Source: Actinomycetota bacterium | GTDB taxonomy: Bacteria; Actinomycetota; Actinomycetes; Propionibacteriales; Propionibacteriaceae | DNA length: 64,000 bases | Reading direction: 5' to 3' | Assembly: GCA_020161755.1 (NCBI GenBank) | Contig: JAIUOS010000019.1 | Coordinates: 1-64,000, forward strand | Part shown: positions 1-64,000 of the stretch, piece by piece | Layout: the number at the start of each line of letters is the position of its first letter | Position numbering within the stretch: the first letter of the stretch is position 1 | Program-made: the position numbers and the translations under genes | The notes under the pieces: model-generated | Told to the model about the DNA's origin: nothing | The model's input: only the letters and a program-made list of their open reading frames with translations | Database searches by the model: none

Positions 1-2025
1 CTCGCCTACAGCCTGCTGGCGACGTTCCTCCCCAGTCTCCTGCCGCCGGAGTCGCGCGAGGTCTACTACGAGCCCGTCGGCGTGATCATCACCCTGATCC
101 TGCTCGGCCGACTGCTGGAGACCAGGGCGAAGGCCGGAACCGGCGACGCGATTCGCCAGCTGATCGGGCTGCAGCCCCGGACCGCGCGAATCGTTCGCGG
201 CGGCCAGGAGCGTGACGTGGCAGTCGACGAGGTCATCGTCGGTGACGAGGTAGTCATTCGGCCGGGGGAGAGGCTCCCCGTCGACGGTGAAGTGGTCGCC
301 GGTTCCGCGAGCGTCGACGAGTCAATGGTCACGGGCGAGTCCTTGCCGGTCGCCAAGGCACCGGGGGACGCCGTGATCGGGGCCGCTATCATCACCACCG
401 GCACCTTGCGCTATCGGGCCACGAAGGTTGGTGCCGACACAATGCTGGCCCAGATCATCAAGGCGGTTCGGAAGGCGCAAGGATCCAAGGCCCCGATCCA
501 GCGGCTGGCCGACAAGGTGTCCAATTACTTCGCGCCCGTGGTCATGGTGATCGCGGTGTGGGCCTTCGTGGCCTGGTTGGTGTTCGGCCCTCCGCCCGTA
601 TTCAACTTCGCCCTCGTCGCGGCGGTATCGGTGCTGATCATCGCCTGCCCGTGCGCCCTCGTCGCGGCAACCCAGATGTCGATCACCGTTGGCACCGGCA
701 AGGGCGCCACGCACGGCATCCTGATCCGCTCAGCCGAAGCGCTGGAGGCAGCGCAAAAGCTCGATGCGGTGATCCTGGACAAGACCGGGACCATCACCCA
801 CGGGGTGCGGGCGCTCACCGACGTCCTGCCGGCGGGCGGCATCGGAGAGGACCAACTCCTCGGTCTGGTCGCCGCAGCGGAGAAGGCTTCCGAACACCCG
901 CTGGCGACCGCGATCGTACGCGGCGCCGCCGATCGCGGAGTGAGCCTGCCCGAGCTAGCGGGGTTCATGTCAATAACCGGGCAGGGTGTGCAGGCCGTCA
1001 TCGACAGCCAGATCCTCCGAATCGGTAACCGCCGCCTGCTCGAGGCGGCCGGCATCGATCCATCGGCGTTGATGGCCGGCCACGACTGGTTGGCCGGACA
1101 GGGCAAGACCCCCATCCTGGTCGCCATCGATGCACACCCAGCCGGTGTGATCGGCGTCGCCGACACGATCAAGGAGGGGTCCGCCGCGGCCGTTCAGGCG
1201 CTGCAGGCCAGAGGGATCGAAGTCGTCATGATGACCGGCGACAACCGCAGGACGGCGACTGCCATCGCCAGCCAGGTCGGCATCGCTCGGGTGATCGCCG
1301 AAGTCCTCCCCGAACACAAGGCGGCCGAGGTCCAGCGGCTCCAGGCCGAAGGCAAGATCGTCGGGATGGTCGGGGACGGCATCAACGATGCGCCCGCGCT
1401 CGCCCAAGCCGATGTCGGCTCAGCCATCGGCACACGGAGCACCGATGTGGTGGCGATCGAGTCCTCCGACATCACGCTCATCTCCGGGGCGCTGTCGGGA
1501 GTGGTGACGGCCGTCGACCTCTCCCGCGCCACCATGCGCACCATCCGGAAAAACCTGGTGTTCGCCTTCCTCTACAACACCCTGGGCATCCCGATTGCCG
1601 CTGGTGCCCTCTACCCCACCTTCGGGATCACCCTGAGCCCGATGATCGCGGCCGCGGCGATGGCGATGTCCTCGCTGTCGGTGGTGGCCAACTCCAACCG
1701 ACTTCGTCGCTTCCAGCCACGCCCGATCCCCGTGCCCGCGTCGACCACCGTGGTCCCCATGGTCAGCGCCAGGGACGAGTCCAAGCCCACCGTTCGCCGC
1801 GAGGAAACGAGAGTGTTCGGCAGGAAGAAAACCGCCAAGGCGATCGATCCGGTCTGTGGGATGGCGGTTGACCCGGCCCGCCCCGCGGCAACCTGCGCAC
1901 ATGACGGCCGGACCTTCTGCTTCTGCTCGACCGGGTGTGCGGCGGCGTTCGACGCCTACCCCCACCGATACGGCCACCCCAAGACCAGCCACACTCACCA
2001 GGAGCGCACGGAGTACAGGAGGTGA
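1..2025 (+). CDS. copA: Copper-exporting P1B-1 ATPase with C-terminal YHS domain, 5' truncated by the window
   Basis: The frame is open from base 1, so the N terminus lies outside the window. The visible part has the TGES actuator loop (about 324-340), a CPC transmembrane motif (about 645-653), the phosphorylation motif DKTGT (about 778), the GDGINDAP hinge (about 1375) and a C-terminal YHS domain with Cys pairs (about 1845-1965). It should pump Cu(I) out of the cytosol. It is close to the complete copA at 26511-29264 but deviates in core motifs: CPCALVAATQ where the other copy has [10 protein letters not shown], and GTRSTDVVAIE where the other has GTGTDVAIE, a two-residue insertion in the hinge. 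The reading frame is intact, so it may be expressed, but activity is doubtful. Its stop overlaps the ATG of a broken csoR. Confidence 0.9.
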   Translation, partial: LAYSLLATFLPSLLPPESREVYYEPVGVIITLILLGRLLETRAKAGTGDAIRQLIGLQPRTARIVRGGQERDVAVDEVIVGDEVVIRPGERLPVDGEVVAGSASVDESMVTGESLPVAKAPGDAVIGAAIITTGTLRYRATKVGADTMLAQIIKAVRKAQGSKAPIQRLADKVSNYFAPVVMVIAVWAFVAWLVFGPPPVFNFALVAAVSVLIIACPCALVAATQMSITVGTGKGATHGILIRSAEALEAAQKLDAVILDKTGTITHGVRALTDVLPAGGIGEDQLLGLVAAAEKASEHPLATAIVRGAADRGVSLPELAGFMSITGQGVQAVIDSQILRIGNRRLLEAAGIDPSALMAGHDWLAGQGKTPILVAIDAHPAGVIGVADTIKEGSAAAVQALQARGIEVVMMTGDNRRTATAIASQVGIARVIAEVLPEHKAAEVQRLQAEGKIVGMVGDGINDAPALAQADVGSAIGTRSTDVVAIESSDITLISGALSGVVTAVDLSRATMRTIRKNLVFAFLYNTLGIPIAAGALYPTFGITLSPMIAAAAMAMSSLSVVANSNRLRRFQPRPIPVPASTTVVPMVSARDESKPTVRREETRVFGRKKTAKAIDPVCGMAVDPARPAATCAHDGRTFCFCSTGCAAAFDAYPHRYGHPKTSHTHQERTEYRR

Positions 2026-2306
2026 TGGCTGTGACTACCGACTTCGACGAGTTGCCCTCATCAGCCGCCTCTACCGGATCGAGGGTGAGCCACGCGGCTT
2101 GGCCCGGATGGTGGAGCAGGACGTGTATCGACGTGCTGACCCACGTGGTCGCCGCCACCGGGGCGCTGCAGTCGGGTCGTTGAGCCTGCCTGACGACCAC
2201 CTCCCCCGCTGCCTGGCAGAGGCGGCTCAGCAAGGCGCGGTACAAGACACCAAGGTCAGGGAGGCGTCCCAGGCGATCGCACGCCTAGTTCAGGGCAGAA
2301 ACGACC
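2025..2306 (+). pseudogene. csoR: Frameshifted csoR copper-sensing repressor remnant
   Basis: The ATG overlaps the TGA of the preceding ATPase. After about nine codons, CsoR-like sequence (LISRLYRIEGEPRGLARMV) continues in another frame. It moves to the first frame at CIDVLTHVVAATGALQS and then returns to the second at HLPRCLAEAAQQ...ASQAIARLV. Aligned with the intact csoR at 29308-29592, the second break looks like a loss of about five bases before the first Cu-ligand Cys (YCIDV). The Cys survives in the shifted frame and the second Cys in a third segment. No frame gives a full protein, so this copy should be inactive. The copA-csoR order matches the intact locus, so it is a decayed duplicate. 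Confidence 0.8.
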
Positions 2307-2483
2307 GCGGGTTGAGCTTGTCGAGCGTAGACCTCAATCCCGATGCCGATCCGGGGGAACCTCAAAGGTGCCCAATGCGCCCAGCGGTCGGGGTGCCGGT
2401 GTTGTGTTCGGCGGCCGCTGGGTGGCGTCCCATCGACGGGGTCACAGGCTTCCACGAGGGCCCGGTGCTGCTGGCGTATGCCA

Positions 2484-3218
2484 TCATCTGCGGCGGAGGT
2501 AGTCGAGTGGGTCGCTGCCGCTGCCGTCTTCGTAGAGGGCGAGGTGGAGGTGGCAGGCGGTGGAGAGCCCGGTGGTTCCGACGTAGCCGATGGTGTCGCC
2601 CTTGTTGACTCTCTGTCCGTTGCGCACGGCGAGCTTGCTCATGTGAAGGTAGGCGGTCTCTACACGTTTGCCGTTGATGGTGCTGTGGTCGATGCGGATG
2701 TTGTTGCCCGAACTGCTGCTGTAGCCGGCTTTGGTGACTGTTCCGGACTGGGCGGCGTAGATGGGGTTTCCGCAGGCGCCGCCGATGTCGGCTCCGTTGT
2801 GCAGGCGAACGTAGCCGAGGATGGGGTGTTTGCGCATGCCGAACCCGGAGGAGACGCCACCGTTGGTGGGCCATGCGAACTCGGTGAGGTTGTTCAGGCG
2901 ATCAACCTCTGCCTGGATGGCGTTGGCTTGCTCCGTTTCCCCACTGCGATGGTCTTGCAGCTGGGACTGCTGGGCTGCGGTCTGCACCAGGCGAGCGGCT
3001 TGGCGAAGGCTCGCGGCGCGCTGTTCGGCGAGTTGTATTGTGGAGGGGGGGTCGGTTCTGGCGGTTCCGATCAGCGGTTGGCGTGCGGGTAGGTCCGCGG
3101 CGTGGGCTTGGTGGCTGAGTTCCACCGAGTTGCTCACGACGAGGAGCGTGGAGAGCGCCACCACGCTCATGGCGAGCCGCGCGAGCCGCCCGAACCGACC
3201 CGCTTGACCGTCAGCCAT
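2484..3218 (-). CDS. Secreted M23-family (LytM-type) metallopeptidase
   Basis: 244 aa. The N terminus is basic and hydrophobic (about residues 12-42, ending near AHA), fitting a signal peptide, followed by a region rich in Gln/Ala that may be coiled coil (about 60-110). The C-terminal M23 domain has the zinc ligands HNGAD (H-x3-D) and the distal HLH. Such enzymes cut peptidoglycan cross-bridges, or act as amidase activators if inactive; here the ligands look intact. The start is supported by GGGAGGGGAGA just upstream. A paralogue lies at 19339-20145 with the same layout. It is flanked by metal-resistance genes, but no functional link is shown. Confidence 0.85.
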   Translation of the reverse strand: MADGQAGRFGRLARLAMSVVALSTLLVVSNSVELSHQAHAADLPARQPLIGTARTDPPSTIQLAEQRAASLRQAARLVQTAAQQSQLQDHRSGETEQANAIQAEVDRLNNLTEFAWPTNGGVSSGFGMRKHPILGYVRLHNGADIGGACGNPIYAAQSGTVTKAGYSSSSGNNIRIDHSTINGKRVETAYLHMSKLAVRNGQRVNKGDTIGYVGTTGLSTACHLHLALYEDGSGSDPLDYLRRR

Positions 3219-3306
3219 TCTCCCCTCCCGGCAGCATGAGGATAGCCTAAGGTGCTCTCAGGTTCTACTCAGTCTATCGGTTCTCTGCACCGCCGGTGTG
3301 ACCCCG

Positions 3307-3591
3307 TCAGCCGTGGCTGGCGTGGGTGAGGATCTGCTCAATCATGGCGCGGACGTGGTCATCCTCAAGATGGTAGGTCACATGACGGCCCTGGCGGTCG
3401 CCGGTCGCGAGGTTGAGGTGGCGGAGGATTCGCAGATGGTTGGAGACTGCGGTCTGGGAGAGACCGAGTTCGGCGGTCAGTTCGCCGACCGTGGCGGGTG
3501 ACTGCAACAGCCGCGCGAGGATCAGGACGCGGGCGGGTGTCGCGAGACCGCCCATGACTTCCGCCACGCGTTCCGCTTCTGTCAGCAGCAT
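3307..3591 (-). CDS. ArsR/SmtB-family metal-sensing repressor with a CzrA-like alpha-5 site
   Basis: 94 aa from the ATG at 3591, which has GGAGG at good spacing; an upstream GTG at 3651 is less likely. A winged-helix fold is evident (ELGLSQTAVSNHLRIL recognition region). The C-terminal helix reads DDHVRAMIEQILTHASH, that is D-x-H-x10-H-x2-H, exactly the spacing of the alpha-5 Zn/Co site of CzrA and close to SmtB. The alpha-3 Cys box of ArsR/CadC sensors is absent. The gene diverges from a P1B-4 ATPase across a 109-bp gap holding a perfect palindrome. It is therefore inferred to repress the ATPase until Zn(II) or Co(II) binds. Confidence 0.88.
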   Translation of the reverse strand: MLLTEAERVAEVMGGLATPARVLILARLLQSPATVGELTAELGLSQTAVSNHLRILRHLNLATGDRQGRHVTYHLEDDHVRAMIEQILTHASHG

Positions 3592-3679
3592 CGTGGAACC
3601 TCCGAGCAGTTGGGCACCCTTGATCAAACCAGATCGGCGCCGACTCCGCACGCAGTCACGAGTCGACCATCACGTCACA

Positions 3680-3691
3680 ATATCATGATAT
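3680..3691. promoter_or_regulatory. Probable ArsR operator, perfect 12-bp palindrome
   Basis: ATATCATGATAT reads the same on both strands and lies 10 bp before the ATG of the P1B-4 ATPase and 89 bp before the ArsR start. It is an AT-rich patch in a very GC-rich window. ArsR-family operators are short AT-rich inverted repeats, so this is the likely repressor site. No Shine-Dalgarno is seen before 3701, so the ATPase mRNA may be nearly leaderless. Confidence 0.6.
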
Positions 3692-3700
3692 GATGCGATC

Positions 3701-5764
3701 ATGAGTGCTGTCGATCGTGACGGGTCTTCCGAGGATGCACATGGGGATGGCCGCTGGGAGTTGTGGTTCGCGATCGCCTCCGGGGTGGCGTACCTGTCGG
3801 GCCTGCTGACCGAGTTCGGCCTGGGGGCACCGGGGGCGGTGTTTGTGGGCCTGTATCTGCTGGCCTACTTCTTCGGCGGCTTCTTCACTGTGCGCGGGGC
3901 GTGGCGGTCGGTGCGACGGGGGCGTTTCGAGGTCGACTTCTTGATGATCGTGGCGGCGGTCGGGGCTGCTGCGGTCGGCAAGCTCGCCGAGGGCGCGGTG
4001 CTGTTGTTTCTGTTCAGCATCGGGCACGCGCTGGAGGAGTTCGCCATGGCGCGCGCGACCCGCTCGATCGAGGCGCTGGCCGAGCTTGCTCCGCGGACCG
4101 CGACCGTCCGGGTCGGGCAGGAAGCCACTGAGGAACGGCTGGTGGAGGAGCTCGTAGTGGGTGATGTGGTGGCGGTGCGCCCCAACTCGCGGGTTCCGGC
4201 GGACGGGTTCGTGAGTGTCGGGTCGACCGCGATCGATCAGTCCGCGGTGACGGGCGAGTCTATGCCGGTGGAGAAGGCGCCGGTGCCCAGTGTCGAGAAG
4301 GCGTTGGCGAACCCGGCGGCGATCTCTAGCGGATCCCGGGTCTTCGCCGGGACGGTCAACGGCCCGGGAGCCTTCGACATGGTTGTGACCGCCGCTGCGG
4401 CCGACACGACCTTGGCCAGGGTGGTCAAGCTGGTCAAGGAGGCCGACACAGCCCAGTCGCCGACGCAGCGCTTCATCGACCGGTTCCAGCGCTTCTACGT
4501 ACCTGCCGTCATTGCGGCGGTGGCGGTCGTCTTCGTTGTGGGCGTCCTGTTCCTGCAGGAGCCCACGGTGGACAGCTTTTACCGGGCGATGCTGGTGCTG
4601 GTGGCCGCCAGCCCGTGTGCGTTGGCGATCGCGACCCCGGCGGCGGTACTGGCGGGGGTGGCTCGGGCGGCCCGCGCCGGGGTCCTTGTCAAGGGCGGGG
4701 CGCCGCTGGAGAGTCTCGGCAAGGTTGAGGCGATGGCCTTCGACAAAACCGGCACCCTCACCTGGGGCCACCCGACCGTGACCGACACCATCGCGGCGCA
4801 CGGGGCCACAACCGCAGAACTCAGCGCGGTCGCCCTGGCCGTGGAGGCCTTGAGTGACCATCCGTTGGCGACCGCCGTGGTCCGTGATCTCGCTGGGCTT
4901 GTGCCTGACAACGCCCGGCTGACCGCTGCCGATCTGGAGGCGGTCACCGGCCGTGGCGTGCGGGCTGTCGTCGACGGCCGCCCCACTCTCATGGGCAGTC
5001 TTCGGATGCTGTCCGAAGCCGGCGCCGAGCCCCCCGCCGACCTGGTAGCAGCCGTAGAGCAGCTCCAGTCCGAAGGCCGCACGACGATGCTGGTGCTGCA
5101 TGGTGAACGGTTCCTAGGCGTGATCGGTGTCATGGACGCACCCAAGCAGGAGGCCCGGGACACCCTCGAAGTGTTGCGCACGGCCGGGGTGGGTGAACTC
5201 GTCCTCATCTCCGGCGACAACCAGCAGGTCGCCGAAGCGGTCGGCCGTTCGGTGGGCATCGACCGCGCCTTGGGAGAGCTGCTTCCGCAGGACAAGGTGG
5301 CCGTGATCCGCGAACTCGGCCGCGAGAGCAGGATCACCTGCATGGTCGGCGACGGCGTCAACGATGCGCCGGCCATGGCCAACGCCAGCGTGGGCATCGC
5401 CATGGGGGCCGCCGGCTCCGCAGTGGCGCTGGAGACCGCCGACATCGCCTTGATGGCCGACGACCTGGGCCGGGTCCCGTTCATGCTGCGGCTGAGCCGG
5501 GCGACCACCCGCTTGATCCGGCAGAACCTGATCGCCGCACTCGCGATTGTCGCCGCCCTCGTGCCGGCCAGCCTGGTCGGGCTGGCGATGGGGCCGATCG
5601 TGTTCATCCACGAGGGCTCCACCGTGCTGGTCGTCCTCAACGCCCTGCGGCTGCTGCGGTTCGACAACAACCGCGACCACCACGGCATCGTCCACGAGGA
5701 CAAGCCCAACCGGCAGGCCGGCGACTCGCCCGCGCCCCGCGTGAAGCTGACGGGCCGGCCGTGA
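3701..5764 (+). CDS. P1B-4 type heavy-metal ATPase (Co/Zn exporter, CtpD/CzcP-like)
   Basis: 687 aa without an N-terminal metal-binding domain. The transmembrane motif is SPC (residues 304-306, ASPCALAIATP) rather than CPC, the phosphorylation Asp is D348 in [13 protein letters not shown] follows, and the last helix has HEGST (from about residue 637). SPC plus HEGS/T is the signature of the P1B-4 subgroup, known to export Co(II), Zn(II) and sometimes Ni(II), Fe(II) or Cd(II). The divergent ArsR with a Zn/Co-type site agrees. lspA follows 58 bp downstream on the same strand. The exact metal is inferred, not shown. Confidence 0.9.
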   Translation: MSAVDRDGSSEDAHGDGRWELWFAIASGVAYLSGLLTEFGLGAPGAVFVGLYLLAYFFGGFFTVRGAWRSVRRGRFEVDFLMIVAAVGAAAVGKLAEGAVLLFLFSIGHALEEFAMARATRSIEALAELAPRTATVRVGQEATEERLVEELVVGDVVAVRPNSRVPADGFVSVGSTAIDQSAVTGESMPVEKAPVPSVEKALANPAAISSGSRVFAGTVNGPGAFDMVVTAAAADTTLARVVKLVKEADTAQSPTQRFIDRFQRFYVPAVIAAVAVVFVVGVLFLQEPTVDSFYRAMLVLVAASPCALAIATPAAVLAGVARAARAGVLVKGGAPLESLGKVEAMAFDKTGTLTWGHPTVTDTIAAHGATTAELSAVALAVEALSDHPLATAVVRDLAGLVPDNARLTAADLEAVTGRGVRAVVDGRPTLMGSLRMLSEAGAEPPADLVAAVEQLQSEGRTTMLVLHGERFLGVIGVMDAPKQEARDTLEVLRTAGVGELVLISGDNQQVAEAVGRSVGIDRALGELLPQDKVAVIRELGRESRITCMVGDGVNDAPAMANASVGIAMGAAGSAVALETADIALMADDLGRVPFMLRLSRATTRLIRQNLIAALAIVAALVPASLVGLAMGPIVFIHEGSTVLVVLNALRLLRFDNNRDHHGIVHEDKPNRQAGDSPAPRVKLTGRP

Positions 5765-5822
5765 CCCGGGCCTCCAACCCGGTCGCAGGGGCAGGATCGT
5801 CAAACCTGCCTAGGCGGCGGCG

Positions 5823-6473
5823 GTGAGCGAACCGCACGTGTCCAACTCCTTGGGCTCGCCGGTCTCGGCGGATCCTCCCACCGCGCGCACCTCTGGGCTC
5901 GCGGTGGCCGCCCTGATCGCGGGCGGGACGGTGCTGCTGGATCAGGGCAGCAAGGCTCTTGCTCGGTCCGTATTGCGCCAGGACGCGCGCCTACCAATGC
6001 TTGGTGACCTGCTCGGGCTGCAATTGGCGTTCAACCCGGGCACGATCCTGTCGCTCGGGTCAGGGGCGACCTGGGTCTTCACCGTCGTGGGTGTGGTCGC
6101 GGTGGTTGTCCTGGGACGGCTGGCCGCCCGCGCGCGGTCGAAGGGCTGGGCTGTCGCCCTTGGCCTCATCTGGGGCGGGGCGCTGGGAAACCTGGTCGAC
6201 CGACTCCTCGGCGAGCCGTCGTTCGGACGCGGTCGCGTGACGGACTTCCTGGCCTACGGCGAACTGTTCGTCGGCAACCTCGCTGACATCGCCCTCGCGG
6301 TCGGCGTCGCTGCCGCCTTGCGCCTTGCGTGGCGCGACAGCCGCAGCCGGCCACCGGCGCCGGACCATCGGGTCATCGACACCCGGTCGATAGTGGGGGA
6401 CGCGACTGGCGCTGGCCTGCCGCAGCCGCCCGGTCAGGTCAGCTCGGGGCCTTCTGGGCGCGGGCTAGACTGA
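5823..6473 (+). CDS. lspA: Prolipoprotein signal peptidase II
   Basis: 216 aa, GTG start. It is a polytopic membrane aspartyl peptidase that removes signal peptides from diacylglyceryl-modified prolipoproteins. The family landmarks are present: DQGSKALA near residue 40, NPGTILSLGSG (usually NPGAAFS), and the catalytic Asp pair in GNLVDRL and GNLADIAL. A C-terminal tail of about 40 polar residues exceeds the usual length. It follows the Zn/Co ATPase, an arrangement comparable to the lead-resistance pbr locus, where a signal-peptidase domain (PbrC) accompanies the ATPase. A second copy is at 63395-63955. Confidence 0.92.
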   Translation: MSEPHVSNSLGSPVSADPPTARTSGLAVAALIAGGTVLLDQGSKALARSVLRQDARLPMLGDLLGLQLAFNPGTILSLGSGATWVFTVVGVVAVVVLGRLAARARSKGWAVALGLIWGGALGNLVDRLLGEPSFGRGRVTDFLAYGELFVGNLADIALAVGVAAALRLAWRDSRSRPPAPDHRVIDTRSIVGDATGAGLPQPPGQVSSGPSGRGLD

Positions 6474-6496
6474 CCCCGGCAGGCCGAGGAGCGCTG

Positions 6497-6985
6497 ATGA
6501 GAACACGTCGACACCGCAGTGCGTGGAGCGCTGTCGTATTGACCGCAGTCGGTGGCGCCAACCTCGCCGCCGCCGCCGCCGCGAGCGGGAGCGTGAGCGA
6601 TACGACCTGCTCGCCGCAGGTTCCGCTGTTGGCCTCGCTGGGTGTGCACCTGGACGTGTTGGCCGAGTCACGGCTGTGTCCGGAGCACTCTTATCTGCCG
6701 GGCAGCAATTACGGCGTCGCGGTGCAGCTGTGGGTGCTGGTATCGACCTCCACCCTGGTTGCTGGCGCGGTCGGGGTATTGATGGCGCTCGGCGCCGGCC
6801 TGTGGGCTCGTCGGGCGTTCCGCAAGGTTCGTGACTGGCTTCGCCAGCGGCTGCCGGCTCGCGGCTTCCATGCCCCGGTGGTGGCCATCGCGACCGTTGC
6901 GGCGCCCGCGCCGCAATGTATGGACGTGCGCTTCGGCCTTTACCGGCCGTTGCAGCGGCGCGGCCCACCGGTGTCGTCCTGCTGA
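6497..6985 (+). CDS. Small two-span membrane protein, unknown function
   Basis: 162 aa from the ATG preceded by GAGGAG. It has a hydrophobic Ala-rich N terminus (about 12-35, possible signal or first span), an external segment with two Cys (TTCSPQ and SRLCPEHS), a second span (about 78-103), then a basic tail ending in Cys. No family is recognised. Its position, 24 bp after lspA and before VKOR and a DsbA-like protein, suggests a cell-envelope role; the two Cys could form a disulfide, which is speculation. Confidence 0.6.
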   Translation: MRTRRHRSAWSAVVLTAVGGANLAAAAAASGSVSDTTCSPQVPLLASLGVHLDVLAESRLCPEHSYLPGSNYGVAVQLWVLVSTSTLVAGAVGVLMALGAGLWARRAFRKVRDWLRQRLPARGFHAPVVAIATVAAPAPQCMDVRFGLYRPLQRRGPPVSSC

Positions 6986-7098
6986 TCTAGCCCCTTCCAT
7001 ACAGCCGGCCGGCGCGACCGCGCCGTGCGGGCTGTGCTGCGCACCCGCATGTCATGACATCGCGGGCGCAGCCAACGACATCAGAGAGCGACCCTTCC

Positions 7099-7728
7099 AT
7101 GCCCTATCCAGCTGACCTGCTGGAACGTGCCCACCGGTTCCGGCAGACCGACCGGTGGATCTTCTCCACCATGCTGTTCTCCGCCTGCCTGAGCCTGTAC
7201 TCCTCCTTCGTCCTGGCCACCGACGCGATCCGGCTCGCCGCCGACCCCAAGATCGCCCTCCCCTGCAACATCAACGAAGTCATCAGCTGCAGCGTTGTGG
7301 CGCGCTCCTGGCAGGCAGGCCTGTTCGGGTTCCCGAACGCCTTCCTCGGCCTGATGGCCGAGCCTGTGGTGATCACCATCGCCGTCGCCAGCCTGGCCGG
7401 CGTGCGGTTCCCACGGGCGTTCATGCTCGCCGCCCAACTCGTCTACACCCTCGGGCTCACCTTCGCGTACTGGCTCTTCTTCGAATCCACCTTCGTCATC
7501 GGAGCACTGTGCCCCTGGTGCCTAGTGGTGACCGTGTCGACCACCCTGGTGTTCGCCTCCCTCACCCACGTCAACATCCGCGACGGCAACCTCTACCTAC
7601 CCCGGCCGGTCCACAACGCAGCCAACGCAGGCCTCCGCATGGGGCTCGACCTGCTGCTCGTCGTGCTGTGGCTCACCGCCATCACCACGCTGGTCGTCAC
7701 CAAGTACGGCCCAGCACTTGTCAGCTAA
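7099..7728 (+). CDS. Vitamin K epoxide reductase (VKOR) family protein
   Basis: About 209 aa from the ATG at 7099 (MPYPADLL); an ATG at 7054 is possible but lacks a clear ribosome-binding site. It is a polytopic membrane protein with the loop Cys pair (CNINEVISC) followed by SVVARS and GFPNAFLGL, typical of bacterial VKOR, and the CPWC active site. In actinobacteria VKOR reoxidises DsbA-type thiol oxidases using quinone. The next gene is a DsbA-like protein, so the two probably form one disulfide-forming pathway for exported proteins. Confidence 0.9.
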   Translation: MPYPADLLERAHRFRQTDRWIFSTMLFSACLSLYSSFVLATDAIRLAADPKIALPCNINEVISCSVVARSWQAGLFGFPNAFLGLMAEPVVITIAVASLAGVRFPRAFMLAAQLVYTLGLTFAYWLFFESTFVIGALCPWCLVVTVSTTLVFASLTHVNIRDGNLYLPRPVHNAANAGLRMGLDLLLVVLWLTAITTLVVTKYGPALVS

Positions 7729-7839
7729 CCCCACACCAGTGACGCCTCGCCGGAGCCGGTCGAACCCCTGACCGCGGGCTCCCCGGACCGCCACCCTCAC
7801 CAACATCCACCGACCAGTACAAGCCATCAGGAGACCGAC

Positions 7840-8574
7840 ATGAGCAAGAACGACAGACGCCCCCAGGGACGGACGACTCCCGAGGACCAGACCAGAGCCA
7901 GCACCGAACGACGAGTCAGGAGGATTGTGCTCGTCGTGATTGGCGTCGTCCTGGTGGCGGGCTGGGCCTACGCCGGCTTCCAGCTCACCCGCCCCCAGGA
8001 GGCCGCCATCGCCACACCGACACCGTCGACCACCTCATCGGCCGACCTCACGGTGCGGGAGGACTCCCGTCGGCTCAACGACCTCCCCAACGCAAAGGTG
8101 ACCTTCGTGGAGTTCCTGGACTTCGAATGCGAAGCCTGCGGCGCCGCCTTCCCCGCCATCGAGGAGTTGCGCCGGACCTATGGGAACCGGGTCAGCTTCG
8201 TGATCCGCTACTTCCCCATCCAGAGCCACTTCAACGCCCTGCGCGCTGCCCGCGCCGTCGAGGCCGCCGCCCAGCAGGGCCAACTCGAAGCCATGTACAC
8301 CAAGATGTATTCAGCCCAGACCGAATGGGCCGAACAGCAGGTCCCCAAGGACGACGTCTTCCGCGGCTACGCCCAAGAACTCGGCCTGGACATGGCCACG
8401 TGGGAGGCCGCCTACAACGCCACCGCCACCACCGACCGCATCCAAAGCGACGTCCAGGACGGCACCAGCATGGGCGTTCAGGGAACCCCGACCTTCTTCC
8501 TCAACGGCAAGCTCATCGAGCCCCAGTCCTTCGGCGAACTGGAGACCCTAATCCAGCAGGCCCTCGCCGAATAG
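7840..8574 (+). CDS. Membrane-anchored DsbA-like thiol oxidoreductase
   Basis: 244 aa, start preceded by AGGAG. The N terminus is cytosolic and charged, with one membrane span (about residues 30-48), a Thr/Ser-rich linker, then a thioredoxin fold (Thioredoxin_4/DsbA group) with the CEAC active site near residue 98 and the cis-Pro in GTPTFFLNG. It should introduce disulfides in extracytoplasmic proteins and be recharged by the VKOR upstream. Confidence 0.9.
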   Translation: MSKNDRRPQGRTTPEDQTRASTERRVRRIVLVVIGVVLVAGWAYAGFQLTRPQEAAIATPTPSTTSSADLTVREDSRRLNDLPNAKVTFVEFLDFECEACGAAFPAIEELRRTYGNRVSFVIRYFPIQSHFNALRAARAVEAAAQQGQLEAMYTKMYSAQTEWAEQQVPKDDVFRGYAQELGLDMATWEAAYNATATTDRIQSDVQDGTSMGVQGTPTFFLNGKLIEPQSFGELETLIQQALAE

Positions 8575-8598
8575 CCCACGAGAACCGGTCAGCGAACC

Positions 8599-10068
8599 AT
8601 GGAACGAGCAATGGACACCTCACGTCGCAGCCTGATCGGCGGCGGCCTGGCAATCACCGGGACGTGGCTGCTGGGCGGCTGCGTCCCGGCCCGCACTCGC
8701 TCCGGGCCGGACGGCGCGTCCCTGCAGCCAACCATGCCCTACCCGACCCCGCCCCGGCTCGCCCCCGCCGCCGGTGGCACCGTGGTGGAGAAGACGTTGC
8801 GGGCAGCCCCGACCACCGTCGATCTGGGAGGGCTGCTGGTCGACACCTGGGCCTACAGCGATGTCATGCCAGGACCCGGCCTGGACGCGCGGGTGGGAGA
8901 CCTGCTGCGGATCACCCTGGACAACCAATTGCCCGCCGACACCAGCCTCCACTGGCACGGGCTCGCGCTGCCCAACGGTGTCGACGGCGCGCCGGGCATG
9001 ACCCAGAACTCGATCGCCCCCGGCGGCCGCCACCTGTACGAGTTCGTCGCGCAGCGTCCGGGCACCTACCTCTACGGCGCCCACGTCGGTGTCCAGCTCG
9101 ACCGCGGCCTGTACGCCTCGCTGACCATTGCCGACCCGGCCGAGCCCGGCGACTACGACGACGAGTGGATCGTGGTCCTCGATGACTGGGTCGACGGGAC
9201 CGGCCGCACCCCCGACGATGTGCTGCGAGCGCTCACCGCGACCCGGCCGACGACCTCGGCCCAGACGGGCAGCACCAGCACCGCCCCGTTTGGCGACCCG
9301 GGCCGCGTCAACTACCCCTACTACCTGGTGAACGGCGCCCTGCCCGCAGCACCGGTCAGCTACCGCGGCCGACCGGGCCGCCGGCTGCGGCTGAGGGTGA
9401 TCAACGCCGCTTCCGACACGATCTTCACCCTCGCTGTCGGCGGGCATCGGCTGACCGTCACCCACGCCGACGGCTTCCGGGTGGCGCCACGTGAGACAGC
9501 GGCGCTCCACATCGGCCAGGGCGAGCGTTACGACCTGCTGGTCAACCTCGGCGATGGTGTGTTCCCGCTCGTCGCGAGACCTTGGCGTCGACCCGGGCAA
9601 GCCATGGCCCTTATCCGTACCACCACCGGCATGGCACCAGCCGTTGGTCGGCTACCCGAGTTCACCAAGCCGGTACTCCAGGCTACCGAACTGACCCCGG
9701 ACGACTCGGCCCGGCTGCCCGGCCGCCCCACCGATGTGTTCGCCCGGCTTCGCCTCGGCGGTCAGGCCGATCCGTATGGGTGGACCATCAACGGGGCACC
9801 GTTCGGACGCAACAACCCGATCACCGTGTTCCAGGGCCAGCGGCTGCAACTGGATGTCACCAATGCCACAACCAGCGCCCATCCCCTGCACCTGCACGGA
9901 CACACCATGGCCATGCCCAACGGGCTACGGAAGGACACCGTCCTGATACCTCCCAGTACCACCATCCCGCTCCAGCTGGACGCCACCAATCCCGGGGCAT
10001 GGAGCATCCACTGCCAGAACCCCTACCACGCCGAAACAGGGATGGCGATCGCCCTGGAGTACCGGTGA
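8599..10068 (+). CDS. Multicopper oxidase lipoprotein lacking two trinuclear-site His residues
   Basis: 489 aa. The N terminus has a twin-Arg (SRRSLIGGG) and a lipobox (LLGGC), so it is probably a Tat-exported lipoprotein. Cupredoxin-domain oxidase motifs are HWHG (H118, H120) and HPLHLHGH (from H428). The second ligand pair, HPHSG in the paralogue at 24782, is GAHVG here, with Gly160 in place of His. The last motif, HCH in the paralogue, is HCQ here (Q473), while Cys472, His477 and Met482 of the type 1 site remain. So one ligand is lost from each of two type 2/3 pairs. Oxygen reduction is doubtful; electron transfer or copper binding by the type 1 site is possible. The stop overlaps the next start. 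Confidence 0.88.
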   Translation: MERAMDTSRRSLIGGGLAITGTWLLGGCVPARTRSGPDGASLQPTMPYPTPPRLAPAAGGTVVEKTLRAAPTTVDLGGLLVDTWAYSDVMPGPGLDARVGDLLRITLDNQLPADTSLHWHGLALPNGVDGAPGMTQNSIAPGGRHLYEFVAQRPGTYLYGAHVGVQLDRGLYASLTIADPAEPGDYDDEWIVVLDDWVDGTGRTPDDVLRALTATRPTTSAQTGSTSTAPFGDPGRVNYPYYLVNGALPAAPVSYRGRPGRRLRLRVINAASDTIFTLAVGGHRLTVTHADGFRVAPRETAALHIGQGERYDLLVNLGDGVFPLVARPWRRPGQAMALIRTTTGMAPAVGRLPEFTKPVLQATELTPDDSARLPGRPTDVFARLRLGGQADPYGWTINGAPFGRNNPITVFQGQRLQLDVTNATTSAHPLHLHGHTMAMPNGLRKDTVLIPPSTTIPLQLDATNPGAWSIHCQNPYHAETGMAIALEYR

Positions 10069-11069
10069 CAACGAACCCGACACCGACCGGACGCCAAGAC
10101 CCGGCAACGAGTCGCCAAGCAGACCCGAGGGCGCGCAAGGCCCAAGCCGGCAGCCACGAAGAGCGGCCGGAGCGAACCGCTGCTTCGGACGACATCGCCG
10201 ACTTCGTGCGACTGGTGGCCAGTGACCATGACGCCACTGTCGGTCCGCGGACCGTCGTGCGCGAACTGACGCAGCAAGGTCGGCGCCAACCCGGCCCGGA
10301 CCACGCACAGCTGTACACCTGCGCCGGAGTCGTCGTGAAGCTCCACCCTCGCGGAACCGACGTCGTCCTCCTCGCCCGCCGGTTGCAGAGCATGGCCCGA
10401 CCGGGCGTCAGCCGTTTCTGGATCCAGCCGCTGCGCGCCCTGCCGATGCCCGGACCACGAGGGCGGCTGGCCACGACCTGGCCGCACGTCGGCGTGCTCA
10501 CACCCACCGACCAGCCGCCCTGGACACAGCTGGGAACACTGCTCGCCAGACTGCACCAGACCCCGCCCTCTCGGCCCGGCGCTCCGCCCTCCGGCGCGCC
10601 CGCCCGCCTCGCACGAGCAACCGCCCACCTCCGCCAGCACACCGGCGAGAACCTGGACTGGCTCGCAGAACTTGGCGATGGCCTGATCCGACAGCTACGC
10701 CAGCCGTCTCGCACCACGCTGATCCACGGCGACCTCCACCTCGGGCAACTGGGCCGCCCGCCCGAGGGTAGCTGGAAGCTACTCGATCCGGACGACACTG
10801 GCATCGGCGACCCGGCCTGGGACCTCGCACGTCCTGCCGGCTTGTGGGCGGCGGGACTACTCGACGACGCCTCCTGGAACGCTCTCCTCACCGCGTATCG
10901 AGACGCTGGCGGCGCCGCAGTACCACCCACCGGCGACCCCTGGGCGAACCTCGACCTGCCGGCCCGCGCGGCAACCCTGATCGCAACCGTCCAGGCGCTC
11001 CGCTCACCCGAGCACCCAGACATGACTTGCGTGCTCGTCCAGGCGTGCCGCAGGATGCTTGGCCATTGA
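10065..11069 (+). CDS. APH/choline-kinase-like phosphotransferase
   Basis: 334 aa from a GTG that overlaps the oxidase stop (GTGA). It has the catalytic-loop motif HGDLHLGQ (family HGDxxxxN with Gln for the final Asn) and the metal-binding LLDPDDTGIGDPAWDL. These place it in the aminoglycoside phosphotransferase/choline kinase/maltokinase fold. The N-terminal 45 residues are polar and likely disordered. The substrate is unknown; coupling to an oxidase lipoprotein gives no clue. It need not be a resistance enzyme. Confidence 0.75.
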   Translation: MTTNPTPTGRQDPATSRQADPRARKAQAGSHEERPERTAASDDIADFVRLVASDHDATVGPRTVVRELTQQGRRQPGPDHAQLYTCAGVVVKLHPRGTDVVLLARRLQSMARPGVSRFWIQPLRALPMPGPRGRLATTWPHVGVLTPTDQPPWTQLGTLLARLHQTPPSRPGAPPSGAPARLARATAHLRQHTGENLDWLAELGDGLIRQLRQPSRTTLIHGDLHLGQLGRPPEGSWKLLDPDDTGIGDPAWDLARPAGLWAAGLLDDASWNALLTAYRDAGGAAVPPTGDPWANLDLPARAATLIATVQALRSPEHPDMTCVLVQACRRMLGH

Positions 11070-11237
11070 CCACGTCGACGCAGTCGTCACAGGGCACCAC
11101 CCGGGCCATCTTTGGGGGAATCGGACGGGTTCGCTTGAAGTCGGAGGACTACCTGCAACGACTGGGCAGGCACGGGCGTGGAGCGCGGTGCGAGGAACGC
11201 ACTGCTCTGGTGGTGGCAGCCGCCGGCCCGCTGACCG

Positions 11238-12142
11238 GTGGCGCCACCGTGCTGCCACGCGCCCCTTCCTGGCGCGTCAGACCCGGACCTGCCCACCCCG
11301 ACTGCGACCGTCAACCATGGCAGTTCCCCGGGCGCCCGGCTCTGGTCCGTGCCTTCGGGTGCGGTTCGCCGGAACCGAGCTCACGCTGTCACCGTTCACC
11401 TTCTACTACTCAGGCGCCGGCGGCGGCAGCGTCTGCGTGGACGGCTTCGACAGCGACCCGCCTTCAGTCGGGTGGCCAGAAGTGCTGTTCGTCTACGTCC
11501 CGGTCCCTGTCTTCGACGAGCTGACGGTGAGGCAGTCGAGCGGGATGGACAAGAGCCCGACCAGCATCAACGCGCGCACCGAAGCCTCGGGCGGCGGCTG
11601 GTGGGTGGTCCGCCCGCGGGGCCTGCCCGGCGACCACCGGGTGAGCGTCTTCGCCTCGGGCCACGGCGGCGAAATGGTCGCCGACCTGCTCTGGCAGACC
11701 CCGTCCGACCAGGCGATCCCCGAATCCACGGCGCAGATCGCGGTCATCGCCGACGACGGACGCCCAGACTCCTTCGGTGTCGAGTTGTCTGTGGGCGGCC
11801 TCGCCACCTCACCGGTACAGGCCTCGGCGATCATCTCGCTCACGGCAGCCAACGGACGCTCGCTCTCGTTCGAGGCGACCAATCCCCGCATCGGCTGCGG
11901 CCCGGCCGGCTCGGTGTGGTGGAATGGCCCGGCCGGCAAGGGCAAACAGTCCGCGACGCTGGGCGACTTCCAGTCCACCGTGCAGGTCGATCTCACCCTC
12001 GATGGCGTCACCCACGGCGCGAGCGCCACTTTCCGCCGACGATCGGCCCGACCCGGCCAGCAGGCTCCTGCCGCTGCAGTTCGGACCCGCCGTTACGCTG
12101 GCTGGCCCCACCAATCTCAAGGAGTTTCGAGACAGCTGCTAG
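11238..12142 (+). pseudogene. Degraded exported protein, probably frameshifted
   Basis: No family is recognised. Protein-like sequence rich in Gly/Ser/Val runs in one frame from about 11360 (VRFAGTELTLSPFTFYYSG) to about 12030 (LDGVTHGASATF). Upstream, the sequence resembling a lipoprotein linker (PDLPTPTATV) is in another frame, and downstream a plausible C terminus (ADDRPDPASRLLPLQFGPAV...KEFRDSC, stop at 12142) is in a third. The open frame alone would run on into low-complexity sequence. The best reading is a secreted beta-rich protein with breaks near 11360 and 12035; sequencing error or an intact gene starting at 11317 are alternatives. Confidence 0.45.
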
Positions 12143-12271
12143 TTCGTCAATGTCAACGAACATGTCCTCAAGACCTTGGGCCTGCTGAACTCACCGACGT
12201 CACCAATGGTCAGTCAAGGTCGAAAGATGAAGTCGCTTGAGGACGAGTGCGGCCGGAAGAAGGATTGCTCT

Positions 12272-13843
12272 ATGGTGAGCAGCCCAACGATCACCACAAC
12301 GACCAGCTGCCGCTTGGGCGGTGCCCGCCAGCCTGCGCACCTGACTCAGCCCGTGCTGCCGCTGGGGTGGGCTGTCGTGACCTCGGCCTTGGCTGGCTTG
12401 GCGCTGGACACAGCGTTCCCTGAACTCGGCTGGTGGCCGATCGCGCTTGTCAGCGTCACCCTGGCCTTGATCGCTCTCACCGGCCGCCGGGCAGGCGGGG
12501 CCCTTCTGGTTGGTCTGGTCTACGGCGGTGCCTTCTACGTGACTCACCTGAGTTGGGCGGGACGGTTTCTGGGTCCGCTGCCGTGGCTCGGTCTGGCTGG
12601 CGTGCAGGCGCTGTTGTTCGCCGTGGGAGCGGTACCGATCGCGTTGGCCTTCCGGTGGTCCACGCGGGCGCTGCGCGGCCGGTGGGGTCAGGTGGTGGTC
12701 GTCCCGCTTCTGGTCGGAGGGTTGTGGACGCTGCGCGAGACCGTCATGGGCAGTTGGCCCTACGGCGGATTCCCCTGGGCTCGCCTGGGGATGAGCCAGG
12801 CGACCAGCCCCTTCGCCGAAGCGGTCTCGTGGGTAGGTGTGACCGGAATGTCGTTCATGATCGCGACCGTCTGTGCGGGGATCGGCCAGTGGTGGCGGGT
12901 CGGTCGCGGGCGTGACTGGCGAGGCCTGGTCATGCCCGCCGCGGTGATCGGCTTGCTTCTGGTTGTGCCGCAGTTCCCCACCACACCGGCTGGTGAGTTA
13001 ACCGTCGGATGGGTGCAGGGCAACGGGCCAGCCGGCTACTTCGACGCCGCTGCCCCTGGTGCGATGCTCACCGCACAGACCGCCGCAAGCATTCCGCTGA
13101 TCGGCCAGCCGGTGGATGTGCTGGTCTGGCCCGAAGGAGGGGTAGACAGTGACCCACTCAACGACGCGGGGACCGATGCAGCGCTCGATGAGCTGTCCCG
13201 CCAGGCTTCGGCACCCTTGCTGGTGAACGCTGCAACCCGTCGCGGGGGGAACACCTACAACACGTCCCTGCTCTGGCCGGCCGCCGGCGGCGTAGTCCAG
13301 CTGTTCGACAAGGCCAACCCGGTCCCGTTCGGTGAGTATGTGCCCGACCTATGGTTCTACCAGCGCATCGCACCGGACCTGATCGGCCTGATCGGACGCG
13401 AGTACACCCCCGGCACCAACTCCCCGTATGTCAGCCTGAACGGGGTCGGGGTGGGATTGGCGATCTGTTTCGACGTGATCTTCGACGACGTCATCTGGCG
13501 GGGTGCCCAGGACGGGGCTCAGCTGTACCTGCTTCAGTCCAACAACGGCGACTTCCGCGGCACCGACGAGAACCTGCAACAGGCTGCCTTCGCCCGGATG
13601 CGCGCAATCGAGACCGGTCGCGGCGTCGTGAACGTCTCCACGACGGGCACCAGCCAGGCCTTCGCCCCCGACGGCACACTCCTCGATGAGCTCCCCGCCG
13701 ACACCGCCGGCGCTCGGGTCACCACCATCCCACTCCGCACCGGACTGACCCCCGCGGTCGCTCTCGGCCCGTGGCTCGCCGGTCTCCTGGCCACGACCAG
13801 CCTGCCCGGCCTCCTGTTGCTCGGGTTCGCAGCCCGGCGGTGA
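12272..13843 (+). CDS. lnt: Apolipoprotein N-acyltransferase
   Basis: 523 aa from the ATG at 12272, preceded by an AGAAGGA-like site; upstream in-frame ATGs give an unlikely N-terminal extension. It has several membrane spans, then a nitrilase-fold domain with the catalytic Glu (VWPEGG), Lys (FDKANPVPFGEY) and Cys (LAICFDVIF). Lnt adds the third acyl chain to lipoproteins; the full triad suggests it works. It is the first of two lnt genes here, and may serve the Tat lipoprotein oxidases at 8599 and 24782. Confidence 0.9.
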   Translation: MVSSPTITTTTSCRLGGARQPAHLTQPVLPLGWAVVTSALAGLALDTAFPELGWWPIALVSVTLALIALTGRRAGGALLVGLVYGGAFYVTHLSWAGRFLGPLPWLGLAGVQALLFAVGAVPIALAFRWSTRALRGRWGQVVVVPLLVGGLWTLRETVMGSWPYGGFPWARLGMSQATSPFAEAVSWVGVTGMSFMIATVCAGIGQWWRVGRGRDWRGLVMPAAVIGLLLVVPQFPTTPAGELTVGWVQGNGPAGYFDAAAPGAMLTAQTAASIPLIGQPVDVLVWPEGGVDSDPLNDAGTDAALDELSRQASAPLLVNAATRRGGNTYNTSLLWPAAGGVVQLFDKANPVPFGEYVPDLWFYQRIAPDLIGLIGREYTPGTNSPYVSLNGVGVGLAICFDVIFDDVIWRGAQDGAQLYLLQSNNGDFRGTDENLQQAAFARMRAIETGRGVVNVSTTGTSQAFAPDGTLLDELPADTAGARVTTIPLRTGLTPAVALGPWLAGLLATTSLPGLLLLGFAARR

Positions 13844-13883
13844 GGCTACCGCAGATCCCGGTCCTCGATCCGGCCTGTCCCGG

Positions 13884-14525
13884 CTACCGGGGAGCTCGCG
13901 AAGGGTTCGCTCCATTCTTGGGACGAATCTGCAGCCCGCCATCCGCGCAGCGCACTTGTCGCCGACGCCCGCGCTGAGGCATCTGAAGTCCGTGGCCTCC
14001 ACAGGACCCGCTGCCGAGTACCTCTTGCCGGCCGGGGGTGCCGCCGAGCCATCGTGGGACGTGTCGGGCGTAGCGTCGGTACTCGTCGCCGAAGGTGGCT
14101 TCCAGAGCCGCTTCTTCGGGCGGGATCTGGAGCCTGTCCATCCAGACCACGAATCCCGCCAACGGAACCAGCCCCGGCAGCGATCGACGCGCAACGGCAT
14201 GCGCCAGCAGAACCCCGGCCATCCCGACATACATCGGATTCCGCGTCACGGCATTCGGCCCGGTCACCACCAGAGAGGTTGCTCGCCCAGGAACAAGTGG
14301 ATCCACTGTCGTGCGTTGGCGCCGGAAGCCGACCAGGCTCCCGATCAGCAGCCCGAGCGCCAGCGCCGCCACCAGTGCCGACTCAATCACGGACATCGCC
14401 GACGTCCGCCGACCGCGGGCAAGGAGGAGTTGGGCTGCCGCCGCCGCGGCAAGAACCGCGACGGGCGGAGCCTTCGCGAACGTCCTGGTCCGTCCGCGTC
14501 TGCCGTTCGGGGAGTGCTCGTTCAC
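13884..14525 (-). CDS. Isoprenylcysteine carboxyl methyltransferase (ICMT/PEMT-like) family membrane protein
   Basis: 213 aa. It has several hydrophobic segments and the family core VTRNPMYVGM followed by PPEEAALEATFGDEYRRYARHVPRWL, the C-terminal SAM-binding signature of small integral membrane methyltransferases. About 50 low-complexity residues follow the usual end, possibly after loss of the original stop. Bacterial members methylate lipids or small molecules; the substrate is unknown. It converges with lnt. Confidence 0.75.
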   Translation of the reverse strand: MNEHSPNGRRGRTRTFAKAPPVAVLAAAAAAQLLLARGRRTSAMSVIESALVAALALGLLIGSLVGFRRQRTTVDPLVPGRATSLVVTGPNAVTRNPMYVGMAGVLLAHAVARRSLPGLVPLAGFVVWMDRLQIPPEEAALEATFGDEYRRYARHVPRWLGGTPGRQEVLGSGSCGGHGLQMPQRGRRRQVRCADGGLQIRPKNGANPSRAPR

Positions 14526-14561
14526 CGATCCTCCGCCCTGGATCGTGCTAGTGCGTCGCGG

Positions 14562-14876
14562 CTAACTGGAAAAGAAGAGCCCAGCCAGTCCACCCTTGCG
14601 GTATCGGCGGTCGCCGTGTTTGCCCCACGCCGGGCCGTAACCGGGCATCGGGGGTGGCTGGTTGAGGAACCGGCCTTCCATCTGGGTGAGCTGTTCGAGT
14701 TCGCCGAAGTCGAGGAAGAGTCCGCGGCAGTTGCCGCACTGCTCCAACTGGATGCCGTTGCGTTCGTAGGTGCGCATGGCGCCGTGGCACTTGGGACACA
14801 CCAGCGCGGTCGCAGGAGGCTGCTGCCCGGGATCGGGATATGGCTCGTACGGAGGGGGGTCCTTTGGGTAGGTCAT
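14562..14876 (-). CDS. Small zinc-ribbon (TFIIB-type) protein
   Basis: 104 aa from the ATG at 14876. A Pro-rich N terminus is followed by CPKC and CGNC spaced as in the zf-TFIIB domain (motif continues RGLFLDFGELEQL), then a Gly/Pro tail. The family is widespread in bacteria with no defined function. The longer frame upstream to 15047 looks non-coding. Confidence 0.7.
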   Translation of the reverse strand: MTYPKDPPPYEPYPDPGQQPPATALVCPKCHGAMRTYERNGIQLEQCGNCRGLFLDFGELEQLTQMEGRFLNQPPPMPGYGPAWGKHGDRRYRKGGLAGLFFSS

Positions 14877-15249
14877 GTGCCAAGCATGCCGCCCCAACAC
14901 AAACGGCCAGACGCGCACGCCGCTCGGGTTGGCTGGCGGGATCGAAGGGGCGTTAACGGACCGGGAGTAGCCGCTGGCTTGCAGAAACACCTGAAGCCGC
15001 AGCGGAGAATTGTGTGGCTCGTCCAACATGAGTCTGTGCGTGGACACACCCGGGAACCATTGGAGAAGCTGAACTGCGAAGGGGAGTAGTTCCGCCGAAC
15101 CCTGGTTCGGACGCGGTGCGTCGACATGCTGGCGGTCATTCTGATCCGCCCGGAGTAGTACCTCACATTGGGAGGCGAACGAGACCTTCGGCCATATCGC
15201 CGTGGCCGAGGGCAGACCCCTCGGCTACGGCATCACCTGGAGACTCCCG
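14877..15249. other. Intergenic stretch without a recognised gene, with an inverted repeat
   Basis: No convincing coding sequence. The region holds a perfect inverted repeat CCGAACC-CT-GGTTCGG at 15095-15110, about 140 bp before the exchanger pseudogene. It could be an operator or hairpin; nothing else is seen. Confidence 0.4.
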
Positions 15250-16503
15250 ATGCCTGCTGCCCTTGTCCGTCGGATCCTGTTGTGTCTGCTCATCGCGGTG
15301 CCCGCGATCACCACCCGCGTGCTCGGGATGGTATTCCCGCCTGTGGTGGCGGTGCTCGTCTTCGGCGCCGCCGTGGTGGCGGCTGCGTTCCTGCTCGCCT
15401 GGGCCGCCGAGGCCGCCCAAAAGGATATCTCCGGCGCCTTGGCGATCGCCTTGCTGGCGCTGATCGCCGTCCTGCCGGAGTACGCCGTCGACCTGTACTA
15501 CGCCTACCGGTCCGGCTCCGACCCGTCCTACCGGCACTTCGCCGCCGCGAACATGACCGGGTCGAACCGGCTGCTGCTCGGCTTCGGGTGGCCCCTGGTC
15601 GTGATCGTGGCACTCGTCGTCGCCCGCCGTGCTGCCCGCCGGGACGGAGCAGTCGTCCCGAGCGCCCTGGTGCTGCCTCGTGACAGCCGCCGTGACATCG
15701 GCTTCCTCGCGATCCTGGGCGTGATCGCCTTCGCGATTCCGCTGATCGGCAGCATCCCGCTGTGGTTCGGGGTGGGTCTGATCGCCCTCTTCGGCCTCCA
15801 CCTGTGGCGGGCCGGGCAGGCCCAGAGTGTTGAGGAGGAGGAGTTCATCGGCGCGGCAGCCCTCATCGCCGACCTGCATTCCACCGCCCGTCGGGTGCTC
15901 GTAGTCGCGATGTTTCTCGGCTCCGGCGCAGTGATCTTGGCCTCAGCCGAGCCGTTCGCAGAAGCTCTCGTTGCATCCGGTTCTGCGCTCGGTGTCGACA
16001 GCTATTTCCTGGTCCAGTGCTCGCGCCGCTAGCCTCGGAGGCCCCGGAGTTCATCATCGCGGTGATGTTCGCCGTGCGCGGGAAGGGAGCGGCCGCCATC
16101 GGCGCCCTGATCGCCTCGAAGGTCAACCAGTGGAGCCTGCTGGTCGGGTCGCTGCCGGTGGCGCACTTCCTGGGCGGCGGCCCCTCCTCGCTGGCCCTGG
16201 ACGCCCGCCAGATCGAGGAGTTCACGCTGACCGCCACCCAGACCCTGCTCGGCGTGGCGATCATCCTCGCGCTGCGGTTCCACTGGTGGCCCGCGATCGG
16301 GCTCGCCCGCCCTGTTCGGCGTCCAGTTCCTGGTCACCGACACCACCGGCCGCTATTTCCTGAGCGCCGTCCACCTCGTCCTCGCGGCCGCGTTCTTGAT
16401 CGCGCACCGTCGGGACATCCTGCGCACGCTCGTGGCACCCTTCCGTGACGAGCCGCCGATCGACGAGGACCAGTCGAAGGTCGCGGTCGGAGCACGCGCC
16501 TAG
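15250..16503 (+). pseudogene. Ca2+/cation antiporter (CaCA/YrbG-like) broken by two frameshifts
   Basis: The first segment (to about 16015) encodes membrane spans and the alpha-repeat-like ALIAVLPEYAVDL. It would stop at 16032, but homologous sequence continues in the next frame (LAPLASEAPEFIIAV...ASKVNQWSLLVGSLP) to about 16300, then returns to the first frame (ALFGVQFLVTDTTGRYFLSAVHL) until the stop at 16501. CTCGCGCC at 16019 fits loss of one base; an extra base near 16305 restores the frame. The acidic alpha-repeats (LPEYAVD, ASEAPEF) are typical of sodium/calcium exchangers. It abuts an IS remnant. If the shifts are sequencing errors the gene is a normal exchanger. Confidence 0.75.
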
Positions 16504-17178
16504 GGCGCGTTGCTAAACCCCGGTGCTGATAATCCATCGGCGTACACCACCTGATCATCATCACGGACCAGCCGGGTGATCTCGTCCAGGTCGTGCACGC
16601 TCGCCGCCGTGACGCTGACCGAGTGCACCAGGCCGGTCCCGGCATCAACCCCGGCATGGGCCTTCATCCCGAAGTACCACTGATTACCCTTCTTAGTCTG
16701 ACGCATCTGGGGATCCCGGGTACCCGAAGTGTTCTTCGTCGAGGAGGGGGCGGCGATGATCGTGGCGTCCACGATGCTGCCCCCGCGCATCATCAGCCCA
16801 TCAGCCTCCAACTTGGCGTTGAGGACGGTGAACATCTTCTCGCCCAGCTTGTGACGCTCCAGCAGGTGCCGGAAATGCAGCAGCGTGGTCGCGTCCGGAA
16901 CCTGCTGGCCGCGACCGAAGTCGAGCCGCATGAACTGACGCATCGCGAACGAGTCGTTGATCTGGTCTTCCACCCCCTTCATCGGACAAGTGGAACCACA
17001 CCTGCAACAGGCACATCCGCAGCATCGTCTCCAGGCCCACCGCCCGCCTGCCCCGCTTGTTGGAGAAGTAGTGCGGCTCGATCAGCTTGACCCAGTCAGC
17101 CCACGGCACGACCTGGTCCATCCGGTTTAGGAACTCTTCCCGCCTTCGGGGTACGGCGACGCTGCGTGTACTCGACAT
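16500..17178 (-). mobile_element. IS5-family transposase remnant, frameshifted and 3' truncated
   Basis: Reading from 17178, the N-terminal IS5-type region (EEFLNRMDQVVPWADWVKLIEP...RRAVGLETMLRMCLLQVWFHLSDEG) is in one frame. At a run of five G (near 16975) it shifts to VEDQINDSFAMRQFMRLDFG...SIVDATIIAAPSSTKN...YFGMKAHAGVD. The first two catalytic Asp regions are present, but the protein is cut off after VYAD, before the Glu region, and ends abutting the exchanger pseudogene. It cannot be an active transposase alone. Some IS5 groups use programmed frameshifting, so the G-run shift alone would not prove decay, but the truncation does. Confidence 0.8.
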
Positions 17179-17310
17179 CGGACAAACTCGGCTGGAACTC
17201 GGTCACAATAGCATTTTGCCTAGCCAACAGCACAATCCAGGGCCACGACACAGGACAAACGCCCCAAACCCGACAACCGAGACTCGCTCATTGATCAGCG
17301 TTTCCCTAGC

Positions 17311-18024
17311 ATGGGGGCAATGAATCGCGCCCCCGTCACCCGCATGGTCGAGGACTACGTCACCTTGATCTGGAAGGCCCACGAGTGGCCCGGTGGTCAA
17401 CCCACCACCACCGATCTGGCCGCCCAACTGGGCGTCACCCCCTCGACCGTGTCGGCGAACCTCAAACGGCTCGCCCGGGACGGATTGATCTCCTACCAGC
17501 CCTACGGCTCCATCGACCTGACCGACGACGGACGTACGATCGCCGTCGACATCGTTCGCCGCCACCGCATCCTGGAGACCTACCTCGTACAACGACTAGG
17601 CCTGTCCTGGGACCAGGTCCACGACGAGGCCAACCGGTTGGAACACGCCGCCTCCGACCTGGTGCTCGACAGGATGGACGCCGCCCTCGGCCACCCCACC
17701 CACGACCCACACGGCGCCCCCATCCCCGACGTCGATGGACGGATTCCATCCGACCACAGCCAGGCGTTGGGCGAGGCCGAACCCGGCAATCGCGTGCAGG
17801 TTCTGCGAGTATGCGACCGCTCGCCCGACATCCTGCGCTACCTCACCGAGCACGGCATCTCCGTTGGTACCTGGCTGACCGTCACCGAGATCAACCCTGC
17901 TGCCGCGGCTGCCTGGCTCAGCATCAACGACACCCCTGTCGAACTCAGCGTCCACGCAGCGACCGCTGTCCGCGTGAGCCCCACCGCCGAGCGCCGTCCC
18001 TCTGCACCATCACCGGCGCGCTAG
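17311..18024 (+). CDS. DtxR/MntR-family metal-dependent regulator
   Basis: 237 aa (or 234 from the ATG at 17320). The N-terminal winged helix (TTTDLAAQLGVTPSTVSANLKRLARDGL) is followed by the dimerisation/metal domain with RRHRILETYLVQRLGL and HDEANRLEHAASDLV, the usual ligand-bearing helices, and a C-terminal FeoA/SH3-like domain. Such proteins repress transport genes when bound to Fe(II) or Mn(II). A weak imperfect repeat TTTTGCCTAGCCAAC lies about 85-100 bp upstream. The gene is followed 16 bp later by a CPBP protease. It could act at the IdeR-like box at 59374, but the chromosome probably carries another such regulator. Confidence 0.88.
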   Translation: MGAMNRAPVTRMVEDYVTLIWKAHEWPGGQPTTTDLAAQLGVTPSTVSANLKRLARDGLISYQPYGSIDLTDDGRTIAVDIVRRHRILETYLVQRLGLSWDQVHDEANRLEHAASDLVLDRMDAALGHPTHDPHGAPIPDVDGRIPSDHSQALGEAEPGNRVQVLRVCDRSPDILRYLTEHGISVGTWLTVTEINPAAAAAWLSINDTPVELSVHAATAVRVSPTAERRPSAPSPAR

Positions 18025-18040
18025 ACAGAAGCAGCCACTC

Positions 18041-19030
18041 ATGGGGACATTCCGCGCCCGACCAGGCACGAGCACCGACCCGGGCAAACCAGACTCAGCG
18101 GGGTCTTCCGTCACCTTCGCCGGGCAACTCAGCCGCCCCGGAGGAAGGACGACAGCGCTATTCGGCATCGTCGTGGCGTTCGCTGTCTACTTCCTTCTCA
18201 CCCCGTGGATCTCGCTTGCAGTAACCGCGGCTGCCCACGCATTGGTCGCGCCCGACGTCCCCTTCGCCGACTTCCGCACATCCGCCACCAGGTACGAGAC
18301 ACCCGCCGGACTTGCCGCGAACGGCGTGGCGATCGCCGCGCTATTGGTGTGTTGCTGGCTGTTGATGACGCTGTTCCATCGCGCACCGTTCGGACAATTA
18401 TCCTCCGTCGAGCAGCGCCTTCGCCCAGGTTATCTGGTCACCTGCCTCGCGATTGCGGCTGTCGTCGTTCTTGGCGGCACACTGGTGGTCGGGAGCCTCC
18501 GGGGTGAGCCGCTCCAGTTCGCACCGCAGGAGGGGTGGTGGGCTTTCCTCGTCGTGGTGGCGATCGTCACTCCTTGGCAGTCCGCAGCCGAGGAGTATCT
18601 CTTCAGGGGCTACCTATTACAGGCAGTGACCGGAGTCACCACGAACCCCTGGATTGGAGTCGTAGCCTCATCCCTACTGTTCGCCTCGCTCCACGGCAGC
18701 CAGAATGCAGCTCTCCTGCTGGACAGATTCGCGTTCGGAATGCTTGCCTCGTGCCTCGTGATTCTCACCGGCGGCCTCGAGGCCGGGATCGCAGCCCACA
18801 TCGTCAACAATGTCGGCGCTTACTCGATCGCCGCGCTGACGTCGAGTGTCGCGCAACTGCGAGCGACTCAGGAGGTTACCTGGGCGGACGCACTCACCAA
18901 TTTGACCATCTTCGCAGTCTTCGCTCTGGCCGCCACGGCTGCGTGCCGCCTCCTTCAACTGCCGAGGACCACCAACTACCCCTTGGCGCAGCCCAACGGA
19001 CCAGTTGCGGCAACTCGATCACCACGATAA
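18041..19030 (+). CDS. CPBP-family intramembrane glutamic protease (CAAX protease-like)
   Basis: 329 aa, polytopic. The conserved motifs are in order: EEYLFRG (EExxxR) near residue 185, FASLHGS (FxxxH) near 220 and HIVNN (HxxxN) near 255. These are the family's catalytic residues. Bacterial members include bacteriocin-immunity and regulatory proteases; the substrate is unknown. It probably forms an operon with the DtxR-type gene. Confidence 0.85.
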   Translation: MGTFRARPGTSTDPGKPDSAGSSVTFAGQLSRPGGRTTALFGIVVAFAVYFLLTPWISLAVTAAAHALVAPDVPFADFRTSATRYETPAGLAANGVAIAALLVCCWLLMTLFHRAPFGQLSSVEQRLRPGYLVTCLAIAAVVVLGGTLVVGSLRGEPLQFAPQEGWWAFLVVVAIVTPWQSAAEEYLFRGYLLQAVTGVTTNPWIGVVASSLLFASLHGSQNAALLLDRFAFGMLASCLVILTGGLEAGIAAHIVNNVGAYSIAALTSSVAQLRATQEVTWADALTNLTIFAVFALAATAACRLLQLPRTTNYPLAQPNGPVAATRSPR

Positions 19031-19338
19031 CCCGCTGCGATGGATCGCTACACGCCGTGAGGGGCGGGAAACGGGTGAGTCCCATAGCGCGGCTGGGGCG
19101 CGGCAATGGGTCACGCACAGGTGGGGCCAACCCACCACCATCGTAGGGCCAAGTCGAGTTGACATACTCAATCCTCAAGCAGCCCATGGGCGAGGCGGCC
19201 AACGGCACGGCCGGCGGGTCGTCGTTGCTCTGTAGTTGTCCTTGATGCTGCTCGGGCCATGCCCGCGGTGACGTTGGCCGTCGCCGCCTCAGATGCGGCC
19301 CCGCCATTGACTGTCATCATCTCGGGATCGACGAGTGC
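19031..19338. other. Intergenic stretch without a recognised gene
   Basis: A 308-bp gap between convergent genes. No coding sequence, strong hairpin or known site was recognised. Confidence 0.4.
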
Positions 19339-20145
19339 CTACTTCTTGACGTATTCGAGCGGGTCGCTGCCCACCCCGTCCTTGTAGAGCGACAGGTGAA
19401 GGTGGCAGGCGGTTGACAGCCCGGTGCTGCCCACGTAGCCGACCAGATCGCCCTTGTCGACGCGTTGGCCGATCTTCACGACGAACCGGGTCATGTGCAG
19501 GTAGGCGGTCTGGATGTTGTTTCCCTCGATCGTGCCGTGGTCGATGCGGACGTTGTTGCCAGAGCCCCCGCTGTAGCCGGTTCCCGTTTTGACGACAATG
19601 CCGGATTGTGCCGCGTAGATCGGATTGTTGCACGCACCACCGATATCGGCGCCGTTGTGCAGCCTGCGGGTCTTCAGAATAGGATGAATGCGCCACCCAA
19701 ATCCCGATGAGACGCCACCCTCAGTCGGCCACAAGAACGTGCTGAGGTTCCGCAGGCGCGTGATCTCTGTCTTGATCAGAGAAGTCTGCGACGCCTCGCG
19801 TTTGTGGTGCGCGGCCAAGAGCGTGGCTTCGAGCTGGATTTCGATGGCGCCACTGCCGTCCTCGAGGGCCGCTTGGCGTTCCGCGGCAAGGTCGGCAATG
19901 GTGACTTCGGGATCGGAATCGCCAGCGATGGTCTTCGCGGTGACTGGAATGATCAAGGAGTTGGCGGCGAAGGAGGGGACGATCGCCACGGATCCGAGCA
20001 GGGTCACGGCGGCGGTCGCGCCTACCAGTGCCGGGCTCAGTGCCGCCCAGACCCGGTTCCGACGGGGTCGATGGCGGGCGAGGGCGGGCGGGAGGGTTTC
20101 GTCCTGGTAGGCGTAGCGGGGTGGAGCGCCAACCCGACGGCTCAT
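19339..20145 (-). CDS. Secreted M23-family metallopeptidase, paralogue of 2484-3218
   Basis: 268 aa from the ATG at 20145; GGAGGGG lies upstream, and a GTG or TTG a few codons earlier cannot be excluded. A basic N terminus is followed by one hydrophobic span (about residues 35-65), a helical region, then the M23 domain with HNGADIGG and HLHLSLY. The C-terminal 125 residues match the M23 protein at 2484-3218 closely, so the two arose by duplication. Predicted role: peptidoglycan endopeptidase at the cell surface. Confidence 0.85.
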   Translation of the reverse strand: MSRRVGAPPRYAYQDETLPPALARHRPRRNRVWAALSPALVGATAAVTLLGSVAIVPSFAANSLIIPVTAKTIAGDSDPEVTIADLAAERQAALEDGSGAIEIQLEATLLAAHHKREASQTSLIKTEITRLRNLSTFLWPTEGGVSSGFGWRIHPILKTRRLHNGADIGGACNNPIYAAQSGIVVKTGTGYSGGSGNNVRIDHGTIEGNNIQTAYLHMTRFVVKIGQRVDKGDLVGYVGSTGLSTACHLHLSLYKDGVGSDPLEYVKK

Positions 20146-20234
20146 CTTGCGCAACACCCCTCCGAAAGCTGAAGTACTGCTTAAGAGTCTATCAGCAGTT
20201 TCTCATATAGAGTAGTCGGAGGTGCGTTAATCAC

Positions 20235-20534
20235 TCAGCTGTCGGTTCCGAGACTGCCGGGTGCGTGCTGTTTCGTTGAGGATTCGACCACGAGGGCATC
20301 CGCCTGATGGCACCCGCCGGGGCGCCTCGCGAGGCGATGCGACCGGCGCCACCTTGCCGACTTGTGGATCAGGAGGACCGCAGTCACGGCGCCGATCGCG
20401 ATGACAGCAGCGAGGCCCGGCTGAGGTCCCCGGCTCGCGAGGACGGCGAAGACGCCGACGCCACCCGCTACTGCCAGGAGCGCCGGGGGGATGACTCGGA
20501 GTCGTCGGCACGACCGCCCCAACAGCGCCCTCAC
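20235..20534 (-). CDS. Small two-span membrane protein
   Basis: 99 aa from a GTG six bases after the stop of the upstream TlpA-like gene, on the same strand. Two hydrophobic segments (about 15-33 and 38-56) are followed by a basic, polar tail. No family is recognised. The tight spacing suggests it is the last gene of the thiol-reduction operon (22733 to 20235). Confidence 0.5.
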   Translation of the reverse strand: MRALLGRSCRRLRVIPPALLAVAGGVGVFAVLASRGPQPGLAAVIAIGAVTAVLLIHKSARWRRSHRLARRPGGCHQADALVVESSTKQHAPGSLGTDS

Positions 20535-20540
20535 GTCCGG

Positions 20541-21155
20541 CTACTGTCCCAGGCGTGCCTTGATTTCTGTCATGAGCGCTTGGGGATCCAGCCACATTGA
20601 TGGGTATTCGCCATACCAGCGCTGGACCCCTTGGGCGTCGATGAGGACGAAGCTGTGCCCCGGCAATTCGGCGTGCATCCCTTTACCGAGGGTGCCGTAA
20701 GCTTTGGACGCCTTGCCGTCGTCGAGAAGGAATGGGGTGGTGACACCGTAGCGGTTCATGTCGGCGGTGATTTCGGCCTTGGAGTTCATCACGATCGGGA
20801 GGACGGTGATGCCGAGGGCGTCGAAGGCGGCCTTGTTCTTTTCGATGGATGACATTTGCATGAGGCAGGCGCCGCAACCGGCGCCTTCGTTGAAGTAGAG
20901 CAGGACGGGCTTCCCGCGGAGTGTGGAGAGGGTGACGGATGTTCCGCTGGTTGTCGCCATGGTGAAGTCGGGTGCGGTTGTGCTGGTTGTGGCCGTGGTG
21001 GTCTGGGAGGTGATCAGCATGCCGGCAATGATCGCCACCACTGCTACCGCGGCGGACCAGGCGAGCCAGCGGCGCCAGGTTCGTCGCCGCTTGTCTGCGG
21101 TCGCGGCGGCGCGCTGGCGGGCGTGCAGCTCTTGGCGGGCGTTGTTGGTGCTCAT
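20541..21155 (-). CDS. Membrane-anchored TlpA/peroxiredoxin-like thiol oxidoreductase
   Basis: 204 aa from the ATG at 21155 (AAGGAAC upstream). One N-terminal span (about 30-50) and a Thr/Ser-rich linker precede a thioredoxin-like domain with CGAC in EGAGCGACLMQM (about residue 93). The fold resembles TlpA/ResA/AhpC proteins. The upstream ccdA-like gene would supply electrons across the membrane. A likely role is reducing thiols of exported metalloproteins or delivering copper, as proposed for TlpA-type proteins; this is inference. Confidence 0.82.
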   Translation of the reverse strand: MSTNNARQELHARQRAAATADKRRRTWRRWLAWSAAVAVVAIIAGMLITSQTTTATTSTTAPDFTMATTSGTSVTLSTLRGKPVLLYFNEGAGCGACLMQMSSIEKNKAAFDALGITVLPIVMNSKAEITADMNRYGVTTPFLLDDGKASKAYGTLGKGMHAELPGHSFVLIDAQGVQRWYGEYPSMWLDPQALMTEIKARLGQ

Positions 21156-21183
21156 GGTGTTGTTCCTTGTTCGCGAAGTGGTT

Positions 21184-22128
21184 TCAGTGGTTCGAAGGCT
21201 CGGTGGTGGACGGCCGCGAGGGTGGAGGGGCTTCGACCGGCCCGGTGAGCGCATGGTCGGACGGCCGGCGCACCCGCTGACGCCCGACGAGGGTGCCCCA
21301 GACGAAGACGCCGGCGACGAGCAGTAGGCCGAGGCCGAGGATCGGTTCGGGCACGGGCTGGAGCCAGGTTTCGATTTGGGCGAACCAGGTGGCGAGGCCG
21401 CGTCCGATGGCTACCTGCACGTCGGGACCGCTGGTCATCTGGCCGGTGTTGGCCAGGTAGATGATGAAGACGCCCATGATGGCGAAGCCGATGGCGACGG
21501 TGAGATTCACGGTGTTGGTGGCCAGCGTCCAGCGGCCCAGGCGGAGCCGGACGGGCTTGGCGACCAGTGGCTTGTTGCGCAGGCCGGTGGCGTCCCAGAC
21601 CAGGGCCATGACGAACAGCGGGAAGACCATCCCGAACACGTACGCCAGGCCGAGGGCGACGCCCCCGACGGGGTTGCCGGCGAGCGCGGAGAGGGTCATC
21701 ACGCCGACCAGGACCGGCGCGCAACAACTGGATGCGATGCCGCTGAAGACGCCGAGGGCGAAGAAGCTGGCACCGTCACCACGGGCGGTATCGGGCGCAC
21801 GGAGGAAGTTCGGGAGGCTCCACATGCGCCCGAACAGTGTGAAGCCGGCCAGCACGAGCATCAGGATTCCGCCGGCCCAGTAGAGCACCGAGTGGTACTT
21901 GGCAATGGCTGCCGCGATCAGGCTGACGCCGACGGTGATCGGCACGAGCACGACGGCGAGACCGGCCGCGAAGAGAAAGGTGAGGGGCAGCAGCCGCCAG
22001 CGGCGGTTCTTCACCGCGCCGGCCAGGTAGCTCGGTGCGAGGAACACGATGCAGCACGGGGCGAAGAGCGCGACCCCGCCGGCGAAGAAGGCCGCGAGGA
22101 TTCCCCCGGTTGTGAGCAGGTCACCCAT
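21184..22128 (-). CDS. CcdA/DsbD-type transmembrane electron carrier
   Basis: 314 aa from the ATG at 22128, with AGGAGG at 7-bp spacing. About seven spans. The redox Cys lie in FAPCCIVFLAPSYLAG near the N terminus and SGIASSCCAPVLVGV in the middle, both CC pairs, matching the two-Cys layout of CcdA. It should pass reducing equivalents from cytosolic thioredoxin to the extracytoplasmic TlpA-like protein. The start overlaps the preceding CxxC gene by 8 bases. The C terminus has a polar tail of about 30 residues. Confidence 0.85.
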   Translation of the reverse strand: MGDLLTTGGILAAFFAGGVALFAPCCIVFLAPSYLAGAVKNRRWRLLPLTFLFAAGLAVVLVPITVGVSLIAAAIAKYHSVLYWAGGILMLVLAGFTLFGRMWSLPNFLRAPDTARGDGASFFALGVFSGIASSCCAPVLVGVMTLSALAGNPVGGVALGLAYVFGMVFPLFVMALVWDATGLRNKPLVAKPVRLRLGRWTLATNTVNLTVAIGFAIMGVFIIYLANTGQMTSGPDVQVAIGRGLATWFAQIETWLQPVPEPILGLGLLLVAGVFVWGTLVGRQRVRRPSDHALTGPVEAPPPSRPSTTEPSNH

Positions 22129-22432
22129 TGCGGACGCCTCCTGCAGCGACCGACTCGCGCCGTGAGAGGAGTGCTTCCAGCTTGCGACGGGGGAGTCGGC
22201 CGGCGGAGAAGTAGCGCCCATCGACGAGCACCAGAGGGTTCATGGCGGGCCGGTGCGCACTGATCAGTGCGGTGCCGAGCGGTGTCGCCGCCTCGACCAG
22301 CTGCAGAACCAGTGAGGGGTCGCGATGAGTCAGCTCGGTGAGGGTCTTGTGGGCGTCCTCGCAGAAGTGGCAGCCCGGTGCGGTCACCAAGGTGATCGCA
22401 GTGGGCGGCGGGAGGGCACGGTCAAGGCTCAT
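22121..22432 (-). CDS. Small glutaredoxin/thioredoxin-like protein with CxxC
   Basis: 103 aa from the ATG at 22432 (AGGAAG upstream). TAPGCHFCEDAH gives a CHFC active site at about residues 20-23, and NPLVLVDG carries the cis-Pro region. There is no signal peptide, so it is cytosolic and could donate electrons to the overlapping CcdA-like protein. Confidence 0.75.
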   Translation of the reverse strand: MSLDRALPPPTAITLVTAPGCHFCEDAHKTLTELTHRDPSLVLQLVEAATPLGTALISAHRPAMNPLVLVDGRYFSAGRLPRRKLEALLSRRESVAAGGVRNG

Positions 22433-22733
22433 CGGTAGTCGCTTCCTGTTTCTGGGTGGCTGAACTGAATGGGAGGGCTGCGGATGTCGGCGGCTGAAAC
22501 ATCGCGTTCTGTCCGGTGGCGTCCAGAGTTCGGGCATTGCCGACACTGAAGTCCGGCCGGTCCCAGGTCGCAGGGGCGGTCGGCGCCGAGGTTCTCGGTG
22601 CGGGAGCGTGCTCCCTGGGTGGCCAGCGAAAGACGAAGGTGGACAAAGCCCACCAGACCCCGCCCCAGATCACGACCATTGCGAGCGCGCCGAGGACCCA
22701 GCTCGTCGGGCCCATCATCCCGAATCCCATCAT
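22422..22733 (-). CDS. Small Met-rich membrane protein
   Basis: 103 aa from the ATG at 22733 (AGGAGG at good spacing). Met-rich N terminus MMGFGMMGPTSW, one span (about 10-32), then a Pro/Ala-rich tail. The N terminus resembles that of the SHOCT protein at 44528 (MMGYGGMGWGG). It is the first gene of the thiol-reduction operon and diverges from a two-component system. A copper-related role is inferred from Met content and context. Confidence 0.65.
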   Translation of the reverse strand: MMGFGMMGPTSWVLGALAMVVIWGGVWWALSTFVFRWPPREHAPAPRTSAPTAPATWDRPDFSVGNARTLDATGQNAMFQPPTSAALPFSSATQKQEATTDEP

Positions 22734-22794
22734 CGCCACCTCCTGGGCAAGTCGCCAGCTGTAACTAGCGTGATCGAGGAGTGCGGAGATACGC

Positions 22795-22810
22795 CGAAGG
22801 AATCGTGAAG
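22795..22810 (-). promoter_or_regulatory. Variant 11-bp-period direct repeat (CTTCA-N6-CTTCG)
   Basis: On the minus strand CTTCACGATTCCTTCG has the same 11-bp period as the CTTGA-N6-CTTGA sites but with CTTC half-sites. It lies in the divergent gap between the thiol-reduction operon (start 22733) and the response regulator (22864), so it could be the target of that system. Confidence 0.4.
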
Positions 22811-22863
22811 AAACGGTATTGATCCGCACCATCGACTCGGGCGGGGGCGGGCCTGCGGGCAAG

Positions 22864-23583
22864 ATGGCCCGCATGACCCAGCGCGCGACTTCGGCCGGCC
22901 CGCACATCCTCGTCGTCGACGACGAGACCGTGCTCGCGGGCATGATCGGCAACTACCTCGGGCAGGCGGGGTTCCGGACGACGATCGTGCACGACGGGGA
23001 GGCGGCGGTGGCACGGGCACTGTCGGCGGACCGACCCGACGTGGTCATCCTGGATCTCGGGCTGCCCGGGAAGGATGGGCTCGAGGTGTGCCACGAGATC
23101 CGGCGCCACTCGGACTGTTACATCCTGATGCTCACCGCCCGCAACGAGGAGATCGACAAGCTGATCGGCCTGTCCTCGGGCGCTGACGACTACATGACCA
23201 AGCCCTTCAGCATTCGAGAATTGGTGGCGAGGGTGAAGGCGCTGCTCAGACGTCCTCGCGCCGAACGTGGTGGCGAGAACGATGAGTGGTCCATCGGCCA
23301 GCTCACCGTCGACCCGTTGGGCCGGCGGATTCTGGTCAGTGGGGCCGAGGTTGACCTGACCAGGACCGAGTTCGACCTGTTGGCAGTCCTGTCGTCGAGG
23401 CCCGGTCTGGTGTTCTCGCGTCGCCAGCTGGTCGACCGCGTGTGGACCGAGGACTGGGTGGGCGATGAGCACCTCGTCGATGTGCATGTCGCCCATCTCC
23501 GCCGCAAGCTGGGCGGGGTGTCGGCAGCATCCTTCGTGGAGACCGTGCGCGGCGTGGGCTATCGAATGGGGCCGGCACAGTGA
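22864..23583 (+). CDS. OmpR-family response regulator (first two-component system)
   Basis: About 239 aa from the ATG at 22864 (22873 also possible). Receiver domain with acidic pocket (VVDDET), phospho-acceptor Asp in VVILDLGLPG and Lys in MTKPF; C-terminal winged helix with RTEFDLLAVLSSRPGLVFSR and the terminal VRGVGYRMG. The kinase starts in the stop codon overlap (GTGA). It is one of three close paralogues here, and lies directly upstream of the intact oxidase at 24782. Confidence 0.92.
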   Translation: MARMTQRATSAGPHILVVDDETVLAGMIGNYLGQAGFRTTIVHDGEAAVARALSADRPDVVILDLGLPGKDGLEVCHEIRRHSDCYILMLTARNEEIDKLIGLSSGADDYMTKPFSIRELVARVKALLRRPRAERGGENDEWSIGQLTVDPLGRRILVSGAEVDLTRTEFDLLAVLSSRPGLVFSRRQLVDRVWTEDWVGDEHLVDVHVAHLRRKLGGVSAASFVETVRGVGYRMGPAQ

Positions 23584-24695
23584 GCCGGTCAGCCCCCGGG
23601 AGTCTCACCACCCGGCTGTTGATCTCCCAGATCGCCGTGTCCACAGCGATGGCGCTCACCATGGTGGTCGTCGCCGCGATTGCCGGACCGTCCCTGTTCG
23701 AGGCGCACATGCACCAGGCCGGCCAGGCCAACCCAGAGGTGCTCGCGCATTCGGCTGAGGCGTTCCGCACCGCGGGCCTGCTGTCGCTCACCATCGGCCT
23801 GCTGATCGCCTTCGCCGGGACCGTGATCGTCAGTGTCCTGGTTGCACGACGGTTGCGGCGGTCGTTGGACCGGCTGGGCGATGCCGCGGTCCGCATCTCC
23901 CAGGGCGACTACAACCTGCGGGTACAGGACGCTGATTCCCGGGAGCTGGACACCCTCGCCAACAGCTTCAACGCCATGGCGGAGAAGCTCGGCGGTGTCG
24001 AGGCGACGCGACGCCGGCTGCTCACCGACTTGGCCCACGAGATTCGAACGCCCTTGGCCAGCATGGAGATCTGCGTCGAGAGCCTCGAGGACGGTGCGAT
24101 CGACCCGGGCCCCGAGGCGTGGCGGATCCTCACCGACCAGATACAGCGGATCTCCCGGCTGGCCGGGGACATCGGACAGGTCTCGGCCGCCGAAGAGGGC
24201 CGTCTGGCGATGGACCTCCAGACGACGAACGCCCTAGAACTCGCGGAGCGCGCAATCCGCGCTGCCCGGGATGGCTACGACCGAAAGCAGGTCACCCTGA
24301 CGCTCACGTCGGATCCTTCCGGGCCGGACCTGACGGTTGAGGCCGACGCCGCCCGAATCGGGCAGGTGCTGGGAAACCTGCTGTCCAACGCCTTGCGGCA
24401 CACGGCCCCCGGCGGGCGCGTCGAACTCTCGGTGGCGTCGCGGGATGGCTGGGTGGAGCTCCAGGTGGCCGACGACGGAGATGGCATCTCCTCAAAGCAC
24501 CTGCCGCACATCTTCGAGCGGTTCTACCGGGCCGACACGGCAAGGGACCGGGAGCGCGGCGGCACCGGGGTCGGCCTGGCCATCAGTCGTGCCATCGCCG
24601 AAGCCCACGGCGGCCAGTTGAGTGCGGCGAGTGAGGGACCGGGCAGGGGAGCGGTGCTCACGCTCCTTCTCCCGAGGCGGTCGGGCAGATCTTGA
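23580..24695 (+). CDS. Sensor histidine kinase (first two-component system)
   Basis: 371 aa, GTG start. Two spans flank a short extracytoplasmic loop with LFEAHMHQAG and, 14 residues after its first His, a second conserved His (HSAEAF). HAMP, then the H-box LAHEIRTPLAS and an HATPase domain (NALRHTAPGG, ADDGDGIS). The other two kinases of the window share the loop pattern, which may be the metal-sensing site. Partner of the regulator at 22864. Confidence 0.92.
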   Translation: MSRSAPGSLTTRLLISQIAVSTAMALTMVVVAAIAGPSLFEAHMHQAGQANPEVLAHSAEAFRTAGLLSLTIGLLIAFAGTVIVSVLVARRLRRSLDRLGDAAVRISQGDYNLRVQDADSRELDTLANSFNAMAEKLGGVEATRRRLLTDLAHEIRTPLASMEICVESLEDGAIDPGPEAWRILTDQIQRISRLAGDIGQVSAAEEGRLAMDLQTTNALELAERAIRAARDGYDRKQVTLTLTSDPSGPDLTVEADAARIGQVLGNLLSNALRHTAPGGRVELSVASRDGWVELQVADDGDGISSKHLPHIFERFYRADTARDRERGGTGVGLAISRAIAEAHGGQLSAASEGPGRGAVLTLLLPRRSGRS

Positions 24696-24706
24696 CCGAA
24701 ACTTCA
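24691..24706 (+). promoter_or_regulatory. 11-bp-period direct repeat upstream of the intact oxidase
   Basis: CTTGACCGAAACTTCA (CTTGA-N6-CTTCA), 76 bp before the TTG start of the multicopper oxidase; it overlaps the 3' end of the kinase gene. Same pattern as the other predicted response-regulator boxes. Confidence 0.6.
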
Positions 24707-24781
24707 TGAAACCCGTGCCGAAGTCGCCCAAGTCGTTGCGCATGCTGGCACTCCGGTTACCGAAGTATTGAGGAGCGACCT

Positions 24782-26245
24782 TTGAACAGCAGCTTCACCC
24801 GTCGACAGCTGATCGTCGGAGGCATGGGACTGGCCGGCGCGGGCCTACTGGCGGCCTGCTCGTCAACGGGTGGCGGCGCGGCTACCCGTGCTCCGGTCTC
24901 GGCCGCGCCCACGCCCAGCCTGGGGAAGCCTTCGGTGGAGGCAACGCTGCGGGTCGGCGTGGATCAGGTCGACCTGGGTGGAGTGACCGCGTCCACCTGG
25001 CTGTACGACGGCGTCCTGCCCGGGAAGGAGTTGCGCGCGAAGTCGGGCGACGTGCTGGCGATCCGCGTGGAGAATGCCCTGCCGGTCGACACCAGCGTCC
25101 ACTGGCACGGGATCAGGTTGCACAACGCGGCCGACGGCGTGCCTGGCCTGACCCAGGACCCGATCGCGGCCGGTGACAGCTTCAGCTACACCTTCCGGGC
25201 GCCCGATCCCGGTACCTACTTCTTCCATCCCCACAGTGGCGTGCAGATCGACCGCGGCCTGTACGCGCCGCTGATCATCGAGGACCCGGCCGAGCCGGGT
25301 GGCTACGACGCCGAATGGGTGCTGGTGCTCGACGACTGGACCGATGGAGTCGGCAAGAGCCCAGACGACATCCTCGCCGAGTTCAAGGCCCAGAACGGCA
25401 CGGTCAGCACCGGCATGAACCACGACATGGGCGGGATGGGGGGCATGGGCTCCTCCCCGCTGGGTGACGTCGGGGACATCCGCTACCCGTACTACCTGAT
25501 CAACGGACGAATCCCGAAGTCACCCCGAACCCTCACCGCCAAGCCCGGCCAGAAGGCCCGGATCCGGATCATCAACGCCGCCGCCGACACCCTTTTCCGG
25601 GTGGCCCTCGGCGGGCACGTGATGACCGTCACCCACACCGACGGCTTTCCGGTCCAGCAGGCCGAGACCCGAGCCCTGTACCTGGCCCAGGGCGAGCGGG
25701 TCGATGTGCTGGTCACGCTGGGGGATGGTGTGTTCCCGCTGGTCGCGTCCGCCGAGGGCAAGGGCGGGCAGGGCCTGGCGTTGGTGCGGACCGGTTCCGG
25801 TGCGGCCCCGTCCGCGACCGTGCGCCCCGCCGAGTTGGACGCCGACCCGCTGCTGCTGACCGCACTCATGCCTGCCGACGCGGCGCGACTGCCCGACCAG
25901 CAGCCCGACCAGGTCGAGCAGGTCACCCTGAACGGTCAGATGCAGCCCTACGCGTGGGGGATGAACGGCACCGTGTTCGGTGCCGACACCCCGATCCGCA
26001 CCACCAACGGTGCCCGGGTGCGGCTCCAGATGACCAACATGACGATGATGGCCCACCCCATGCATATCCACGGCCACACCTGGTCACTTCCCCAGAACGG
26101 CGGCCTCCGGAAGGACACGGTGCTGGTCCTGCCCATGCAGACCGTCACCGCAGACCTCCAGGCCGACAACCCCGGCAAGTGGGCCTACCACTGCCACAAC
26201 ATCTACCACGCCGAAATCGGCATGATGACCAGCCTCCAGTACTAG
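24782..26245 (+). CDS. Multicopper oxidase, Tat-exported lipoprotein, complete copper ligands
   Basis: 487 aa from TTG with GAGGAG upstream. Twin-Arg TRRQLIVGG and lipobox LLAAC indicate Tat export and lipid anchoring. All four ligand motifs are present: HWHG (H107, H109), HPH (H149, H151), HPMHIHGH (about 422) and HCHNIYHAEIGM (H470, C471, H472, H476, M481). A Met-rich loop, MNHDMGGMGGMGS (about 212-224), resembles those that bind Cu(I) in CueO-like oxidases. Likely function: oxidising Cu(I) at the outer face. About half-identical in layout to the defective copy at 8599. Preceded by a predicted response-regulator box. Confidence 0.93.
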   Translation: MNSSFTRRQLIVGGMGLAGAGLLAACSSTGGGAATRAPVSAAPTPSLGKPSVEATLRVGVDQVDLGGVTASTWLYDGVLPGKELRAKSGDVLAIRVENALPVDTSVHWHGIRLHNAADGVPGLTQDPIAAGDSFSYTFRAPDPGTYFFHPHSGVQIDRGLYAPLIIEDPAEPGGYDAEWVLVLDDWTDGVGKSPDDILAEFKAQNGTVSTGMNHDMGGMGGMGSSPLGDVGDIRYPYYLINGRIPKSPRTLTAKPGQKARIRIINAAADTLFRVALGGHVMTVTHTDGFPVQQAETRALYLAQGERVDVLVTLGDGVFPLVASAEGKGGQGLALVRTGSGAAPSATVRPAELDADPLLLTALMPADAARLPDQQPDQVEQVTLNGQMQPYAWGMNGTVFGADTPIRTTNGARVRLQMTNMTMMAHPMHIHGHTWSLPQNGGLRKDTVLVLPMQTVTADLQADNPGKWAYHCHNIYHAEIGMMTSLQY

Positions 26246-26270
26246 AACCGCGTCCCCGACTTGGACCTGG

Positions 26271-26302
26271 GCCCCGGCCCGAACTTCTCCGGCGGGGCTT
26301 GT
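26271..26302 (+). terminator. Possible hairpin terminator after the oxidase gene
   Basis: GCCCCG and CGGGGC form a stem around a loop of about 16 bases, followed by TTGTTG. It lies 26 bp after the oxidase stop and before the copA promoter region. The short T-rich run makes it a weak candidate. Confidence 0.4.
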
Positions 26303-26394
26303 TGACGTCCGCCGTACAGACCGTCCAGCTGATCTGCTCGGGCAGCGACGGAGGTTCTGAGCCGAAACGGTTCGCTGCAACGGCCAGTGGAGAT

Positions 26395-26410
26395 CTTGAT
26401 CCGATCTTGA
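26395..26410 (+). promoter_or_regulatory. 11-bp-period direct repeat upstream of copA
   Basis: CTTGATCCGATCTTGA, an exact CTTGA-N6-CTTGA, followed by CCGAAC. It lies about 100 bp before the copA start and 53 bp before the CsoR operator. The second half with its following bases (TTGACC) could also be a -35 element. Confidence 0.7.
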
Positions 26411-26462
26411 CCGAACCTCACCGCCATACCGGTGATTGGGAGCGTACGGTTTCAGACAGAAG

Positions 26463-26479
26463 ATACCCCCATGGGGTAT
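26463..26479 (+). promoter_or_regulatory. CsoR operator upstream of copA
   Basis: ATACCCC-CAT-GGGGTAT is a perfect 7-3-7 inverted repeat and matches the known CsoR/RcnR-type G/C-tract operator (TACCCC...GGGGTA). It overlaps an in-frame ATG at 26478, which argues that translation starts further on. CsoR from 29308 would release it on binding Cu(I). Confidence 0.75.
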
Positions 26480-26510
26480 GAGGCTTGCGGTGCAGAGGAT
26501 GGTGAGTGCG

Positions 26511-29264
26511 ATGGGCTGGTTGGTGATCAGCGTCGCGGTGGTGTTGACCGGATTGTTGGGATGGTTCTTCTTCGGCCCGAGGAAGGCCGGCCGGGTTGAA
26601 CTGGAAGACGGCGTCCAGGTCGTCCGGGTCACCGTGGATGGCGGCTACAGCCCCGATCTGATCGAGGGCGTGCGACCCGGGGTCCCGGTGCGGATCCTGT
26701 TCGACCGCCGTGAGGGCGGTGAGTGCACCTCCCGGGTGGTGATGCCCGACTTCAAGGTGAACGCATCCCTGCCGGCGTTCCGCACGACCGCTGTCGAGTT
26801 CACTCCGGCCGAGGCCGGCGAGTTCCGCTTCGCTTGCGGCATGAACATGGTGTCGGGAGTGATCCGGGTCAGTGGTGATCGCGGCGTAGCCGGCCAGACG
26901 GCGCCCGCTGCCGGCCACGAGCACACCGCTGCGCCGACCCCGCCCGCACAGGGCGCCGCCCCCGATGCCTCTGAGGAGGATGCGGAGCGCGCCGCCGAGA
27001 TCCGGGATCTGGTGCGCCGACTGGTGATCGGTGCGGCGTTGACCGCTCCGGTGCTGTTCGCGGTGATGGCGTCCGAGTTGTTCCGGGTCACGTGGGTGCC
27101 TGAGTTCCTGATGAACCCGTGGCTGCAGTTGGCCCTGATCACGCCGGTGATGTTCTACACCGGGTGGCCGATCCATCGCGTCGGCTGGCGTGCCCTGTCC
27201 CACCGCAACGCCGACATGAACTCGCTGATCACCCTCGGCACGGTCGCCGCATTCGGCTACAGCGTGCTCGTCACTGCAATGCCCGGGCTGTTGCCCGCGG
27301 AACTGCGGCAGGTCTACTTCGAGGCGGTCGGGGTGATCGTCACCCTGATCCTGCTCGGACGACTCCTCGAAACCAAGGCGAAGGCCGGCACCGGCGAAGC
27401 GATCCGCAAACTGATCGGCCTGCAGCCCCGCACCGCCCGCATCGAACGCGGCGGCCAGGAACTCGAGGTGAGCATCGAGGAGGTCCTCGTCGGCGACGTC
27501 GTGGTCATCCGGCCCGGCGAGAAGCTGCCCGTCGACGGAGAAGTCATCGCCGGCGCGTCAACGATTGATGAGGCGATGGTGACCGGAGAGTCGATGCCGG
27601 TCACCAAGGCGGTCGGAGACGCCGTGATCGGCGCCACGATCAACACCACCGGCTCGCTGCGCTACGTCGCGACGAAGGTCGGCGCGGACACCATGCTGGC
27701 CCAGATCATCAAGCTGGTCCGGGAGGCGCAAGGATCCAAGGCCCCGATCCAGCGGCTGGCCGACAAGGTGTCCGGCTACTTCGTGCCCGCCGTGATCGCG
27801 ATCGCGGTGTGGACGTTCGCCTTCTGGATGCTCTTCGGACCGCCGCCCACGTTCGTGTTCGCCCTGGTCGCGGCAGTATCGGTGCTCATCATCGCCTGCC
27901 CCTGCGCCCTCGGCCTGGCAACCCCGATGTCGATCACCGTCGGCACCGGCAAGGGTGCCGCACACGGCATCCTGATCCGCTCGGCCGAGGCACTCGAGAC
28001 CGCCCACAAACTCGACGCGATCATCCTCGACAAGACCGGCACCATCACCAAGGGCGTGCCTGCCCTGACCGACGTGCTGCCCGCCGGAGAGCTCACGGAG
28101 GCCCGGCTACTGGCTACCGTTGCGGCCGTCGAACGTACCTCCGAACACCCGCTCGCGACCGCGATCGTCGCCGGTGCCGTCGAGCGGGGACTCCGGCTGC
28201 CCGACGTGGCCGGGTTCGAGTCGGTCACCGGCCAGGGCGTCCGCGCCACCGTGGACGGAGAACAGGTGCTGGTCGGCAACCGGCGGCTGCTGGAGTCCGC
28301 CGGGGTGGACGTCCAGCCTCTGCTGGCCGCCCACGACTGGCTCGCCGGGCAAGGAAAGACGCCGATGCTAGCCGCTTTCGGGGGCCGACCCGCAGGCGTG
28401 ATCGGCGTTGCCGACACCCTCAAGGATGGCTCGGCAGCGGCCGTGGCCGCCCTGGAGGCGCGCGGCATCCAGGTTGTGATGATGACCGGCGACAACGGGG
28501 CGACCGCCGCCGCGATCGCCGCCCAGGTCGGTATCCGACGGGTCGTGGCCGAGGTCCTTCCCGAGCACAAGGCCGCCGAGGTCAGGCGCCTCCAGGCCGA
28601 AGGCAAGGTGGTCGGCATGGTGGGGGACGGTATTAACGACGCACCTGCCCTGGCCCAGGCTGACGTCGGCTCGGCGATCGGCACCGGCACCGACGTCGCC
28701 ATCGAATCCTCCGACATCACGCTGATCTCCGGGGCCCTGTCGGGGGTCGTGACCGCGGTCGACCTGTCGCGGGCGACGATGCGCAACATCAAGCAGAACC
28801 TGGCGTTCGCCTTCCTGTACAACACCCTCGGCATCCCGATCGCCGCTGGCGTGCTCTACCCGGCGTTCGGGGTCACCCTCAGCCCGGTCATCGCCGCCGC
28901 CGCCATGGCGCTGTCGTCACTGTCGGTTGTCACCAACGCCAACCGGCTCCGCCGGTTCAACCCGCGCCCCATCCCCGACATCCCGCTGGCCGCCGTCCAG
29001 CCCGTCGTCGAGGTCGGCGGAACCCAAGCACCCCACCCCACCCAACACCATCGAGAGGAAACCCCAATGTTCGGCAAGAAGAAGACCAGCAAGGCCATCG
29101 ATCCCGTCTGTGGCATGAGCGTCGACCCCGCCAAGGCCGCGGCCACCCGCGAGCACGACGGAACGACCTTCTACTTCTGCTCCACCAGTTGCGCGGAGAC
29201 GTTCGACGCCGACCCGCACCGCTACGGACATGGCCAGGCCCACACCGCGCACCACGGCCACTGA
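26511..29264 (+). CDS. copA: Copper-exporting P1B-1 ATPase with N-terminal cupredoxin-like and C-terminal YHS domains
   Basis: 917 aa from the ATG at 26511; ATGs at 26478 and 26499 are alternatives, but 26478 lies in the operator. Order: one span (1-22), cupredoxin-like domain ending [14 protein letters not shown] (CGMNM near 109-113), polar linker, then the ATPase with [14 protein letters not shown] (about 462), DKTGT (about 507) and GDGINDAP, and finally a YHS domain (DPVCGMSVD...FYFCSTSC, from about 862). No CxxC HMA domain is present, so the cupredoxin-like and YHS domains may take its role. It exports Cu(I). Control by CsoR and a two-component system is predicted. csoR follows 43 bp later. 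Confidence 0.93.
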
Positions 29265-29307
29265 ACGACAACCTTCAAGCCCGCAGACGAGAACGGAGGT
29301 GAGGAGC

Positions 29308-29592
29308 ATGCCCGGCGACCAGCGGCCTGACCGGAGGGCGCTCCTCACCCGCCTGCACCGCATTGAGGGCCAGGTGCGCGGCATCGGCCGGATGATCGAC
29401 GACGACGTCTACTGCATCGACGTCCTCACCCAGGTGTCGGCAGCGTCCAGCGCCCTGCGATCGGTGGCACTGGTGCTGCTGGAACAACACCTCCAGCACT
29501 GCCTGGCCGAGGCCGCCCAGTCAGGCAACGAGACCCTCGACGCCAAGGTCACCGAGGCGTCCGAGGCGATCGCCCGACTCGTGCGCAGCTGA
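29308..29592 (+). CDS. csoR: Copper-sensing repressor CsoR
   Basis: 94 aa from the ATG at 29308, with GGAGGTGAGGAG just upstream. All-helical DUF156 fold: [16 protein letters not shown], then the Cu(I) ligands Cys (VYCIDVL), His and Cys ([10 protein letters not shown]-x3-C). These are the known C-H-C ligands, so it should sense Cu(I). It probably acts on the inverted repeat at 26463. A broken duplicate is at 2025-2306. Confidence 0.94.
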
Positions 29593-29651
29593 CCCGACCC
29601 GATCCCGCGGAATCCGAGTCGCGGCCGATGATCACCCGAGGGAGAGCCCTG

Positions 29652-32135
29652 ATGTCCACGAAACCCAGAACCGTCGTCCTTGAGGTCGCCGGGGTGCACG
29701 CCGCCTCGTCGAAGGGCGTTGCTGAAGCCTTCCTGGCACGCCAGCCCGGAGTTCTTGCGGTCGACGCGAACCCCGTCGCGCAGACCGCCAACGTGACCTA
29801 CGACCCTTCCCGAACCTCGGTGGTCCGACTTCGCCAGGCGGTCCTCGACTGCGGCTACCACTGCGCAGGCCAGTCGGTGCCCGACCACATCTGCGACCCG
29901 ACCGCCGACCCCGCCGGCCACGACCACGACCACCACGCCGCTCACCACGACCACGGGCACCCCCAGGCCCCTGCGGGAACCGCCGTCCAGGTCACCGACG
30001 AACAAGCGGCGCACGATCACGCGGCGACGACGCATGGCGGGCCCGACCATCACGAGCTGCCTGCGGCTGGAACCCCGCAGGACGTGATGGGCCACGGAGG
30101 CCACCACGCCGGCGTGTCGATGGCGGACATGGCCCGCGACATGCGCAACCGGTTCCTGGTCGCGCTGGTGCTGTCGGTCGTGATCACCTTGTGGTCGCCG
30201 ATCGGGCGCAACGTGCTCGGGTTTGCCGTGCCGGCGCCGTTCGGTCTGCGTGACGACGTGTTCGCCCTGGCGTTGTCGCTGCCGGTGATCTTCTACTCGG
30301 CCTGGATCTTCTTCGACGGAGCCTGGCGGGCACTGCGGGCCCGAACCCTGGACATGATGGTGCTGGTCGCAGTCGGAGTTGGTACCGGCTGGCTGTACAG
30401 CCTTGGCGTCACCCTCACCGGCGGCGGCGAGGTCTTCTACGAGGCCGCCACCGTGCTGACCACGTTCGTCCTGCTGGGCCACTGGGTCGAGATGCGTGCC
30501 CGCGGCGGCGCGAACGACGCCATCCGCACCCTACTGGAGCTCGCCCCGCCACGCGCGGTCGTCATCCGCGACGGACGCGAGGTCGAGGTCCCCACCTCCG
30601 AGGTGACCCCGGGGGACGTGCTGCTGGTGCGTCCCGGCGCGAAGATCCCCACCGATGGCACCGTGATCGACGGCGAATCGGAGATCGACGAGTCCATGGT
30701 GACCGGCGAGAGCCTCCCTGTAGCCAAGACGATCGGCTCGCCGGTCATCGGCGCCACCGTCAACACCGTCGGCGCGCTGCGGGTCCGCGCGACCCGGGTG
30801 GGGTCCGACACCGCCCTGGCACAGATCGTGGCCCTGGTCCAACAGGCGCAGAACTCCAAAGCGCCCGGGCAGCGGCTCGCGGATCGGGCCGCGTTCTGGC
30901 TGGTCCTGGTCGCCCTGATCGGCGGCACAGCCACATTGCTCGCGTGGCTGCTGGCCGGCGCGCCGCCAGCAACCGCGGTCCTGTTCGCGATCACCGTGGT
31001 CGTCATCACCTGCCCCGACGCGCTGGGGCTGGCGACCCCGACCGCCATCATGGTCGGTACCGGCCTCGGTGCGCGACGCGGGGTGCTGTTCAAGAACGCC
31101 ACCGCGCTGGAGTCCGCGGCCGGGATCGACGTCGTCGTCATGGACAAGACCGGGACTCTCACCCTGGGTGAGCCCGAGGTGACCGATCTGGTGGTCGACG
31201 GAATCGACGAACTGGAGCTGCTCGGCGCGGTCGCCGCGGTGGAGTGGGAGTCCGAGCACCCGCTGGCCAGGGCGATCCGCCGCTACGCTGCCGATCGTGG
31301 CGCGCCCGAACGGACCGCGGCAGGCTTCCGCAGCACGCCCGGACACGGCGCGAGCGCCATTGTCGAAGGCCGTCGGGTTCTGGTCGGGAACAGGCGGTTG
31401 CTCGACGCCGAGGGAATCCTGGCCGGGGCACTCGGCGCCCGCCGCGACGAGCTCGCTGACGCCGGACGGACCGCGGTCCTGGTCGCTGTCGATGATCGCG
31501 CCGTCGCCGTGATCGCGCTCGCCGACGCGCCCCGGCCGACCTCGGCCGCCGCAGTGGCTGCGATGCACCAGGCCGACGTCAGGGTCGTCATGCTTACCGG
31601 CGACAACGAGGTCACCGCCCGGCGGATCGCCGACAAGCTCGGCATCGACACGGTCATCGCCGAAGTGTTGCCGTCGGACAAGGCGTCCAGGATCGCGAGC
31701 CTGCAGGCCGATGGACGCCGGGTCGCGATGGTCGGTGACGGCGTGAACGATGCCCCCGCACTGGCCACCGCCGATCTCGGCATCGCGATCGGCGCCGGCA
31801 CCGACGTGGCGATCGAAACCGCCGACGTGGTGTTGATGCGCTCCGACCCGATGGACGTCGCGGTCGCGCTCCGCATCGGCAGGGGTACTGTCCGGAAGAT
31901 GCGACAGAACCTGGGGTGGGCGATCGGCTACAACACCGTCGCTCTGCCGATCGCCGCTGGCGTGTTCTACAGCTCCCTTGGCCTCATGCTCAGCCCGGAG
32001 ATTGCCGCGATCACCATGTCCGGCTCCAGCGTGATCGTCGCCGCCAATGCGCTCCTCCTGCGACGCCTCCGGCTGCCCGCCCAGCCCGTGCCGACAGGCG
32101 CCACCCCAGCGGCGTCTCGGCCCACGAGCAGGTAG
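29652..32135 (+). CDS. P1B-type ATPase with CPD motif, degenerate HMA and His-rich linker
   Basis: 827 aa from the ATG at 29652 (GGGAGAG upstream). The N-terminal 70 residues have an HMA-like fold without CxxC ([11 protein letters not shown]). A linker of about 85 residues rich in His ([14 protein letters not shown]) follows, then the ATPase: TGES, CPD at 454-456 ([12 protein letters not shown]), D498 in DKTGT, and GDGVNDAP. Overall it is closest to CopB-like copper/silver ATPases, whose usual motif is CPH; CPD is uncommon. The metal is thus uncertain; Cu or Ag is likely from context. It is probably co-transcribed with copA-csoR. Confidence 0.88.
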
Positions 32136-32192
32136 CCGGAGGCCGACCACCCTCCGAAGCGAACCCGACAGGCTGAACTCGACATGGGCCGT

Positions 32193-32211
32193 GCCCTGAT
32201 CATGTCAGGGC
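32193..32211 (+). terminator. Hairpin downstream of the CPD ATPase
   Basis: GCCCTGA-TCATG-TCAGGGC, a perfect 7-bp stem with a 5-base loop, 58 bp after the stop and between convergent genes. No T-run follows, so it is a weak terminator or a protein site. Confidence 0.4.
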
Positions 32212-32335
32212 CTGGCCCCGGCAAGTGTCCGACCGCAACTCAGAGGCGCTGGTCGTTCCGGTTGGACCCAACGAAAGCCTCACCGACAGGGTCATCCAGC
32301 CGAGAGACCAGCGGTGCGTTACGAACCGGAGTCAC

Positions 32336-32800
32336 TCAGGGATGGTGCGTCGCGTGCCCTGACTCCACAGCGGAGGAAGACGAAGGTGCTGGCGCTGTCG
32401 GCGCCGACCCGACGCCGTTGATCGCGGGCCCGAGGACGAGCGCCGAGAACAGGAACAGGGCGGTGAAGACCGATGCACCCACGATAGGGGCAGCGATCGA
32501 TCCATATCGGCGGTGCAGCCGCTTGAACATCGGGACACTGAGAACGAGACCTAGCACATAGAGAGCGGCGTTGCCCCAGAAGCCGGCCAGGAGCGCGGTT
32601 CCCGCCACGATTCCGATGTGGTGCATCACGTGCGGAACCAGCCCGAGGAGGCTGCCGAAACCAGCACGCGTCGCAGCCCATGCACTACGCAGACGCGCGC
32701 GACCTTTCGACCCAGGCAGCGGGCTGGGTGTCGCCTGAACGGCGCCTTCGTCCGGTGCTCCATCAACTGACGTGTCTACTGGCTGACTCACGCCTCCCAT
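32336..32800 (-). CDS. Small membrane protein of the copper regulon, unknown family
   Basis: 154 aa from the ATG at 32800 (GAGG upstream). A polar N terminus (1-45) is followed by three spans from about 60, with His residues in VPHVMHHIG at the edge of the first. The tail is Ser/Ala-rich and ends HATHHP. No family is recognised. A triple 11-bp repeat lies directly upstream on the same strand, so the gene is predicted to be copper-induced. Confidence 0.7.
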   Translation of the reverse strand: MGGVSQPVDTSVDGAPDEGAVQATPSPLPGSKGRARLRSAWAATRAGFGSLLGLVPHVMHHIGIVAGTALLAGFWGNAALYVLGLVLSVPMFKRLHRRYGSIAAPIVGASVFTALFLFSALVLGPAINGVGSAPTAPAPSSSSAVESGHATHHP

Positions 32801-32826
32801 GGTCCTCGACGATGTCGAACCGCAGG

Positions 32827-32853
32827 GCAAGGTTCGGTCAAGGTTCAGACAAG
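32827..32853 (-). promoter_or_regulatory. Triple 11-bp direct repeat upstream of the membrane protein at 32800
   Basis: On the minus strand the pentamers CTTGT, CTTGA and CTTGC start at 32853, 32842 and 32831, each 11 bp apart, with CTGAAC and CCGAAC as spacers. It is the only three-unit array found and faces the gene at 32800. Confidence 0.7.
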
Positions 32854-32869
32854 GCTGGACCGCTGCTCG

Positions 32870-35800
32870 TCAACTCTCGGGCGGAGGCGCCTCATGAGTC
32901 GCCTCCTTGCCTGCCGGCACACCACGTTCCACACCGGCCAGTTGCGAGTAATAGTGCCAGCGTTCGTCGACATCTGCCTGTGCGAGATTTGCCAATTCCT
33001 CCGCGCGTGTCGGATTCGCCCTCGCGAGCATGGCGAATCTCGCCTCGCTGAGCATGAAATCGCGCACCGGGGTGGACGGCGCCCGGCTGTCCAGGTGCAA
33101 CGGGTGCGCGGTCTCTCCGGGACGGAACCGGTACAGCGGCCAGTAGCCGCTGGCGACCGCGTCCGCCTGGTGGCTCATCGACGTGGCCATGTCGATGCCG
33201 TGCGCGATGCAGGTGGAGTAGGCGATCAGCAAGGAGGGCCCCGGCCACGCCTGGGCCTCGAGCATCGCCCGGACGGCCTGCTGCTGGTTCGCGCCGATCG
33301 CGAGCTGCGCGACGTAGACGTCGCCGTAGGCCTGCGCCAGCATCCCCAGGTCCTTCTTGCGGGTCGGCTTGCCCGCGGTGGCGAACTTCGCGGTCGCGCC
33401 GCGGGGGCTCGCCTTCGACGCCTGCCCGCCGGTGTTGGAGTACACCTCGGTGTCGAGCACCAGGATGTTCACGTTGCGTCCGCTGCCGAGCACGTGGTCG
33501 AGCCCGCCGTAGCCGATGTCGTACGCCCAGCCGTCGCCGCCGATGATCCACACCGACTTGTCGACCAGCTGGTCGGCGAGCGAGAGCAGCTGCCGGGCCT
33601 GTTCGCCGGCCTCGGCCCGTCCGATGCCCGGGCCGGCCCCGGACGGGCCGACGTGCGCGGCCAGCGCCCGCTTCAGCTCGGCGACCCGCTCCCGCTGGGC
33701 GGCCAGGCCGGCCTCGTCGGACTGGTCGGCGGCGAGGAGCGCGTCCGCGACCCCGTGGCCCAGTTCGTTGCGCAGCAGGCCGACCAGCCGGCGCGCCTCC
33801 GCGACCTGGAGGTCCTGCGCGATCCGCATGCCCAGCCCGAACTCGGCGTTGTCCTCGAACAGCGAGTTCGACCAGGCCGGGCCGCGCCCGTCCGCGTTGG
33901 TCGTGTACGGCGTGGTCGGCAGGTTGCCGCCGAAGATGGACGAGCACCCGGTGGCGTTGGCGATGATCATCCGGTCGCCGAACAGCTGGGTGAGCGTCTT
34001 GATGTACGGGGTCTCGCCGCAGCCGGAGCACGCCAGCGAGAACTCGAACAGCGGCTGCAGCTGGGCCACGCCCTTCACCTGGTCGGCGCGCACCTGGGTG
34101 CGGTCGATCTCGGGCAGGCCGAGGAAGAACCCGAACCGGTCGCGCTCGACGTCGCGGTGATCGCGGGCCGGTGCCATGTCCAGGGACTTGTGCTTGTGCT
34201 CGCTCTTCGAACGGGCCGGGCAGATGTCGGAACAGATGCCGCAGCCGGTGCAGTCGTCGGGCGCGACCTGGACGATCAGCCGCCGGCCGGGGTGCTGGCG
34301 GTCCTTGTACTCCTTGTGCAGGAATCCCTCGGGCGCGCCCGCCAGGTCGGCCGGGTCGGCCAGCTTGATCCGGATCGCGCTGTGCGGGCACACGACCGCG
34401 CACTTGCCGCAGTCGATGCACAGGTCGGGGTCCCAGACCGGCAGTTCGGCGGCGATGCCGCGCTTCTCCCACTTCGACGTCCCCGTCGGCCACGAGCCGT
34501 CCACGGGCAGCGCGCTGACCGGGAGCAGGTCGCCCTGGCCGTGCAGCATCGCACCGGTGACCCGGCGGACGAAGTCGCCGGCCTCTGCCGGCAGCGGCGG
34601 GAGCCGGTGGCTGTGGCTGGTCGGACGCAGCGCGGCCGGCAGCGGGCGCAGCGCGGCGATCGCGGCGTCGATCGCCGCGTAGTTGCGCTCCACGACCGTG
34701 CGACCGCGGCGGCCGTAGGTGGCCTCGACGGACGCCTTGATCGCTGCCACCGCCTCGTCGGCGGGCAGCACGCCGGAGAGGTAGAAGAAGCAGGGCTGCA
34801 TCACGGTGTTGATCCGCTTGCCCAGCCCGGCGGCCTTCGCCACCGCCTCGGCGTCGATCACCCACGTGCGCAGCCGCTTCTCCGCGATCTCCGCCTGCAC
34901 CTCCACCGGCAGGTGCTCCCACGTGTCCTCGCCGTGGGGGGAGTTCAGCAGCAGCGTGGCGCCCGGCTTGGCGATGTCGACGGTCTTCATCGCGGTGAGC
35001 AGGTCGAACTGGTGGACGGCGACGAAGTCGGCCCGGTCGACCAGATAGGTGGCCCGGACCGGCGTCCGACCGAACCGCAGGTGCGACACGGTGACTGCGC
35101 CGGACTTGCGGGAGTCGTAGACGAAGTAGCCCTGGGCGAAGGCCTCCGGCTGCTCGCCGATGATCTTCACCGAGTTCTTGGCCGCGCCCACCGTGCCGTC
35201 GGAGCCGAGTCCGTAGAACACGGCCGACAGGTGGTCGTCGGGAACGCGGAACGCCGGGTCCGGGGTGAGCGAGAGGTGGGTGACGTCGTCGACGATGCCG
35301 ACGGTGAACCGCGGCCGGGGGGCGGCCCCGGCCAGTTCGTCGAACACCGCCTTCGCCATCGCCGGGGTGAACTCCTTCGACGACAACCCGTAGCGCCCGC
35401 CGATCACCGTGAGCCCTGCCCGCAGCGGTGCACGCTCCCCCGTCGTGGTCACGTGCGGCCGGGACGCCAGCGCGACCAGGACGTCCGCGTGCAGCGGCTC
35501 CGCCGGGGCGCCGACCTCCTTGGTGCGGTCGAGCACCGCGATGCCGCGCACGGTGGCCGGCAGCGCGGCCAGGAAGGCCTCGGTCGGGAACGGCCGGTAC
35601 AGCCGGACGGTGAGCAGGCCCACCTTCTCGCCGCGGCGCACCAGCTCGTCCACGGTCTCGCCGAGGCAGCCGGCGGCCGAGCCCATCGCCACGACGACGC
35701 GCTCCGCGTCCGGGGCGCCGGTGTAGTCGACGAGCGAGTAGCGGCGCCCGGTGCGCGCGGCGAGCTCGTCGAACACCTGCGACACCGTCTCGGGCACGGC

Positions 35801-36565
35801 GAGGTGGAACGGGTTGGCGGCCTCCGCCGCCTGGAAGAACGTGTCGGGATTCTCGGCGACGCCGCGGATCACCGGCGCGTCCGGGGTCAGCCCTCGGGCC
35901 CGGTGGGCCAACACATCCGACTCCCGCACCAACGCCCGCAGGTCGTCGTCGGCGAGCAGCTGGATCGTGTTCTCCTCATGGCTGGTGCGGAACCCGTCGA
36001 AGAAGTGCACGAACGGCACCCGGGAGCGCAGCGTCGCGGCGTGCGCGACCAGGGCGAAGTCGTGCGCCTCCTGCACGCTGGACGCGCACAGCATCGCCCA
36101 GCCGGTGGTGCGGGCGGCCATCACGTCGGAGTGGTCGCCGAAGATGCTCAGCGCGTGGGTGGCCACCGTCCGGGCGGCCACGTGGATCACCGCGGGGGTG
36201 AGCTCGCCGGCGATCTTGTACATGTTCGGCAGCATCAGCAGCAGCCCCTGGGACGCGGTGAACGTCGCACCGAGCGCCCCCTTCGTCACCGCGCCGTGCA
36301 GAGCTCCCGCCGCGCCGGCCTCGGACTGGAGCTCGATGACGTCGGGTACCGCCCCCCACAGGTTGGTGCGGCCGGCGGCCGACCAGGCGTCCGCCGACTC
36401 CCCCATCGCCGAGGACGGGGTGATCGGGTAGATCGCGAGCACCTCGCTCAGGGCGTGCGCCACCCGCGCCGCGGCCTCGTTCCCGTCCACCGTCGCCCGG
36501 GTCGGCTGGGTGGAGCGGTCTGACGCGCGGGCGGGCATGGCCGACGACGGGAGCGATGAGGTCAT
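32870..36565 (-). CDS. nifJ: Pyruvate:ferredoxin (flavodoxin) oxidoreductase
   Basis: 1231 aa from the ATG at 36565 (36538 is an alternative); family members are about 1170-1200. Order: pyruvate-binding domain (YPITPSSAMGE), central domains, two [4Fe-4S] ferredoxin motifs (CIDCGKCAVVCPHS, CTGCGICSDICPARS), the proximal-cluster region (CSGCGETPY) and the thiamine diphosphate domain (GDGWAYDIGYGGLDHVL). It converts pyruvate and CoA to acetyl-CoA, CO2 and reduced ferredoxin, an oxygen-sensitive anaerobic reaction. It looks complete. Its place inside a copper block is odd; the partner may be the polyferredoxin at 37476 or a general ferredoxin. Long frames on the opposite strand are shadows. Confidence 0.95.
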   Translation of the reverse strand: MTSSLPSSAMPARASDRSTQPTRATVDGNEAAARVAHALSEVLAIYPITPSSAMGESADAWSAAGRTNLWGAVPDVIELQSEAGAAGALHGAVTKGALGATFTASQGLLLMLPNMYKIAGELTPAVIHVAARTVATHALSIFGDHSDVMAARTTGWAMLCASSVQEAHDFALVAHAATLRSRVPFVHFFDGFRTSHEENTIQLLADDDLRALVRESDVLAHRARGLTPDAPVIRGVAENPDTFFQAAEAANPFHLAVPETVSQVFDELAARTGRRYSLVDYTGAPDAERVVVAMGSAAGCLGETVDELVRRGEKVGLLTVRLYRPFPTEAFLAALPATVRGIAVLDRTKEVGAPAEPLHADVLVALASRPHVTTTGERAPLRAGLTVIGGRYGLSSKEFTPAMAKAVFDELAGAAPRPRFTVGIVDDVTHLSLTPDPAFRVPDDHLSAVFYGLGSDGTVGAAKNSVKIIGEQPEAFAQGYFVYDSRKSGAVTVSHLRFGRTPVRATYLVDRADFVAVHQFDLLTAMKTVDIAKPGATLLLNSPHGEDTWEHLPVEVQAEIAEKRLRTWVIDAEAVAKAAGLGKRINTVMQPCFFYLSGVLPADEAVAAIKASVEATYGRRGRTVVERNYAAIDAAIAALRPLPAALRPTSHSHRLPPLPAEAGDFVRRVTGAMLHGQGDLLPVSALPVDGSWPTGTSKWEKRGIAAELPVWDPDLCIDCGKCAVVCPHSAIRIKLADPADLAGAPEGFLHKEYKDRQHPGRRLIVQVAPDDCTGCGICSDICPARSKSEHKHKSLDMAPARDHRDVERDRFGFFLGLPEIDRTQVRADQVKGVAQLQPLFEFSLACSGCGETPYIKTLTQLFGDRMIIANATGCSSIFGGNLPTTPYTTNADGRGPAWSNSLFEDNAEFGLGMRIAQDLQVAEARRLVGLLRNELGHGVADALLAADQSDEAGLAAQRERVAELKRALAAHVGPSGAGPGIGRAEAGEQARQLLSLADQLVDKSVWIIGGDGWAYDIGYGGLDHVLGSGRNVNILVLDTEVYSNTGGQASKASPRGATAKFATAGKPTRKKDLGMLAQAYGDVYVAQLAIGANQQQAVRAMLEAQAWPGPSLLIAYSTCIAHGIDMATSMSHQADAVASGYWPLYRFRPGETAHPLHLDSRAPSTPVRDFMLSEARFAMLARANPTRAEELANLAQADVDERWHYYSQLAGVERGVPAGKEATHEAPPPES

Positions 36566-36888
36566 GCCGCACATAGTGCCTGCACGCAGGGTGTCCGCTG
36601 GCATCGTGGAGCGACGAGCAGACGGAACCTTGACGATTTCTTCGTCGTTTGTGGTGGGAATGCAGTGCGGGGGACCGTTCGATGACGGGTCCGGGGTGGC
36701 GCGCTGACTCCGGCGAACATCGGTAGCGCCCAGGTCGCCGCGAACCGGCTCCCACAAGGTGCCAAGCGGCACACATCGAGATCTCGTCAAGTGTTTGTGA
36801 AGGTTTGGTGTACTCGCGCGTTCTGGGTCGCGCGCCGCGTTCGCCGCCCGACATAGTTCAGGAGATCTGACCCCGAGGAGCCCCCCTG
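36566..36888. other. Divergent intergenic region between nifJ and the Met-rich protein gene
   Basis: No gene is seen. It holds two loose 11-bp-period repeats: TCAAG-N6-TGAAG at 36787-36802 (CTTCA-N6-CTTGA on the minus strand) and CTTGA-N6-CTTCG at 36629-36644. The first is 87 bp before the Met-rich gene. Either could be chance matches. Confidence 0.4.
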
Positions 36889-37449
36889 ATGAAACCGTAC
36901 GTCGTCGCTGCGTCCGTAATGGTGGCGATGTTGCTGCCCGCGTTCGGTGCCCAATTCGCCGTAGCGGCCGGGCCCCGGAGCGGATACGCAGCGCCGGCCG
37001 TCGAGCCCGCTGTGACGCCAGCTCCCTCGCCATCGGCGTCGGCCACCGACGACATGGCCGGGATGAGCCATGAGGACATGACCGGGATGAGTCATGAAGA
37101 CATGCCCGGCATGAACAATGCGAGCCCGTCTGTATCGACCCCCACCCCGAGCACCGGGATGAATGATCAGACGATGCCGGGCATGGACCACGGGCAGTCG
37201 GGCATGAACGACCAGGACATGCCGGGGATGGATCACGGAAGTGGGAACGCGGAGCCTGCCGGCGGCGCAGCTGAAGGGTCGTCGCACGCTCATGGCGAGG
37301 GCGTTGCGACCCCGCCACGCCCGGTCGCGGCCCTCGTTGGCGGCTTCGCTGCCGTCAACGGCGGGGTGATGATCACCGCCGCCGTCCTGCGCCGACGCGA
37401 CAAGCGTCATGCCGCCACCTCCTCCCGACCCACCCGGCCGGCCAAATAG
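36889..37449 (+). CDS. Secreted Met/His-rich copper-binding-like protein
   Basis: 186 aa, GAGGAG before the start. Signal peptide (1-26), a Pro/Ser/Thr linker, then a tract of about 65 residues with repeats of the type DMxGMSHED, MPGMNN and MPGMDHG (at least six GM or PGM units with His nearby), and a C-terminal span (about 150-170) with a basic tail. Methionine motifs of this kind bind Cu(I) in PcoA/CopA and CueO-type proteins. It is probably a surface-anchored copper buffer. Confidence 0.8.
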   Translation: MKPYVVAASVMVAMLLPAFGAQFAVAAGPRSGYAAPAVEPAVTPAPSPSASATDDMAGMSHEDMTGMSHEDMPGMNNASPSVSTPTPSTGMNDQTMPGMDHGQSGMNDQDMPGMDHGSGNAEPAGGAAEGSSHAHGEGVATPPRPVAALVGGFAAVNGGVMITAAVLRRRDKRHAATSSRPTRPAK

Positions 37450-37475
37450 CCCACCCAGACGAACAAGGACGATCG

Positions 37476-38900
37476 ATGCCAACTCTGATTCAGCTGCGTC
37501 CGCGGGACGAGGAGTCCGACCTCGACGCAAACCCCCCACTCCCTTCAGCCCCGGCGGGTCCCAACCTGATGAGGATCTCGCTCATCGCAAGGATCCTGCG
37601 CAGCCGGTGGTACCCCGGCATCCTGCAGGTCCCGGTGGCCGCTGTCTTCGGTCTGGTGGCGTTCCAGCTGCTCGCCGGGCCGGCCGCCGCGCAAAGGAAT
37701 GCCGGCACCGCCTTGATGTGGGTGCTGTGGTGGCCCATCCTGCCGATCACCTTCGTGCTGGTCGGGCGCCTGTGGTGCGCGGTCTGTCCGTTCGGCGCGA
37801 TCTCCGACGTCGTCCAGAAGCTTGTCGGCGTGAACCGGCCGGTGCCGCGGTTCCTCAAGCTGTACGGCCTGTGGATCATCGACGCCCAGTTCCTGGCGAT
37901 CACCTGGAGCGACCACGTCTGGGGGATCGTCGAGTCACCGTGGGGCTCAGGCGTACTCCTTCTTCTCCTCACCACCGGGGTGATCATCTCCGGAGCACTC
38001 TTCCAGCGGCGCACGTTCTGCCGCTACCTGTGCTTCCTCGGCGGCCTGTGCAGCAACTACTCCCGCGGCAGCGTGGTCGAACTTCGCGCCGACCAGGACA
38101 TCTGCAGGACCTGCAAGGCGAAGGCGGCCTGCTTCAATGGCACCGCCACCCAGCCCGGCTGCCCGCTGTTCAACTTCCCGCGGACGATGGACTCCAGCGC
38201 GAACTGCACCCTGTGCGCCAACTGCATCAAGGCCTGCCCCAACGATGCCATCCAGGTGCGGGCACGCAAGCCGCTCAGCGAACTGTGGTTCCTGGACAAG
38301 CCGAAGATCGAGGAATCGTTCCTCGCCATGGCGATCATGGGCATCGTCCTCATCCAGAACCTCACCATGCTCTCAATCTGGCAGGACATCCTCGGCTGGA
38401 TCGAAAAGACCACCGGCATCACCAGCTACCCGCTCATCTTCACCGTCGCCTTCGTGGTCGCGGTGAGCGTTCCCGTCGGCTTGATGGCGCTGGCCTCGAA
38501 GGTCGCCTCGCGCGGCAACCTCGAGAACACGGTGACCAACTTCGCGAGGTTCGGCTACGCCCTGATCCCGCTGGACATCGCTGCCCACCTGGCCCACAAC
38601 CTCTTCCACCTCCTCGCGGAGGGCGGGGTCGTGTTCTCCACCGTCGCATCACTGTTCGGCTTCGATTCGGCCCAGATGCCGACGGCGCTGGCGAGTTCCT
38701 CAACGATCCTGATCCTGCAGCTGATCATCCTCGCCCTCGGGGTGGCAGGTTCGGCCTACACCATCCGCCGAATCACGAACCGCCGCTACGGCAGCGTCGC
38801 ACGCCGCCGCGCCACCACGACCCCCTACCTGGTGCTGCTCGGGGTCTTGACCGTGATGAACGTGTACCTGTTCCTGATGCCGATGGCCCACCGTATGTAG
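37476..38900 (+). CDS. Membrane polyferredoxin, NapH/NosR C-terminal-like
   Basis: 474 aa. It has about eight spans, the membrane CxxxCP motifs typical of NapH/NosR (LWCAVCPFGA and FCRYLCFLGG), a Cys-rich insertion (CRTCKAKAACFNG) and a [4Fe-4S] motif CTLCANCIKACPNDA. Such proteins carry electrons across or along the membrane, for example to nitrous-oxide reductase maturation (NosR) or nitrate reductase (NapH), and the related CcoG reduces copper. Neither nos nor nap genes are seen. It starts 27 bp after the Met-rich copper protein, so a role in copper redox is plausible but inferred. Confidence 0.85.
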   Translation: MPTLIQLRPRDEESDLDANPPLPSAPAGPNLMRISLIARILRSRWYPGILQVPVAAVFGLVAFQLLAGPAAAQRNAGTALMWVLWWPILPITFVLVGRLWCAVCPFGAISDVVQKLVGVNRPVPRFLKLYGLWIIDAQFLAITWSDHVWGIVESPWGSGVLLLLLTTGVIISGALFQRRTFCRYLCFLGGLCSNYSRGSVVELRADQDICRTCKAKAACFNGTATQPGCPLFNFPRTMDSSANCTLCANCIKACPNDAIQVRARKPLSELWFLDKPKIEESFLAMAIMGIVLIQNLTMLSIWQDILGWIEKTTGITSYPLIFTVAFVVAVSVPVGLMALASKVASRGNLENTVTNFARFGYALIPLDIAAHLAHNLFHLLAEGGVVFSTVASLFGFDSAQMPTALASSSTILILQLIILALGVAGSAYTIRRITNRRYGSVARRRATTTPYLVLLGVLTVMNVYLFLMPMAHRM

Positions 38901-40468
38901 CAGCTCCGGGCCAGCAGGGCGAGCCACGCCAGGGAGGCGAGGCTGAGGACCTGCTGGAGCGGGACGGAGATCATCGCTGCCGGGGTGAGTCCGTCCCGGA
39001 GCGGGAGGGTCGTGACCCCGCTGGCGGCGCCTTGCTCGACTCGAAGTCGTGGCTTGCCGTCCGGGCCGATGATCCCGCTGACGCCGCTGGTGGTGACCAC
39101 GAGTACTTCCCGCTTCAGTTCCGCCGCGCGAGCCCGGGTGATGGCGAACTGCTGGTCCACCTGGCTCGAGCCCTGGTACATCGCATTGCTGCTCTGCACC
39201 ACGATGATCTGGGCGCCGTTGCCGGGCAGGTCGTAGGCGACCTGGTCAAAGGCGACGTCGAAGCAGAGGAGAACCCCCACGGTTGCGGCACGACCGTCGC
39301 GGAGGGTGACCGGCAGGGTGCCGGCTACGGTCCCGGGGACCGATTGCGCTCCCACGTAGCGGAGTTGCGGAACGAGGGGGAGCAGGACGTCGCGGAACGG
39401 AATCCATTCACCGAACGGGACGAGAGACCGCTTGATGTAGGTGGGGCCGGCGCCTTGGGTCGTCCACCATTGCGATGCGGTCTGTCGTTCGTCCTGCCCT
39501 GGACCTTTGAGGATCGTTCCCACGAGTATCGGCGCCCGGGCGGCGGCGACCGAGGCTTCGATGAGGCTGCGGGTTGTCGCGTCGACTCGTGGGTCGAGAT
39601 CTGTGGCGTTCTCGGGCCAGATCACCGCGTCGGGCACGTCTGCGCGTCCGCTGCTGATCTCCTCGGCGAGCTTCGCCGTTTGGCTGGCGTGGCGGTAGGA
39701 GGTGGAGCGCTCGGCACCGATCCCGTAGACGCCACCCCCGGGGGCACCACCCTGGACCCACCCGAGCGTGATGTTGCCGGTGGTTGCTGGGGGAGGCAGC
39801 GCGCGTCCCGCCAAGGCCGCGAGAAGCAGTCCCGCGATGAGGGCGGCGAGAACCGAGACTCGGCGCCACGACGTCCGGATGGCGACCCAGGCCAGCGACT
39901 GCGCGAGCAGTGCTGTGGCGAAGCTGAGCCCGCCGACGCCGACCAGCGGGAGCAGCCCTGACAGGGGAGAGTCGATCATCGTGTAGCCCAGTCGAAGCCA
40001 CCCGAATCCACCGAACGGGAATCGGGACGCCGCATACTCCATGGCCAACCAGAGCCCGGCGGACAGGACCGGCCAGGCCCGGGTCCTGAAGGCCAGGTTG
40101 GTGGCTACGCCGAGGAGCGCGTACCAGGTGGTCATCGCGACGATCAGCCCGGCCGCTGCCCCCAGATCGATCATCCCCATCCAGTTGAGGGTGTTGGCCG
40201 TGAAGACGAACCCGAAGACCGTGCCCACCGCGGCGGCCCGGCAGCCACTGTACGGACCGCGGGAGGCCAGCGCGAAGCCCGCCACCCCGACCACCGTTCC
40301 GGGCCACAGGCCGATCGGGGCGAAGCCGACGCTGGTCAGGGCGCCAGCCAGGGCGGCGATCAGGATCCGATGGCTTTGCCGTTGAGAACGCCGGGCGAGA
40401 TCGCCGAGCCCTGGCTTCGCTTCAGCCCCCGTTGGGTGGGCGGAGGCCAGCGCGAGGTTCTCAGGCAA
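38825..40468 (-). CDS. lnt: Apolipoprotein N-acyltransferase, second copy
   Basis: 547 aa, start overlapping the lgt stop by 8 bases. Membrane spans are followed by the nitrilase-fold domain with catalytic Glu (VIWPENATD), Lys (YIKRSLVPFGEW) and Cys (LLCFDVAF), all present. The C terminus overlaps the convergent polyferredoxin gene by 76 bases. It is clearly diverged from the copy at 12272. Encoded with lgt behind a copper-type direct repeat, it may complete lipoproteins made under copper stress. Confidence 0.92.
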   Translation of the reverse strand: MPENLALASAHPTGAEAKPGLGDLARRSQRQSHRILIAALAGALTSVGFAPIGLWPGTVVGVAGFALASRGPYSGCRAAAVGTVFGFVFTANTLNWMGMIDLGAAAGLIVAMTTWYALLGVATNLAFRTRAWPVLSAGLWLAMEYAASRFPFGGFGWLRLGYTMIDSPLSGLLPLVGVGGLSFATALLAQSLAWVAIRTSWRRVSVLAALIAGLLLAALAGRALPPPATTGNITLGWVQGGAPGGGVYGIGAERSTSYRHASQTAKLAEEISSGRADVPDAVIWPENATDLDPRVDATTRSLIEASVAAARAPILVGTILKGPGQDERQTASQWWTTQGAGPTYIKRSLVPFGEWIPFRDVLLPLVPQLRYVGAQSVPGTVAGTLPVTLRDGRAATVGVLLCFDVAFDQVAYDLPGNGAQIIVVQSSNAMYQGSSQVDQQFAITRARAAELKREVLVVTTSGVSGIIGPDGKPRLRVEQGAASGVTTLPLRDGLTPAAMISVPLQQVLSLASLAWLALLARSCYIRWAIGIRNRYTFITVKTPSSTR

Positions 40469-41234
40469 CCGGGGTCGTGAGGGGCGCGGGTTCTGGCGAG
40501 TCGGTCTGGCCGGCGCCCCTGGCTCTTGCGATCAGGACGATGCCCCCGATGATGCTCGCCAGGCCGAAGAGCTGCGCCTCCGTCATGCCGAGGAGCACCG
40601 GGTTGTTGATCCGCACGAGTTCGACGAGGATCCGCGAGAGCCCGCTCATCACGAGGTAGCTGCCGAACACCGCGATCGGGGCGATCCGGTCCTGCAGCAC
40701 CCACAGGGCGAGAGCGATCAGGAACGCCGCCGCAGCCTCATAGAGCTGGGCCGGGTGCACCGGGACGTTGACGGGAACGGCCCCGTTGGGGAAGGCCATT
40801 CCCCAGGGCAGGTCGGTCGGCTTGCCGTACGTGCCGTCGCCGGCAAGGAAGCATCCGATCCGTCCAATGCCGTAGGCGACCGACAGCGGCATCGCCATCG
40901 CTCCGGCAACCGTGCCGAGCGGAAGTCCGTGGCGGCGGGTGATCACGAGAACGGCCAGGACGCCACCGATCAGGCCGCCGTACCAGACGAATCCGGAGCT
41001 GCCGAGCATGTGCAGGTCGAAGTTGCTCCAGTTGTCGATCAGGAAGTAGACCTTGGCTGCCACGAAGCCCCACACTGTCGCCCACATCACCAGGGAGTAC
41101 GCCGTGTCCTTGTCGTAACCGAGCCGAGTGAAGCGTCGGCCGAGAATGTACGCACCGACGAGGGCGGCGACTGCCTTGCTCACCCCGTAGGACTGGATCT
41201 GGAATCCGAAGATGCTGAACAGTACGGGTAGCAC
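40461..41234 (-). CDS. lgt: Prolipoprotein diacylglyceryl transferase
   Basis: 257 aa from the GTG at 41234 (GGAG at 9-bp spacing). Polytopic. The Lgt signature is recognisable but altered: FVWYGGLIGG in place of the usual HGG segment, and GRIGCFLAGDGTYG in place of GRxGNFxNxE, with HPAQLYE downstream as in the family. It transfers diacylglycerol to the lipobox Cys. The altered signature is shared, as far as recalled, by some actinobacterial paralogues and suggests a specialised enzyme. First gene of the lgt-lnt operon. Confidence 0.9.
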   Translation of the reverse strand: MLPVLFSIFGFQIQSYGVSKAVAALVGAYILGRRFTRLGYDKDTAYSLVMWATVWGFVAAKVYFLIDNWSNFDLHMLGSSGFVWYGGLIGGVLAVLVITRRHGLPLGTVAGAMAMPLSVAYGIGRIGCFLAGDGTYGKPTDLPWGMAFPNGAVPVNVPVHPAQLYEAAAAFLIALALWVLQDRIAPIAVFGSYLVMSGLSRILVELVRINNPVLLGMTEAQLFGLASIIGGIVLIARARGAGQTDSPEPAPLTTPVA

Positions 41235-41331
41235 GGTGATCAATCTCCAAAGGAAGCAGTGAGTGGGCCGCAGCAACGGGCCGGTCAGGTCAACGGTGCC
41301 GTGCCTTGGTGTGGATTGCGCAGACCTTCCC

Positions 41332-41347
41332 GCAAGATTCAGTCAAG
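41332..41347 (-). promoter_or_regulatory. 11-bp-period direct repeat upstream of lgt-lnt
   Basis: On the minus strand CTTGACTGAATCTTGC (CTTGA-N6-CTTGC), 98 bp before the lgt start and facing it. It links lipoprotein maturation to the putative copper regulon. Confidence 0.62.
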
Positions 41348-41405
41348 AACCCCAACCGGGCGCGGGGGAGGCGGCGTCCTGTCGGGAACTGAGCGATCGC
41401 CCCTT

Positions 41406-41421
41406 CTTGTCCGAATCTTGA
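41406..41421 (+). promoter_or_regulatory. 11-bp-period direct repeat upstream of a 63-aa membrane protein
   Basis: CTTGTCCGAATCTTGA (CTTGT-N6-CTTGA) followed by CCCGAAC, 74 bp before the GTG at 41495 on the same strand. Confidence 0.65.
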
Positions 41422-41494
41422 CCCGAACCACGGCTGAGCCGAACGACCTGCCCGGCATCCTGACCGCGAGGCATCGACCCACGAAGGGAGTGAC

Positions 41495-41686
41495 GTGCTG
41501 CATCAAGGCCCCCCGGTCGCGAGCTGGATCCTCATCTGTCTTGCGCTGGTTCTGTTGTGGCTCGTCACCATCGTGGCGGCTCGTTCGCTGTTGGGCGGTC
41601 ACAGAGTCCAGCGAGTCCGTCACGTATCGCCGACCCGAGCCGAATCACCTGCCGGGTCGCCGCGACCGTCGGTTCGTTCTTCTTGA
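41495..41686 (+). CDS. 63-aa single-span membrane protein
   Basis: GTG start with GAAGGGAG at 5-bp spacing. One span (about residues 11-30, WILICLALVLLWLVTIVAA) and a basic, Ser/Pro-rich tail. No family is recognised. A copper-type direct repeat precedes it and another overlaps its stop codon, so it is probably a member of the regulon rather than a chance frame. Confidence 0.6.
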   Translation: MLHQGPPVASWILICLALVLLWLVTIVAARSLLGGHRVQRVRHVSPTRAESPAGSPRPSVRSS

Positions 41687-41697
41687 CCGCACCTTGA
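41682..41697 (+). promoter_or_regulatory. 11-bp-period direct repeat upstream of the DUF2933-like gene
   Basis: CTTGACCGCACCTTGA, exact CTTGA-N6-CTTGA. It overlaps the stop of the 63-aa gene and lies 88 bp before the GTG at 41786. Confidence 0.7.
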
Positions 41698-41785
41698 TCC
41701 ACGCCGAACAGGAACCGAATGTGTGGTGGGCACAGTTGCAGACAGGACAACCTCCACCGAGGTGGAGTGTGGAGAAGGAGTTGCC

Positions 41786-42088
41786 GTGAGCGTGGATAAC
41801 CAGTCGAAGTCGTCGCCGCCGTGGGCGAATTACCCCGACGCCGAGACGTCCCCGGATCGGTCGGTCCCGGATCAGGCGAGCCACGCCGGCCATCAGGCCG
41901 ACCACTCCGAGCACGGAAGTCGCGGAGGTCACGGCTGGATGATGCTGCTGATGTGCGTGCCGCTCGTCGCTATCGGTCTGTGGCAGTTCTTCAGCGGCGG
42001 CGGACTGGCGCCACTCCTTGGCGGACTGGTGTGCTTCGGGATGATGGCGCTGATGCATCTCGGGATGGGCTCGTCGCATCGCCATTGA
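41786..42088 (+). CDS. His-rich small membrane protein, DUF2933-like
   Basis: 100 aa from GTG (AAGGAG upstream). A polar N terminus with several His (HAGHQADHSEHGSRGGHGW) leads into two closely spaced spans (LMCVPLVAIGLWQFF; GGLVCFGMMALMHLGMG) and ends HRH. This is the shape of DUF2933 proteins, which often sit in copper/heavy-metal operons; no biochemical role is known to me. Predicted to be copper-induced. Confidence 0.72.
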   Translation: MSVDNQSKSSPPWANYPDAETSPDRSVPDQASHAGHQADHSEHGSRGGHGWMMLLMCVPLVAIGLWQFFSGGGLAPLLGGLVCFGMMALMHLGMGSSHRH

Positions 42089-42133
42089 GGTCGCTCCGGG
42101 TCGGGCAGGAGGCTTCGGCTGCGTGCGAGCTAG

Positions 42134-43255
42134 CTACCGTGGGGTGCGGCGGATCGGGAGGCTCAGGGTGAAGGTGGATCCCAGGCCCGAGCCGGGGCTC
42201 ACAGCCGTCAACTGGCCGCCGTGGGCTTCGACGAGCGCGCGGGCGATGGTCAGCCCGATACCCGATCCTGCAGCATCGCGGGTTCGGGCGGTGTCTCCTC
42301 GGTAGAACCGGTCGAAGACATGGCGCAGCTGATCGGGGGCGATGCCGTCGCCGGTGTCGGCAACCGCCACGAGGGCAGTTTCTTGGGTCTTCTGGACTGT
42401 GATCGTGACACTTCCTCCGGGGGAGGTGTGCCTCAACGCGTTGTTGACCAGGTTGTTGAGCGCCTGGCCGATACGGATCGCGTCGATCGCCACAACCGCG
42501 TCCTCACCGGGGAGGAGCGCGAGGGTGACGTCCTTGGCATCGAACTTCGGCTGATGGGCATCCACCACGTCGGCGACGACATCACGAAGCGACTGCACAT
42601 TGGGCTCGATGGTGACCCGGCCCTCTTCGGCCCGGGAAACGTCGTTGAGGTCCCCGGCAAGCCGGCTCAGGTGATTCGTTTCGGCGAGAAGAAGGCTGCG
42701 GGTATCGGCATCCCACTCCGCTACGCCGTCGTCGACGGCTTCCAGGTGCGCCTGGATGTTGGCCAGGGGAGTGCGCAACTCGTGCGCCAGGTCTCCAAGG
42801 AGACGAAGACGGGTCTGCTCGGTCGCCGCAAGCTGCGTGGTCATGTCGTTGAAAGCTGCCGCGAGATTCGCCAACTCCGGCCCGGCGCCCGCTTCGATCA
42901 CGACAAGTTCGTGGCTGCCCTGGGAGAGGGCCTTCGCCGCCGTGGAGAGCTTCTCCAGCGGCCGTCGGATTCGACGGGTCACGTAGTAGGTGACGCCCAG
43001 CGCGCAGCCGATCGCGACCACCATGGCGACCGCCAGCGAAGCGGTGCTTGAGTCCAGGTAGGCCTGCTCGATGTGGGGGATCTCCGGGGATGTCGGCACG
43101 TGACCACTGGCAATGAGGTGGTCATGGAACAGGGTTGGCCCCAGGATCGCCGCGACACCGCCGGCGGTGGCGATGGCTGCCAGCAGCACCAGGCTCTGCG
43201 CCACGAACAGCCGGACCCCCAGGCTCCAGTCCTTGGGGCGGGTCGGTCGCTTCAC
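42134..43255 (-). CDS. Sensor histidine kinase (second two-component system)
   Basis: 373 aa. Two spans flank a short loop with LFHDHLIASG and a second His 15 residues later (HIEQAY). HAMP, H-box LAHELRTPLAN, HATPase (NALRHTSPGG, ADTGDGIA). Its start overlaps the regulator stop (ATGA). The loop pattern is shared with kinases at 23580 and 46208. Confidence 0.92.
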   Translation of the reverse strand: MKRPTRPKDWSLGVRLFVAQSLVLLAAIATAGGVAAILGPTLFHDHLIASGHVPTSPEIPHIEQAYLDSSTASLAVAMVVAIGCALGVTYYVTRRIRRPLEKLSTAAKALSQGSHELVVIEAGAGPELANLAAAFNDMTTQLAATEQTRLRLLGDLAHELRTPLANIQAHLEAVDDGVAEWDADTRSLLLAETNHLSRLAGDLNDVSRAEEGRVTIEPNVQSLRDVVADVVDAHQPKFDAKDVTLALLPGEDAVVAIDAIRIGQALNNLVNNALRHTSPGGSVTITVQKTQETALVAVADTGDGIAPDQLRHVFDRFYRGDTARTRDAAGSGIGLTIARALVEAHGGQLTAVSPGSGLGSTFTLSLPIRRTPR

Positions 43256-43983
43256 TTGGGCGGAGCCTCGGGCCTGCCCATGCGATACCCGACTCCCCGG
43301 ACGGTGAGCAGGTAGAGGGGTTCGATCGGATCGTCGCCAAGCTTGCGACGCAGGTTCGCGATGTGCACGTTCACGACGTGGTCGTCACCGACCCACTCGG
43401 TGTTCCACACGCGATCGATGATCTGACGGCGCGTGAGCGTGGCTCGCGGGTTGCTGGAAAGCACGTCCAGAATGTCGAATTCGGTGCGGGTGAGGCTGAG
43501 CCGGCGATCGCCGACCCAGACCTCCCGCAGTCCTGGATCGATCACCACGTCACCGAATTGACGCTTCTCAGCCGACTCCTCGGGTGAGGTCGCTCTCGAC
43601 AGGCGGGGTCGCCGCAGAACCGCGCTCACCCGAGCGACCACCTCCCTTGGACTGAACGGCTTGCCGATGTAGTCGTCGGCACCCACACCGAGACCGATGA
43701 TCCGGTCGGTCTCATCGTCCCTCGCGGTGAGCATGAGGATGTAGCAGTCCGAGAAGGTCCGCACCTGCCTGCAGACCTCGATCCCGTCCAGCCCGGGCAG
43801 GCCCAGGTCGAGCAGGATGACCTCGGGATCGAGTTCGCGTGCGGCGGCGACCGAGCCGGGGCCGTCCACCGCATAGTGAACCTCATACCCGGCCTTCACC
43901 AGGTACGACCCAAGAATCTGCGCCAAGGCTCGTTCATCATCAACGACGAGGATCTTGGCCGGTGCCGGCACGGTGCTGCTCAT
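43252..43983 (-). CDS. OmpR-family response regulator (second two-component system)
   Basis: 243 aa. Receiver with VVDDER, phospho-acceptor Asp in EVILLDLGLPG and Lys in IGKPF; winged helix with RTEFDILDVLSSNPRATLTR and VRGVGYRMG. A direct repeat at 44045 lies 62 bp before its start, on the other strand. It is a candidate for the factor binding the CTTGA repeats, because most sites flank this system. Confidence 0.92.
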   Translation of the reverse strand: MSSTVPAPAKILVVDDERALAQILGSYLVKAGYEVHYAVDGPGSVAAARELDPEVILLDLGLPGLDGIEVCRQVRTFSDCYILMLTARDDETDRIIGLGVGADDYIGKPFSPREVVARVSAVLRRPRLSRATSPEESAEKRQFGDVVIDPGLREVWVGDRRLSLTRTEFDILDVLSSNPRATLTRRQIIDRVWNTEWVGDDHVVNVHIANLRRKLGDDPIEPLYLLTVRGVGYRMGRPEAPPK

Positions 43984-44044
43984 CTTCGAAGTATGGCGGA
44001 CCGACGGCCGCGGCCGGCTGCTGCGGGGGCATCGGCGGCCATCT

Positions 44045-44060
44045 CTTGATCCAATCTTGA
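44045..44060 (+). promoter_or_regulatory. 11-bp-period direct repeat near the second two-component system
   Basis: CTTGATCCAATCTTGA, exact CTTGA-N6-CTTGA followed by CCGAAC, nearly identical to the copA site at 26395. It faces the operon beginning at 44528 and is 62 bp from the divergent regulator, so it may serve either. Confidence 0.65.
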
Positions 44061-44145
44061 CCGAACCGTCGCCCGGAGCCCCTCAACCCGCCGGCTGGCG
44101 CAGGCACGCGGCAACCAGGCGGGTATCGCCGTCCGCTACGCCAGC

Positions 44146-44316
44146 TCAAGCTTCGCTGCGGGTGGGACTGCTCTCCGCGGGGCCCGGGTCCGCGACCTCG
44201 ACCCACTTCGATTCACAGCCCGGGCAGCGCAAGACTGGCGCGCCGTCGACCTCCTCGCCTGTCGGAACGGTTCCGCAGGCATCACGGCAAGGATTGAGGA
44301 CCAGGTGGAGAATCAC
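44146..44316 (-). CDS. Possible 56-aa zinc-ribbon-like protein
   Basis: A short frame with CRDAC and RCPGC, a possible four-Cys metal site, in an otherwise empty 544-bp gap (43984-44527). The GTG start at 44316 has no clear ribosome-binding site. Nothing else was recognised in the gap except the direct repeat. Confidence 0.3.
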   Translation of the reverse strand: MILHLVLNPCRDACGTVPTGEEVDGAPVLRCPGCESKWVEVADPGPAESSPTRSEA

Positions 44317-44527
44317 CCGACCATGGTGGTCGACCCGCGCAGATTGGCCAAATCTCGCAGGTCGCTTCGGCTGCGACATCTCCCTCAACAGCTTCGCGGC
44401 GGCCAAACCGTGGTGGCCGGCTATGGGAGATCTTTACTTCGCGGTGGGGGTGACCGCTATGAGCGGCGGGCAGGCTGGTTGTGTCGGGCGGCGAGGAGCG
44501 CCGCCCAAGCGAACGAGGAGTACGGAC

Positions 44528-44797
44528 ATGATGGGATATGGCGGCATGGGTTGGGGCGGCATGGCGTTCGGCGGCATGATCGGCATTGTGCTGCTGTGGG
44601 TGGTGCTGATCGCCGGGATCGTCTGGGCGGTGAGCAGGTTGCTGCCCGGTCGTCAGGCGGGCCACGGCACCCGGCCGACGCAGGAGAGCCCTGAGGAGAT
44701 CCTGGATCGGCGGTTCGCGCGTGGCGAGATCGATCTGCAGACCTATCAGGCCCAGCGCGATGCGCTCGGCCGGGTTCGTGGGGAGGATTTGCGTTGA
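44528..44797 (+). CDS. Small SHOCT-domain membrane protein
   Basis: 89 aa. Met/Gly-rich N terminus (MMGYGGMGWGGMAFGG), one span (about 17-38), then the SHOCT motif PEEILDRRFARGEIDLQTYQ at the C terminus. SHOCT is a short oligomerisation or regulatory helix pair. The stop overlaps the TTG start of the next gene, and a two-component system follows, so it belongs to that operon. Confidence 0.8.
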   Translation: MMGYGGMGWGGMAFGGMIGIVLLWVVLIAGIVWAVSRLLPGRQAGHGTRPTQESPEEILDRRFARGEIDLQTYQAQRDALGRVRGEDLR

Positions 44798-45486
44798 GCA
44801 CTCCCAGACGGACCTCTTCGCGGCGGCTGGCGTGGCTGGTGCTGGTGGCGGCGAGCGTGCTGCTGCTCGGGTCGCTCGCCGTCGTCCTGGTCGCCTCGGG
44901 AACGACCCTGGTCGCGACTCCCACCGCCGGGACGTCCGGGCCGGGCTACCCGAACACCTCGAACGGGCGCCGGGGTATGCCGGGCCCGGGGATGGGGGGC
45001 GGCATGATGGGCCGGCAGGTCTGGTTGGCGGGTGATGGCTCGCCCGTCCAGGGGATCGCGCAGGCGCGCGCCCGTGCGACGCTCGCCGGCTCCGGCCGGG
45101 GCCTGCGGCCGGGTGAGGTGATGCAGTTCACCGGAAACTTCTACGTCGAGTTGAAAGACGCCGCCGGGCGGCCTGCCACGGAGCTGCTGGTGAACCCGAC
45201 CGACGGGTCGGTGTCCACCGAGCAGGGGCCGGCGATGATGTGGAACTCCGGTTCCCGGGACGCCACTGTCTCGCCGGACCAGGCGCGGGTCATGGCAGAT
45301 GACTGGTTGCGGGTCAACCTGCCCGCCCAAGCCACCGTCACTGACGTGAAGGGATTCCCGGGCTACTACACGATCGACACTGAATCGGGCGGCAACATCG
45401 TGGGCATGCTTTCGGTGAACGCCCTCACCGGGGCAGTCTGGTACCACACCTGGCACGGGAACTTCGTCACGGAGGAGGACGCCTGA
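44794..45486 (+). CDS. Exported PepSY-like protein of the third two-component operon
   Basis: 230 aa from a TTG overlapping the previous stop. One N-terminal span (about 13-35), a linker with Met/Gly (MPGPGMGGGMMG), then two PepSY-like repeats (GNFYVELKDAAGRPATELLVNP; YYTIDTESGGNIVGMLSVN). PepSY proteins often modulate peptidases or bind metals; here it may act with the downstream sensor kinase. The family assignment rests on the strand pattern and is tentative. Confidence 0.65.
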   Translation: MSTPRRTSSRRLAWLVLVAASVLLLGSLAVVLVASGTTLVATPTAGTSGPGYPNTSNGRRGMPGPGMGGGMMGRQVWLAGDGSPVQGIAQARARATLAGSGRGLRPGEVMQFTGNFYVELKDAAGRPATELLVNPTDGSVSTEQGPAMMWNSGSRDATVSPDQARVMADDWLRVNLPAQATVTDVKGFPGYYTIDTESGGNIVGMLSVNALTGAVWYHTWHGNFVTEEDA

Positions 45487-45488
45487 TC

Positions 45489-46211
45489 GTGGTCGAGACT
45501 CCGAGGCTGAGCGCCCTGGTGGTGGACGACGAGCCGAGCCTGGTGCGGGTCGTCGAGGGCTTCCTGGCCCGGGACGGTTTCGACGTCCGCACCGCTGCCG
45601 ACGGCGAGACCGCCCTGGCGCTGGCCCGCGAAGCCGAGCCGGATGTGGTGGTGCTCGATCTGGGCCTTCCCGGCATGGACGGGATCGAGGTGTGTCGGCA
45701 GTTGCGGACCTTCTCCCGCTGCTACGTGCTGATGCTGACCGCCCGCGCCGACGAGGTGGACCTGCTCGTCGGGCTCGCTGTGGGTGCCGACGATTACGTA
45801 ACCAAACCGTTTTCCCCTCGAGCACTGGTTGCCAGGATCCGCACCCTGCTCCGCCGGCCCCGCACGACGGGAGGCGCACCGGAGGATTCCGGCGAACCGG
45901 CGAAGCAGGTGTTCGGCGACCTTGTCATCGACCCCCCGGCGCGGGAGGTCCACGTCGGATCGTCCCTGATCGGGCTCACCCGCACCGAGTACGAACTCCT
46001 GGAGACCTTGAGCAGCCGTCCGCGGGTCGTGTTCACCCGGCAGCAGCTCCTGGACAACGTCTGGGACGGTACGACCGGCGCCGCGCCCGGCGATGAACAC
46101 CTCGTCGACATCCACATCGGCCACCTGCGGCGCAAACTGGGCGACGACTCGCGATCGCCCCGCTACGTTCTCACCGTCCGGGGCGTCGGCTACCGAATGG
46201 GACCGGGATGA
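45489..46211 (+). CDS. OmpR-family response regulator (third two-component system)
   Basis: 240 aa, GTG start 2 bp after the previous stop. Receiver with VVDDEP, Asp in VVVLDLGLPG and Lys in VTKPF; winged helix with RTEYELLETLSSRPRVVFTR and VRGVGYRMG. Overlaps the kinase start (ATGA). Confidence 0.92.
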   Translation: MVETPRLSALVVDDEPSLVRVVEGFLARDGFDVRTAADGETALALAREAEPDVVVLDLGLPGMDGIEVCRQLRTFSRCYVLMLTARADEVDLLVGLAVGADDYVTKPFSPRALVARIRTLLRRPRTTGGAPEDSGEPAKQVFGDLVIDPPAREVHVGSSLIGLTRTEYELLETLSSRPRVVFTRQQLLDNVWDGTTGAAPGDEHLVDIHIGHLRRKLGDDSRSPRYVLTVRGVGYRMGPG

Positions 46212-47335
46212 ACCCGCGGCAGACCAAACCGAAGGGACCGGGGCTCAGGCTGGCCGGCCGGCTCCTGATCAACATCGCCCTCGTCATCCTCGCCGGTGCC
46301 AGCACCGTCCTGCTCGGGGCACTCCTGCTCTCCTGGCCGCTGTTCGACATGCACCTGCAGGACGCAGGAGTGACTCTGGACCAGCAGATCCTTGAGCACC
46401 TGATGAGCGCCTTCGAACAGGCCGTCCTTACCGCCCTCGCGGTCGGGATCCTCGCTGCCGCAGCAACAGCACTGGCGATCAGCTGGCTGATCGCCCGCCG
46501 GCTTGCGACACCCATCCAGGACGCCGCCATCGCCGCGAGGGCACTCGCCGACGGACGACTCGACACCCGGCTGCAGGACCCCCGGATGGGATCAGAGCTC
46601 GCAACCCTGACGGTGTCGATCAACCAACTTGCCCAGCGGCTGGAGGCCACTGAGACCACCCGCCGGGAACTCACCGCAGACCTGGCGCACCAGCTGCGCA
46701 CCCCGATCGCATCGCTCGAGGCCACCGTCGAGGCCATCGCAGAAGGCATCCTCCCCGTGGACGACCAGACCCTGGAAACCCTGACCGGTCAGAGCGCGCG
46801 CCTGCGGCGTCTGGTCGCCGACCTCGAAGTCGTCTCCCGCGCCCAGGAACGCCAACTCCTGCTTAGCACCAGGCCCGTGCCAGTTGCCGCACTCGTCGAC
46901 ACCGCCGTCGCCGCAAGCCGGGAACGATTCCGGGCCGCCCAGGTGAGCCTCACCCGGTCCGTCGCCGCCGACACCCCCGACCTGCTCGTGGACCCCGACC
47001 GGATCAACGAAGTCATCACCAGCCTGCTCGACAACGCCCTGCGACACACACCCGCCGGCGGAACCGTGACCGTCAAGGCCGGCGCCGACCCGGACCCCCG
47101 CCACCCCGGCGCGATCATTGAAGTCCGCGACACCGGAGCGGGATTTCCCCCGGGGGACGCCGAGAAGCTGTTCCGGAGATTCCACAAGGCGCCGAGCAGC
47201 GCCGGCTCCGGCCTCGGACTGACCATCGCCCGCGCGATCGTGGAGGCCCACCACGGCACCCTCACCGCCGACAGCGACGTGTCCGGCCAGGGCGCGCAAT
47301 TCACCATCACGATCCCGCCCGCACCAGGCCGGTAG
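46208..47335 (+). CDS. Sensor histidine kinase (third two-component system)
   Basis: 375 aa. Two spans with a short loop carrying LFDMHLQDAG and a second His 15 residues on (HLMSAF); HAMP; H-box LAHQLRTPIAS; HATPase (NALRHTPAGG, DTGAGFPPGD). In the H-box Glu after His is replaced by Gln (HQLR rather than HELR), which may alter phosphatase or kinase balance. Confidence 0.92.
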   Translation: MNPRQTKPKGPGLRLAGRLLINIALVILAGASTVLLGALLLSWPLFDMHLQDAGVTLDQQILEHLMSAFEQAVLTALAVGILAAAATALAISWLIARRLATPIQDAAIAARALADGRLDTRLQDPRMGSELATLTVSINQLAQRLEATETTRRELTADLAHQLRTPIASLEATVEAIAEGILPVDDQTLETLTGQSARLRRLVADLEVVSRAQERQLLLSTRPVPVAALVDTAVAASRERFRAAQVSLTRSVAADTPDLLVDPDRINEVITSLLDNALRHTPAGGTVTVKAGADPDPRHPGAIIEVRDTGAGFPPGDAEKLFRRFHKAPSSAGSGLGLTIARAIVEAHHGTLTADSDVSGQGAQFTITIPPAPGR

Positions 47336-47490
47336 CCGTTGCGCCGACATCCGTGCGTCCCAGCCGCGACATCGATGCGGCCCTCGCCCACTCGCGCGCG
47401 CAGCCGGGTGATCAACGTCGCCGACGCGTCGATGTCAAACCTTGACCATCCGCATACGAAACAGCCCACGTCCGGGGGAGACCCTGAACT

Positions 47491-48111
47491 ATGACGCGAC
47501 GTCCAGACAGTCGCACCGGCACGACTGTGCCGATCGAGGCCACCGCAGTTCGACCGGGCCGGCGGGCCGTGCTGGTGGTGATCCTCGCGGGACTCTTCGC
47601 CGTAGCCGGTGCAGCCACTGCCTCGGCACACGGGGGCGAGGAGACAACCGTTGGGTACGTGCTGGCGCAGCAGGCATTGGGGCACCTGGCTCACGACACG
47701 AGCGCGGCCGGGATCGAGGTGGCGATGGAGAAGGTCGACGACGCTCTGGAGACCTCGGACAACGCGGGGGTCGACATCGCGAAGGTGCAGCAGGCGCGCG
47801 CGGCACTCGAAGCCAACCAGGTGACCCGCGCCCAGGAGTTGCTCGCGCAGGCCATCAGTGCCGCGGTCGCCGCGCTTCCACCCGCCACCGGCATGTCCAC
47901 CGGCACCCGGACCATCGAACCGGAGCTTGCCGGCCGGCCCGACGCGCCCGCCCCGAGCTGGATCCTCGCCATCGCGTCGCTGGCGCTGCTGCTGGGCGGC
48001 AGCTACCTGGCCTATCGCTACCGCCCAGCCGACACCCCGGCACAGCTGCGGCGCAGGCTGGCACAACCCGCTGACCGTGACGCCCAAGCATCCCGGGAGG
48101 AGACACCATGA
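47491..48111 (+). CDS. Exported, C-terminally anchored helical protein of the cytochrome b operon
   Basis: 206 aa. Hydrophobic N terminus (about 27-47) ending at ASAHGGEE, a helical region of about 90 residues, a linker, and a C-terminal span (about 152-170) with a basic tail. No family is recognised. The stop overlaps the cytochrome b start (ATGA), so the two are co-translated and probably work together. A single CTTGACC lies upstream at 47441, without a second half. Confidence 0.65.
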   Translation: MTRRPDSRTGTTVPIEATAVRPGRRAVLVVILAGLFAVAGAATASAHGGEETTVGYVLAQQALGHLAHDTSAAGIEVAMEKVDDALETSDNAGVDIAKVQQARAALEANQVTRAQELLAQAISAAVAALPPATGMSTGTRTIEPELAGRPDAPAPSWILAIASLALLLGGSYLAYRYRPADTPAQLRRRLAQPADRDAQASREETP

Positions 48112-49220
48112 GCACCCTCCGCGCCGACCCGGCCATCTCGACCAGCCCGAACACCGCTGCGACCCGCCCGTGGTGGCGCCGCGCCCTCGATGTCGTCGAT
48201 GACCGGCTCGGCATCACCGCGCTGACCTATCCCGTCCCGGAGCACGCGAACAACATCGCGTGGAGCCTGGGCGGGATCACCGCCGCAGCCCTGGTACTGC
48301 TCGTCGTGACCGGGATCCTGCTCACCCAGTTCTACGCTCCGGTTCCGGAGGAGGCCAACGCCTCGGTCCGGCACATTGTCACCCACGAGTGGGGCATGTG
48401 GTTCGTCCGCGGCGTGCATTTCTGGGCCGCCCAAGCAATGTACGTCACCGCTGCCCTGCACCTGCTCCGGGTCTTCCTCACTGGTTCCTACAAGCGCCCC
48501 CGAGAAGGCAACTGGCTGATCGGTGTCGCCATGTTCGGGCTGGTGATCTTCGCCCTGTTTACCGGAACCGTCCTCAAGTGGGACCAGGAAGGGTACGAGG
48601 CGCTCGGGCACAACGTCGAGGTCGCCAACCTGCTCGGCGGCGGCGGCCTGTGGTTCTCCCCGGACTTCGCCAACCGGGTCTCCATCCTGATCCGCCTCTA
48701 CAGCGCCCACGTCGTCCTCATACCGGGCCTGATCGTCGTGCTGTTCACGCTGCACGCGCTCCTGGTCAAGCGGCACCGCATCTCCCCCCACCCATCGCTG
48801 ACCGCCGACGACGAGTCCACCGACGCGCCGGCAGCGGAGCCGGTCGAGCCGTTCACCCACCACCTGCGCCGGATCTCCGCGCTCGGGCTCGCCCTGCTGG
48901 GGGCCCTGGGCCTGCTGGCCGTCACCTTCCCACCCCCAGTCGGTCCGGCGCCCGTCGAGGGCATCGAGGTGATCAAGCCGATGTGGCCGTTCTGGTGGAT
49001 GTTCACCCTGGAGAACTGGATCGGCCTGTCAGGGATCCTCTACGGCGGCGGCGCCCTGTTCACCATCCTTGTGGCCCTGCCGTTCATCGACCGCAACCCG
49101 CACCGCGCGTGGCGACACCGCCGAGTTGCCATGACAATCGCCAGCGCCATCGTGGCGGCCATCATCGTCTTGACGATCTTGATGGCCTTCACCACGGCCA
49201 AGACCCACCTGGGCATGTGA
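48108..49220 (+). CDS. Cytochrome b (b6-like) membrane protein without Rieske or cytochrome c partner
   Basis: 370 aa, about seven to eight spans. Haem ligands occur as H-x13-H (GVHFWAAQAMYVTAALH) and H-x14-H (SAHVVLIPGLIVVLFTLH), the spacing known for cytochrome b6, and a C-terminal three-span part resembles subunit IV. The quinol-site PEWY motif is not seen; at the equivalent place stands KPMWPFWW. No Rieske or c-type cytochrome gene is nearby. It probably exchanges electrons with menaquinone but is unlikely to be a standard bc complex. Confidence 0.85.
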   Translation: MSTLRADPAISTSPNTAATRPWWRRALDVVDDRLGITALTYPVPEHANNIAWSLGGITAAALVLLVVTGILLTQFYAPVPEEANASVRHIVTHEWGMWFVRGVHFWAAQAMYVTAALHLLRVFLTGSYKRPREGNWLIGVAMFGLVIFALFTGTVLKWDQEGYEALGHNVEVANLLGGGGLWFSPDFANRVSILIRLYSAHVVLIPGLIVVLFTLHALLVKRHRISPHPSLTADDESTDAPAAEPVEPFTHHLRRISALGLALLGALGLLAVTFPPPVGPAPVEGIEVIKPMWPFWWMFTLENWIGLSGILYGGGALFTILVALPFIDRNPHRAWRHRRVAMTIASAIVAAIIVLTILMAFTTAKTHLGM

Positions 49221-49249
49221 GCGACGAAGGAAGGCAGTCCACAACCGCC

Positions 49250-49498
49250 ATGACAAGCCCTCCGGCGCGCAACGGTTCTGCTCGGCGAGCCCGCAGCAGC
49301 CTGTGGATCCTCCTGTTAGTGGCGACGCTGGCCGCCGGATCGCTCAGCGCGGCGCTTTCCTCACCAGGGTCACCAGCCACCGGTCTGCGGGTCGCAGTCA
49401 GCGGCATCGTCCTGGCTGTCACGCTGGCCCTGGCCGCTCGCGTGTTCCAGGCACTCCACAGTGCCCGCTCCAGGTCCAGGACCGATCGACATGGCTGA
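49250..49498 (+). CDS. Small two-span membrane protein
   Basis: 82 aa from the ATG at 49250; AAGGAAGG lies about 12 bp upstream. Two spans (about 18-37 and 45-65) and a basic tail. No family is recognised. It follows cytochrome b by 29 bp and could be a subunit. Confidence 0.5.
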   Translation: MTSPPARNGSARRARSSLWILLLVATLAAGSLSAALSSPGSPATGLRVAVSGIVLAVTLALAARVFQALHSARSRSRTDRHG

Positions 49499-49552
49499 CG
49501 CCCCAGACGGCGTGTGGCCCGGTCGCGCCCGCCGGGCGTCGTGAAATCCGGG

Positions 49553-50485
49553 ATGGGCACCGGCATGCCCCGACCGGCGCTCGTCCCGCGCCCCGGCCGG
49601 ATGGTCCTGATCACCGCCGGGTGGGGCGCCTGCTTCGTCGCCATCCGCTGGGGCCTGCAGGACGCCCCCCTGCTGTGGTTCGCCGCGCTTCGCTCCCTGG
49701 TGGCCGGCGCGGTCGTGCTGCTTGCAGCCGTTGGCACCGGCTGGCGGCCGCCCCCACGGGCCGCGTGGCCATGGGTGCTCGTGCTGGGGCTGGTCAACGT
49801 GGCCCTCGCGTATGCCGCGATGTTCGCAGGGACTGCCGGGGTGAGCAGTGGCGTGGCCGCAGTGCTCGCCAACTCCCAGCCGCTGCTCATGGTGCTGCCG
49901 GCATGGCTGCTCTTCCGGGAGCGGCCCACCCGATGGGCGCTGGCCGGGCTGCTCCTCGGCTTCGTCGGCTTGGGAGTCGCGGCAGCCGCGAGCGGGGCCG
50001 GGACGGCCGGGGCGTTGCTGTCGCTGGCGTCCTCGGCGGCCACGGTCGTCGGAACCCTCATCGCCCGGCGGCTGGTGGACGTGGACGTCGTTGCGCTCAC
50101 GGCGCTCCAGTTCCTGGTTGGCGGCGCCGCCCTGGCCGCGTGGGCCGCCGCTGCGGAAGGCGCGCCCAAGGTTGCGTGGACGCCTCAGTTCCTCGCAGTC
50201 CTGGCCTTCATCGCCGTGATCGGCACGGCTGCCACGAACTTGCTCTGGTTCGCCGAGGTCCGCCGCGCTGAGCTCGTCAGGCTGACCGCCTGGACGATGC
50301 TGACACCCGTATTCGGCGTTCTGCTCGGGTGGTTGCTTCTCAGCGAGGCACCCACCCCCCGCCAGTGGCTCGGGATCGTCCTGGTGCTGGCCGCACTCCC
50401 GCTCATCCAGCTCAGGTCCCCGCGCAACCACCCAGCCGCCGTCACCGGCGGCACCTCCTCCGACGCTGTCGATCCCCGGTCTTGA
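49553..50485 (+). CDS. EamA-family (DMT superfamily) transporter
   Basis: 310 aa from the ATG at 49553; an earlier start at 49514 is possible. Ten spans in two EamA repeats, e.g. GWGACFVAIRWGLQ and SGVAAVLANSQPLLMVLPAWLLFRE. Such proteins export metabolites or amino acids; the substrate is unknown. The end overlaps a direct repeat serving the next gene. Confidence 0.85.
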   Translation: MGTGMPRPALVPRPGRMVLITAGWGACFVAIRWGLQDAPLLWFAALRSLVAGAVVLLAAVGTGWRPPPRAAWPWVLVLGLVNVALAYAAMFAGTAGVSSGVAAVLANSQPLLMVLPAWLLFRERPTRWALAGLLLGFVGLGVAAAASGAGTAGALLSLASSAATVVGTLIARRLVDVDVVALTALQFLVGGAALAAWAAAAEGAPKVAWTPQFLAVLAFIAVIGTAATNLLWFAEVRRAELVRLTAWTMLTPVFGVLLGWLLLSEAPTPRQWLGIVLVLAALPLIQLRSPRNHPAAVTGGTSSDAVDPRS

Positions 50486-50496
50486 TGAAACCTTGA
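50481..50496 (+). promoter_or_regulatory. 11-bp-period direct repeat upstream of a His/Gly-rich small protein
   Basis: CTTGATGAAACCTTGA, exact CTTGA-N6-CTTGA followed by TCCGGC, 79 bp before the ATG at 50575. Confidence 0.7.
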
Positions 50497-50574
50497 TCCG
50501 GCGACAGCGGAACGACAACCAGAGCTGCCGAGACTGGCTCGTGTGAGGGCACCAGCCCTCAGAACGGCAGGTTC

Positions 50575-50877
50575 ATGATGTTGGACTTCCTTGTACGCAA
50601 CTGGATCTGGATCGCGCTCGTCGGCGGCATGCTCGTCATGCACCTGCGTGGCCACGGAGGCCACGGCTCCGGTGGATGCGGAGGCGGTCATGGCCACAGC
50701 CAAGGGGAGGGCCAGGGGCATGGCCACCAGGACCGGGATGGGCAGCGGCCGACCGAGGCTTCCGGGCACGCTGGACACGAGGCGCACCGGCCCGCCGGAG
50801 CCAGAGAGCCAGCACAGGGATCAGCCCAGCCAGCCCCTCAGGACTGGCAGCCCGGGACGCGTTGGCCACAGCTCTGA
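50575..50877 (+). CDS. His/Gly-rich small membrane protein
   Basis: 100 aa. One span (about residues 8-24, IWIALVGGMLVMHL), then a tract rich in His and Gly with one Cys (HGGHGSGGCGGGHGHS and GHGHQDRD). Similar N-terminal spans followed by HGGHG occur in DUF2933-like and other small copper-locus proteins. Metal binding by the His tract is likely but unproven. Predicted to be a regulon member. Confidence 0.62.
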   Translation: MMLDFLVRNWIWIALVGGMLVMHLRGHGGHGSGGCGGGHGHSQGEGQGHGHQDRDGQRPTEASGHAGHEAHRPAGAREPAQGSAQPAPQDWQPGTRWPQL

Positions 50878-50894
50878 CGTAGCCAAGGACAACG

Positions 50895-53025
50895 ATGACC
50901 CCTCGCCACCCAGAGGCGCCGCCCGCGGCGGCAGCTGCGCCGACGTGCTGCTGCGACACCACCGAAACCCAGCGCGCCGTGGCTGGCGCGGCCCCGTCCG
51001 CTCAGCCCTGCCCGTCCTGCGTCGCCGCTCTGGTGGCCGAACCCGACCGATTCACCGCCCTGCGGGAGGCCGTGGCCGCCGAGGCCGAGCCACTCATCGT
51101 CCTCACCGTGCTGCTGCGCTGGTGCCGGGACCACCACCGACAGCTGCAAGCCCTGATGACGGACGGACCGGTCCAGACCGCACTCGAAGCCCGGGTCGAC
51201 CCGGTGCGCCGGACCATGGTCGGCACCCGCGATCGGTCCTCTCTCGACGACACTGTCCGCGGTGAGCTGGCTACCCTCTTCGCCCGGGACGACGATGTGC
51301 CTGTCGTGGCAATGGCTCACCGGGTGGCTGAACTCATCGATGAGCAATACCAGGTCAGCCTCAGCGCGTCCTTCCGCGCCCGAAGCCCCTACCGTCCCGG
51401 AGTGGGCGACCCCGTGCCGTTGGGGGCTGCGAACGTCACTGCGGTGACGACCTTGGTGCCCACCGCGCCACCGTGGCGTCTGGCGCACCGCCTCGACCAG
51501 ACCCGGCACGTCCGCCTGGCCGGTGAGTGGGCCGCCCAGTTCCACGTCGTGTTCGACTACTCTCTGGCCGAAACGGGGGCACCTTTCCTGGGCGCCGATA
51601 CGGTACTCGCCACCGTGCACCCCAACGCTTCCCTGGCCGACTTGGAGTTCCCCGCCGGACCCGACGGGCGCGTCTTCCACATCGGTCCCGCAGACGAGCG
51701 ACGCCAAGGCGCCCAGTTGGACGCGTTGATCGGCACCGCCGTGGACCAGGGCGCGACCATCGTGGTCCTGCCCGAACTGGCCCTCACCCCAGCCCTGGCC
51801 CAACGCCTCCGCCACTGGGTCACCGACGCCGCTGGGCCCAACGTGCTGGTCGCCGGCAGCGTCCACACACCAGAGGCCGATGGAACCCGCCGTAACCGGG
51901 CCTTCACCTGGGTCCGTGGCCTGGCCCACCCCCTGGTCCACGACAAGTTCAGTCCGGCCGATCGGCCCGTGACCGAGGGCGTCGACGCCGACCCCTACCC
52001 CCAGATCCGCGTCCACGTCGGGACCGACGGGTGGCACGCGGTGGTCCTCGTCTGCCGTGACCTGCTCAACCGGGACGCCGTCCATGTCCCTCACCGAGGT
52101 CGGCGCCAACCTCGTCCTCGTGCCTGCCATGAGCGAGACACTCACCGCCTTCGGCGGCCCGGCCGCCCAGCTCGTCGGTGCGAACCGGGCCTTTGTGGTC
52201 GTCGCCAACAACCCCGCAGAATGGCCGGCCGCCACCCCCGGCGCGGCCTCGCCCCGCCCGGCCAGGGCCGTGTTCGGTCACCCCGGATTCGGGCAGCAAC
52301 TGCGCCTGGTCAATGGCGCCGGGCCCGAACCCGGTGTCGCCACGCTGCGGCTGGCCTCCGGTCAAACCCAGTGGCACCCCGCCCCCAGCGAGGACCCCCA
52401 ACGCAGACCCGATTGGACCCCGCCCATGCCGGACTGGGCGGCACGGGTCGCTGCCGAGAACCCAGCCGACGGCCCCGCGCTGGCCCGCCCGGTGACCCTC
52501 CGGCCCAGCGCGGTCCTGATCCTGATCACGTCCGGGCCCGCCGGACCGGAAGTGCTGCTCACTGAACGCGCCACCGACCTTGGGGACTACCCCGGTCGGG
52601 TCACCTTCCCCGGAGGCGCTCACGACCGCGACGACCACGACGCAATCGCCACAGCCCTCCGGGAAGCGCGCGAAGAAGTAGGACTTGATCCGGAAAGCGT
52701 GCACGTCGTTGCCACCCTGCCCCGGTTCGCCCTACCTGACAGCGGGTTCCTCGTCACGCCCGTCCTGGCCTGGTCGAACTCACCGTCCCTGTCCGCGCCA
52801 GCAAATATCTCCGAGGTATCCGCCGTTCGATTCGTCCCGTTGATCGACCTGATCGCAAGGACGCCTTCACCCAGGGATCCCTCGATCGACGCCCGACCAC
52901 CACTGAAGCCACGACGCCACGCAGAGCTGCGCGCGAGTCTGGCGCCGATGACCCGCACCCTGATCGATCTCGCTGCCTTCTGGGTGCTCCCGGCCCTCGA
53001 TGGCGCCCCCAACGCATCCCGATAG
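50895..53025 (+). pseudogene. Carbon-nitrogen hydrolase fused to a CoA-type Nudix domain, split by a frameshift
   Basis: The first frame gives an N-terminal Cys-rich stretch (TCCC, CPSC), a helical region, and a nitrilase-fold domain with Glu (VVLPELAL), Lys (VHDKFSPA) and Cys (LVCRDLL). Just after the Cys, near 52070-52085, the homologous sequence moves to the next frame (MSLTEVGANLVLVPAMSETL) and runs to 53025. That part ends in a Nudix domain of the CoA-diphosphatase group (GRVTFPGGAHDRDD...TALREAREEVGL). One lost base would explain it. Repaired, the protein would be about 709 aa. If real, the shift separates the catalytic domain from its C-terminal half and the gene is dead. Confidence 0.72.
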
Positions 53026-53122
53026 GTTCGCGCTACCTCGAGCTCAGCCGGACCTCCGCTGCCTTCTCTTCCGGGAACCTGAGCGCAGTCGTGGGGCGCG
53101 ACCGATCCCCGCTTCGGCTGCC

Positions 53123-54199
53123 TCAGCCGGACACTGTCGCGACGGGCGGATTCGTGCGCCGGTCCGGGAAGGTGCGGACGGGACCCTGTACCGACACGCC
53201 CACCCGATCGCCGGGGGCGGGGGCCTGCGGGCCCATGACGCGCGCCCGCAACGGAGAGACCCCGGCAGGATCGGCGAGGACAAGCTCGACCAGTGCGTCG
53301 TGTCCGAAGTAGGTCACCCTGCCGACGGTGGCGTCGAGCGCCCCCGCCGTCGCGGCGGTGAGGCTGATCTGCTCGGGACGGATCATGACCTCGACAAGTC
53401 CCCCGGGCTGTGGGCCCGAGACGGGCAGCCTGCCGAGCCGGCACTCGACCTGTCCGTGGGCCGCGGTGCCGGGGAGAAGCACGGTGTCGCCGAGGAAGGT
53501 GGCCACGCCGGTGTCGACGGGTTCGCGGTAGACCACCTCCGGGCGGCCCACCTGACGGAACCGCCCGGCGGCGAGGATGGCCACCTCGTCGGCGATGGAG
53601 AGCGCCTCCTCCTGGTCGTGGGTGACCAGGATCGCGGTGGCGCCCGCGCCCTTCAGTGCCCGAGCGGTCGCCTCGCGGGTGGCAGCGCGCAGCGTGGCGT
53701 CGAGCGAGGAGAAGGGCTCGTCGAGCAACACCAGGGCGGGCCCGGGGGCCAGCGCCCGCGCGAGGGCCACCCGCTGCTGCTGGCCGCCGGACAGCTGATC
53801 CGGGCGCCGGTCGGCCATGGATGCGGGCAGGTCGACCAGGTCGAGCAGTTCCAGGACCCGCTCGCGGTGACGGCGGCGGGGTCTGGGGAGGCCGAAGGCG
53901 ATGTTCCCGGCCACGGAGAGGTGGGGGAACAGCGCACCGTCCTGCCGGACGTAGGCGACGCCCCGGCGCTCGGGCGGTACCCAGGTGCCCGGCCCGACGA
54001 CGGGGGAGCCTCCGACGGCGACGGTTCCCGAGCGTGGGGGGAGAAAGCCTGCGATGACCCGGAGGAGGGTGGTCTTGCCGCTGCCGGAGCCTCCGAGCAC
54101 GGCCGTTGTGGTGCCCTCGCGAACGGTCAGGTCGACCTCGGAGAGGACTTCCTCGCCGCCGTAGCCTGCTGTGACGCCGCGCAGGACAACTTCACTCAT
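53123..54199 (-). CDS. fbpC: Ferric iron ABC transporter ATPase (FbpC-like)
   Basis: 358 aa. Walker A GGSGSGKTT, Q-loop, signature LSGGQQQR, Walker B LVLLDEPF and a switch His (LVTHDQEE), then a TOBE-like C-terminal domain with MIRPEQISL. The layout is that of FbpC/CysA-type importers. The start overlaps the permease stop (ATGA). Last gene of a four-gene operon with the iron-binding lipoprotein. Confidence 0.9.
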   Translation of the reverse strand: MSEVVLRGVTAGYGGEEVLSEVDLTVREGTTTAVLGGSGSGKTTLLRVIAGFLPPRSGTVAVGGSPVVGPGTWVPPERRGVAYVRQDGALFPHLSVAGNIAFGLPRPRRRHRERVLELLDLVDLPASMADRRPDQLSGGQQQRVALARALAPGPALVLLDEPFSSLDATLRAATREATARALKGAGATAILVTHDQEEALSIADEVAILAAGRFRQVGRPEVVYREPVDTGVATFLGDTVLLPGTAAHGQVECRLGRLPVSGPQPGGLVEVMIRPEQISLTAATAGALDATVGRVTYFGHDALVELVLADPAGVSPLRARVMGPQAPAPGDRVGVSVQGPVRTFPDRRTNPPVATVSG

Positions 54200-55722
54200 G
54201 GCACCTCCACGATCTGCCGACGGAGAAGGATGGTCAGCGGGGCCGACAGCGCCACCATCACGGCGGCGTACGGGGCGGCGGCCGCGTAGTCGAGTTCACT
54301 GGCCTCGCGCCAGAACGCCAGGGCGAGGGTGTCGGTTCCGGTGGGTGCGAGCAGGAGGGTTGCGGTCAGCTCCGTCCCGACAGCAAGAGCGACGAGCACC
54401 ATCCCGGTCAACACGGACGGCCCGATCAGAGGCAGGACCACGCGCCGGAAGGTTGCCCCGCCGCCCAGCCCGAGCGAGCGGGCGGCCTCGGCGAGTTCGG
54501 GGCGGGACGCGGCGAGGCCGGCGCGCAACGACACCATGGCGCGGGGGAGGAACAGGATGGCGTAGGCGACGACGATGAGTCCGACGGTCTGGTACATCGG
54601 GCGTGCCCACCGTACCGAGAGGGTTACCAGGGCGAGGCCCACGACGACCCCGGGGAGCGCGCTGGCGAGGTAGGTGGCCCGCTCGAGGAGCAGCGTGCGG
54701 GCCGAGTGATGGCGGGCCAGCAGCCAGGCCCCCGGCAGTGCGGCGGTGGTCGCCGCTGCCGCGCCGAGGAGGGCCAGGCCCAGCGTGCTGATCGTGACCT
54801 GGGCAAGGTGCGCGCCGACCGGCCCAGCCCCGGACGGGGCAGCGACCAGCCAGCGGATCACGGTCACGATCGGTACCAGGAGAGATGCGGAGACCAGCGC
54901 GGTCAGGAAGGCCAGGGCGGGAGCCGTCCACGCGCCCAGTCGCGCCGGCGCGGGGCGGCGCGGGGCTCCGGCGCCGACTTGCGCGACCCGGCGCCGGCCT
55001 CGGGCCAGCACTTCGGCGACGAGGGCCAGCAGGCAGAGTCCGAGCAGCACTGATGCGAGCAGGCTTCCGGAGGCGTCGCTGAAGCCGACGGCGTAGCGTT
55101 GCATGATCGCAGTCGTGAACGTCTGGAAGCGCATCATCTCCAGGACGCCGTACTCGGCGAGCAGGTGGAGCGTGACCAGCAGGGCGCCGCCACTCAACGC
55201 GGGGCGCAGTCGCGGCAGCACGGTGCGCATTACGGCAGCCGCCGGGGAGAGACCGAGAGAGCGGGCGGCCTCCTCGTCACCACCGTCCAGAGCGCGTAGG
55301 AGGGCCGCCGCGGGAAGGAACACGAACGGGAAGTAGGCCATCGAGGTGACCAGGGCGGCGCCGGTGAAGCCGGTGAGTTCCGGCGCCACAGTCACCCACG
55401 CGTAGGCGCTGACGAACGCCGGCACTGCGAGCGGGGCGAGCAGCAACCCCCGCCACACCCCGGCCCCGGGCAGGTCGGTGCGTTCGACGAGCCATGCTGC
55501 GATGGCGCCCACGACCACCGTGGCGGGCACGGTTGCGCCGACGAGCAGGGCGGTGTTGCCCAGCAGTTCACCGACCCGGGGGCGGAACAGGTAGTCGGCC
55601 GCGAGCTGGGTGCCGGCGGAGAGCGCGTTGGCGACGACGCCCAGCAGCGGCAGGACGGTGAGGGCGGCGACCGCGGTGGCGAGCAGGAGGACGCCGCCGG
55701 GCGCCCTAGAGGATGCCTGCAT
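54196..55722 (-). CDS. fbpB: Ferric iron ABC transporter permease (FbpB-like, two fused halves)
   Basis: 508 aa, about twelve spans in two homologous permease halves, each with an EAA-like loop (EEAARSLGLSPAAAVMRTVLP and EAARSLGLGGGATFRRVVLP). The fused layout is characteristic of FbpB/SfuB. It overlaps the fbpA gene by 17 bases. Confidence 0.92.
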   Translation of the reverse strand: MQASSRAPGGVLLLATAVAALTVLPLLGVVANALSAGTQLAADYLFRPRVGELLGNTALLVGATVPATVVVGAIAAWLVERTDLPGAGVWRGLLLAPLAVPAFVSAYAWVTVAPELTGFTGAALVTSMAYFPFVFLPAAALLRALDGGDEEAARSLGLSPAAAVMRTVLPRLRPALSGGALLVTLHLLAEYGVLEMMRFQTFTTAIMQRYAVGFSDASGSLLASVLLGLCLLALVAEVLARGRRRVAQVGAGAPRRPAPARLGAWTAPALAFLTALVSASLLVPIVTVIRWLVAAPSGAGPVGAHLAQVTISTLGLALLGAAAATTAALPGAWLLARHHSARTLLLERATYLASALPGVVVGLALVTLSVRWARPMYQTVGLIVVAYAILFLPRAMVSLRAGLAASRPELAEAARSLGLGGGATFRRVVLPLIGPSVLTGMVLVALAVGTELTATLLLAPTGTDTLALAFWREASELDYAAAAPYAAVMVALSAPLTILLRRQIVEVP

Positions 55723-56749
55723 CAGTCATCAGCGAGACCACAGTCTCGGAGTTGAGCGCCGACGGGTCGACGACCGGGGCGTACAGGCCGGCCAGGGGCG
55801 GCAGTGCCGGGTCCGACTCGACGCCGGCGCCCACCGCGTACTCCATCGATCCGCTCTCGACGAGGATGCGCTGGCCCTCGGGACTGGTGATGTAGGCGAG
55901 GAACTGCTGCGCCTCGGCGCTCATGTCGGAGGAGGCGAGCACTCCACCGGCGGACAGGCTGACGAAGGCGCCCGGATCCTGGCCGCCGAAGTAGTGGAGG
56001 GCGGTGTTGGCGCTGCCCTCCTTCGTCCCGGCCTGGTCGCGGTACCAGTAGTAGTGGTACATGATGCCGATCGGGACCTGACCGGCGTTGACCGCGTTCA
56101 TGGTGGCGATGTTGTTCTGGTAGACCTCGGCGTTGTCTGCGAGGGCTTTGAGCCAGGCGGCCGTCTCGGACTCGCCCCGCTCGGCCAGCATCCCGGCCAC
56201 GATGGCCTGGAAGTCGGCCCCGCCCGGGGCGCCGCCCCAGCGCCCGGCCCATTCCGGGCTGGCGAGGTCCATGATCGAGGACGGGAGTTCGTCGGCACTG
56301 ATCTGGGCCGGGTTGTAGACCAGGACCGTGGAGCGGGCGGCGATCGGCGTCCAGAGTCCCGACGAGGGTGCCAGCCCTTCGGACAGCTGGCCGTGGGTCG
56401 TCGCCGCAACCGGTGCGAGGAGGCCGGCGCGCTCGACCACGGTCATGGCGGGGGAGTTCTCGGTCAGGAAGACATCGGCGGGGGACGCTTCTCCCTCGGC
56501 CACGATCATCTGGCCCATGGAGGAGTCCTGGCCCTCCCGGACCTGAGTTCGGATTCCCGTCCTGGCGGTGAATCCACTGGCCCAGGCCTCGGTGACGTTA
56601 CGGTGCTGCGAGGAGTAGATCTGCAGGACACCGGGCTGCGCCTGGAAGGTCTCCTGTGGCGGGGCCGAACCCGCTGAGCAGGCTGTCAGGGCGAGCCCAA
56701 GCGCCGGTGCGATCAGGGCGGCCGTCCGGAGACGGTGAGTGCGGGTCAC
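55706..56749 (-). CDS. fbpA: Iron-binding lipoprotein, substrate-binding protein of the ABC importer
   Basis: 347 aa from a GTG overlapping the stop of the adenylation gene (GTGA). Lipobox LALTACSAG. Periplasmic-binding-protein fold beginning LQIYSSQHRNV and with a Tyr cluster (YHYYWYRDQ) matching the iron-ligating Tyr pair of FbpA/FutA proteins. Binds Fe(III), or possibly a simple ferric chelate, and delivers it to FbpBC. Confidence 0.92.
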   Translation of the reverse strand: MTRTHRLRTAALIAPALGLALTACSAGSAPPQETFQAQPGVLQIYSSQHRNVTEAWASGFTARTGIRTQVREGQDSSMGQMIVAEGEASPADVFLTENSPAMTVVERAGLLAPVAATTHGQLSEGLAPSSGLWTPIAARSTVLVYNPAQISADELPSSIMDLASPEWAGRWGGAPGGADFQAIVAGMLAERGESETAAWLKALADNAEVYQNNIATMNAVNAGQVPIGIMYHYYWYRDQAGTKEGSANTALHYFGGQDPGAFVSLSAGGVLASSDMSAEAQQFLAYITSPEGQRILVESGSMEYAVGAGVESDPALPPLAGLYAPVVDPSALNSETVVSLMTDAGIL

Positions 56750-59373
56750 GGGAGCCTTTCGTTCGAGTTGGTGGGGAGTGGGACCAGGCCCTGGAGCCGC
56801 CGCACGGGACCGTCCGCCAGGCGCCAAAGGAGGCAGCCGGTCGCGAGCGAGAGGACCGCCCCGGTGAGGGGATCGGACGCGAAGGTGATGATCTGGAACT
56901 GGACGAGGTAGATGTAGAGGGATGCCGCAGCCAGCAGGCTCACCACAGGGACGGCCGGCGCAGGGAGACGCACGCTGCGCAGCAGGGTGAGCGCCACGAT
57001 GCCGGCGATGACCACGGCGTTGCGGGCGGGGTCGGCGGGGAAGAACCCGACGCCCCCGACGACGGCGAGAACCAGGGTGAGGCCGCGCCGCCAGCCGGTG
57101 TCGGCGTGCGCCGCCGCGGCGCCCAGCGTGAACAGCCAGATCGTGGTCGGCATCATGCCGCGCAGCAGACCTTCTCCCTCGTTCAGGATGACGAATCGTG
57201 GGACGAGGGCGAGGGTCGTCAGGATCATCGCAACCCGCCAGGGATGACGTCGCCACGCCCGGGAAGCGGCCGGGATGGACAACACAGCCGTGATCGTCGC
57301 GGTGCAGGCGAGGAGTGTGTCCACGAACCAGAACTCGTTGTGGCTGGCCTGGGACACGGGGCCGGTCAACCAGTTCACCAGCAGCACGTTGCCCCACCCG
57401 TAGCGCCCCCCGTTCGCCATGCCGATGAGCGCGACCACGATCGTGGGGACGGCTACGCCGACGAGGGTCCGGGCACCCGCCCGCCAGCGGCCCCCGACAG
57501 TAGGTGCCGAGAGGCCGAAGCGAGCGGCGTTGAAACCCGCAACCGCCAACAGGGTGTGCGCGCCGCCGCGGAACGTGAAGAGGTCGGCGTGCGAGCCGAG
57601 GATGAGCACCACAGCCACGGCGCGGATCGCCACTGACGCCTCCACCGAGTGCCAGACACGCCAGGACCACCAGCCGCGGGGCTGGTCGGACGACCACCGT
57701 GACGCTGTGAGGTGGTTCGCGCGGGTGGTGCCGAGCTCGACTAGTTCGGCCAGCGGGCGGTGGTGCCAGTTGGGCGGGAGCGGGCCGAGGAGGCCTTCGA
57801 GGCGCACCGAGGCCTGGACGTGGCTGAGCGAGTCGCCGCCGTGCTGGACGAAGGTGCGGCGCAGGTCGATGGCGTCTCGTCCGAGGACGTGACGGATCGC
57901 GGTCGCGACGTCGGTGGCCAGCGAGGGGACGCCACCCCCGGCCCTCGTCTCCCGGGTGGTCGCAACCCGGGTGCTCTTCACCAGTGCCGCGCACAGCGGT
58001 CGGTCGAGCTTGCCGCTGGGCAGGCGTGGCAGGTCCATCGCAGTGGCGTGGACCGCGGCCGGTCCCAGCCCGGAGGCCCGGGCGGCGAGGTCGCGGGCGC
58101 GATGCTCGAGAGTGGCGGCCGGCGTCCCGGGCTGCGGCTGGACTGCGACGGTGAGGCCGTCCTCGTCCCCGTTCACGCAGGCGGTCAGGCCCGCGGCGGT
58201 GAGCGCTTCCTCCACGCGCGCCACATCGACCCGGAGCCCCATCACCTTGACGAACCCGGATCGTCGACCGTGGAGTCGGAGCAGGCCGTCGTCCCCGATG
58301 GTGCCGAGGTCGCCGGTACGGAGTTCGGTGAGCATGGCGCCGAGGGCCAGATCGTCGGGGTGCTCGGCGTAACCCATCATGACCCCCGAGCCCCGTACCA
58401 GGACCTCACCGACACCGTCGGCAGCCTCCGGCACGGTCGGGTCGACCCGCACCGACGTGCCTGCCACCGGCCGGCCCACGGCGTCCGGGTGCCGGGCGAC
58501 GTCGGTCGGGTCGAGGACGCAGATGCGTGCGGTCGCCTCGGTTTGGCCGTACATCACCGCGAGCCCCCAGCCGTGCTCGCGCCCGAGGGCGGCCGTTCGC
58601 AAGACACGCTCGCGGGGCATCCGTCCCCCCGCCTGGGCGATGAGGCGTAGCGAGGGATGCGGCCTGTTCAGGACGCCCGTCGATTCCATGAGTTCGACCG
58701 AGTGCGGCACCACCGCCAATGTCGTGACGCCGAGTCGGTCGACGACGTTCCAGGTCTCCCGGGCCAGCAGCGAGCCGTCGTGCAGCACCACTGAGGCCCC
58801 GGCGACGAGATGGGAGTGCAGGACCGACAGCCCGAAGCAGTAGTGGAGGGGCAGGCTGGTGAGCGCACGGTCGTGCTCGGTAAGGCGGAGCGCAGCGGCG
58901 ATCGCGGAAGCGTTGCTGAGGATGTTGCGGTGGGCGAGCCGGACGAGCTTCGGGGAGCCGGTGCTGCCCGAGGTGCTGAGCAGCAGCGAGAGCTCGGGGT
59001 GCAGCAGGTGTTGAGGCGTGGTCGAGCGGACCTCGAAGGGACGGTCCGGGTCTCCGGTGGCGACGAGGTCGGGCCGATACCGGCCCAGAATCGTCTCGGC
59101 CGCTGCCGGCGTCACCAGGGCAGCGTGTCCAGCCGCCAGCGTCGCGAGGTATCCCGTCACGCTGTCCACGTCGGGACGCAGCGGCACATGGACCAGCCGG
59201 CGCCCGCTCCCGACGTCCGGCAGCCGGGCGGCGAGCTCCTCGACCATCTCGCCCAGCCGGACGTGGGAGAGGACCGCGCCAGAGGTGCTGATCAGCGCCG
59301 GTCGATCGGCCGATGGCCCACGGTGAGTCGGCAACAGGCTGCGGCGTGTGGCCGGGGCCGTCAGGAGACTCAC
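56746..59373 (-). CDS. Single-gene adenylation, carrier and membrane acyltransferase fusion of the iron operon
   Basis: 875 aa, GTG start. Residues about 1-470: AMP-forming adenylation domain (LLSTSGSTGSPKLV, YGQTEAT, RTGDLG, PSGKLDR). About 480-560: carrier domain with the phosphopantetheine Ser near residue 513 (FVQHGGDSLSHVQ). About 585-870: a polytopic acyltransferase-3-like membrane domain with about ten spans. It should activate an amino or aryl acid, load it onto its own carrier and transfer it to an acceptor at the membrane, by analogy with DltA/DltC/DltB or siderophore modules; substrate and acceptor are unknown. It is translationally coupled to fbpA, and a PPTase diverges from it. 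The start lies at an IdeR-like box, so the mRNA may be leaderless. Confidence 0.85.
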   Translation of the reverse strand: MSLLTAPATRRSLLPTHRGPSADRPALISTSGAVLSHVRLGEMVEELAARLPDVGSGRRLVHVPLRPDVDSVTGYLATLAAGHAALVTPAAAETILGRYRPDLVATGDPDRPFEVRSTTPQHLLHPELSLLLSTSGSTGSPKLVRLAHRNILSNASAIAAALRLTEHDRALTSLPLHYCFGLSVLHSHLVAGASVVLHDGSLLARETWNVVDRLGVTTLAVVPHSVELMESTGVLNRPHPSLRLIAQAGGRMPRERVLRTAALGREHGWGLAVMYGQTEATARICVLDPTDVARHPDAVGRPVAGTSVRVDPTVPEAADGVGEVLVRGSGVMMGYAEHPDDLALGAMLTELRTGDLGTIGDDGLLRLHGRRSGFVKVMGLRVDVARVEEALTAAGLTACVNGDEDGLTVAVQPQPGTPAATLEHRARDLAARASGLGPAAVHATAMDLPRLPSGKLDRPLCAALVKSTRVATTRETRAGGGVPSLATDVATAIRHVLGRDAIDLRRTFVQHGGDSLSHVQASVRLEGLLGPLPPNWHHRPLAELVELGTTRANHLTASRWSSDQPRGWWSWRVWHSVEASVAIRAVAVVLILGSHADLFTFRGGAHTLLAVAGFNAARFGLSAPTVGGRWRAGARTLVGVAVPTIVVALIGMANGGRYGWGNVLLVNWLTGPVSQASHNEFWFVDTLLACTATITAVLSIPAASRAWRRHPWRVAMILTTLALVPRFVILNEGEGLLRGMMPTTIWLFTLGAAAAHADTGWRRGLTLVLAVVGGVGFFPADPARNAVVIAGIVALTLLRSVRLPAPAVPVVSLLAAASLYIYLVQFQIITFASDPLTGAVLSLATGCLLWRLADGPVRRLQGLVPLPTNSNERLP

Positions 59374-59392
59374 GCAGGTAAGGCTATCCTAA
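59374..59392 (-). promoter_or_regulatory. IdeR/DtxR-like iron box between the iron operon and the PPTase gene
   Basis: On the minus strand TTAGGATAGCCTTACCTGC matches the DtxR/IdeR 19-bp consensus TTAGGTTAGCCTAACCTAA at 15 of 19 positions. It touches the start of the operon gene and lies 32 bp before the PPTase. TAGGAT could be the -10 element. It predicts repression by Fe(II)-loaded regulator. Confidence 0.65.
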
Positions 59393-59424
59393 CTGGATTA
59401 GGTCACAGAATCGGAGTGTAAATC

Positions 59425-60033
59425 GTGGACGTCATGGTCTGGTGGACCACTCTCACCGCTGCCGACCGGTCAGTCCTCGATCTGCTTGACCCCACAGAAC
59501 GGGCGCGGGTCGACTCCCTCGATCGTCCCGCAGACCGCGCGAGATCTCTCCTTGGCGCTGCCCTGCTCCGCGTGGCTGTTGCCGATCGGATGGGAGTCTC
59601 GCCCGCGGACGTGGTCATCGACCGGACCTGCAACGAATGTGGAGGCCCGCACGGCGCCCCAAACATCGTGGGACCGGGTACACCCGCCCAGTGGGCCGCG
59701 GTGTCCCACTCAGGCCTGCTGGTCGTCGTCGCCGTGAGCGGACACGGCCCCGTGGGGGTGGACGTGCAACGCCTATCCGATCTCGACAGCGCGGCGCGCG
59801 GTCCACGGTGGGTGCGCAGCGAGGCCCTGCTCAAGGCGCAGGCGACCGCACACCGAACACTCGACCCCGCCAGGCCTACGGAGGTTGGTTGCCCTGTAGT
59901 GCGCGAGCTGTCCGCGCCACTGGACGGCTACGCCGCCGCGCTAGCTGTCATGGCCCAGGGGACGCTGAAGATCGCGGTACGCCACTGGCCCCCGGAACCG
60001 GGACGGCTCGTTCGATCGACGAGGATCAGTTGA
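59425..60033 (+). CDS. Sfp-type 4'-phosphopantetheinyl transferase
   Basis: 202 aa from GTG (GGAG at 8 bp). It has the PPTase metal site GPVGVDVQ (GxD) and a variant of WxxKEA, WVRSEALLKA (Arg in place of Lys), plus an N-terminal four-Cys-like patch (RTCNECGGPHG). It would attach phosphopantetheine from CoA to the carrier Ser of the divergent fusion protein. Shared iron box and divergent layout support the partnership. Confidence 0.85.
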   Translation: MDVMVWWTTLTAADRSVLDLLDPTERARVDSLDRPADRARSLLGAALLRVAVADRMGVSPADVVIDRTCNECGGPHGAPNIVGPGTPAQWAAVSHSGLLVVVAVSGHGPVGVDVQRLSDLDSAARGPRWVRSEALLKAQATAHRTLDPARPTEVGCPVVRELSAPLDGYAAALAVMAQGTLKIAVRHWPPEPGRLVRSTRIS

Positions 60034-60380
60034 GGCTGCGTTGTGGGACACGACCGCCCCCATGGGTGCGAGTCGGTTTCCAGACGTACTGACCGCTCGG
60101 GCGACCCTGACCTCCTCGGCCTGGGTCTGCGTGGCCCAGTAGCCGGCGTCATGCTCACCAAAGGACTCCCAGACGGGAACGTCCGGGAGAACTCACGAAT
60201 CGAGGGGAATCTTCAACCTTGACAGCTGCTCATACAGTTGGGCGTGAGCTGGCTGCCGGGATCAGTGGCGTGGGTCGAGGATGGTGAGAGTGTGTCGCTT
60301 ACTACCAACTGTGCGGCAATCGCCGGCGTCCGAATCAGGCTGCCGCACGAGTCTGAACAGAAGATCGGGTCGCAGCCGTT
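60034..60380. other. Intergenic stretch upstream of the TlpA-CcdA pair, with a possible 46-aa frame
   Basis: No recognised gene. A GTG frame at 60244-60384 encodes 46 aa and its stop overlaps the thioredoxin-like start as ATGA, the same coupling seen elsewhere here; it has no homology that I recognise. TTGACA at 60219 could be a -35 element, but no -10 at good spacing is seen. Confidence 0.3.
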
Positions 60381-61007
60381 ATGAACGCCGTCGAGGCGGT
60401 CCGGCGCACACGGCCCGTTGTGTGGGGTCTTTGCGTCGTCGCATTGGTGTCCATCGTCATCTTGTGGAGCCCGTGGACGAACACCGACAACCGTGGAGCG
60501 CCTGCTGCGGGCGTTCAGGCCGGCCTCCAGACCAAGCCGGGCCTAGACCTCTACCCTCCCGGAAAGCGCGTTGGAGCACCCAAGCTTGAAGGCACCACGC
60601 TAGATGGCGAGGCATTCTCCCCGTCGGGCTTGGCGGGCAGCATCGTGGTTATCAACGTGTGGGGATCGTGGTGCGCACCTTGTCGGGCCGAAACTCCTGA
60701 CCTGGTTCGACTAGCCAACGAGTACGCCAATAAGGGTGTTCGCTTCGTCGGCATCAATACCCGGGACAACCTCGACGCAGCAAAGGCCTTTGTGAGGACC
60801 TTCAGGGTGCCGTACCCAAGCGTTCAAGACATCAATGGCGAAGTGTTGCTCGCTTTCCGGGACACCATCCCCACCACAGTGGTCCCCACCACCCTCGTCG
60901 TCGATACTCATGGCCAAGTCGCCACCCGAGTCATCGGGCCCGTCACCTACAACACCCTCAAGGGCATACTCAAGGACGAGATCGCCCTCGGTGAGGCCAA
61001 CAGGTGA
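60381..61007 (+). CDS. TlpA/ResA-type membrane-anchored thioredoxin
   Basis: 208 aa. One span (about 12-31), then a thioredoxin fold with WCAPC in [15 protein letters not shown] (about residue 97) and the cis-Pro region [11 protein letters not shown]. This is the CcmG/ResA class that reduces apocytochrome c or other exported thiols. Coupled (GTGA) to a ccdA-type gene. Confidence 0.9.
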
Positions 61008-61831
61008 ACCCCGGCGATCTGGTCGCGTACGGACCCCTGCTTGTCGCTATCCCGGTGGCTATGGCTGCCGGGTTGGTGTCGTTCCTCAGTCCTTGCTGTC
61101 TACCGCTGGTGCCCGGCTATCTCGCCTATGTCACCGGCACCGCGGGCGCCGACGCAGCCTCTGCCAACACGCAACCAACCAACCATCCCAGCGGCACCGC
61201 GCACACGGCCACCCCTGTCGCAGCGAGAACTCCCCGACCGCGCGGCCCCAGTCGCACGGTCATTGGAACCTTGCTCTTCGTGCTCGGTTTCGCCGCCGTC
61301 TTCACCAGTTACGGGGCTGCGTTTGGTGCCGCCGGAACCCTGCTACTCAAGCACCAAGACCTCATCATCAAGGTACTGGGCGTCTTCACCATTCTGCTAG
61401 GGCTGATATTCGCCGGCGTCTTGGGACGTATTCCACTGTTCGCCCGCTCGTTCCGGGTGAGCTTCAAGCCTCGCCTCGGCGTCGCGAGCGCGCCACTGCT
61501 GGGCGTCCTCTTCGGGGTCGGGTGGACACCTTGCATCGGCCCAACACTCGCGGCCGTTCTCGGCCTGTCATTCAGTACCGGCGGCGCCGGCCGAGGAGCG
61601 CTACTGTCCTTCGCCTACAGCGTCGGCCTCGGGCTACCCTTCCTGTTGGCAGCCATGGGTATCCAACGAGCGTTCAAGATGTATGCGCTCGCCCGCCGTC
61701 ATGCTCGCCGGATCACCCAGGTCGGCGGCGTCTTGCTGATGGCTGTGGGGATCATGCAGGTCACCGGCATCTGGGCTTCGATCATCGCGCAGCTACAGGT
61801 GCTCGTCGCCAATTGGCAAACTCCGCTGTGA
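61004..61831 (+). CDS. ccdA: CcdA-type thiol-disulfide transporter
   Basis: 275 aa. About six spans with the redox Cys in [14 protein letters not shown] and GWTPCIGP, the classical CcdA pair. A Pro/Thr-rich external loop (about 45-80) is longer than usual. It supplies electrons to the upstream TlpA-like protein. No cytochrome c maturation genes (ccsB, resB) follow. Confidence 0.9.
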
Positions 61832-62041
61832 GACGACAGTCGAAGGTGAGCCACACCGAGCCGCTCCAGTCCTGAGGTGGTGTGGACGACGCTCGGATTC
61901 TGGTCGGTCTCGCCCGAAGCAAATGATCAGAACCTGTGAATGGTCTTCGCCGGGGTGACGTGAGGGAACGTACCATCCCGAGGCTGATCTGAAGTCCTTG
62001 TAGCTCTTGATCGGGACCGGCGTTGGGGCGCTGGTTCAGGA

Positions 62042-62282
62042 AGGTACGTCCATGCTCAAACCCTGCGACACACCGCCGCCATGCGGTTCCTCCACGCCGG
62101 GCATCGACACCAGCGTGATCGCGCTATGGCTTGGCCACGAACAAATCGCCACCACCGGCATCCATCTCCACGCCGACCTCGTCATCAAACAACAAGCCCT
62201 CGACCGGACCCGGCCACCCGACATCCCCGCCGGCCGCCACCAACCCGACGACGCACTCCTGACCTGGCTCACCAACCTGTGA
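62042..62282 (+). pseudogene. C-terminal fragment of a tyrosine recombinase, frameshifted and missing its nucleophile
   Basis: TLRHTAAMRFLHAG (with the catalytic Arg region LRHT) is in one frame; GIDTSVIALWLGHE and the rest are in the next, separated by one extra G near 62094. In intact relatives a Tyr precedes LHAD (YLHAD); here it reads GIHLHAD, so the nucleophilic Tyr is His. The N-terminal part is absent. Next to an IS256-type remnant, it marks an old insertion site. Confidence 0.75.
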
Positions 62283-62384
62283 AGGCCCCGCGATTATGCC
62301 GAACGATCCACCCCTCACGCCGTCCTGACAAGCACAAACGAAACCGAACTCGGCATAACCAAGACGTCGGGATGATGCGCGATG

Positions 62385-63200
62385 CACTGCTGCACGACGG
62401 TGCGGTCCCCGGTGGTGGTGATCGCCCCCGGCAGGCCCTTCAGCCCATCACAGACAGCGATCAGCACATCGTCGACGCCGCGGTTCTTCAGCTCGGAGAA
62501 GACCTGCAGCCAGAACCTCGCCCCTTCGGCGCCGTCGCCTGCCCAGATCCCCAGGATGTCCCGCTCCCCGTTGGTGGTGACGCCCATTACAACGTAGAAC
62601 GGGGTGTTGCGGACCAGGCCGTCGCGGACCAACACCGGCGATGGCGTCCGCGAAGATCACCGGATAGAGCGGGTCCAGCGGTCGGCTGGACCATTCGGCC
62701 AGCTCACCGGCGACCTTCTCGGTGATCCGGCTGATGGTGTCCTTGGACACCCTGGCGCCGTACACCTCCTCGAAGTGGGCGGCGATCTCCCCGGTCGGGA
62801 GGCCGCGGGCACTCAGCGACAACACGATCTGGTCGATCCCGTCCAGGCGACGTTTCCGCTTCGGCACGATCACCGGCGTGAATGAGCCGTCGCGATCCCT
62901 CGGGACCTCGATCTCGACCGTGCCGATCTCGGTCAACACCGTCTTCGACCGGGTCCCGTTCCCCATCTTCGTGCCCAGCGGCGCCGCGCCATGTTCGTGG
63001 CCCAGGTGCTCGGTCAGTTCCGCCTCCAAGGCGGACTCCAGAACCTGCTTGGTCAGCCCGAACAACAACCCTCCCGGGCCGACCAGGGACATCCCCTGAG
63101 CCTTCGCCTGGGCGAGCAGCTGCTCAGTGAGCTGCCTCTGATCGATGATCTCTCCCGTCACGGGGTCGATCATCTCCACCATCTCGGTCGTGTCAGTCAC
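62385..63200 (-). mobile_element. IS256-family transposase remnant, frameshifted and truncated
   Basis: From 63200: LTEQLLAQAKAQGMSLVGPGGLL, GHEHGAAPLG and GTVEIEVPRDRDGSF, then the first catalytic Asp in VIFADAI. There the frame shifts (near 62640) to LVRDGLVRNTPFYVVMGV and VDDVLIAVCDGLKGLPGAI with the second Asp. It ends shortly after QQCIAH, so the Glu and C terminus are missing. Not functional on its own. Confidence 0.82.
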
Positions 63201-63394
63201 GGCCGTCTCCCGTCGGATCAGGCCGGACCCCTACACACCGTTAATCAGTCCCATCTATGCCGACATCGGGATAGGTCGATGAGCTCGGCTACATGGAACG
63301 ACAACGAGGAGCCGAGCTCCTCTTTCAAGTCCTCACCGAACGCGAAGGAAGGCCTCCGTGTACGGGCAGTCGACGATGTGCAGGAGTTCGACCT

Positions 63395-63955
63395 TCATGA
63401 GGCGTCTCCGGTTTGTTCATTGTTCGTCGCTTGGTGTGGGCCTGACCGGAGGAGGTTCAGGCAGATGAGGACGACGCCGAGCACGACGAAGACGTCGGCG
63501 ATGTTTCCGATGAAGAGGTCGCCGTAGGCGAGAAAGTCGGTGACGTTACCGCGCGCGAAGGCGGGTGGGTTCCAGAGCCGGTCGGCGAGGTTGCCGGCTG
63601 CACCGCCGAGGACCAGCCCCAGCGCAAGGCTCCATCGTGCACCGCGTAGTCGCGCGGCGAAAGTGACCACACTCCCGGCGGCGAGGGCCCCGACGAGGGT
63701 GAAGATCCAGGTGGCTCCGGAGCCGAGCGAGAACGCGGCCCCGGGGTTGTAGACCAGGGACAGGCCGAACAGGTCGCCGAGCAGCGGGATCCGGTCACCC
63801 GGGGCTAGCTGAGCCGCAGCGAGGGCCTTCGAGCCCTGGTCGAGCACGACGGCGATCACGGCAACTACCAGGGTGACGGGCAGCGCTCTCGTCTGCTTCG
63901 GCCGTGCGCCAGCACTTTCGTCCTCGACCTGGGCGGCGAGGTTCTGCCTGGTCAT
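63395..63955 (-). CDS. lspA: Prolipoprotein signal peptidase II, second copy
   Basis: 186 aa from the ATG at 63955. Landmarks: VLDQGSKALA, NPGAAFSLGSG, and the Asp pair in GNLADRLWN and GNIADVFVV. It is typical in length and clearly the better match to the family consensus than the copy at 5823 (NPGAAFS retained, no long tail). It stands at the window's edge beside the IS256 remnant. The 194 bp between the IS remnant and this gene show no recognised feature. Confidence 0.93.
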   Translation of the reverse strand: MTRQNLAAQVEDESAGARPKQTRALPVTLVVAVIAVVLDQGSKALAAAQLAPGDRIPLLGDLFGLSLVYNPGAAFSLGSGATWIFTLVGALAAGSVVTFAARLRGARWSLALGLVLGGAAGNLADRLWNPPAFARGNVTDFLAYGDLFIGNIADVFVVLGVVLICLNLLRSGPHQATNNEQTGDAS

Positions 63956-64000
63956 GCGCGTGTTCTAGCCGCGCGCAGGCCGTTTAGGATGACGACGACC

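Follow-up and report, generated by a model that had tools for sequence, protein, structure and literature searches.

Why should copper elements carry enzymes of lipoprotein maturation? The question is raised by work on Listeria and by a report on Escherichia coli in which, according to the passages cited, copper mimics Lgt depletion and the copper locus cutE is identified with lnt (PMC6538781). In Listeria, copper is reported to co-induce lgt2-lit2 (PMC8275575, PMC8689077), the gene pair of an element of Listeria monocytogenes and Enterococcus described by Armbruster et al. 2019 (as relayed in PMC8275575, PMC8689077, PMC7387801 and PMC12345273). The same question is posed by 64,000 nt of DNA from an Actinomycetota bacterium of the Propionibacteriaceae (GCA_020161755.1, contig JAIUOS010000019.1, positions 1-64,000; the window, hereafter, is this entire stretch).

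A preliminary description of this DNA had noted that Lgt is encoded once and Lnt and LspA twice each in the window, and that both multicopper oxidases and a protein it named FbpA are predicted lipoproteins. The enzymes are confirmed by profile scores above the Pfam or TIGR00546 cut-offs, and both oxidases and FbpA, a solute-binding protein, have a lipobox (Table 1). That description had also called for a search for core genes outside the island. One further copy each of lgt, lnt and lspA is found elsewhere in the genome, so that the window genes are not the organism's only ones; the description had named the opposite case, with constitutive expression, as a refutation of its hypothesis. The accessory lgt, with a probable GTG start at 41234 preceded by GGAG, is contiguous with the gene for Lnt2, which begins within the last 8 nt of lgt if its earliest possible start is used; Lnt2 is 49% identical to the Lnt encoded elsewhere in the genome. 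Both Lnt2 and Lnt1 retain the Glu, Lys and Cys residues of the Lnt triad (in WPE, before VPFGE and in CFD, respectively; aligned with 5n6h). LspA1 and LspA2 each contain the two catalytic Asp residues of LspA (after GNL and in N-AD; aligned with 5dir); in comparison with the NCBIfam profile TIGR00077 (cut-off 74), LspA2 scores above the threshold (76) and LspA1 below it (51).

Table 1. Lipoprotein-processing genes, copper-type boxes and metal-related genes in the window
Feature	Coordinates	Strand	Evidence or remark
ArsR-type regulator, divergent from Zn/Cd ATPase-LspA1	3307-3651	-	
Zn/Cd-type P-ATPase, then LspA1	3701-6473	+	TIGR01512 467 bits, cut-off 313.5
LspA1	5823-6473	+	PF01252 82 bits, cut-off 25
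Multicopper oxidase MCO1 with twin-arginine-like signal and lipobox LLGGC, not preceded by a box	8599-10068	+	profile match, sequence
Lnt1, encoded by the second accessory lnt, not preceded by a box	12176-13843	+	TIGR00546 204.1 bits, cut-off 132.9
Thioredoxin-like (ResA-type) and CcdA-type pair	20541-22221	-	DsbD_TM 24.3 bits, under cut-off 27.1
Box before MCO2	24690-24707	+	box scans
Multicopper oxidase MCO2, twin-arginine-like signal, lipobox LLAAC	24782-26245	+	profile match, sequence
Two overlapping boxes (26394, 26405) before cupredoxin/YHS P-type ATPase	26394-26422	+	box scans
Copper P-type ATPase with cupredoxin and YHS domains	26436-29264	+	TIGR01511 605 bits, cut-off 397
CsoR-type regulator	29230-29592	+	PF02583 101 bits
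Copper P-type ATPase with HMA domain	29628-32135	+	TIGR01511 591 bits
Accessory lnt (Lnt2), contiguous with lgt	38825-40468	-	TIGR00546 189.5 bits, cut-off 132.9
Accessory lgt (prolipoprotein diacylglyceryl transferase, GDG-type clade)	40461-41276	-	PF01790 165.8 bits, cut-off 24.9
Copper-type box before lgt-lnt	41331-41348	-	~97 nt from probable lgt start; 21.9 bits
Box, divergent from lgt, strongest site of window	41405-41422	+	29.6 bits
Box before small His-rich membrane ORF	41681-41698	+	box scans
Small His-rich membrane ORF (part)	41821-42088	+	no Pfam match; also adjoins lgt in locus L012
Sensor histidine kinase, candidate copper sensor	42134-43255	-	TIGR01386 cztS_silS_copS 184 bits, below cut-off 292.55
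OmpR-type response regulator, candidate binder of box	43252-43983	-	profile matches
Two overlapping boxes (44044, 44055) before response regulator	44044-44072	+	matrix scan
Solute-binding protein (FbpA), lipobox LTAC	~55706-56749	-	
LspA2, behind Zn/Cd-type P-ATPase just outside window	63395-63955	-	PF01252 99 bits, cut-off 25

The accessory Lgt belongs to the Lgt family, and its predicted model (pLDDT 88) matches E. coli Lgt (5azb) with Z 23.9 over 234 aligned residues (rmsd 2.6), the next-best structural match having Z 7.5. The essential residues of Lgt listed in the cited passage include Y26, R143, R239 and G154 (PMC13251419). The equivalents of R143, R239 and G154 are R125, R201 and G137, which are invariant across 24 rows of the alignment, the placement of G154 involving a one-residue gap; the Y26 position reads SYG, and E243 and R246 are also conserved. 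The motif GRIGCFLAGDG, which is present as originally quoted, had been described as altered, but it is normal for its clade: the pattern GR.GC...GDGTYG is shared by all 26 accessory Lgt rows, and the shorter GR.GC...GDG is found in 14 of the 16 remaining rows, the exceptions being L045 and L051. The motif characterizes a separate Lgt clade (SH-aLRT 100) without exception, which rules out its interpretation as a sign of decay.

The box upstream of lgt-lnt, predicted in the preliminary description as a copper box, is a direct repeat with an 11-bp period, TCTTGACnnnaTCTTGAC. With up to three mismatches, the window contains 10 matches compared to 0.63 expected from shuffles (sd 0.88), and at two mismatches, five of the six sites in the genome fall within the window. 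The genes for a copper P-type ATPase, a lipoprotein multicopper oxidase and the OmpR-type regulator are preceded by the same box as lgt-lnt. The matrix that yields the bit scores was trained on relatives only; scanning with it detected no strong box near LspA1, LspA2, Lnt1, MCO1 or the lgt and lspA genes elsewhere in the genome. Weak sites at the background level occur within 10 kb around the other lnt (10.6 bits), beyond the right end of the window (10.3) and just after MCO1 (10.8). A promoter scan around lgt yielded nothing usable. The small ORF at 41821 was considered as a DUF2933 homologue, an assignment set aside, with neither a Pfam match nor BLASTP similarity.

Among 24 actinobacterial relatives, the box upstream of lgt is conserved in 17; the seven that lack it, none of them from the Propionibacteriaceae, count against the copper-switch explanation proposed below. 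No box sites are present in 28 loci of other Lgts (103.5 kb). The 24 accessory loci contain 122 boxes, and within 350 bp of these, the marker gene is Lgt in 31 cases, the cupredoxin ATPase in 15, the regulator in 9, CcdA in 6, MCO2 in 3, ResA in 2 and a small ORF in one; that many boxes have no marker gene nearby is another point against this explanation. Relatives of the response regulator are preceded by a box in 8 of the 24 loci. Within the family, the box (at most one mismatch) is found in 15 of 17 genomes with the accessory lgt versus 43 of 130 without it (Fisher test, 1.6e-5), although these 43 genomes also weigh against the same explanation.

All 24 relatives encode another Lgt. Copper or metal genes adjoin the accessory lgt in 21 of the 24 loci compared to 0 of 20 control neighbourhoods (Fisher test, 1e-9), the controls being the surroundings of the Lgt taken as the housekeeping one in 20 of the 24 genomes (all but G001, G004, G013 and G021). 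Neighbours were identified by tblastn with proteins of the window as markers, matched over half their length, which overlooks distant copper genes in accessory and control loci alike. Three loci without CsoR, a multicopper oxidase or a P-ATPase, namely L012 (a short contig), L027 and L029, count against the copper-switch explanation. CsoR is found in 15 of the 24 loci, and CcdA-type and ResA-type genes in 18 each. A further point against it is that the identity of some P-ATPase matches in the neighbourhood, as in L028 and L035, does not exceed 40-45%, so that Zn/Cd pumps may be among them. G019 and G020 each encode a further Lgt of the ordinary type, at a distance of approximately 8 and 14 kb, respectively, from the accessory one, and in G004, the sole other Lgt is 8-9 kb away; none of these served as a control, and they may be copper-linked too.

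The suggestion of an island-borne extra maturation path was only partly borne out. The accessory genes, the signs of a mobile setting and the conserved box hold up. In contrast, the combination of these genes into one three-step path under one switch does not: LspA1 and LspA2 follow Zn/Cd-type P-ATPases and have no box, Lnt1 has no box either, and no LspA was detected within 10 kb of the related lgt genes (0 of 24). Control of the LspA copies by the copper switch is thus ruled out; they belong to the neighbouring Zn/Cd ATPase module. Two phage-type integrases are encoded 8 kb beyond the end of the window, and the accessory lgt is confined to 17 of the 147 family genomes; judging from these features, the metal-resistance region is probably mobile. 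One small draft (G013) shows extreme identity contrasts that might reflect assembly mixing and were therefore left out as proof of transfer.

A spare lgt next to copper-resistance genes is also found on plasmids of other bacterial phyla. In a survey of plasmid lgt genes from 26 genera (one record per genus, less than 500 kb, drawn from a 60-row spread list), copper-specific genes adjoin lgt in 16, as a raw count. The first regions were chosen as informative-looking and the one-per-genus rule was fixed afterwards; Halomonas is represented by a strain other than the listed one. Near-identical elements are shared by Phaeobacter, Leisingera and Dinoroseobacter, by Moraxella and Psychrobacter, by Listeria and Enterococcus, and by Arthrobacter and Paenarthrobacter, so that the 16 genera correspond to about 11 independent elements. 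Nitratireductor, scored as lacking copper neighbours, has unannotated P-ATPase fragments. In the Lgt tree, copper-linked members are scattered, with a minimum of 10 label changes, 6 of them forced by starred branches; these are gains or losses, in a tree with few chromosomal Lgts of Bacillota and Pseudomonadota.

Given the paralogy, the shared box and the copper contexts, lgt-lnt is probably a copper-regulated auxiliary pair for lipidation and N-acylation, an actinobacterial counterpart of lgt2-lit2. We assign a probability of about 0.6 to the complete explanation, in which a CopRS-like switch and the auxiliary Lgt-Lnt sustain lipidation under copper. It builds on what the sequence shows, namely paralogous copies, conservation of the box, of the genes it precedes and of the gene contexts, the fold and most of the active-site residues; copper induction, binding of the regulator to the box, enzymatic activity and the protective step are what we infer from these. 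A copper-responsive two-component system would probably switch on lgt-lnt as well as the gene of its own regulator, the copper ATPase and the lipoprotein oxidase. Copper at the outer face of the membrane would block the thiols of lipobox cysteines; the extra Lgt would keep S-diacylglyceryl transfer going under copper and during bulk synthesis of copper lipoproteins, and the extra Lnt would then acylate the freed amino group, so that diacyl lipoproteins would lose their amine-thioether copper site. The presence of Lnt beside Lgt in only 10 of the 24 loci counts against this explanation, as does the Cys that replaces Asn146 of E. coli Lgt.

The pair could instead be dedicated to particular clients, with the accessory Lgt and Lnt preferring the copper oxidases and lipoproteins encoded next to them and the other copies serving the rest. 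MCO2, with its lipobox, has the same box as lgt-lnt; a lipobox is present in all 6 of the MCO2 relatives with more than 50% identity near accessory lgt genes; and genes for three predicted lipoproteins, with a CcdA-type gene, lie downstream of lgt in locus L030. Predicted lipoproteins are also about threefold enriched, with 29 among 465 genes near accessory lgt versus 7 among 331 in controls (Fisher test, 0.005), where the 29 remain from 46 matches to the lipobox rule after 17 CcdA/DsbD-like polytopic ones were removed by eye and the 7 are uncut; before this removal, 20 of 24 accessory and 7 of 20 control loci had at least one match. By the same rule, however, 15 of the 23 multicopper oxidases near copper-linked lgt genes lack a lipobox, and lgt also accompanies CopA/CopB-type systems on proteobacterial plasmids. 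Moreover, we know of no Lgt paralogue shown to choose particular clients. We consider such dedication unlikely, although it deserves weight. A weak or non-lipidating paralogue, travelling with copper genes by chance or serving another membrane role, is a far slimmer prospect. It would fit the Cys and Tyr at the N146 and H103 positions (E. coli numbering) and the score of 83 bits against the NCBIfam equivalog TIGR00544, below the cut-off of 118.9. In the passages cited, N146A inactivates E. coli Lgt and the second Lgt of Mycobacterium smegmatis, which has N146C as well as Y26H, is assumed to be weak, but Tyr, Trp or Phe replaces H103 in many Lgts, and both changes are recorded variants of distant Lgts (PMC13251419). 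These substitutions lower confidence in activity but not in family membership. Against a weak paralogue stand the Pfam score, the fold and the other retained residues, the promoter box conserved in most relatives, and the adjacency of several Lgt lineages to copper genes; furthermore, the GDG-type Lgt is the only one detected in 4 of the 15 non-actinobacterial drafts that carry this type.

We give slightly less credence still to the extra copies being a general heavy-metal (Zn/Cd/Pb) trait, like pbrC, with copper incidental, a reading that is compatible with the others. Both LspA copies follow Zn/Cd-type ATPases; in 5 further genera of the 26, a heavy-metal ATPase but no copper-named gene is encoded within 8 kb of the plasmid lgt; and two Rhodococcus plasmids carry ATPase-lspA with lnt nearby. 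Yet, the lgt-lnt box is shared with copper genes and absent from the Zn/Cd ATPases, and CsoR is frequent in the lgt loci. On a broader scale, the second Lgt might be a general copper-tolerance gene of bacteria, repeatedly recruited, with Actinomycetota, Bacillota and Pseudomonadota each employing their own Lgt; we put this forward tentatively, at somewhat less than even odds. If lipidation of the lipobox cysteine is copper-sensitive, copper elements could each have picked up an Lgt, joined in some cases by an enzyme for N-acylation, which is Lnt in the window and Lit in Bacillota, and frequently by a CcdA/ResA thiol-reducing pair that would keep the lipobox cysteine reduced.

The auxiliary, copper-switched pair has several relatives among described systems. 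The lgt2-lit2 element is, in the sources cited above, mobile, with a second lgt adjoining copper two-component genes and a multicopper oxidase, and the window, with the integrases nearby, contains a similar set; next to lgt, both encode an enzyme that acylates the lipoprotein N-terminus (Lit, PF07314, in L108 and L109). The partner differs, being Lnt here (triacyl form) and Lit there, the window Lgt represents another lineage, the host genome already encodes another Lnt, and neither CopY nor Lit was detected among the window ORFs scanned. The window thus provides an independent case, with its own conserved copper-type box, and together with the plasmid survey makes testable a general rule, namely that a spare Lgt relieves the block of lipoprotein maturation by copper. 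In the cited passage on the CopRS regulon of Corynebacterium glutamicum, a response regulator, a copper oxidase, a copper ATPase and TlpA likewise occur with a direct repeat of 11-bp period, but that repeat is TGAAGATTTnnTGAAGATTT, at one site (PMC3140484), whereas the box described here is found at many sites, one of them before lgt-lnt. The box and its gene set are a candidate regulon for environmental actinobacteria. In Pseudarthrobacter sp. AG30, lgt adjoins a multicopper oxidase, CopD and csoR-copZA, as given in one sentence of a genome announcement, a passage that mentions no lnt, box, clade or function (PMC6256500). Finally, the pbr/cad operons, as presented in the cited passage on PbrC of Cupriavidus metallidurans, combine a Zn/Cd/Pb-type P-ATPase with a signal peptidase II (PMC3431237). 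The same ATPase-lspA order is found in the window at both LspA copies. The window genes differ in the ArsR-type regulator at 3307 and in the lack of a phosphatase fusion, Peptidase_A8 being the sole Pfam match of LspA1 and of LspA2, and they have no link to the lgt-lnt box.

By family annotation, the window is a metal-resistance region that encodes four heavy-metal P-type ATPases, two multicopper oxidases (MCO), CsoR-type and ArsR-type regulators, three OmpR-type two-component systems, two ResA/CcdA-type pairs, VKOR and DsbA. Past its right end, a Zn/Cd-type ATPase overlaps LspA2, and two phage-type integrases, candidates for the region's mobility, adjoin metal genes. Family searches bore out the complement of lipoprotein maturation enzymes named in the preliminary description, namely, a single Lgt and two copies each of Lnt and LspA. 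A core set was sought elsewhere in the genome (4.08 Mb in 61 contigs; contig 19, which carries the window, is 77.8 kb), and one member of each family was found: a second Lgt on contig 2 (221.5 bits vs 165.9 for the window copy), one full-length LspA on contig 49 and one full-length Lnt on contig 3, with three additional Lnt rows weak and below the cut-off. The window enzymes are thus extra copies, because each family has a full-length member elsewhere.

The copper-type box predicted before lgt-lnt was recovered as well. It is a direct repeat, TCTTGACnnnaTCTTGAC, with an 11-bp period. When up to 3 mismatches are allowed, it matches the window 10 times, where 0.63 matches would be expected; when only 2 are allowed, 5 of the 6 matches in the whole genome lie inside the window, and the reversed control pattern has none genome-wide. 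A matrix trained on 30 sites of relatives, the window excluded, yields 15 window matches, one of them before lgt, compared with 5 in 20 control neighbourhoods (384 kb), or 0.8 per 64 kb at equal threshold. The box is similar in architecture to the experimentally mapped CopR repeat of Corynebacterium glutamicum but differs in the half-site (PMC3140484). The matrix scan detected no strong site near LspA1, LspA2, Lnt1 or MCO1, which does not support the proposed maturation path as a single copper-switched unit.

Box sites (matrix matches) and other features in and beside the window
Feature	Position	Remark
Box before MCO2	24690	
Boxes before cupredoxin/YHS ATPase	26394, 26405	
Box before lgt	41331	
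Two divergent boxes	41405, 41681	
Boxes before response regulator	44044, 44055	
Other boxes	32826/32837, 50480	
Weak box	36775	within upstream part of the 32870-37318 frame
Three further boxes		10-11 bits
Long frame with pyruvate:ferredoxin oxidoreductase domains	32870-37318(-)	amid copper genes; POR_N 267 bits
Met-rich protein, probably secreted	36889-37449(+)	DMAGMSHEDM-like repeats; no significant Pfam match; perhaps a copper binder
tRNA-Ser(GGA) (ARAGORN)	56297-56388(+)	inside opposite-strand solute-binding lipoprotein gene (about 55706-56749); probably a false call
Two phage-type integrases	contig 19, about 72346-75212	9347-12213 of L084, the stretch reaching past the right end

Related Lgts were collected from 41 loci of the genome collection, 24 of them actinobacterial (L012-L035), and all 24 of these genomes encode at least one other Lgt. 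Within 10 kb of the accessory lgt, counts being limited by contig ends, we found P-ATPase in 19 loci, CcdA-type and ResA-type genes in 18 each, CsoR in 15, CopA-type in 12, Lnt in 10, MCO in 9 and LspA in none; 21/24 have two or more of CsoR, MCO, P-ATPase and CcdA/ResA. As controls, the surroundings of the presumed housekeeping Lgt were searched alike in 20 of these genomes, and every marker scored 0/20 (Fisher 1e-9). In G004, G019 and G020, an ordinary-type Lgt also lies some 8-14 kb or less from the accessory one; these Lgts did not serve as controls. By profile cut-off, at least two Lnt are encoded in 15 of the 24 genomes and at least two LspA in 8, with no LspA in one. The box precedes lgt in 17/24 loci (the Propionibacteriaceae-type set, 15/15, plus two Serinicoccus loci at 3 mismatches) and occurs at none of 28 loci of other Lgts (103.5 kb). 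After merging loci with Lgts at least 90% identical, 14 of 17 clusters retain copper/metal neighbours and 10 the box. Among the 122 boxes across the 24 loci, those within 350 bp of a marker gene point to Lgt, the cupredoxin ATPase, the response regulator, CcdA, MCO2 and ResA, while the remainder lack a marker at this distance. Across the family to which the window belongs, the accessory lgt is patchily distributed (17/147 genomes, the window's own counted), and the box at no more than one mismatch occurs in 15/17 genomes with the gene vs 43/130 without it. In Serinicoccus (L030, 10001-13450), genes for three predicted lipoproteins and one of CcdA type lie behind the accessory lgt in an operon-like row. 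G001, G013, G015, G017, G022 and G023 carry an additional divergent or partial Lgt-like frame (71-132 bits), which in the last four shares a contig with the accessory lgt.

In a quick tree that carries a long-branch warning, the accessory Lgts form a single clade (26 rows, SH-aLRT 100) that adjoins Lgts with a similar signature from Acidobacteriota, Myxococcota and elsewhere and is distant from the host's second Lgt; GR.GC...GDGTYG is present in 26/26 rows. Fifteen non-actinobacterial drafts (L036-L050) have this type, and in four of them no other Lgt was detected (G029, G033, G034, with GD instead of GDG, and G038), although drafts may be incomplete. The Glu-Lys-Cys triad is intact in both window Lnts, as are the two catalytic Asp in both LspAs. 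The predicted Lgt model (pLDDT 88) matches E. coli Lgt (5azb) with Z 23.9 over 234 residues (next chain, 7.5), and equivalents of Y26, R143, R239, E243, R246 and, given one gap, G154 are retained, with Cys at N146 and Tyr at H103. According to PMC13251419, both changes are on record in distant Lgts, N146A is dead in E. coli Lgt, and a Mycobacterium smegmatis paralogue with N146C is presumably weak.

With a proteobacterial-type Lgt as the tblastn query, 503 plasmid records were retrieved, some multi-megabase ones presumably being chromosomes. We sampled one record below 500 kb per genus, covering all 26 genera of a 60-row spread list (for Halomonas, another strain). Copper-specific genes lie no more than 7-8 kb from lgt in 16/26: Halomonas, Novosphingobium, Psychrobacter, Moraxella, Salipiger (partly short oxidase fragments), Roseibium, Leisingera, Phaeobacter, Roseovarius and Arthrobacter (both partly at the stretch edge), Dinoroseobacter, Lactococcus, Enterococcus, Listeria, Paenarthrobacter and Rhodococcus. 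Five have a heavy-metal ATPase alone (Paraburkholderia, Cytobacillus, Paenibacillus, Deinococcus and Cellulomonas, the last with an MCO 13 kb away), four no annotated copper gene or heavy-metal ATPase nearby (Nitratireductor, Leptolyngbya, Priestia, Corynebacterium), and the Phocaeicola record is unannotated. Outside the sampling rule, a 559-kb Streptomyces plasmid carries a CsoR-type gene and a P-ATPase near lgt, and a second Enterococcus plasmid a heavy-metal ATPase. On a 90-row tree, the copper-linked label (20 accessory and 17 plasmid rows) changes at least 10 times, 6 of these forced by starred branches; this fits repeated recruitment, although the changes may be losses. Lit (PF07314) adjoins lgt in Listeria and E. 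faecalis elements, in agreement with the published element. Small DUF2933 proteins, for which we know of no role, are annotated near plasmid lgt in several phyla (L108, L109, L112, L115, L120, L125, L128).

Under copper, E. coli accumulates the same Lpp forms as on Lgt depletion, and copper binding to the lipobox thiol has been proposed (PMC6538781); the same paper equates the copper locus cutE with lnt. The copper-induced lit2 is reported to lie beside, or share a transcript with, a second lgt, and N-acylation is suggested to take away a copper site (PMC8275575 and PMC8689077). This Bacillota case is already published, and lgt is briefly mentioned in copper loci of E. faecalis and Pseudarthrobacter (PMC4511184 and PMC6256500); in a literature search with subscription journals mostly outside its reach, none of the matches listed dealt with a copper-boxed lgt-lnt pair in Actinomycetota or treated plasmid-borne lgt as a general phenomenon. 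By analogy, the simplest reading is that the window lgt-lnt pair would follow the lgt-lit2 logic with Lnt as the acylating partner: extra Lgt would overcome the thiol block and the load, and extra Lnt would cap the amine. The clients may be lipoproteins at large or chiefly those of the island: the neighbourhoods of accessory lgt are enriched in predicted lipoproteins (29/465 genes vs 7/331 in controls, the 29 remaining from 46 after removal of 17 CcdA/DsbD-like matches), yet our rule detects a lipobox in only 8/23 copper oxidases near copper-linked lgt genes. On two Rhodococcus plasmids, lnt lies in the vicinity of a CopC gene and an ATPase-lspA pair, an arrangement that resembles the left part of the window.
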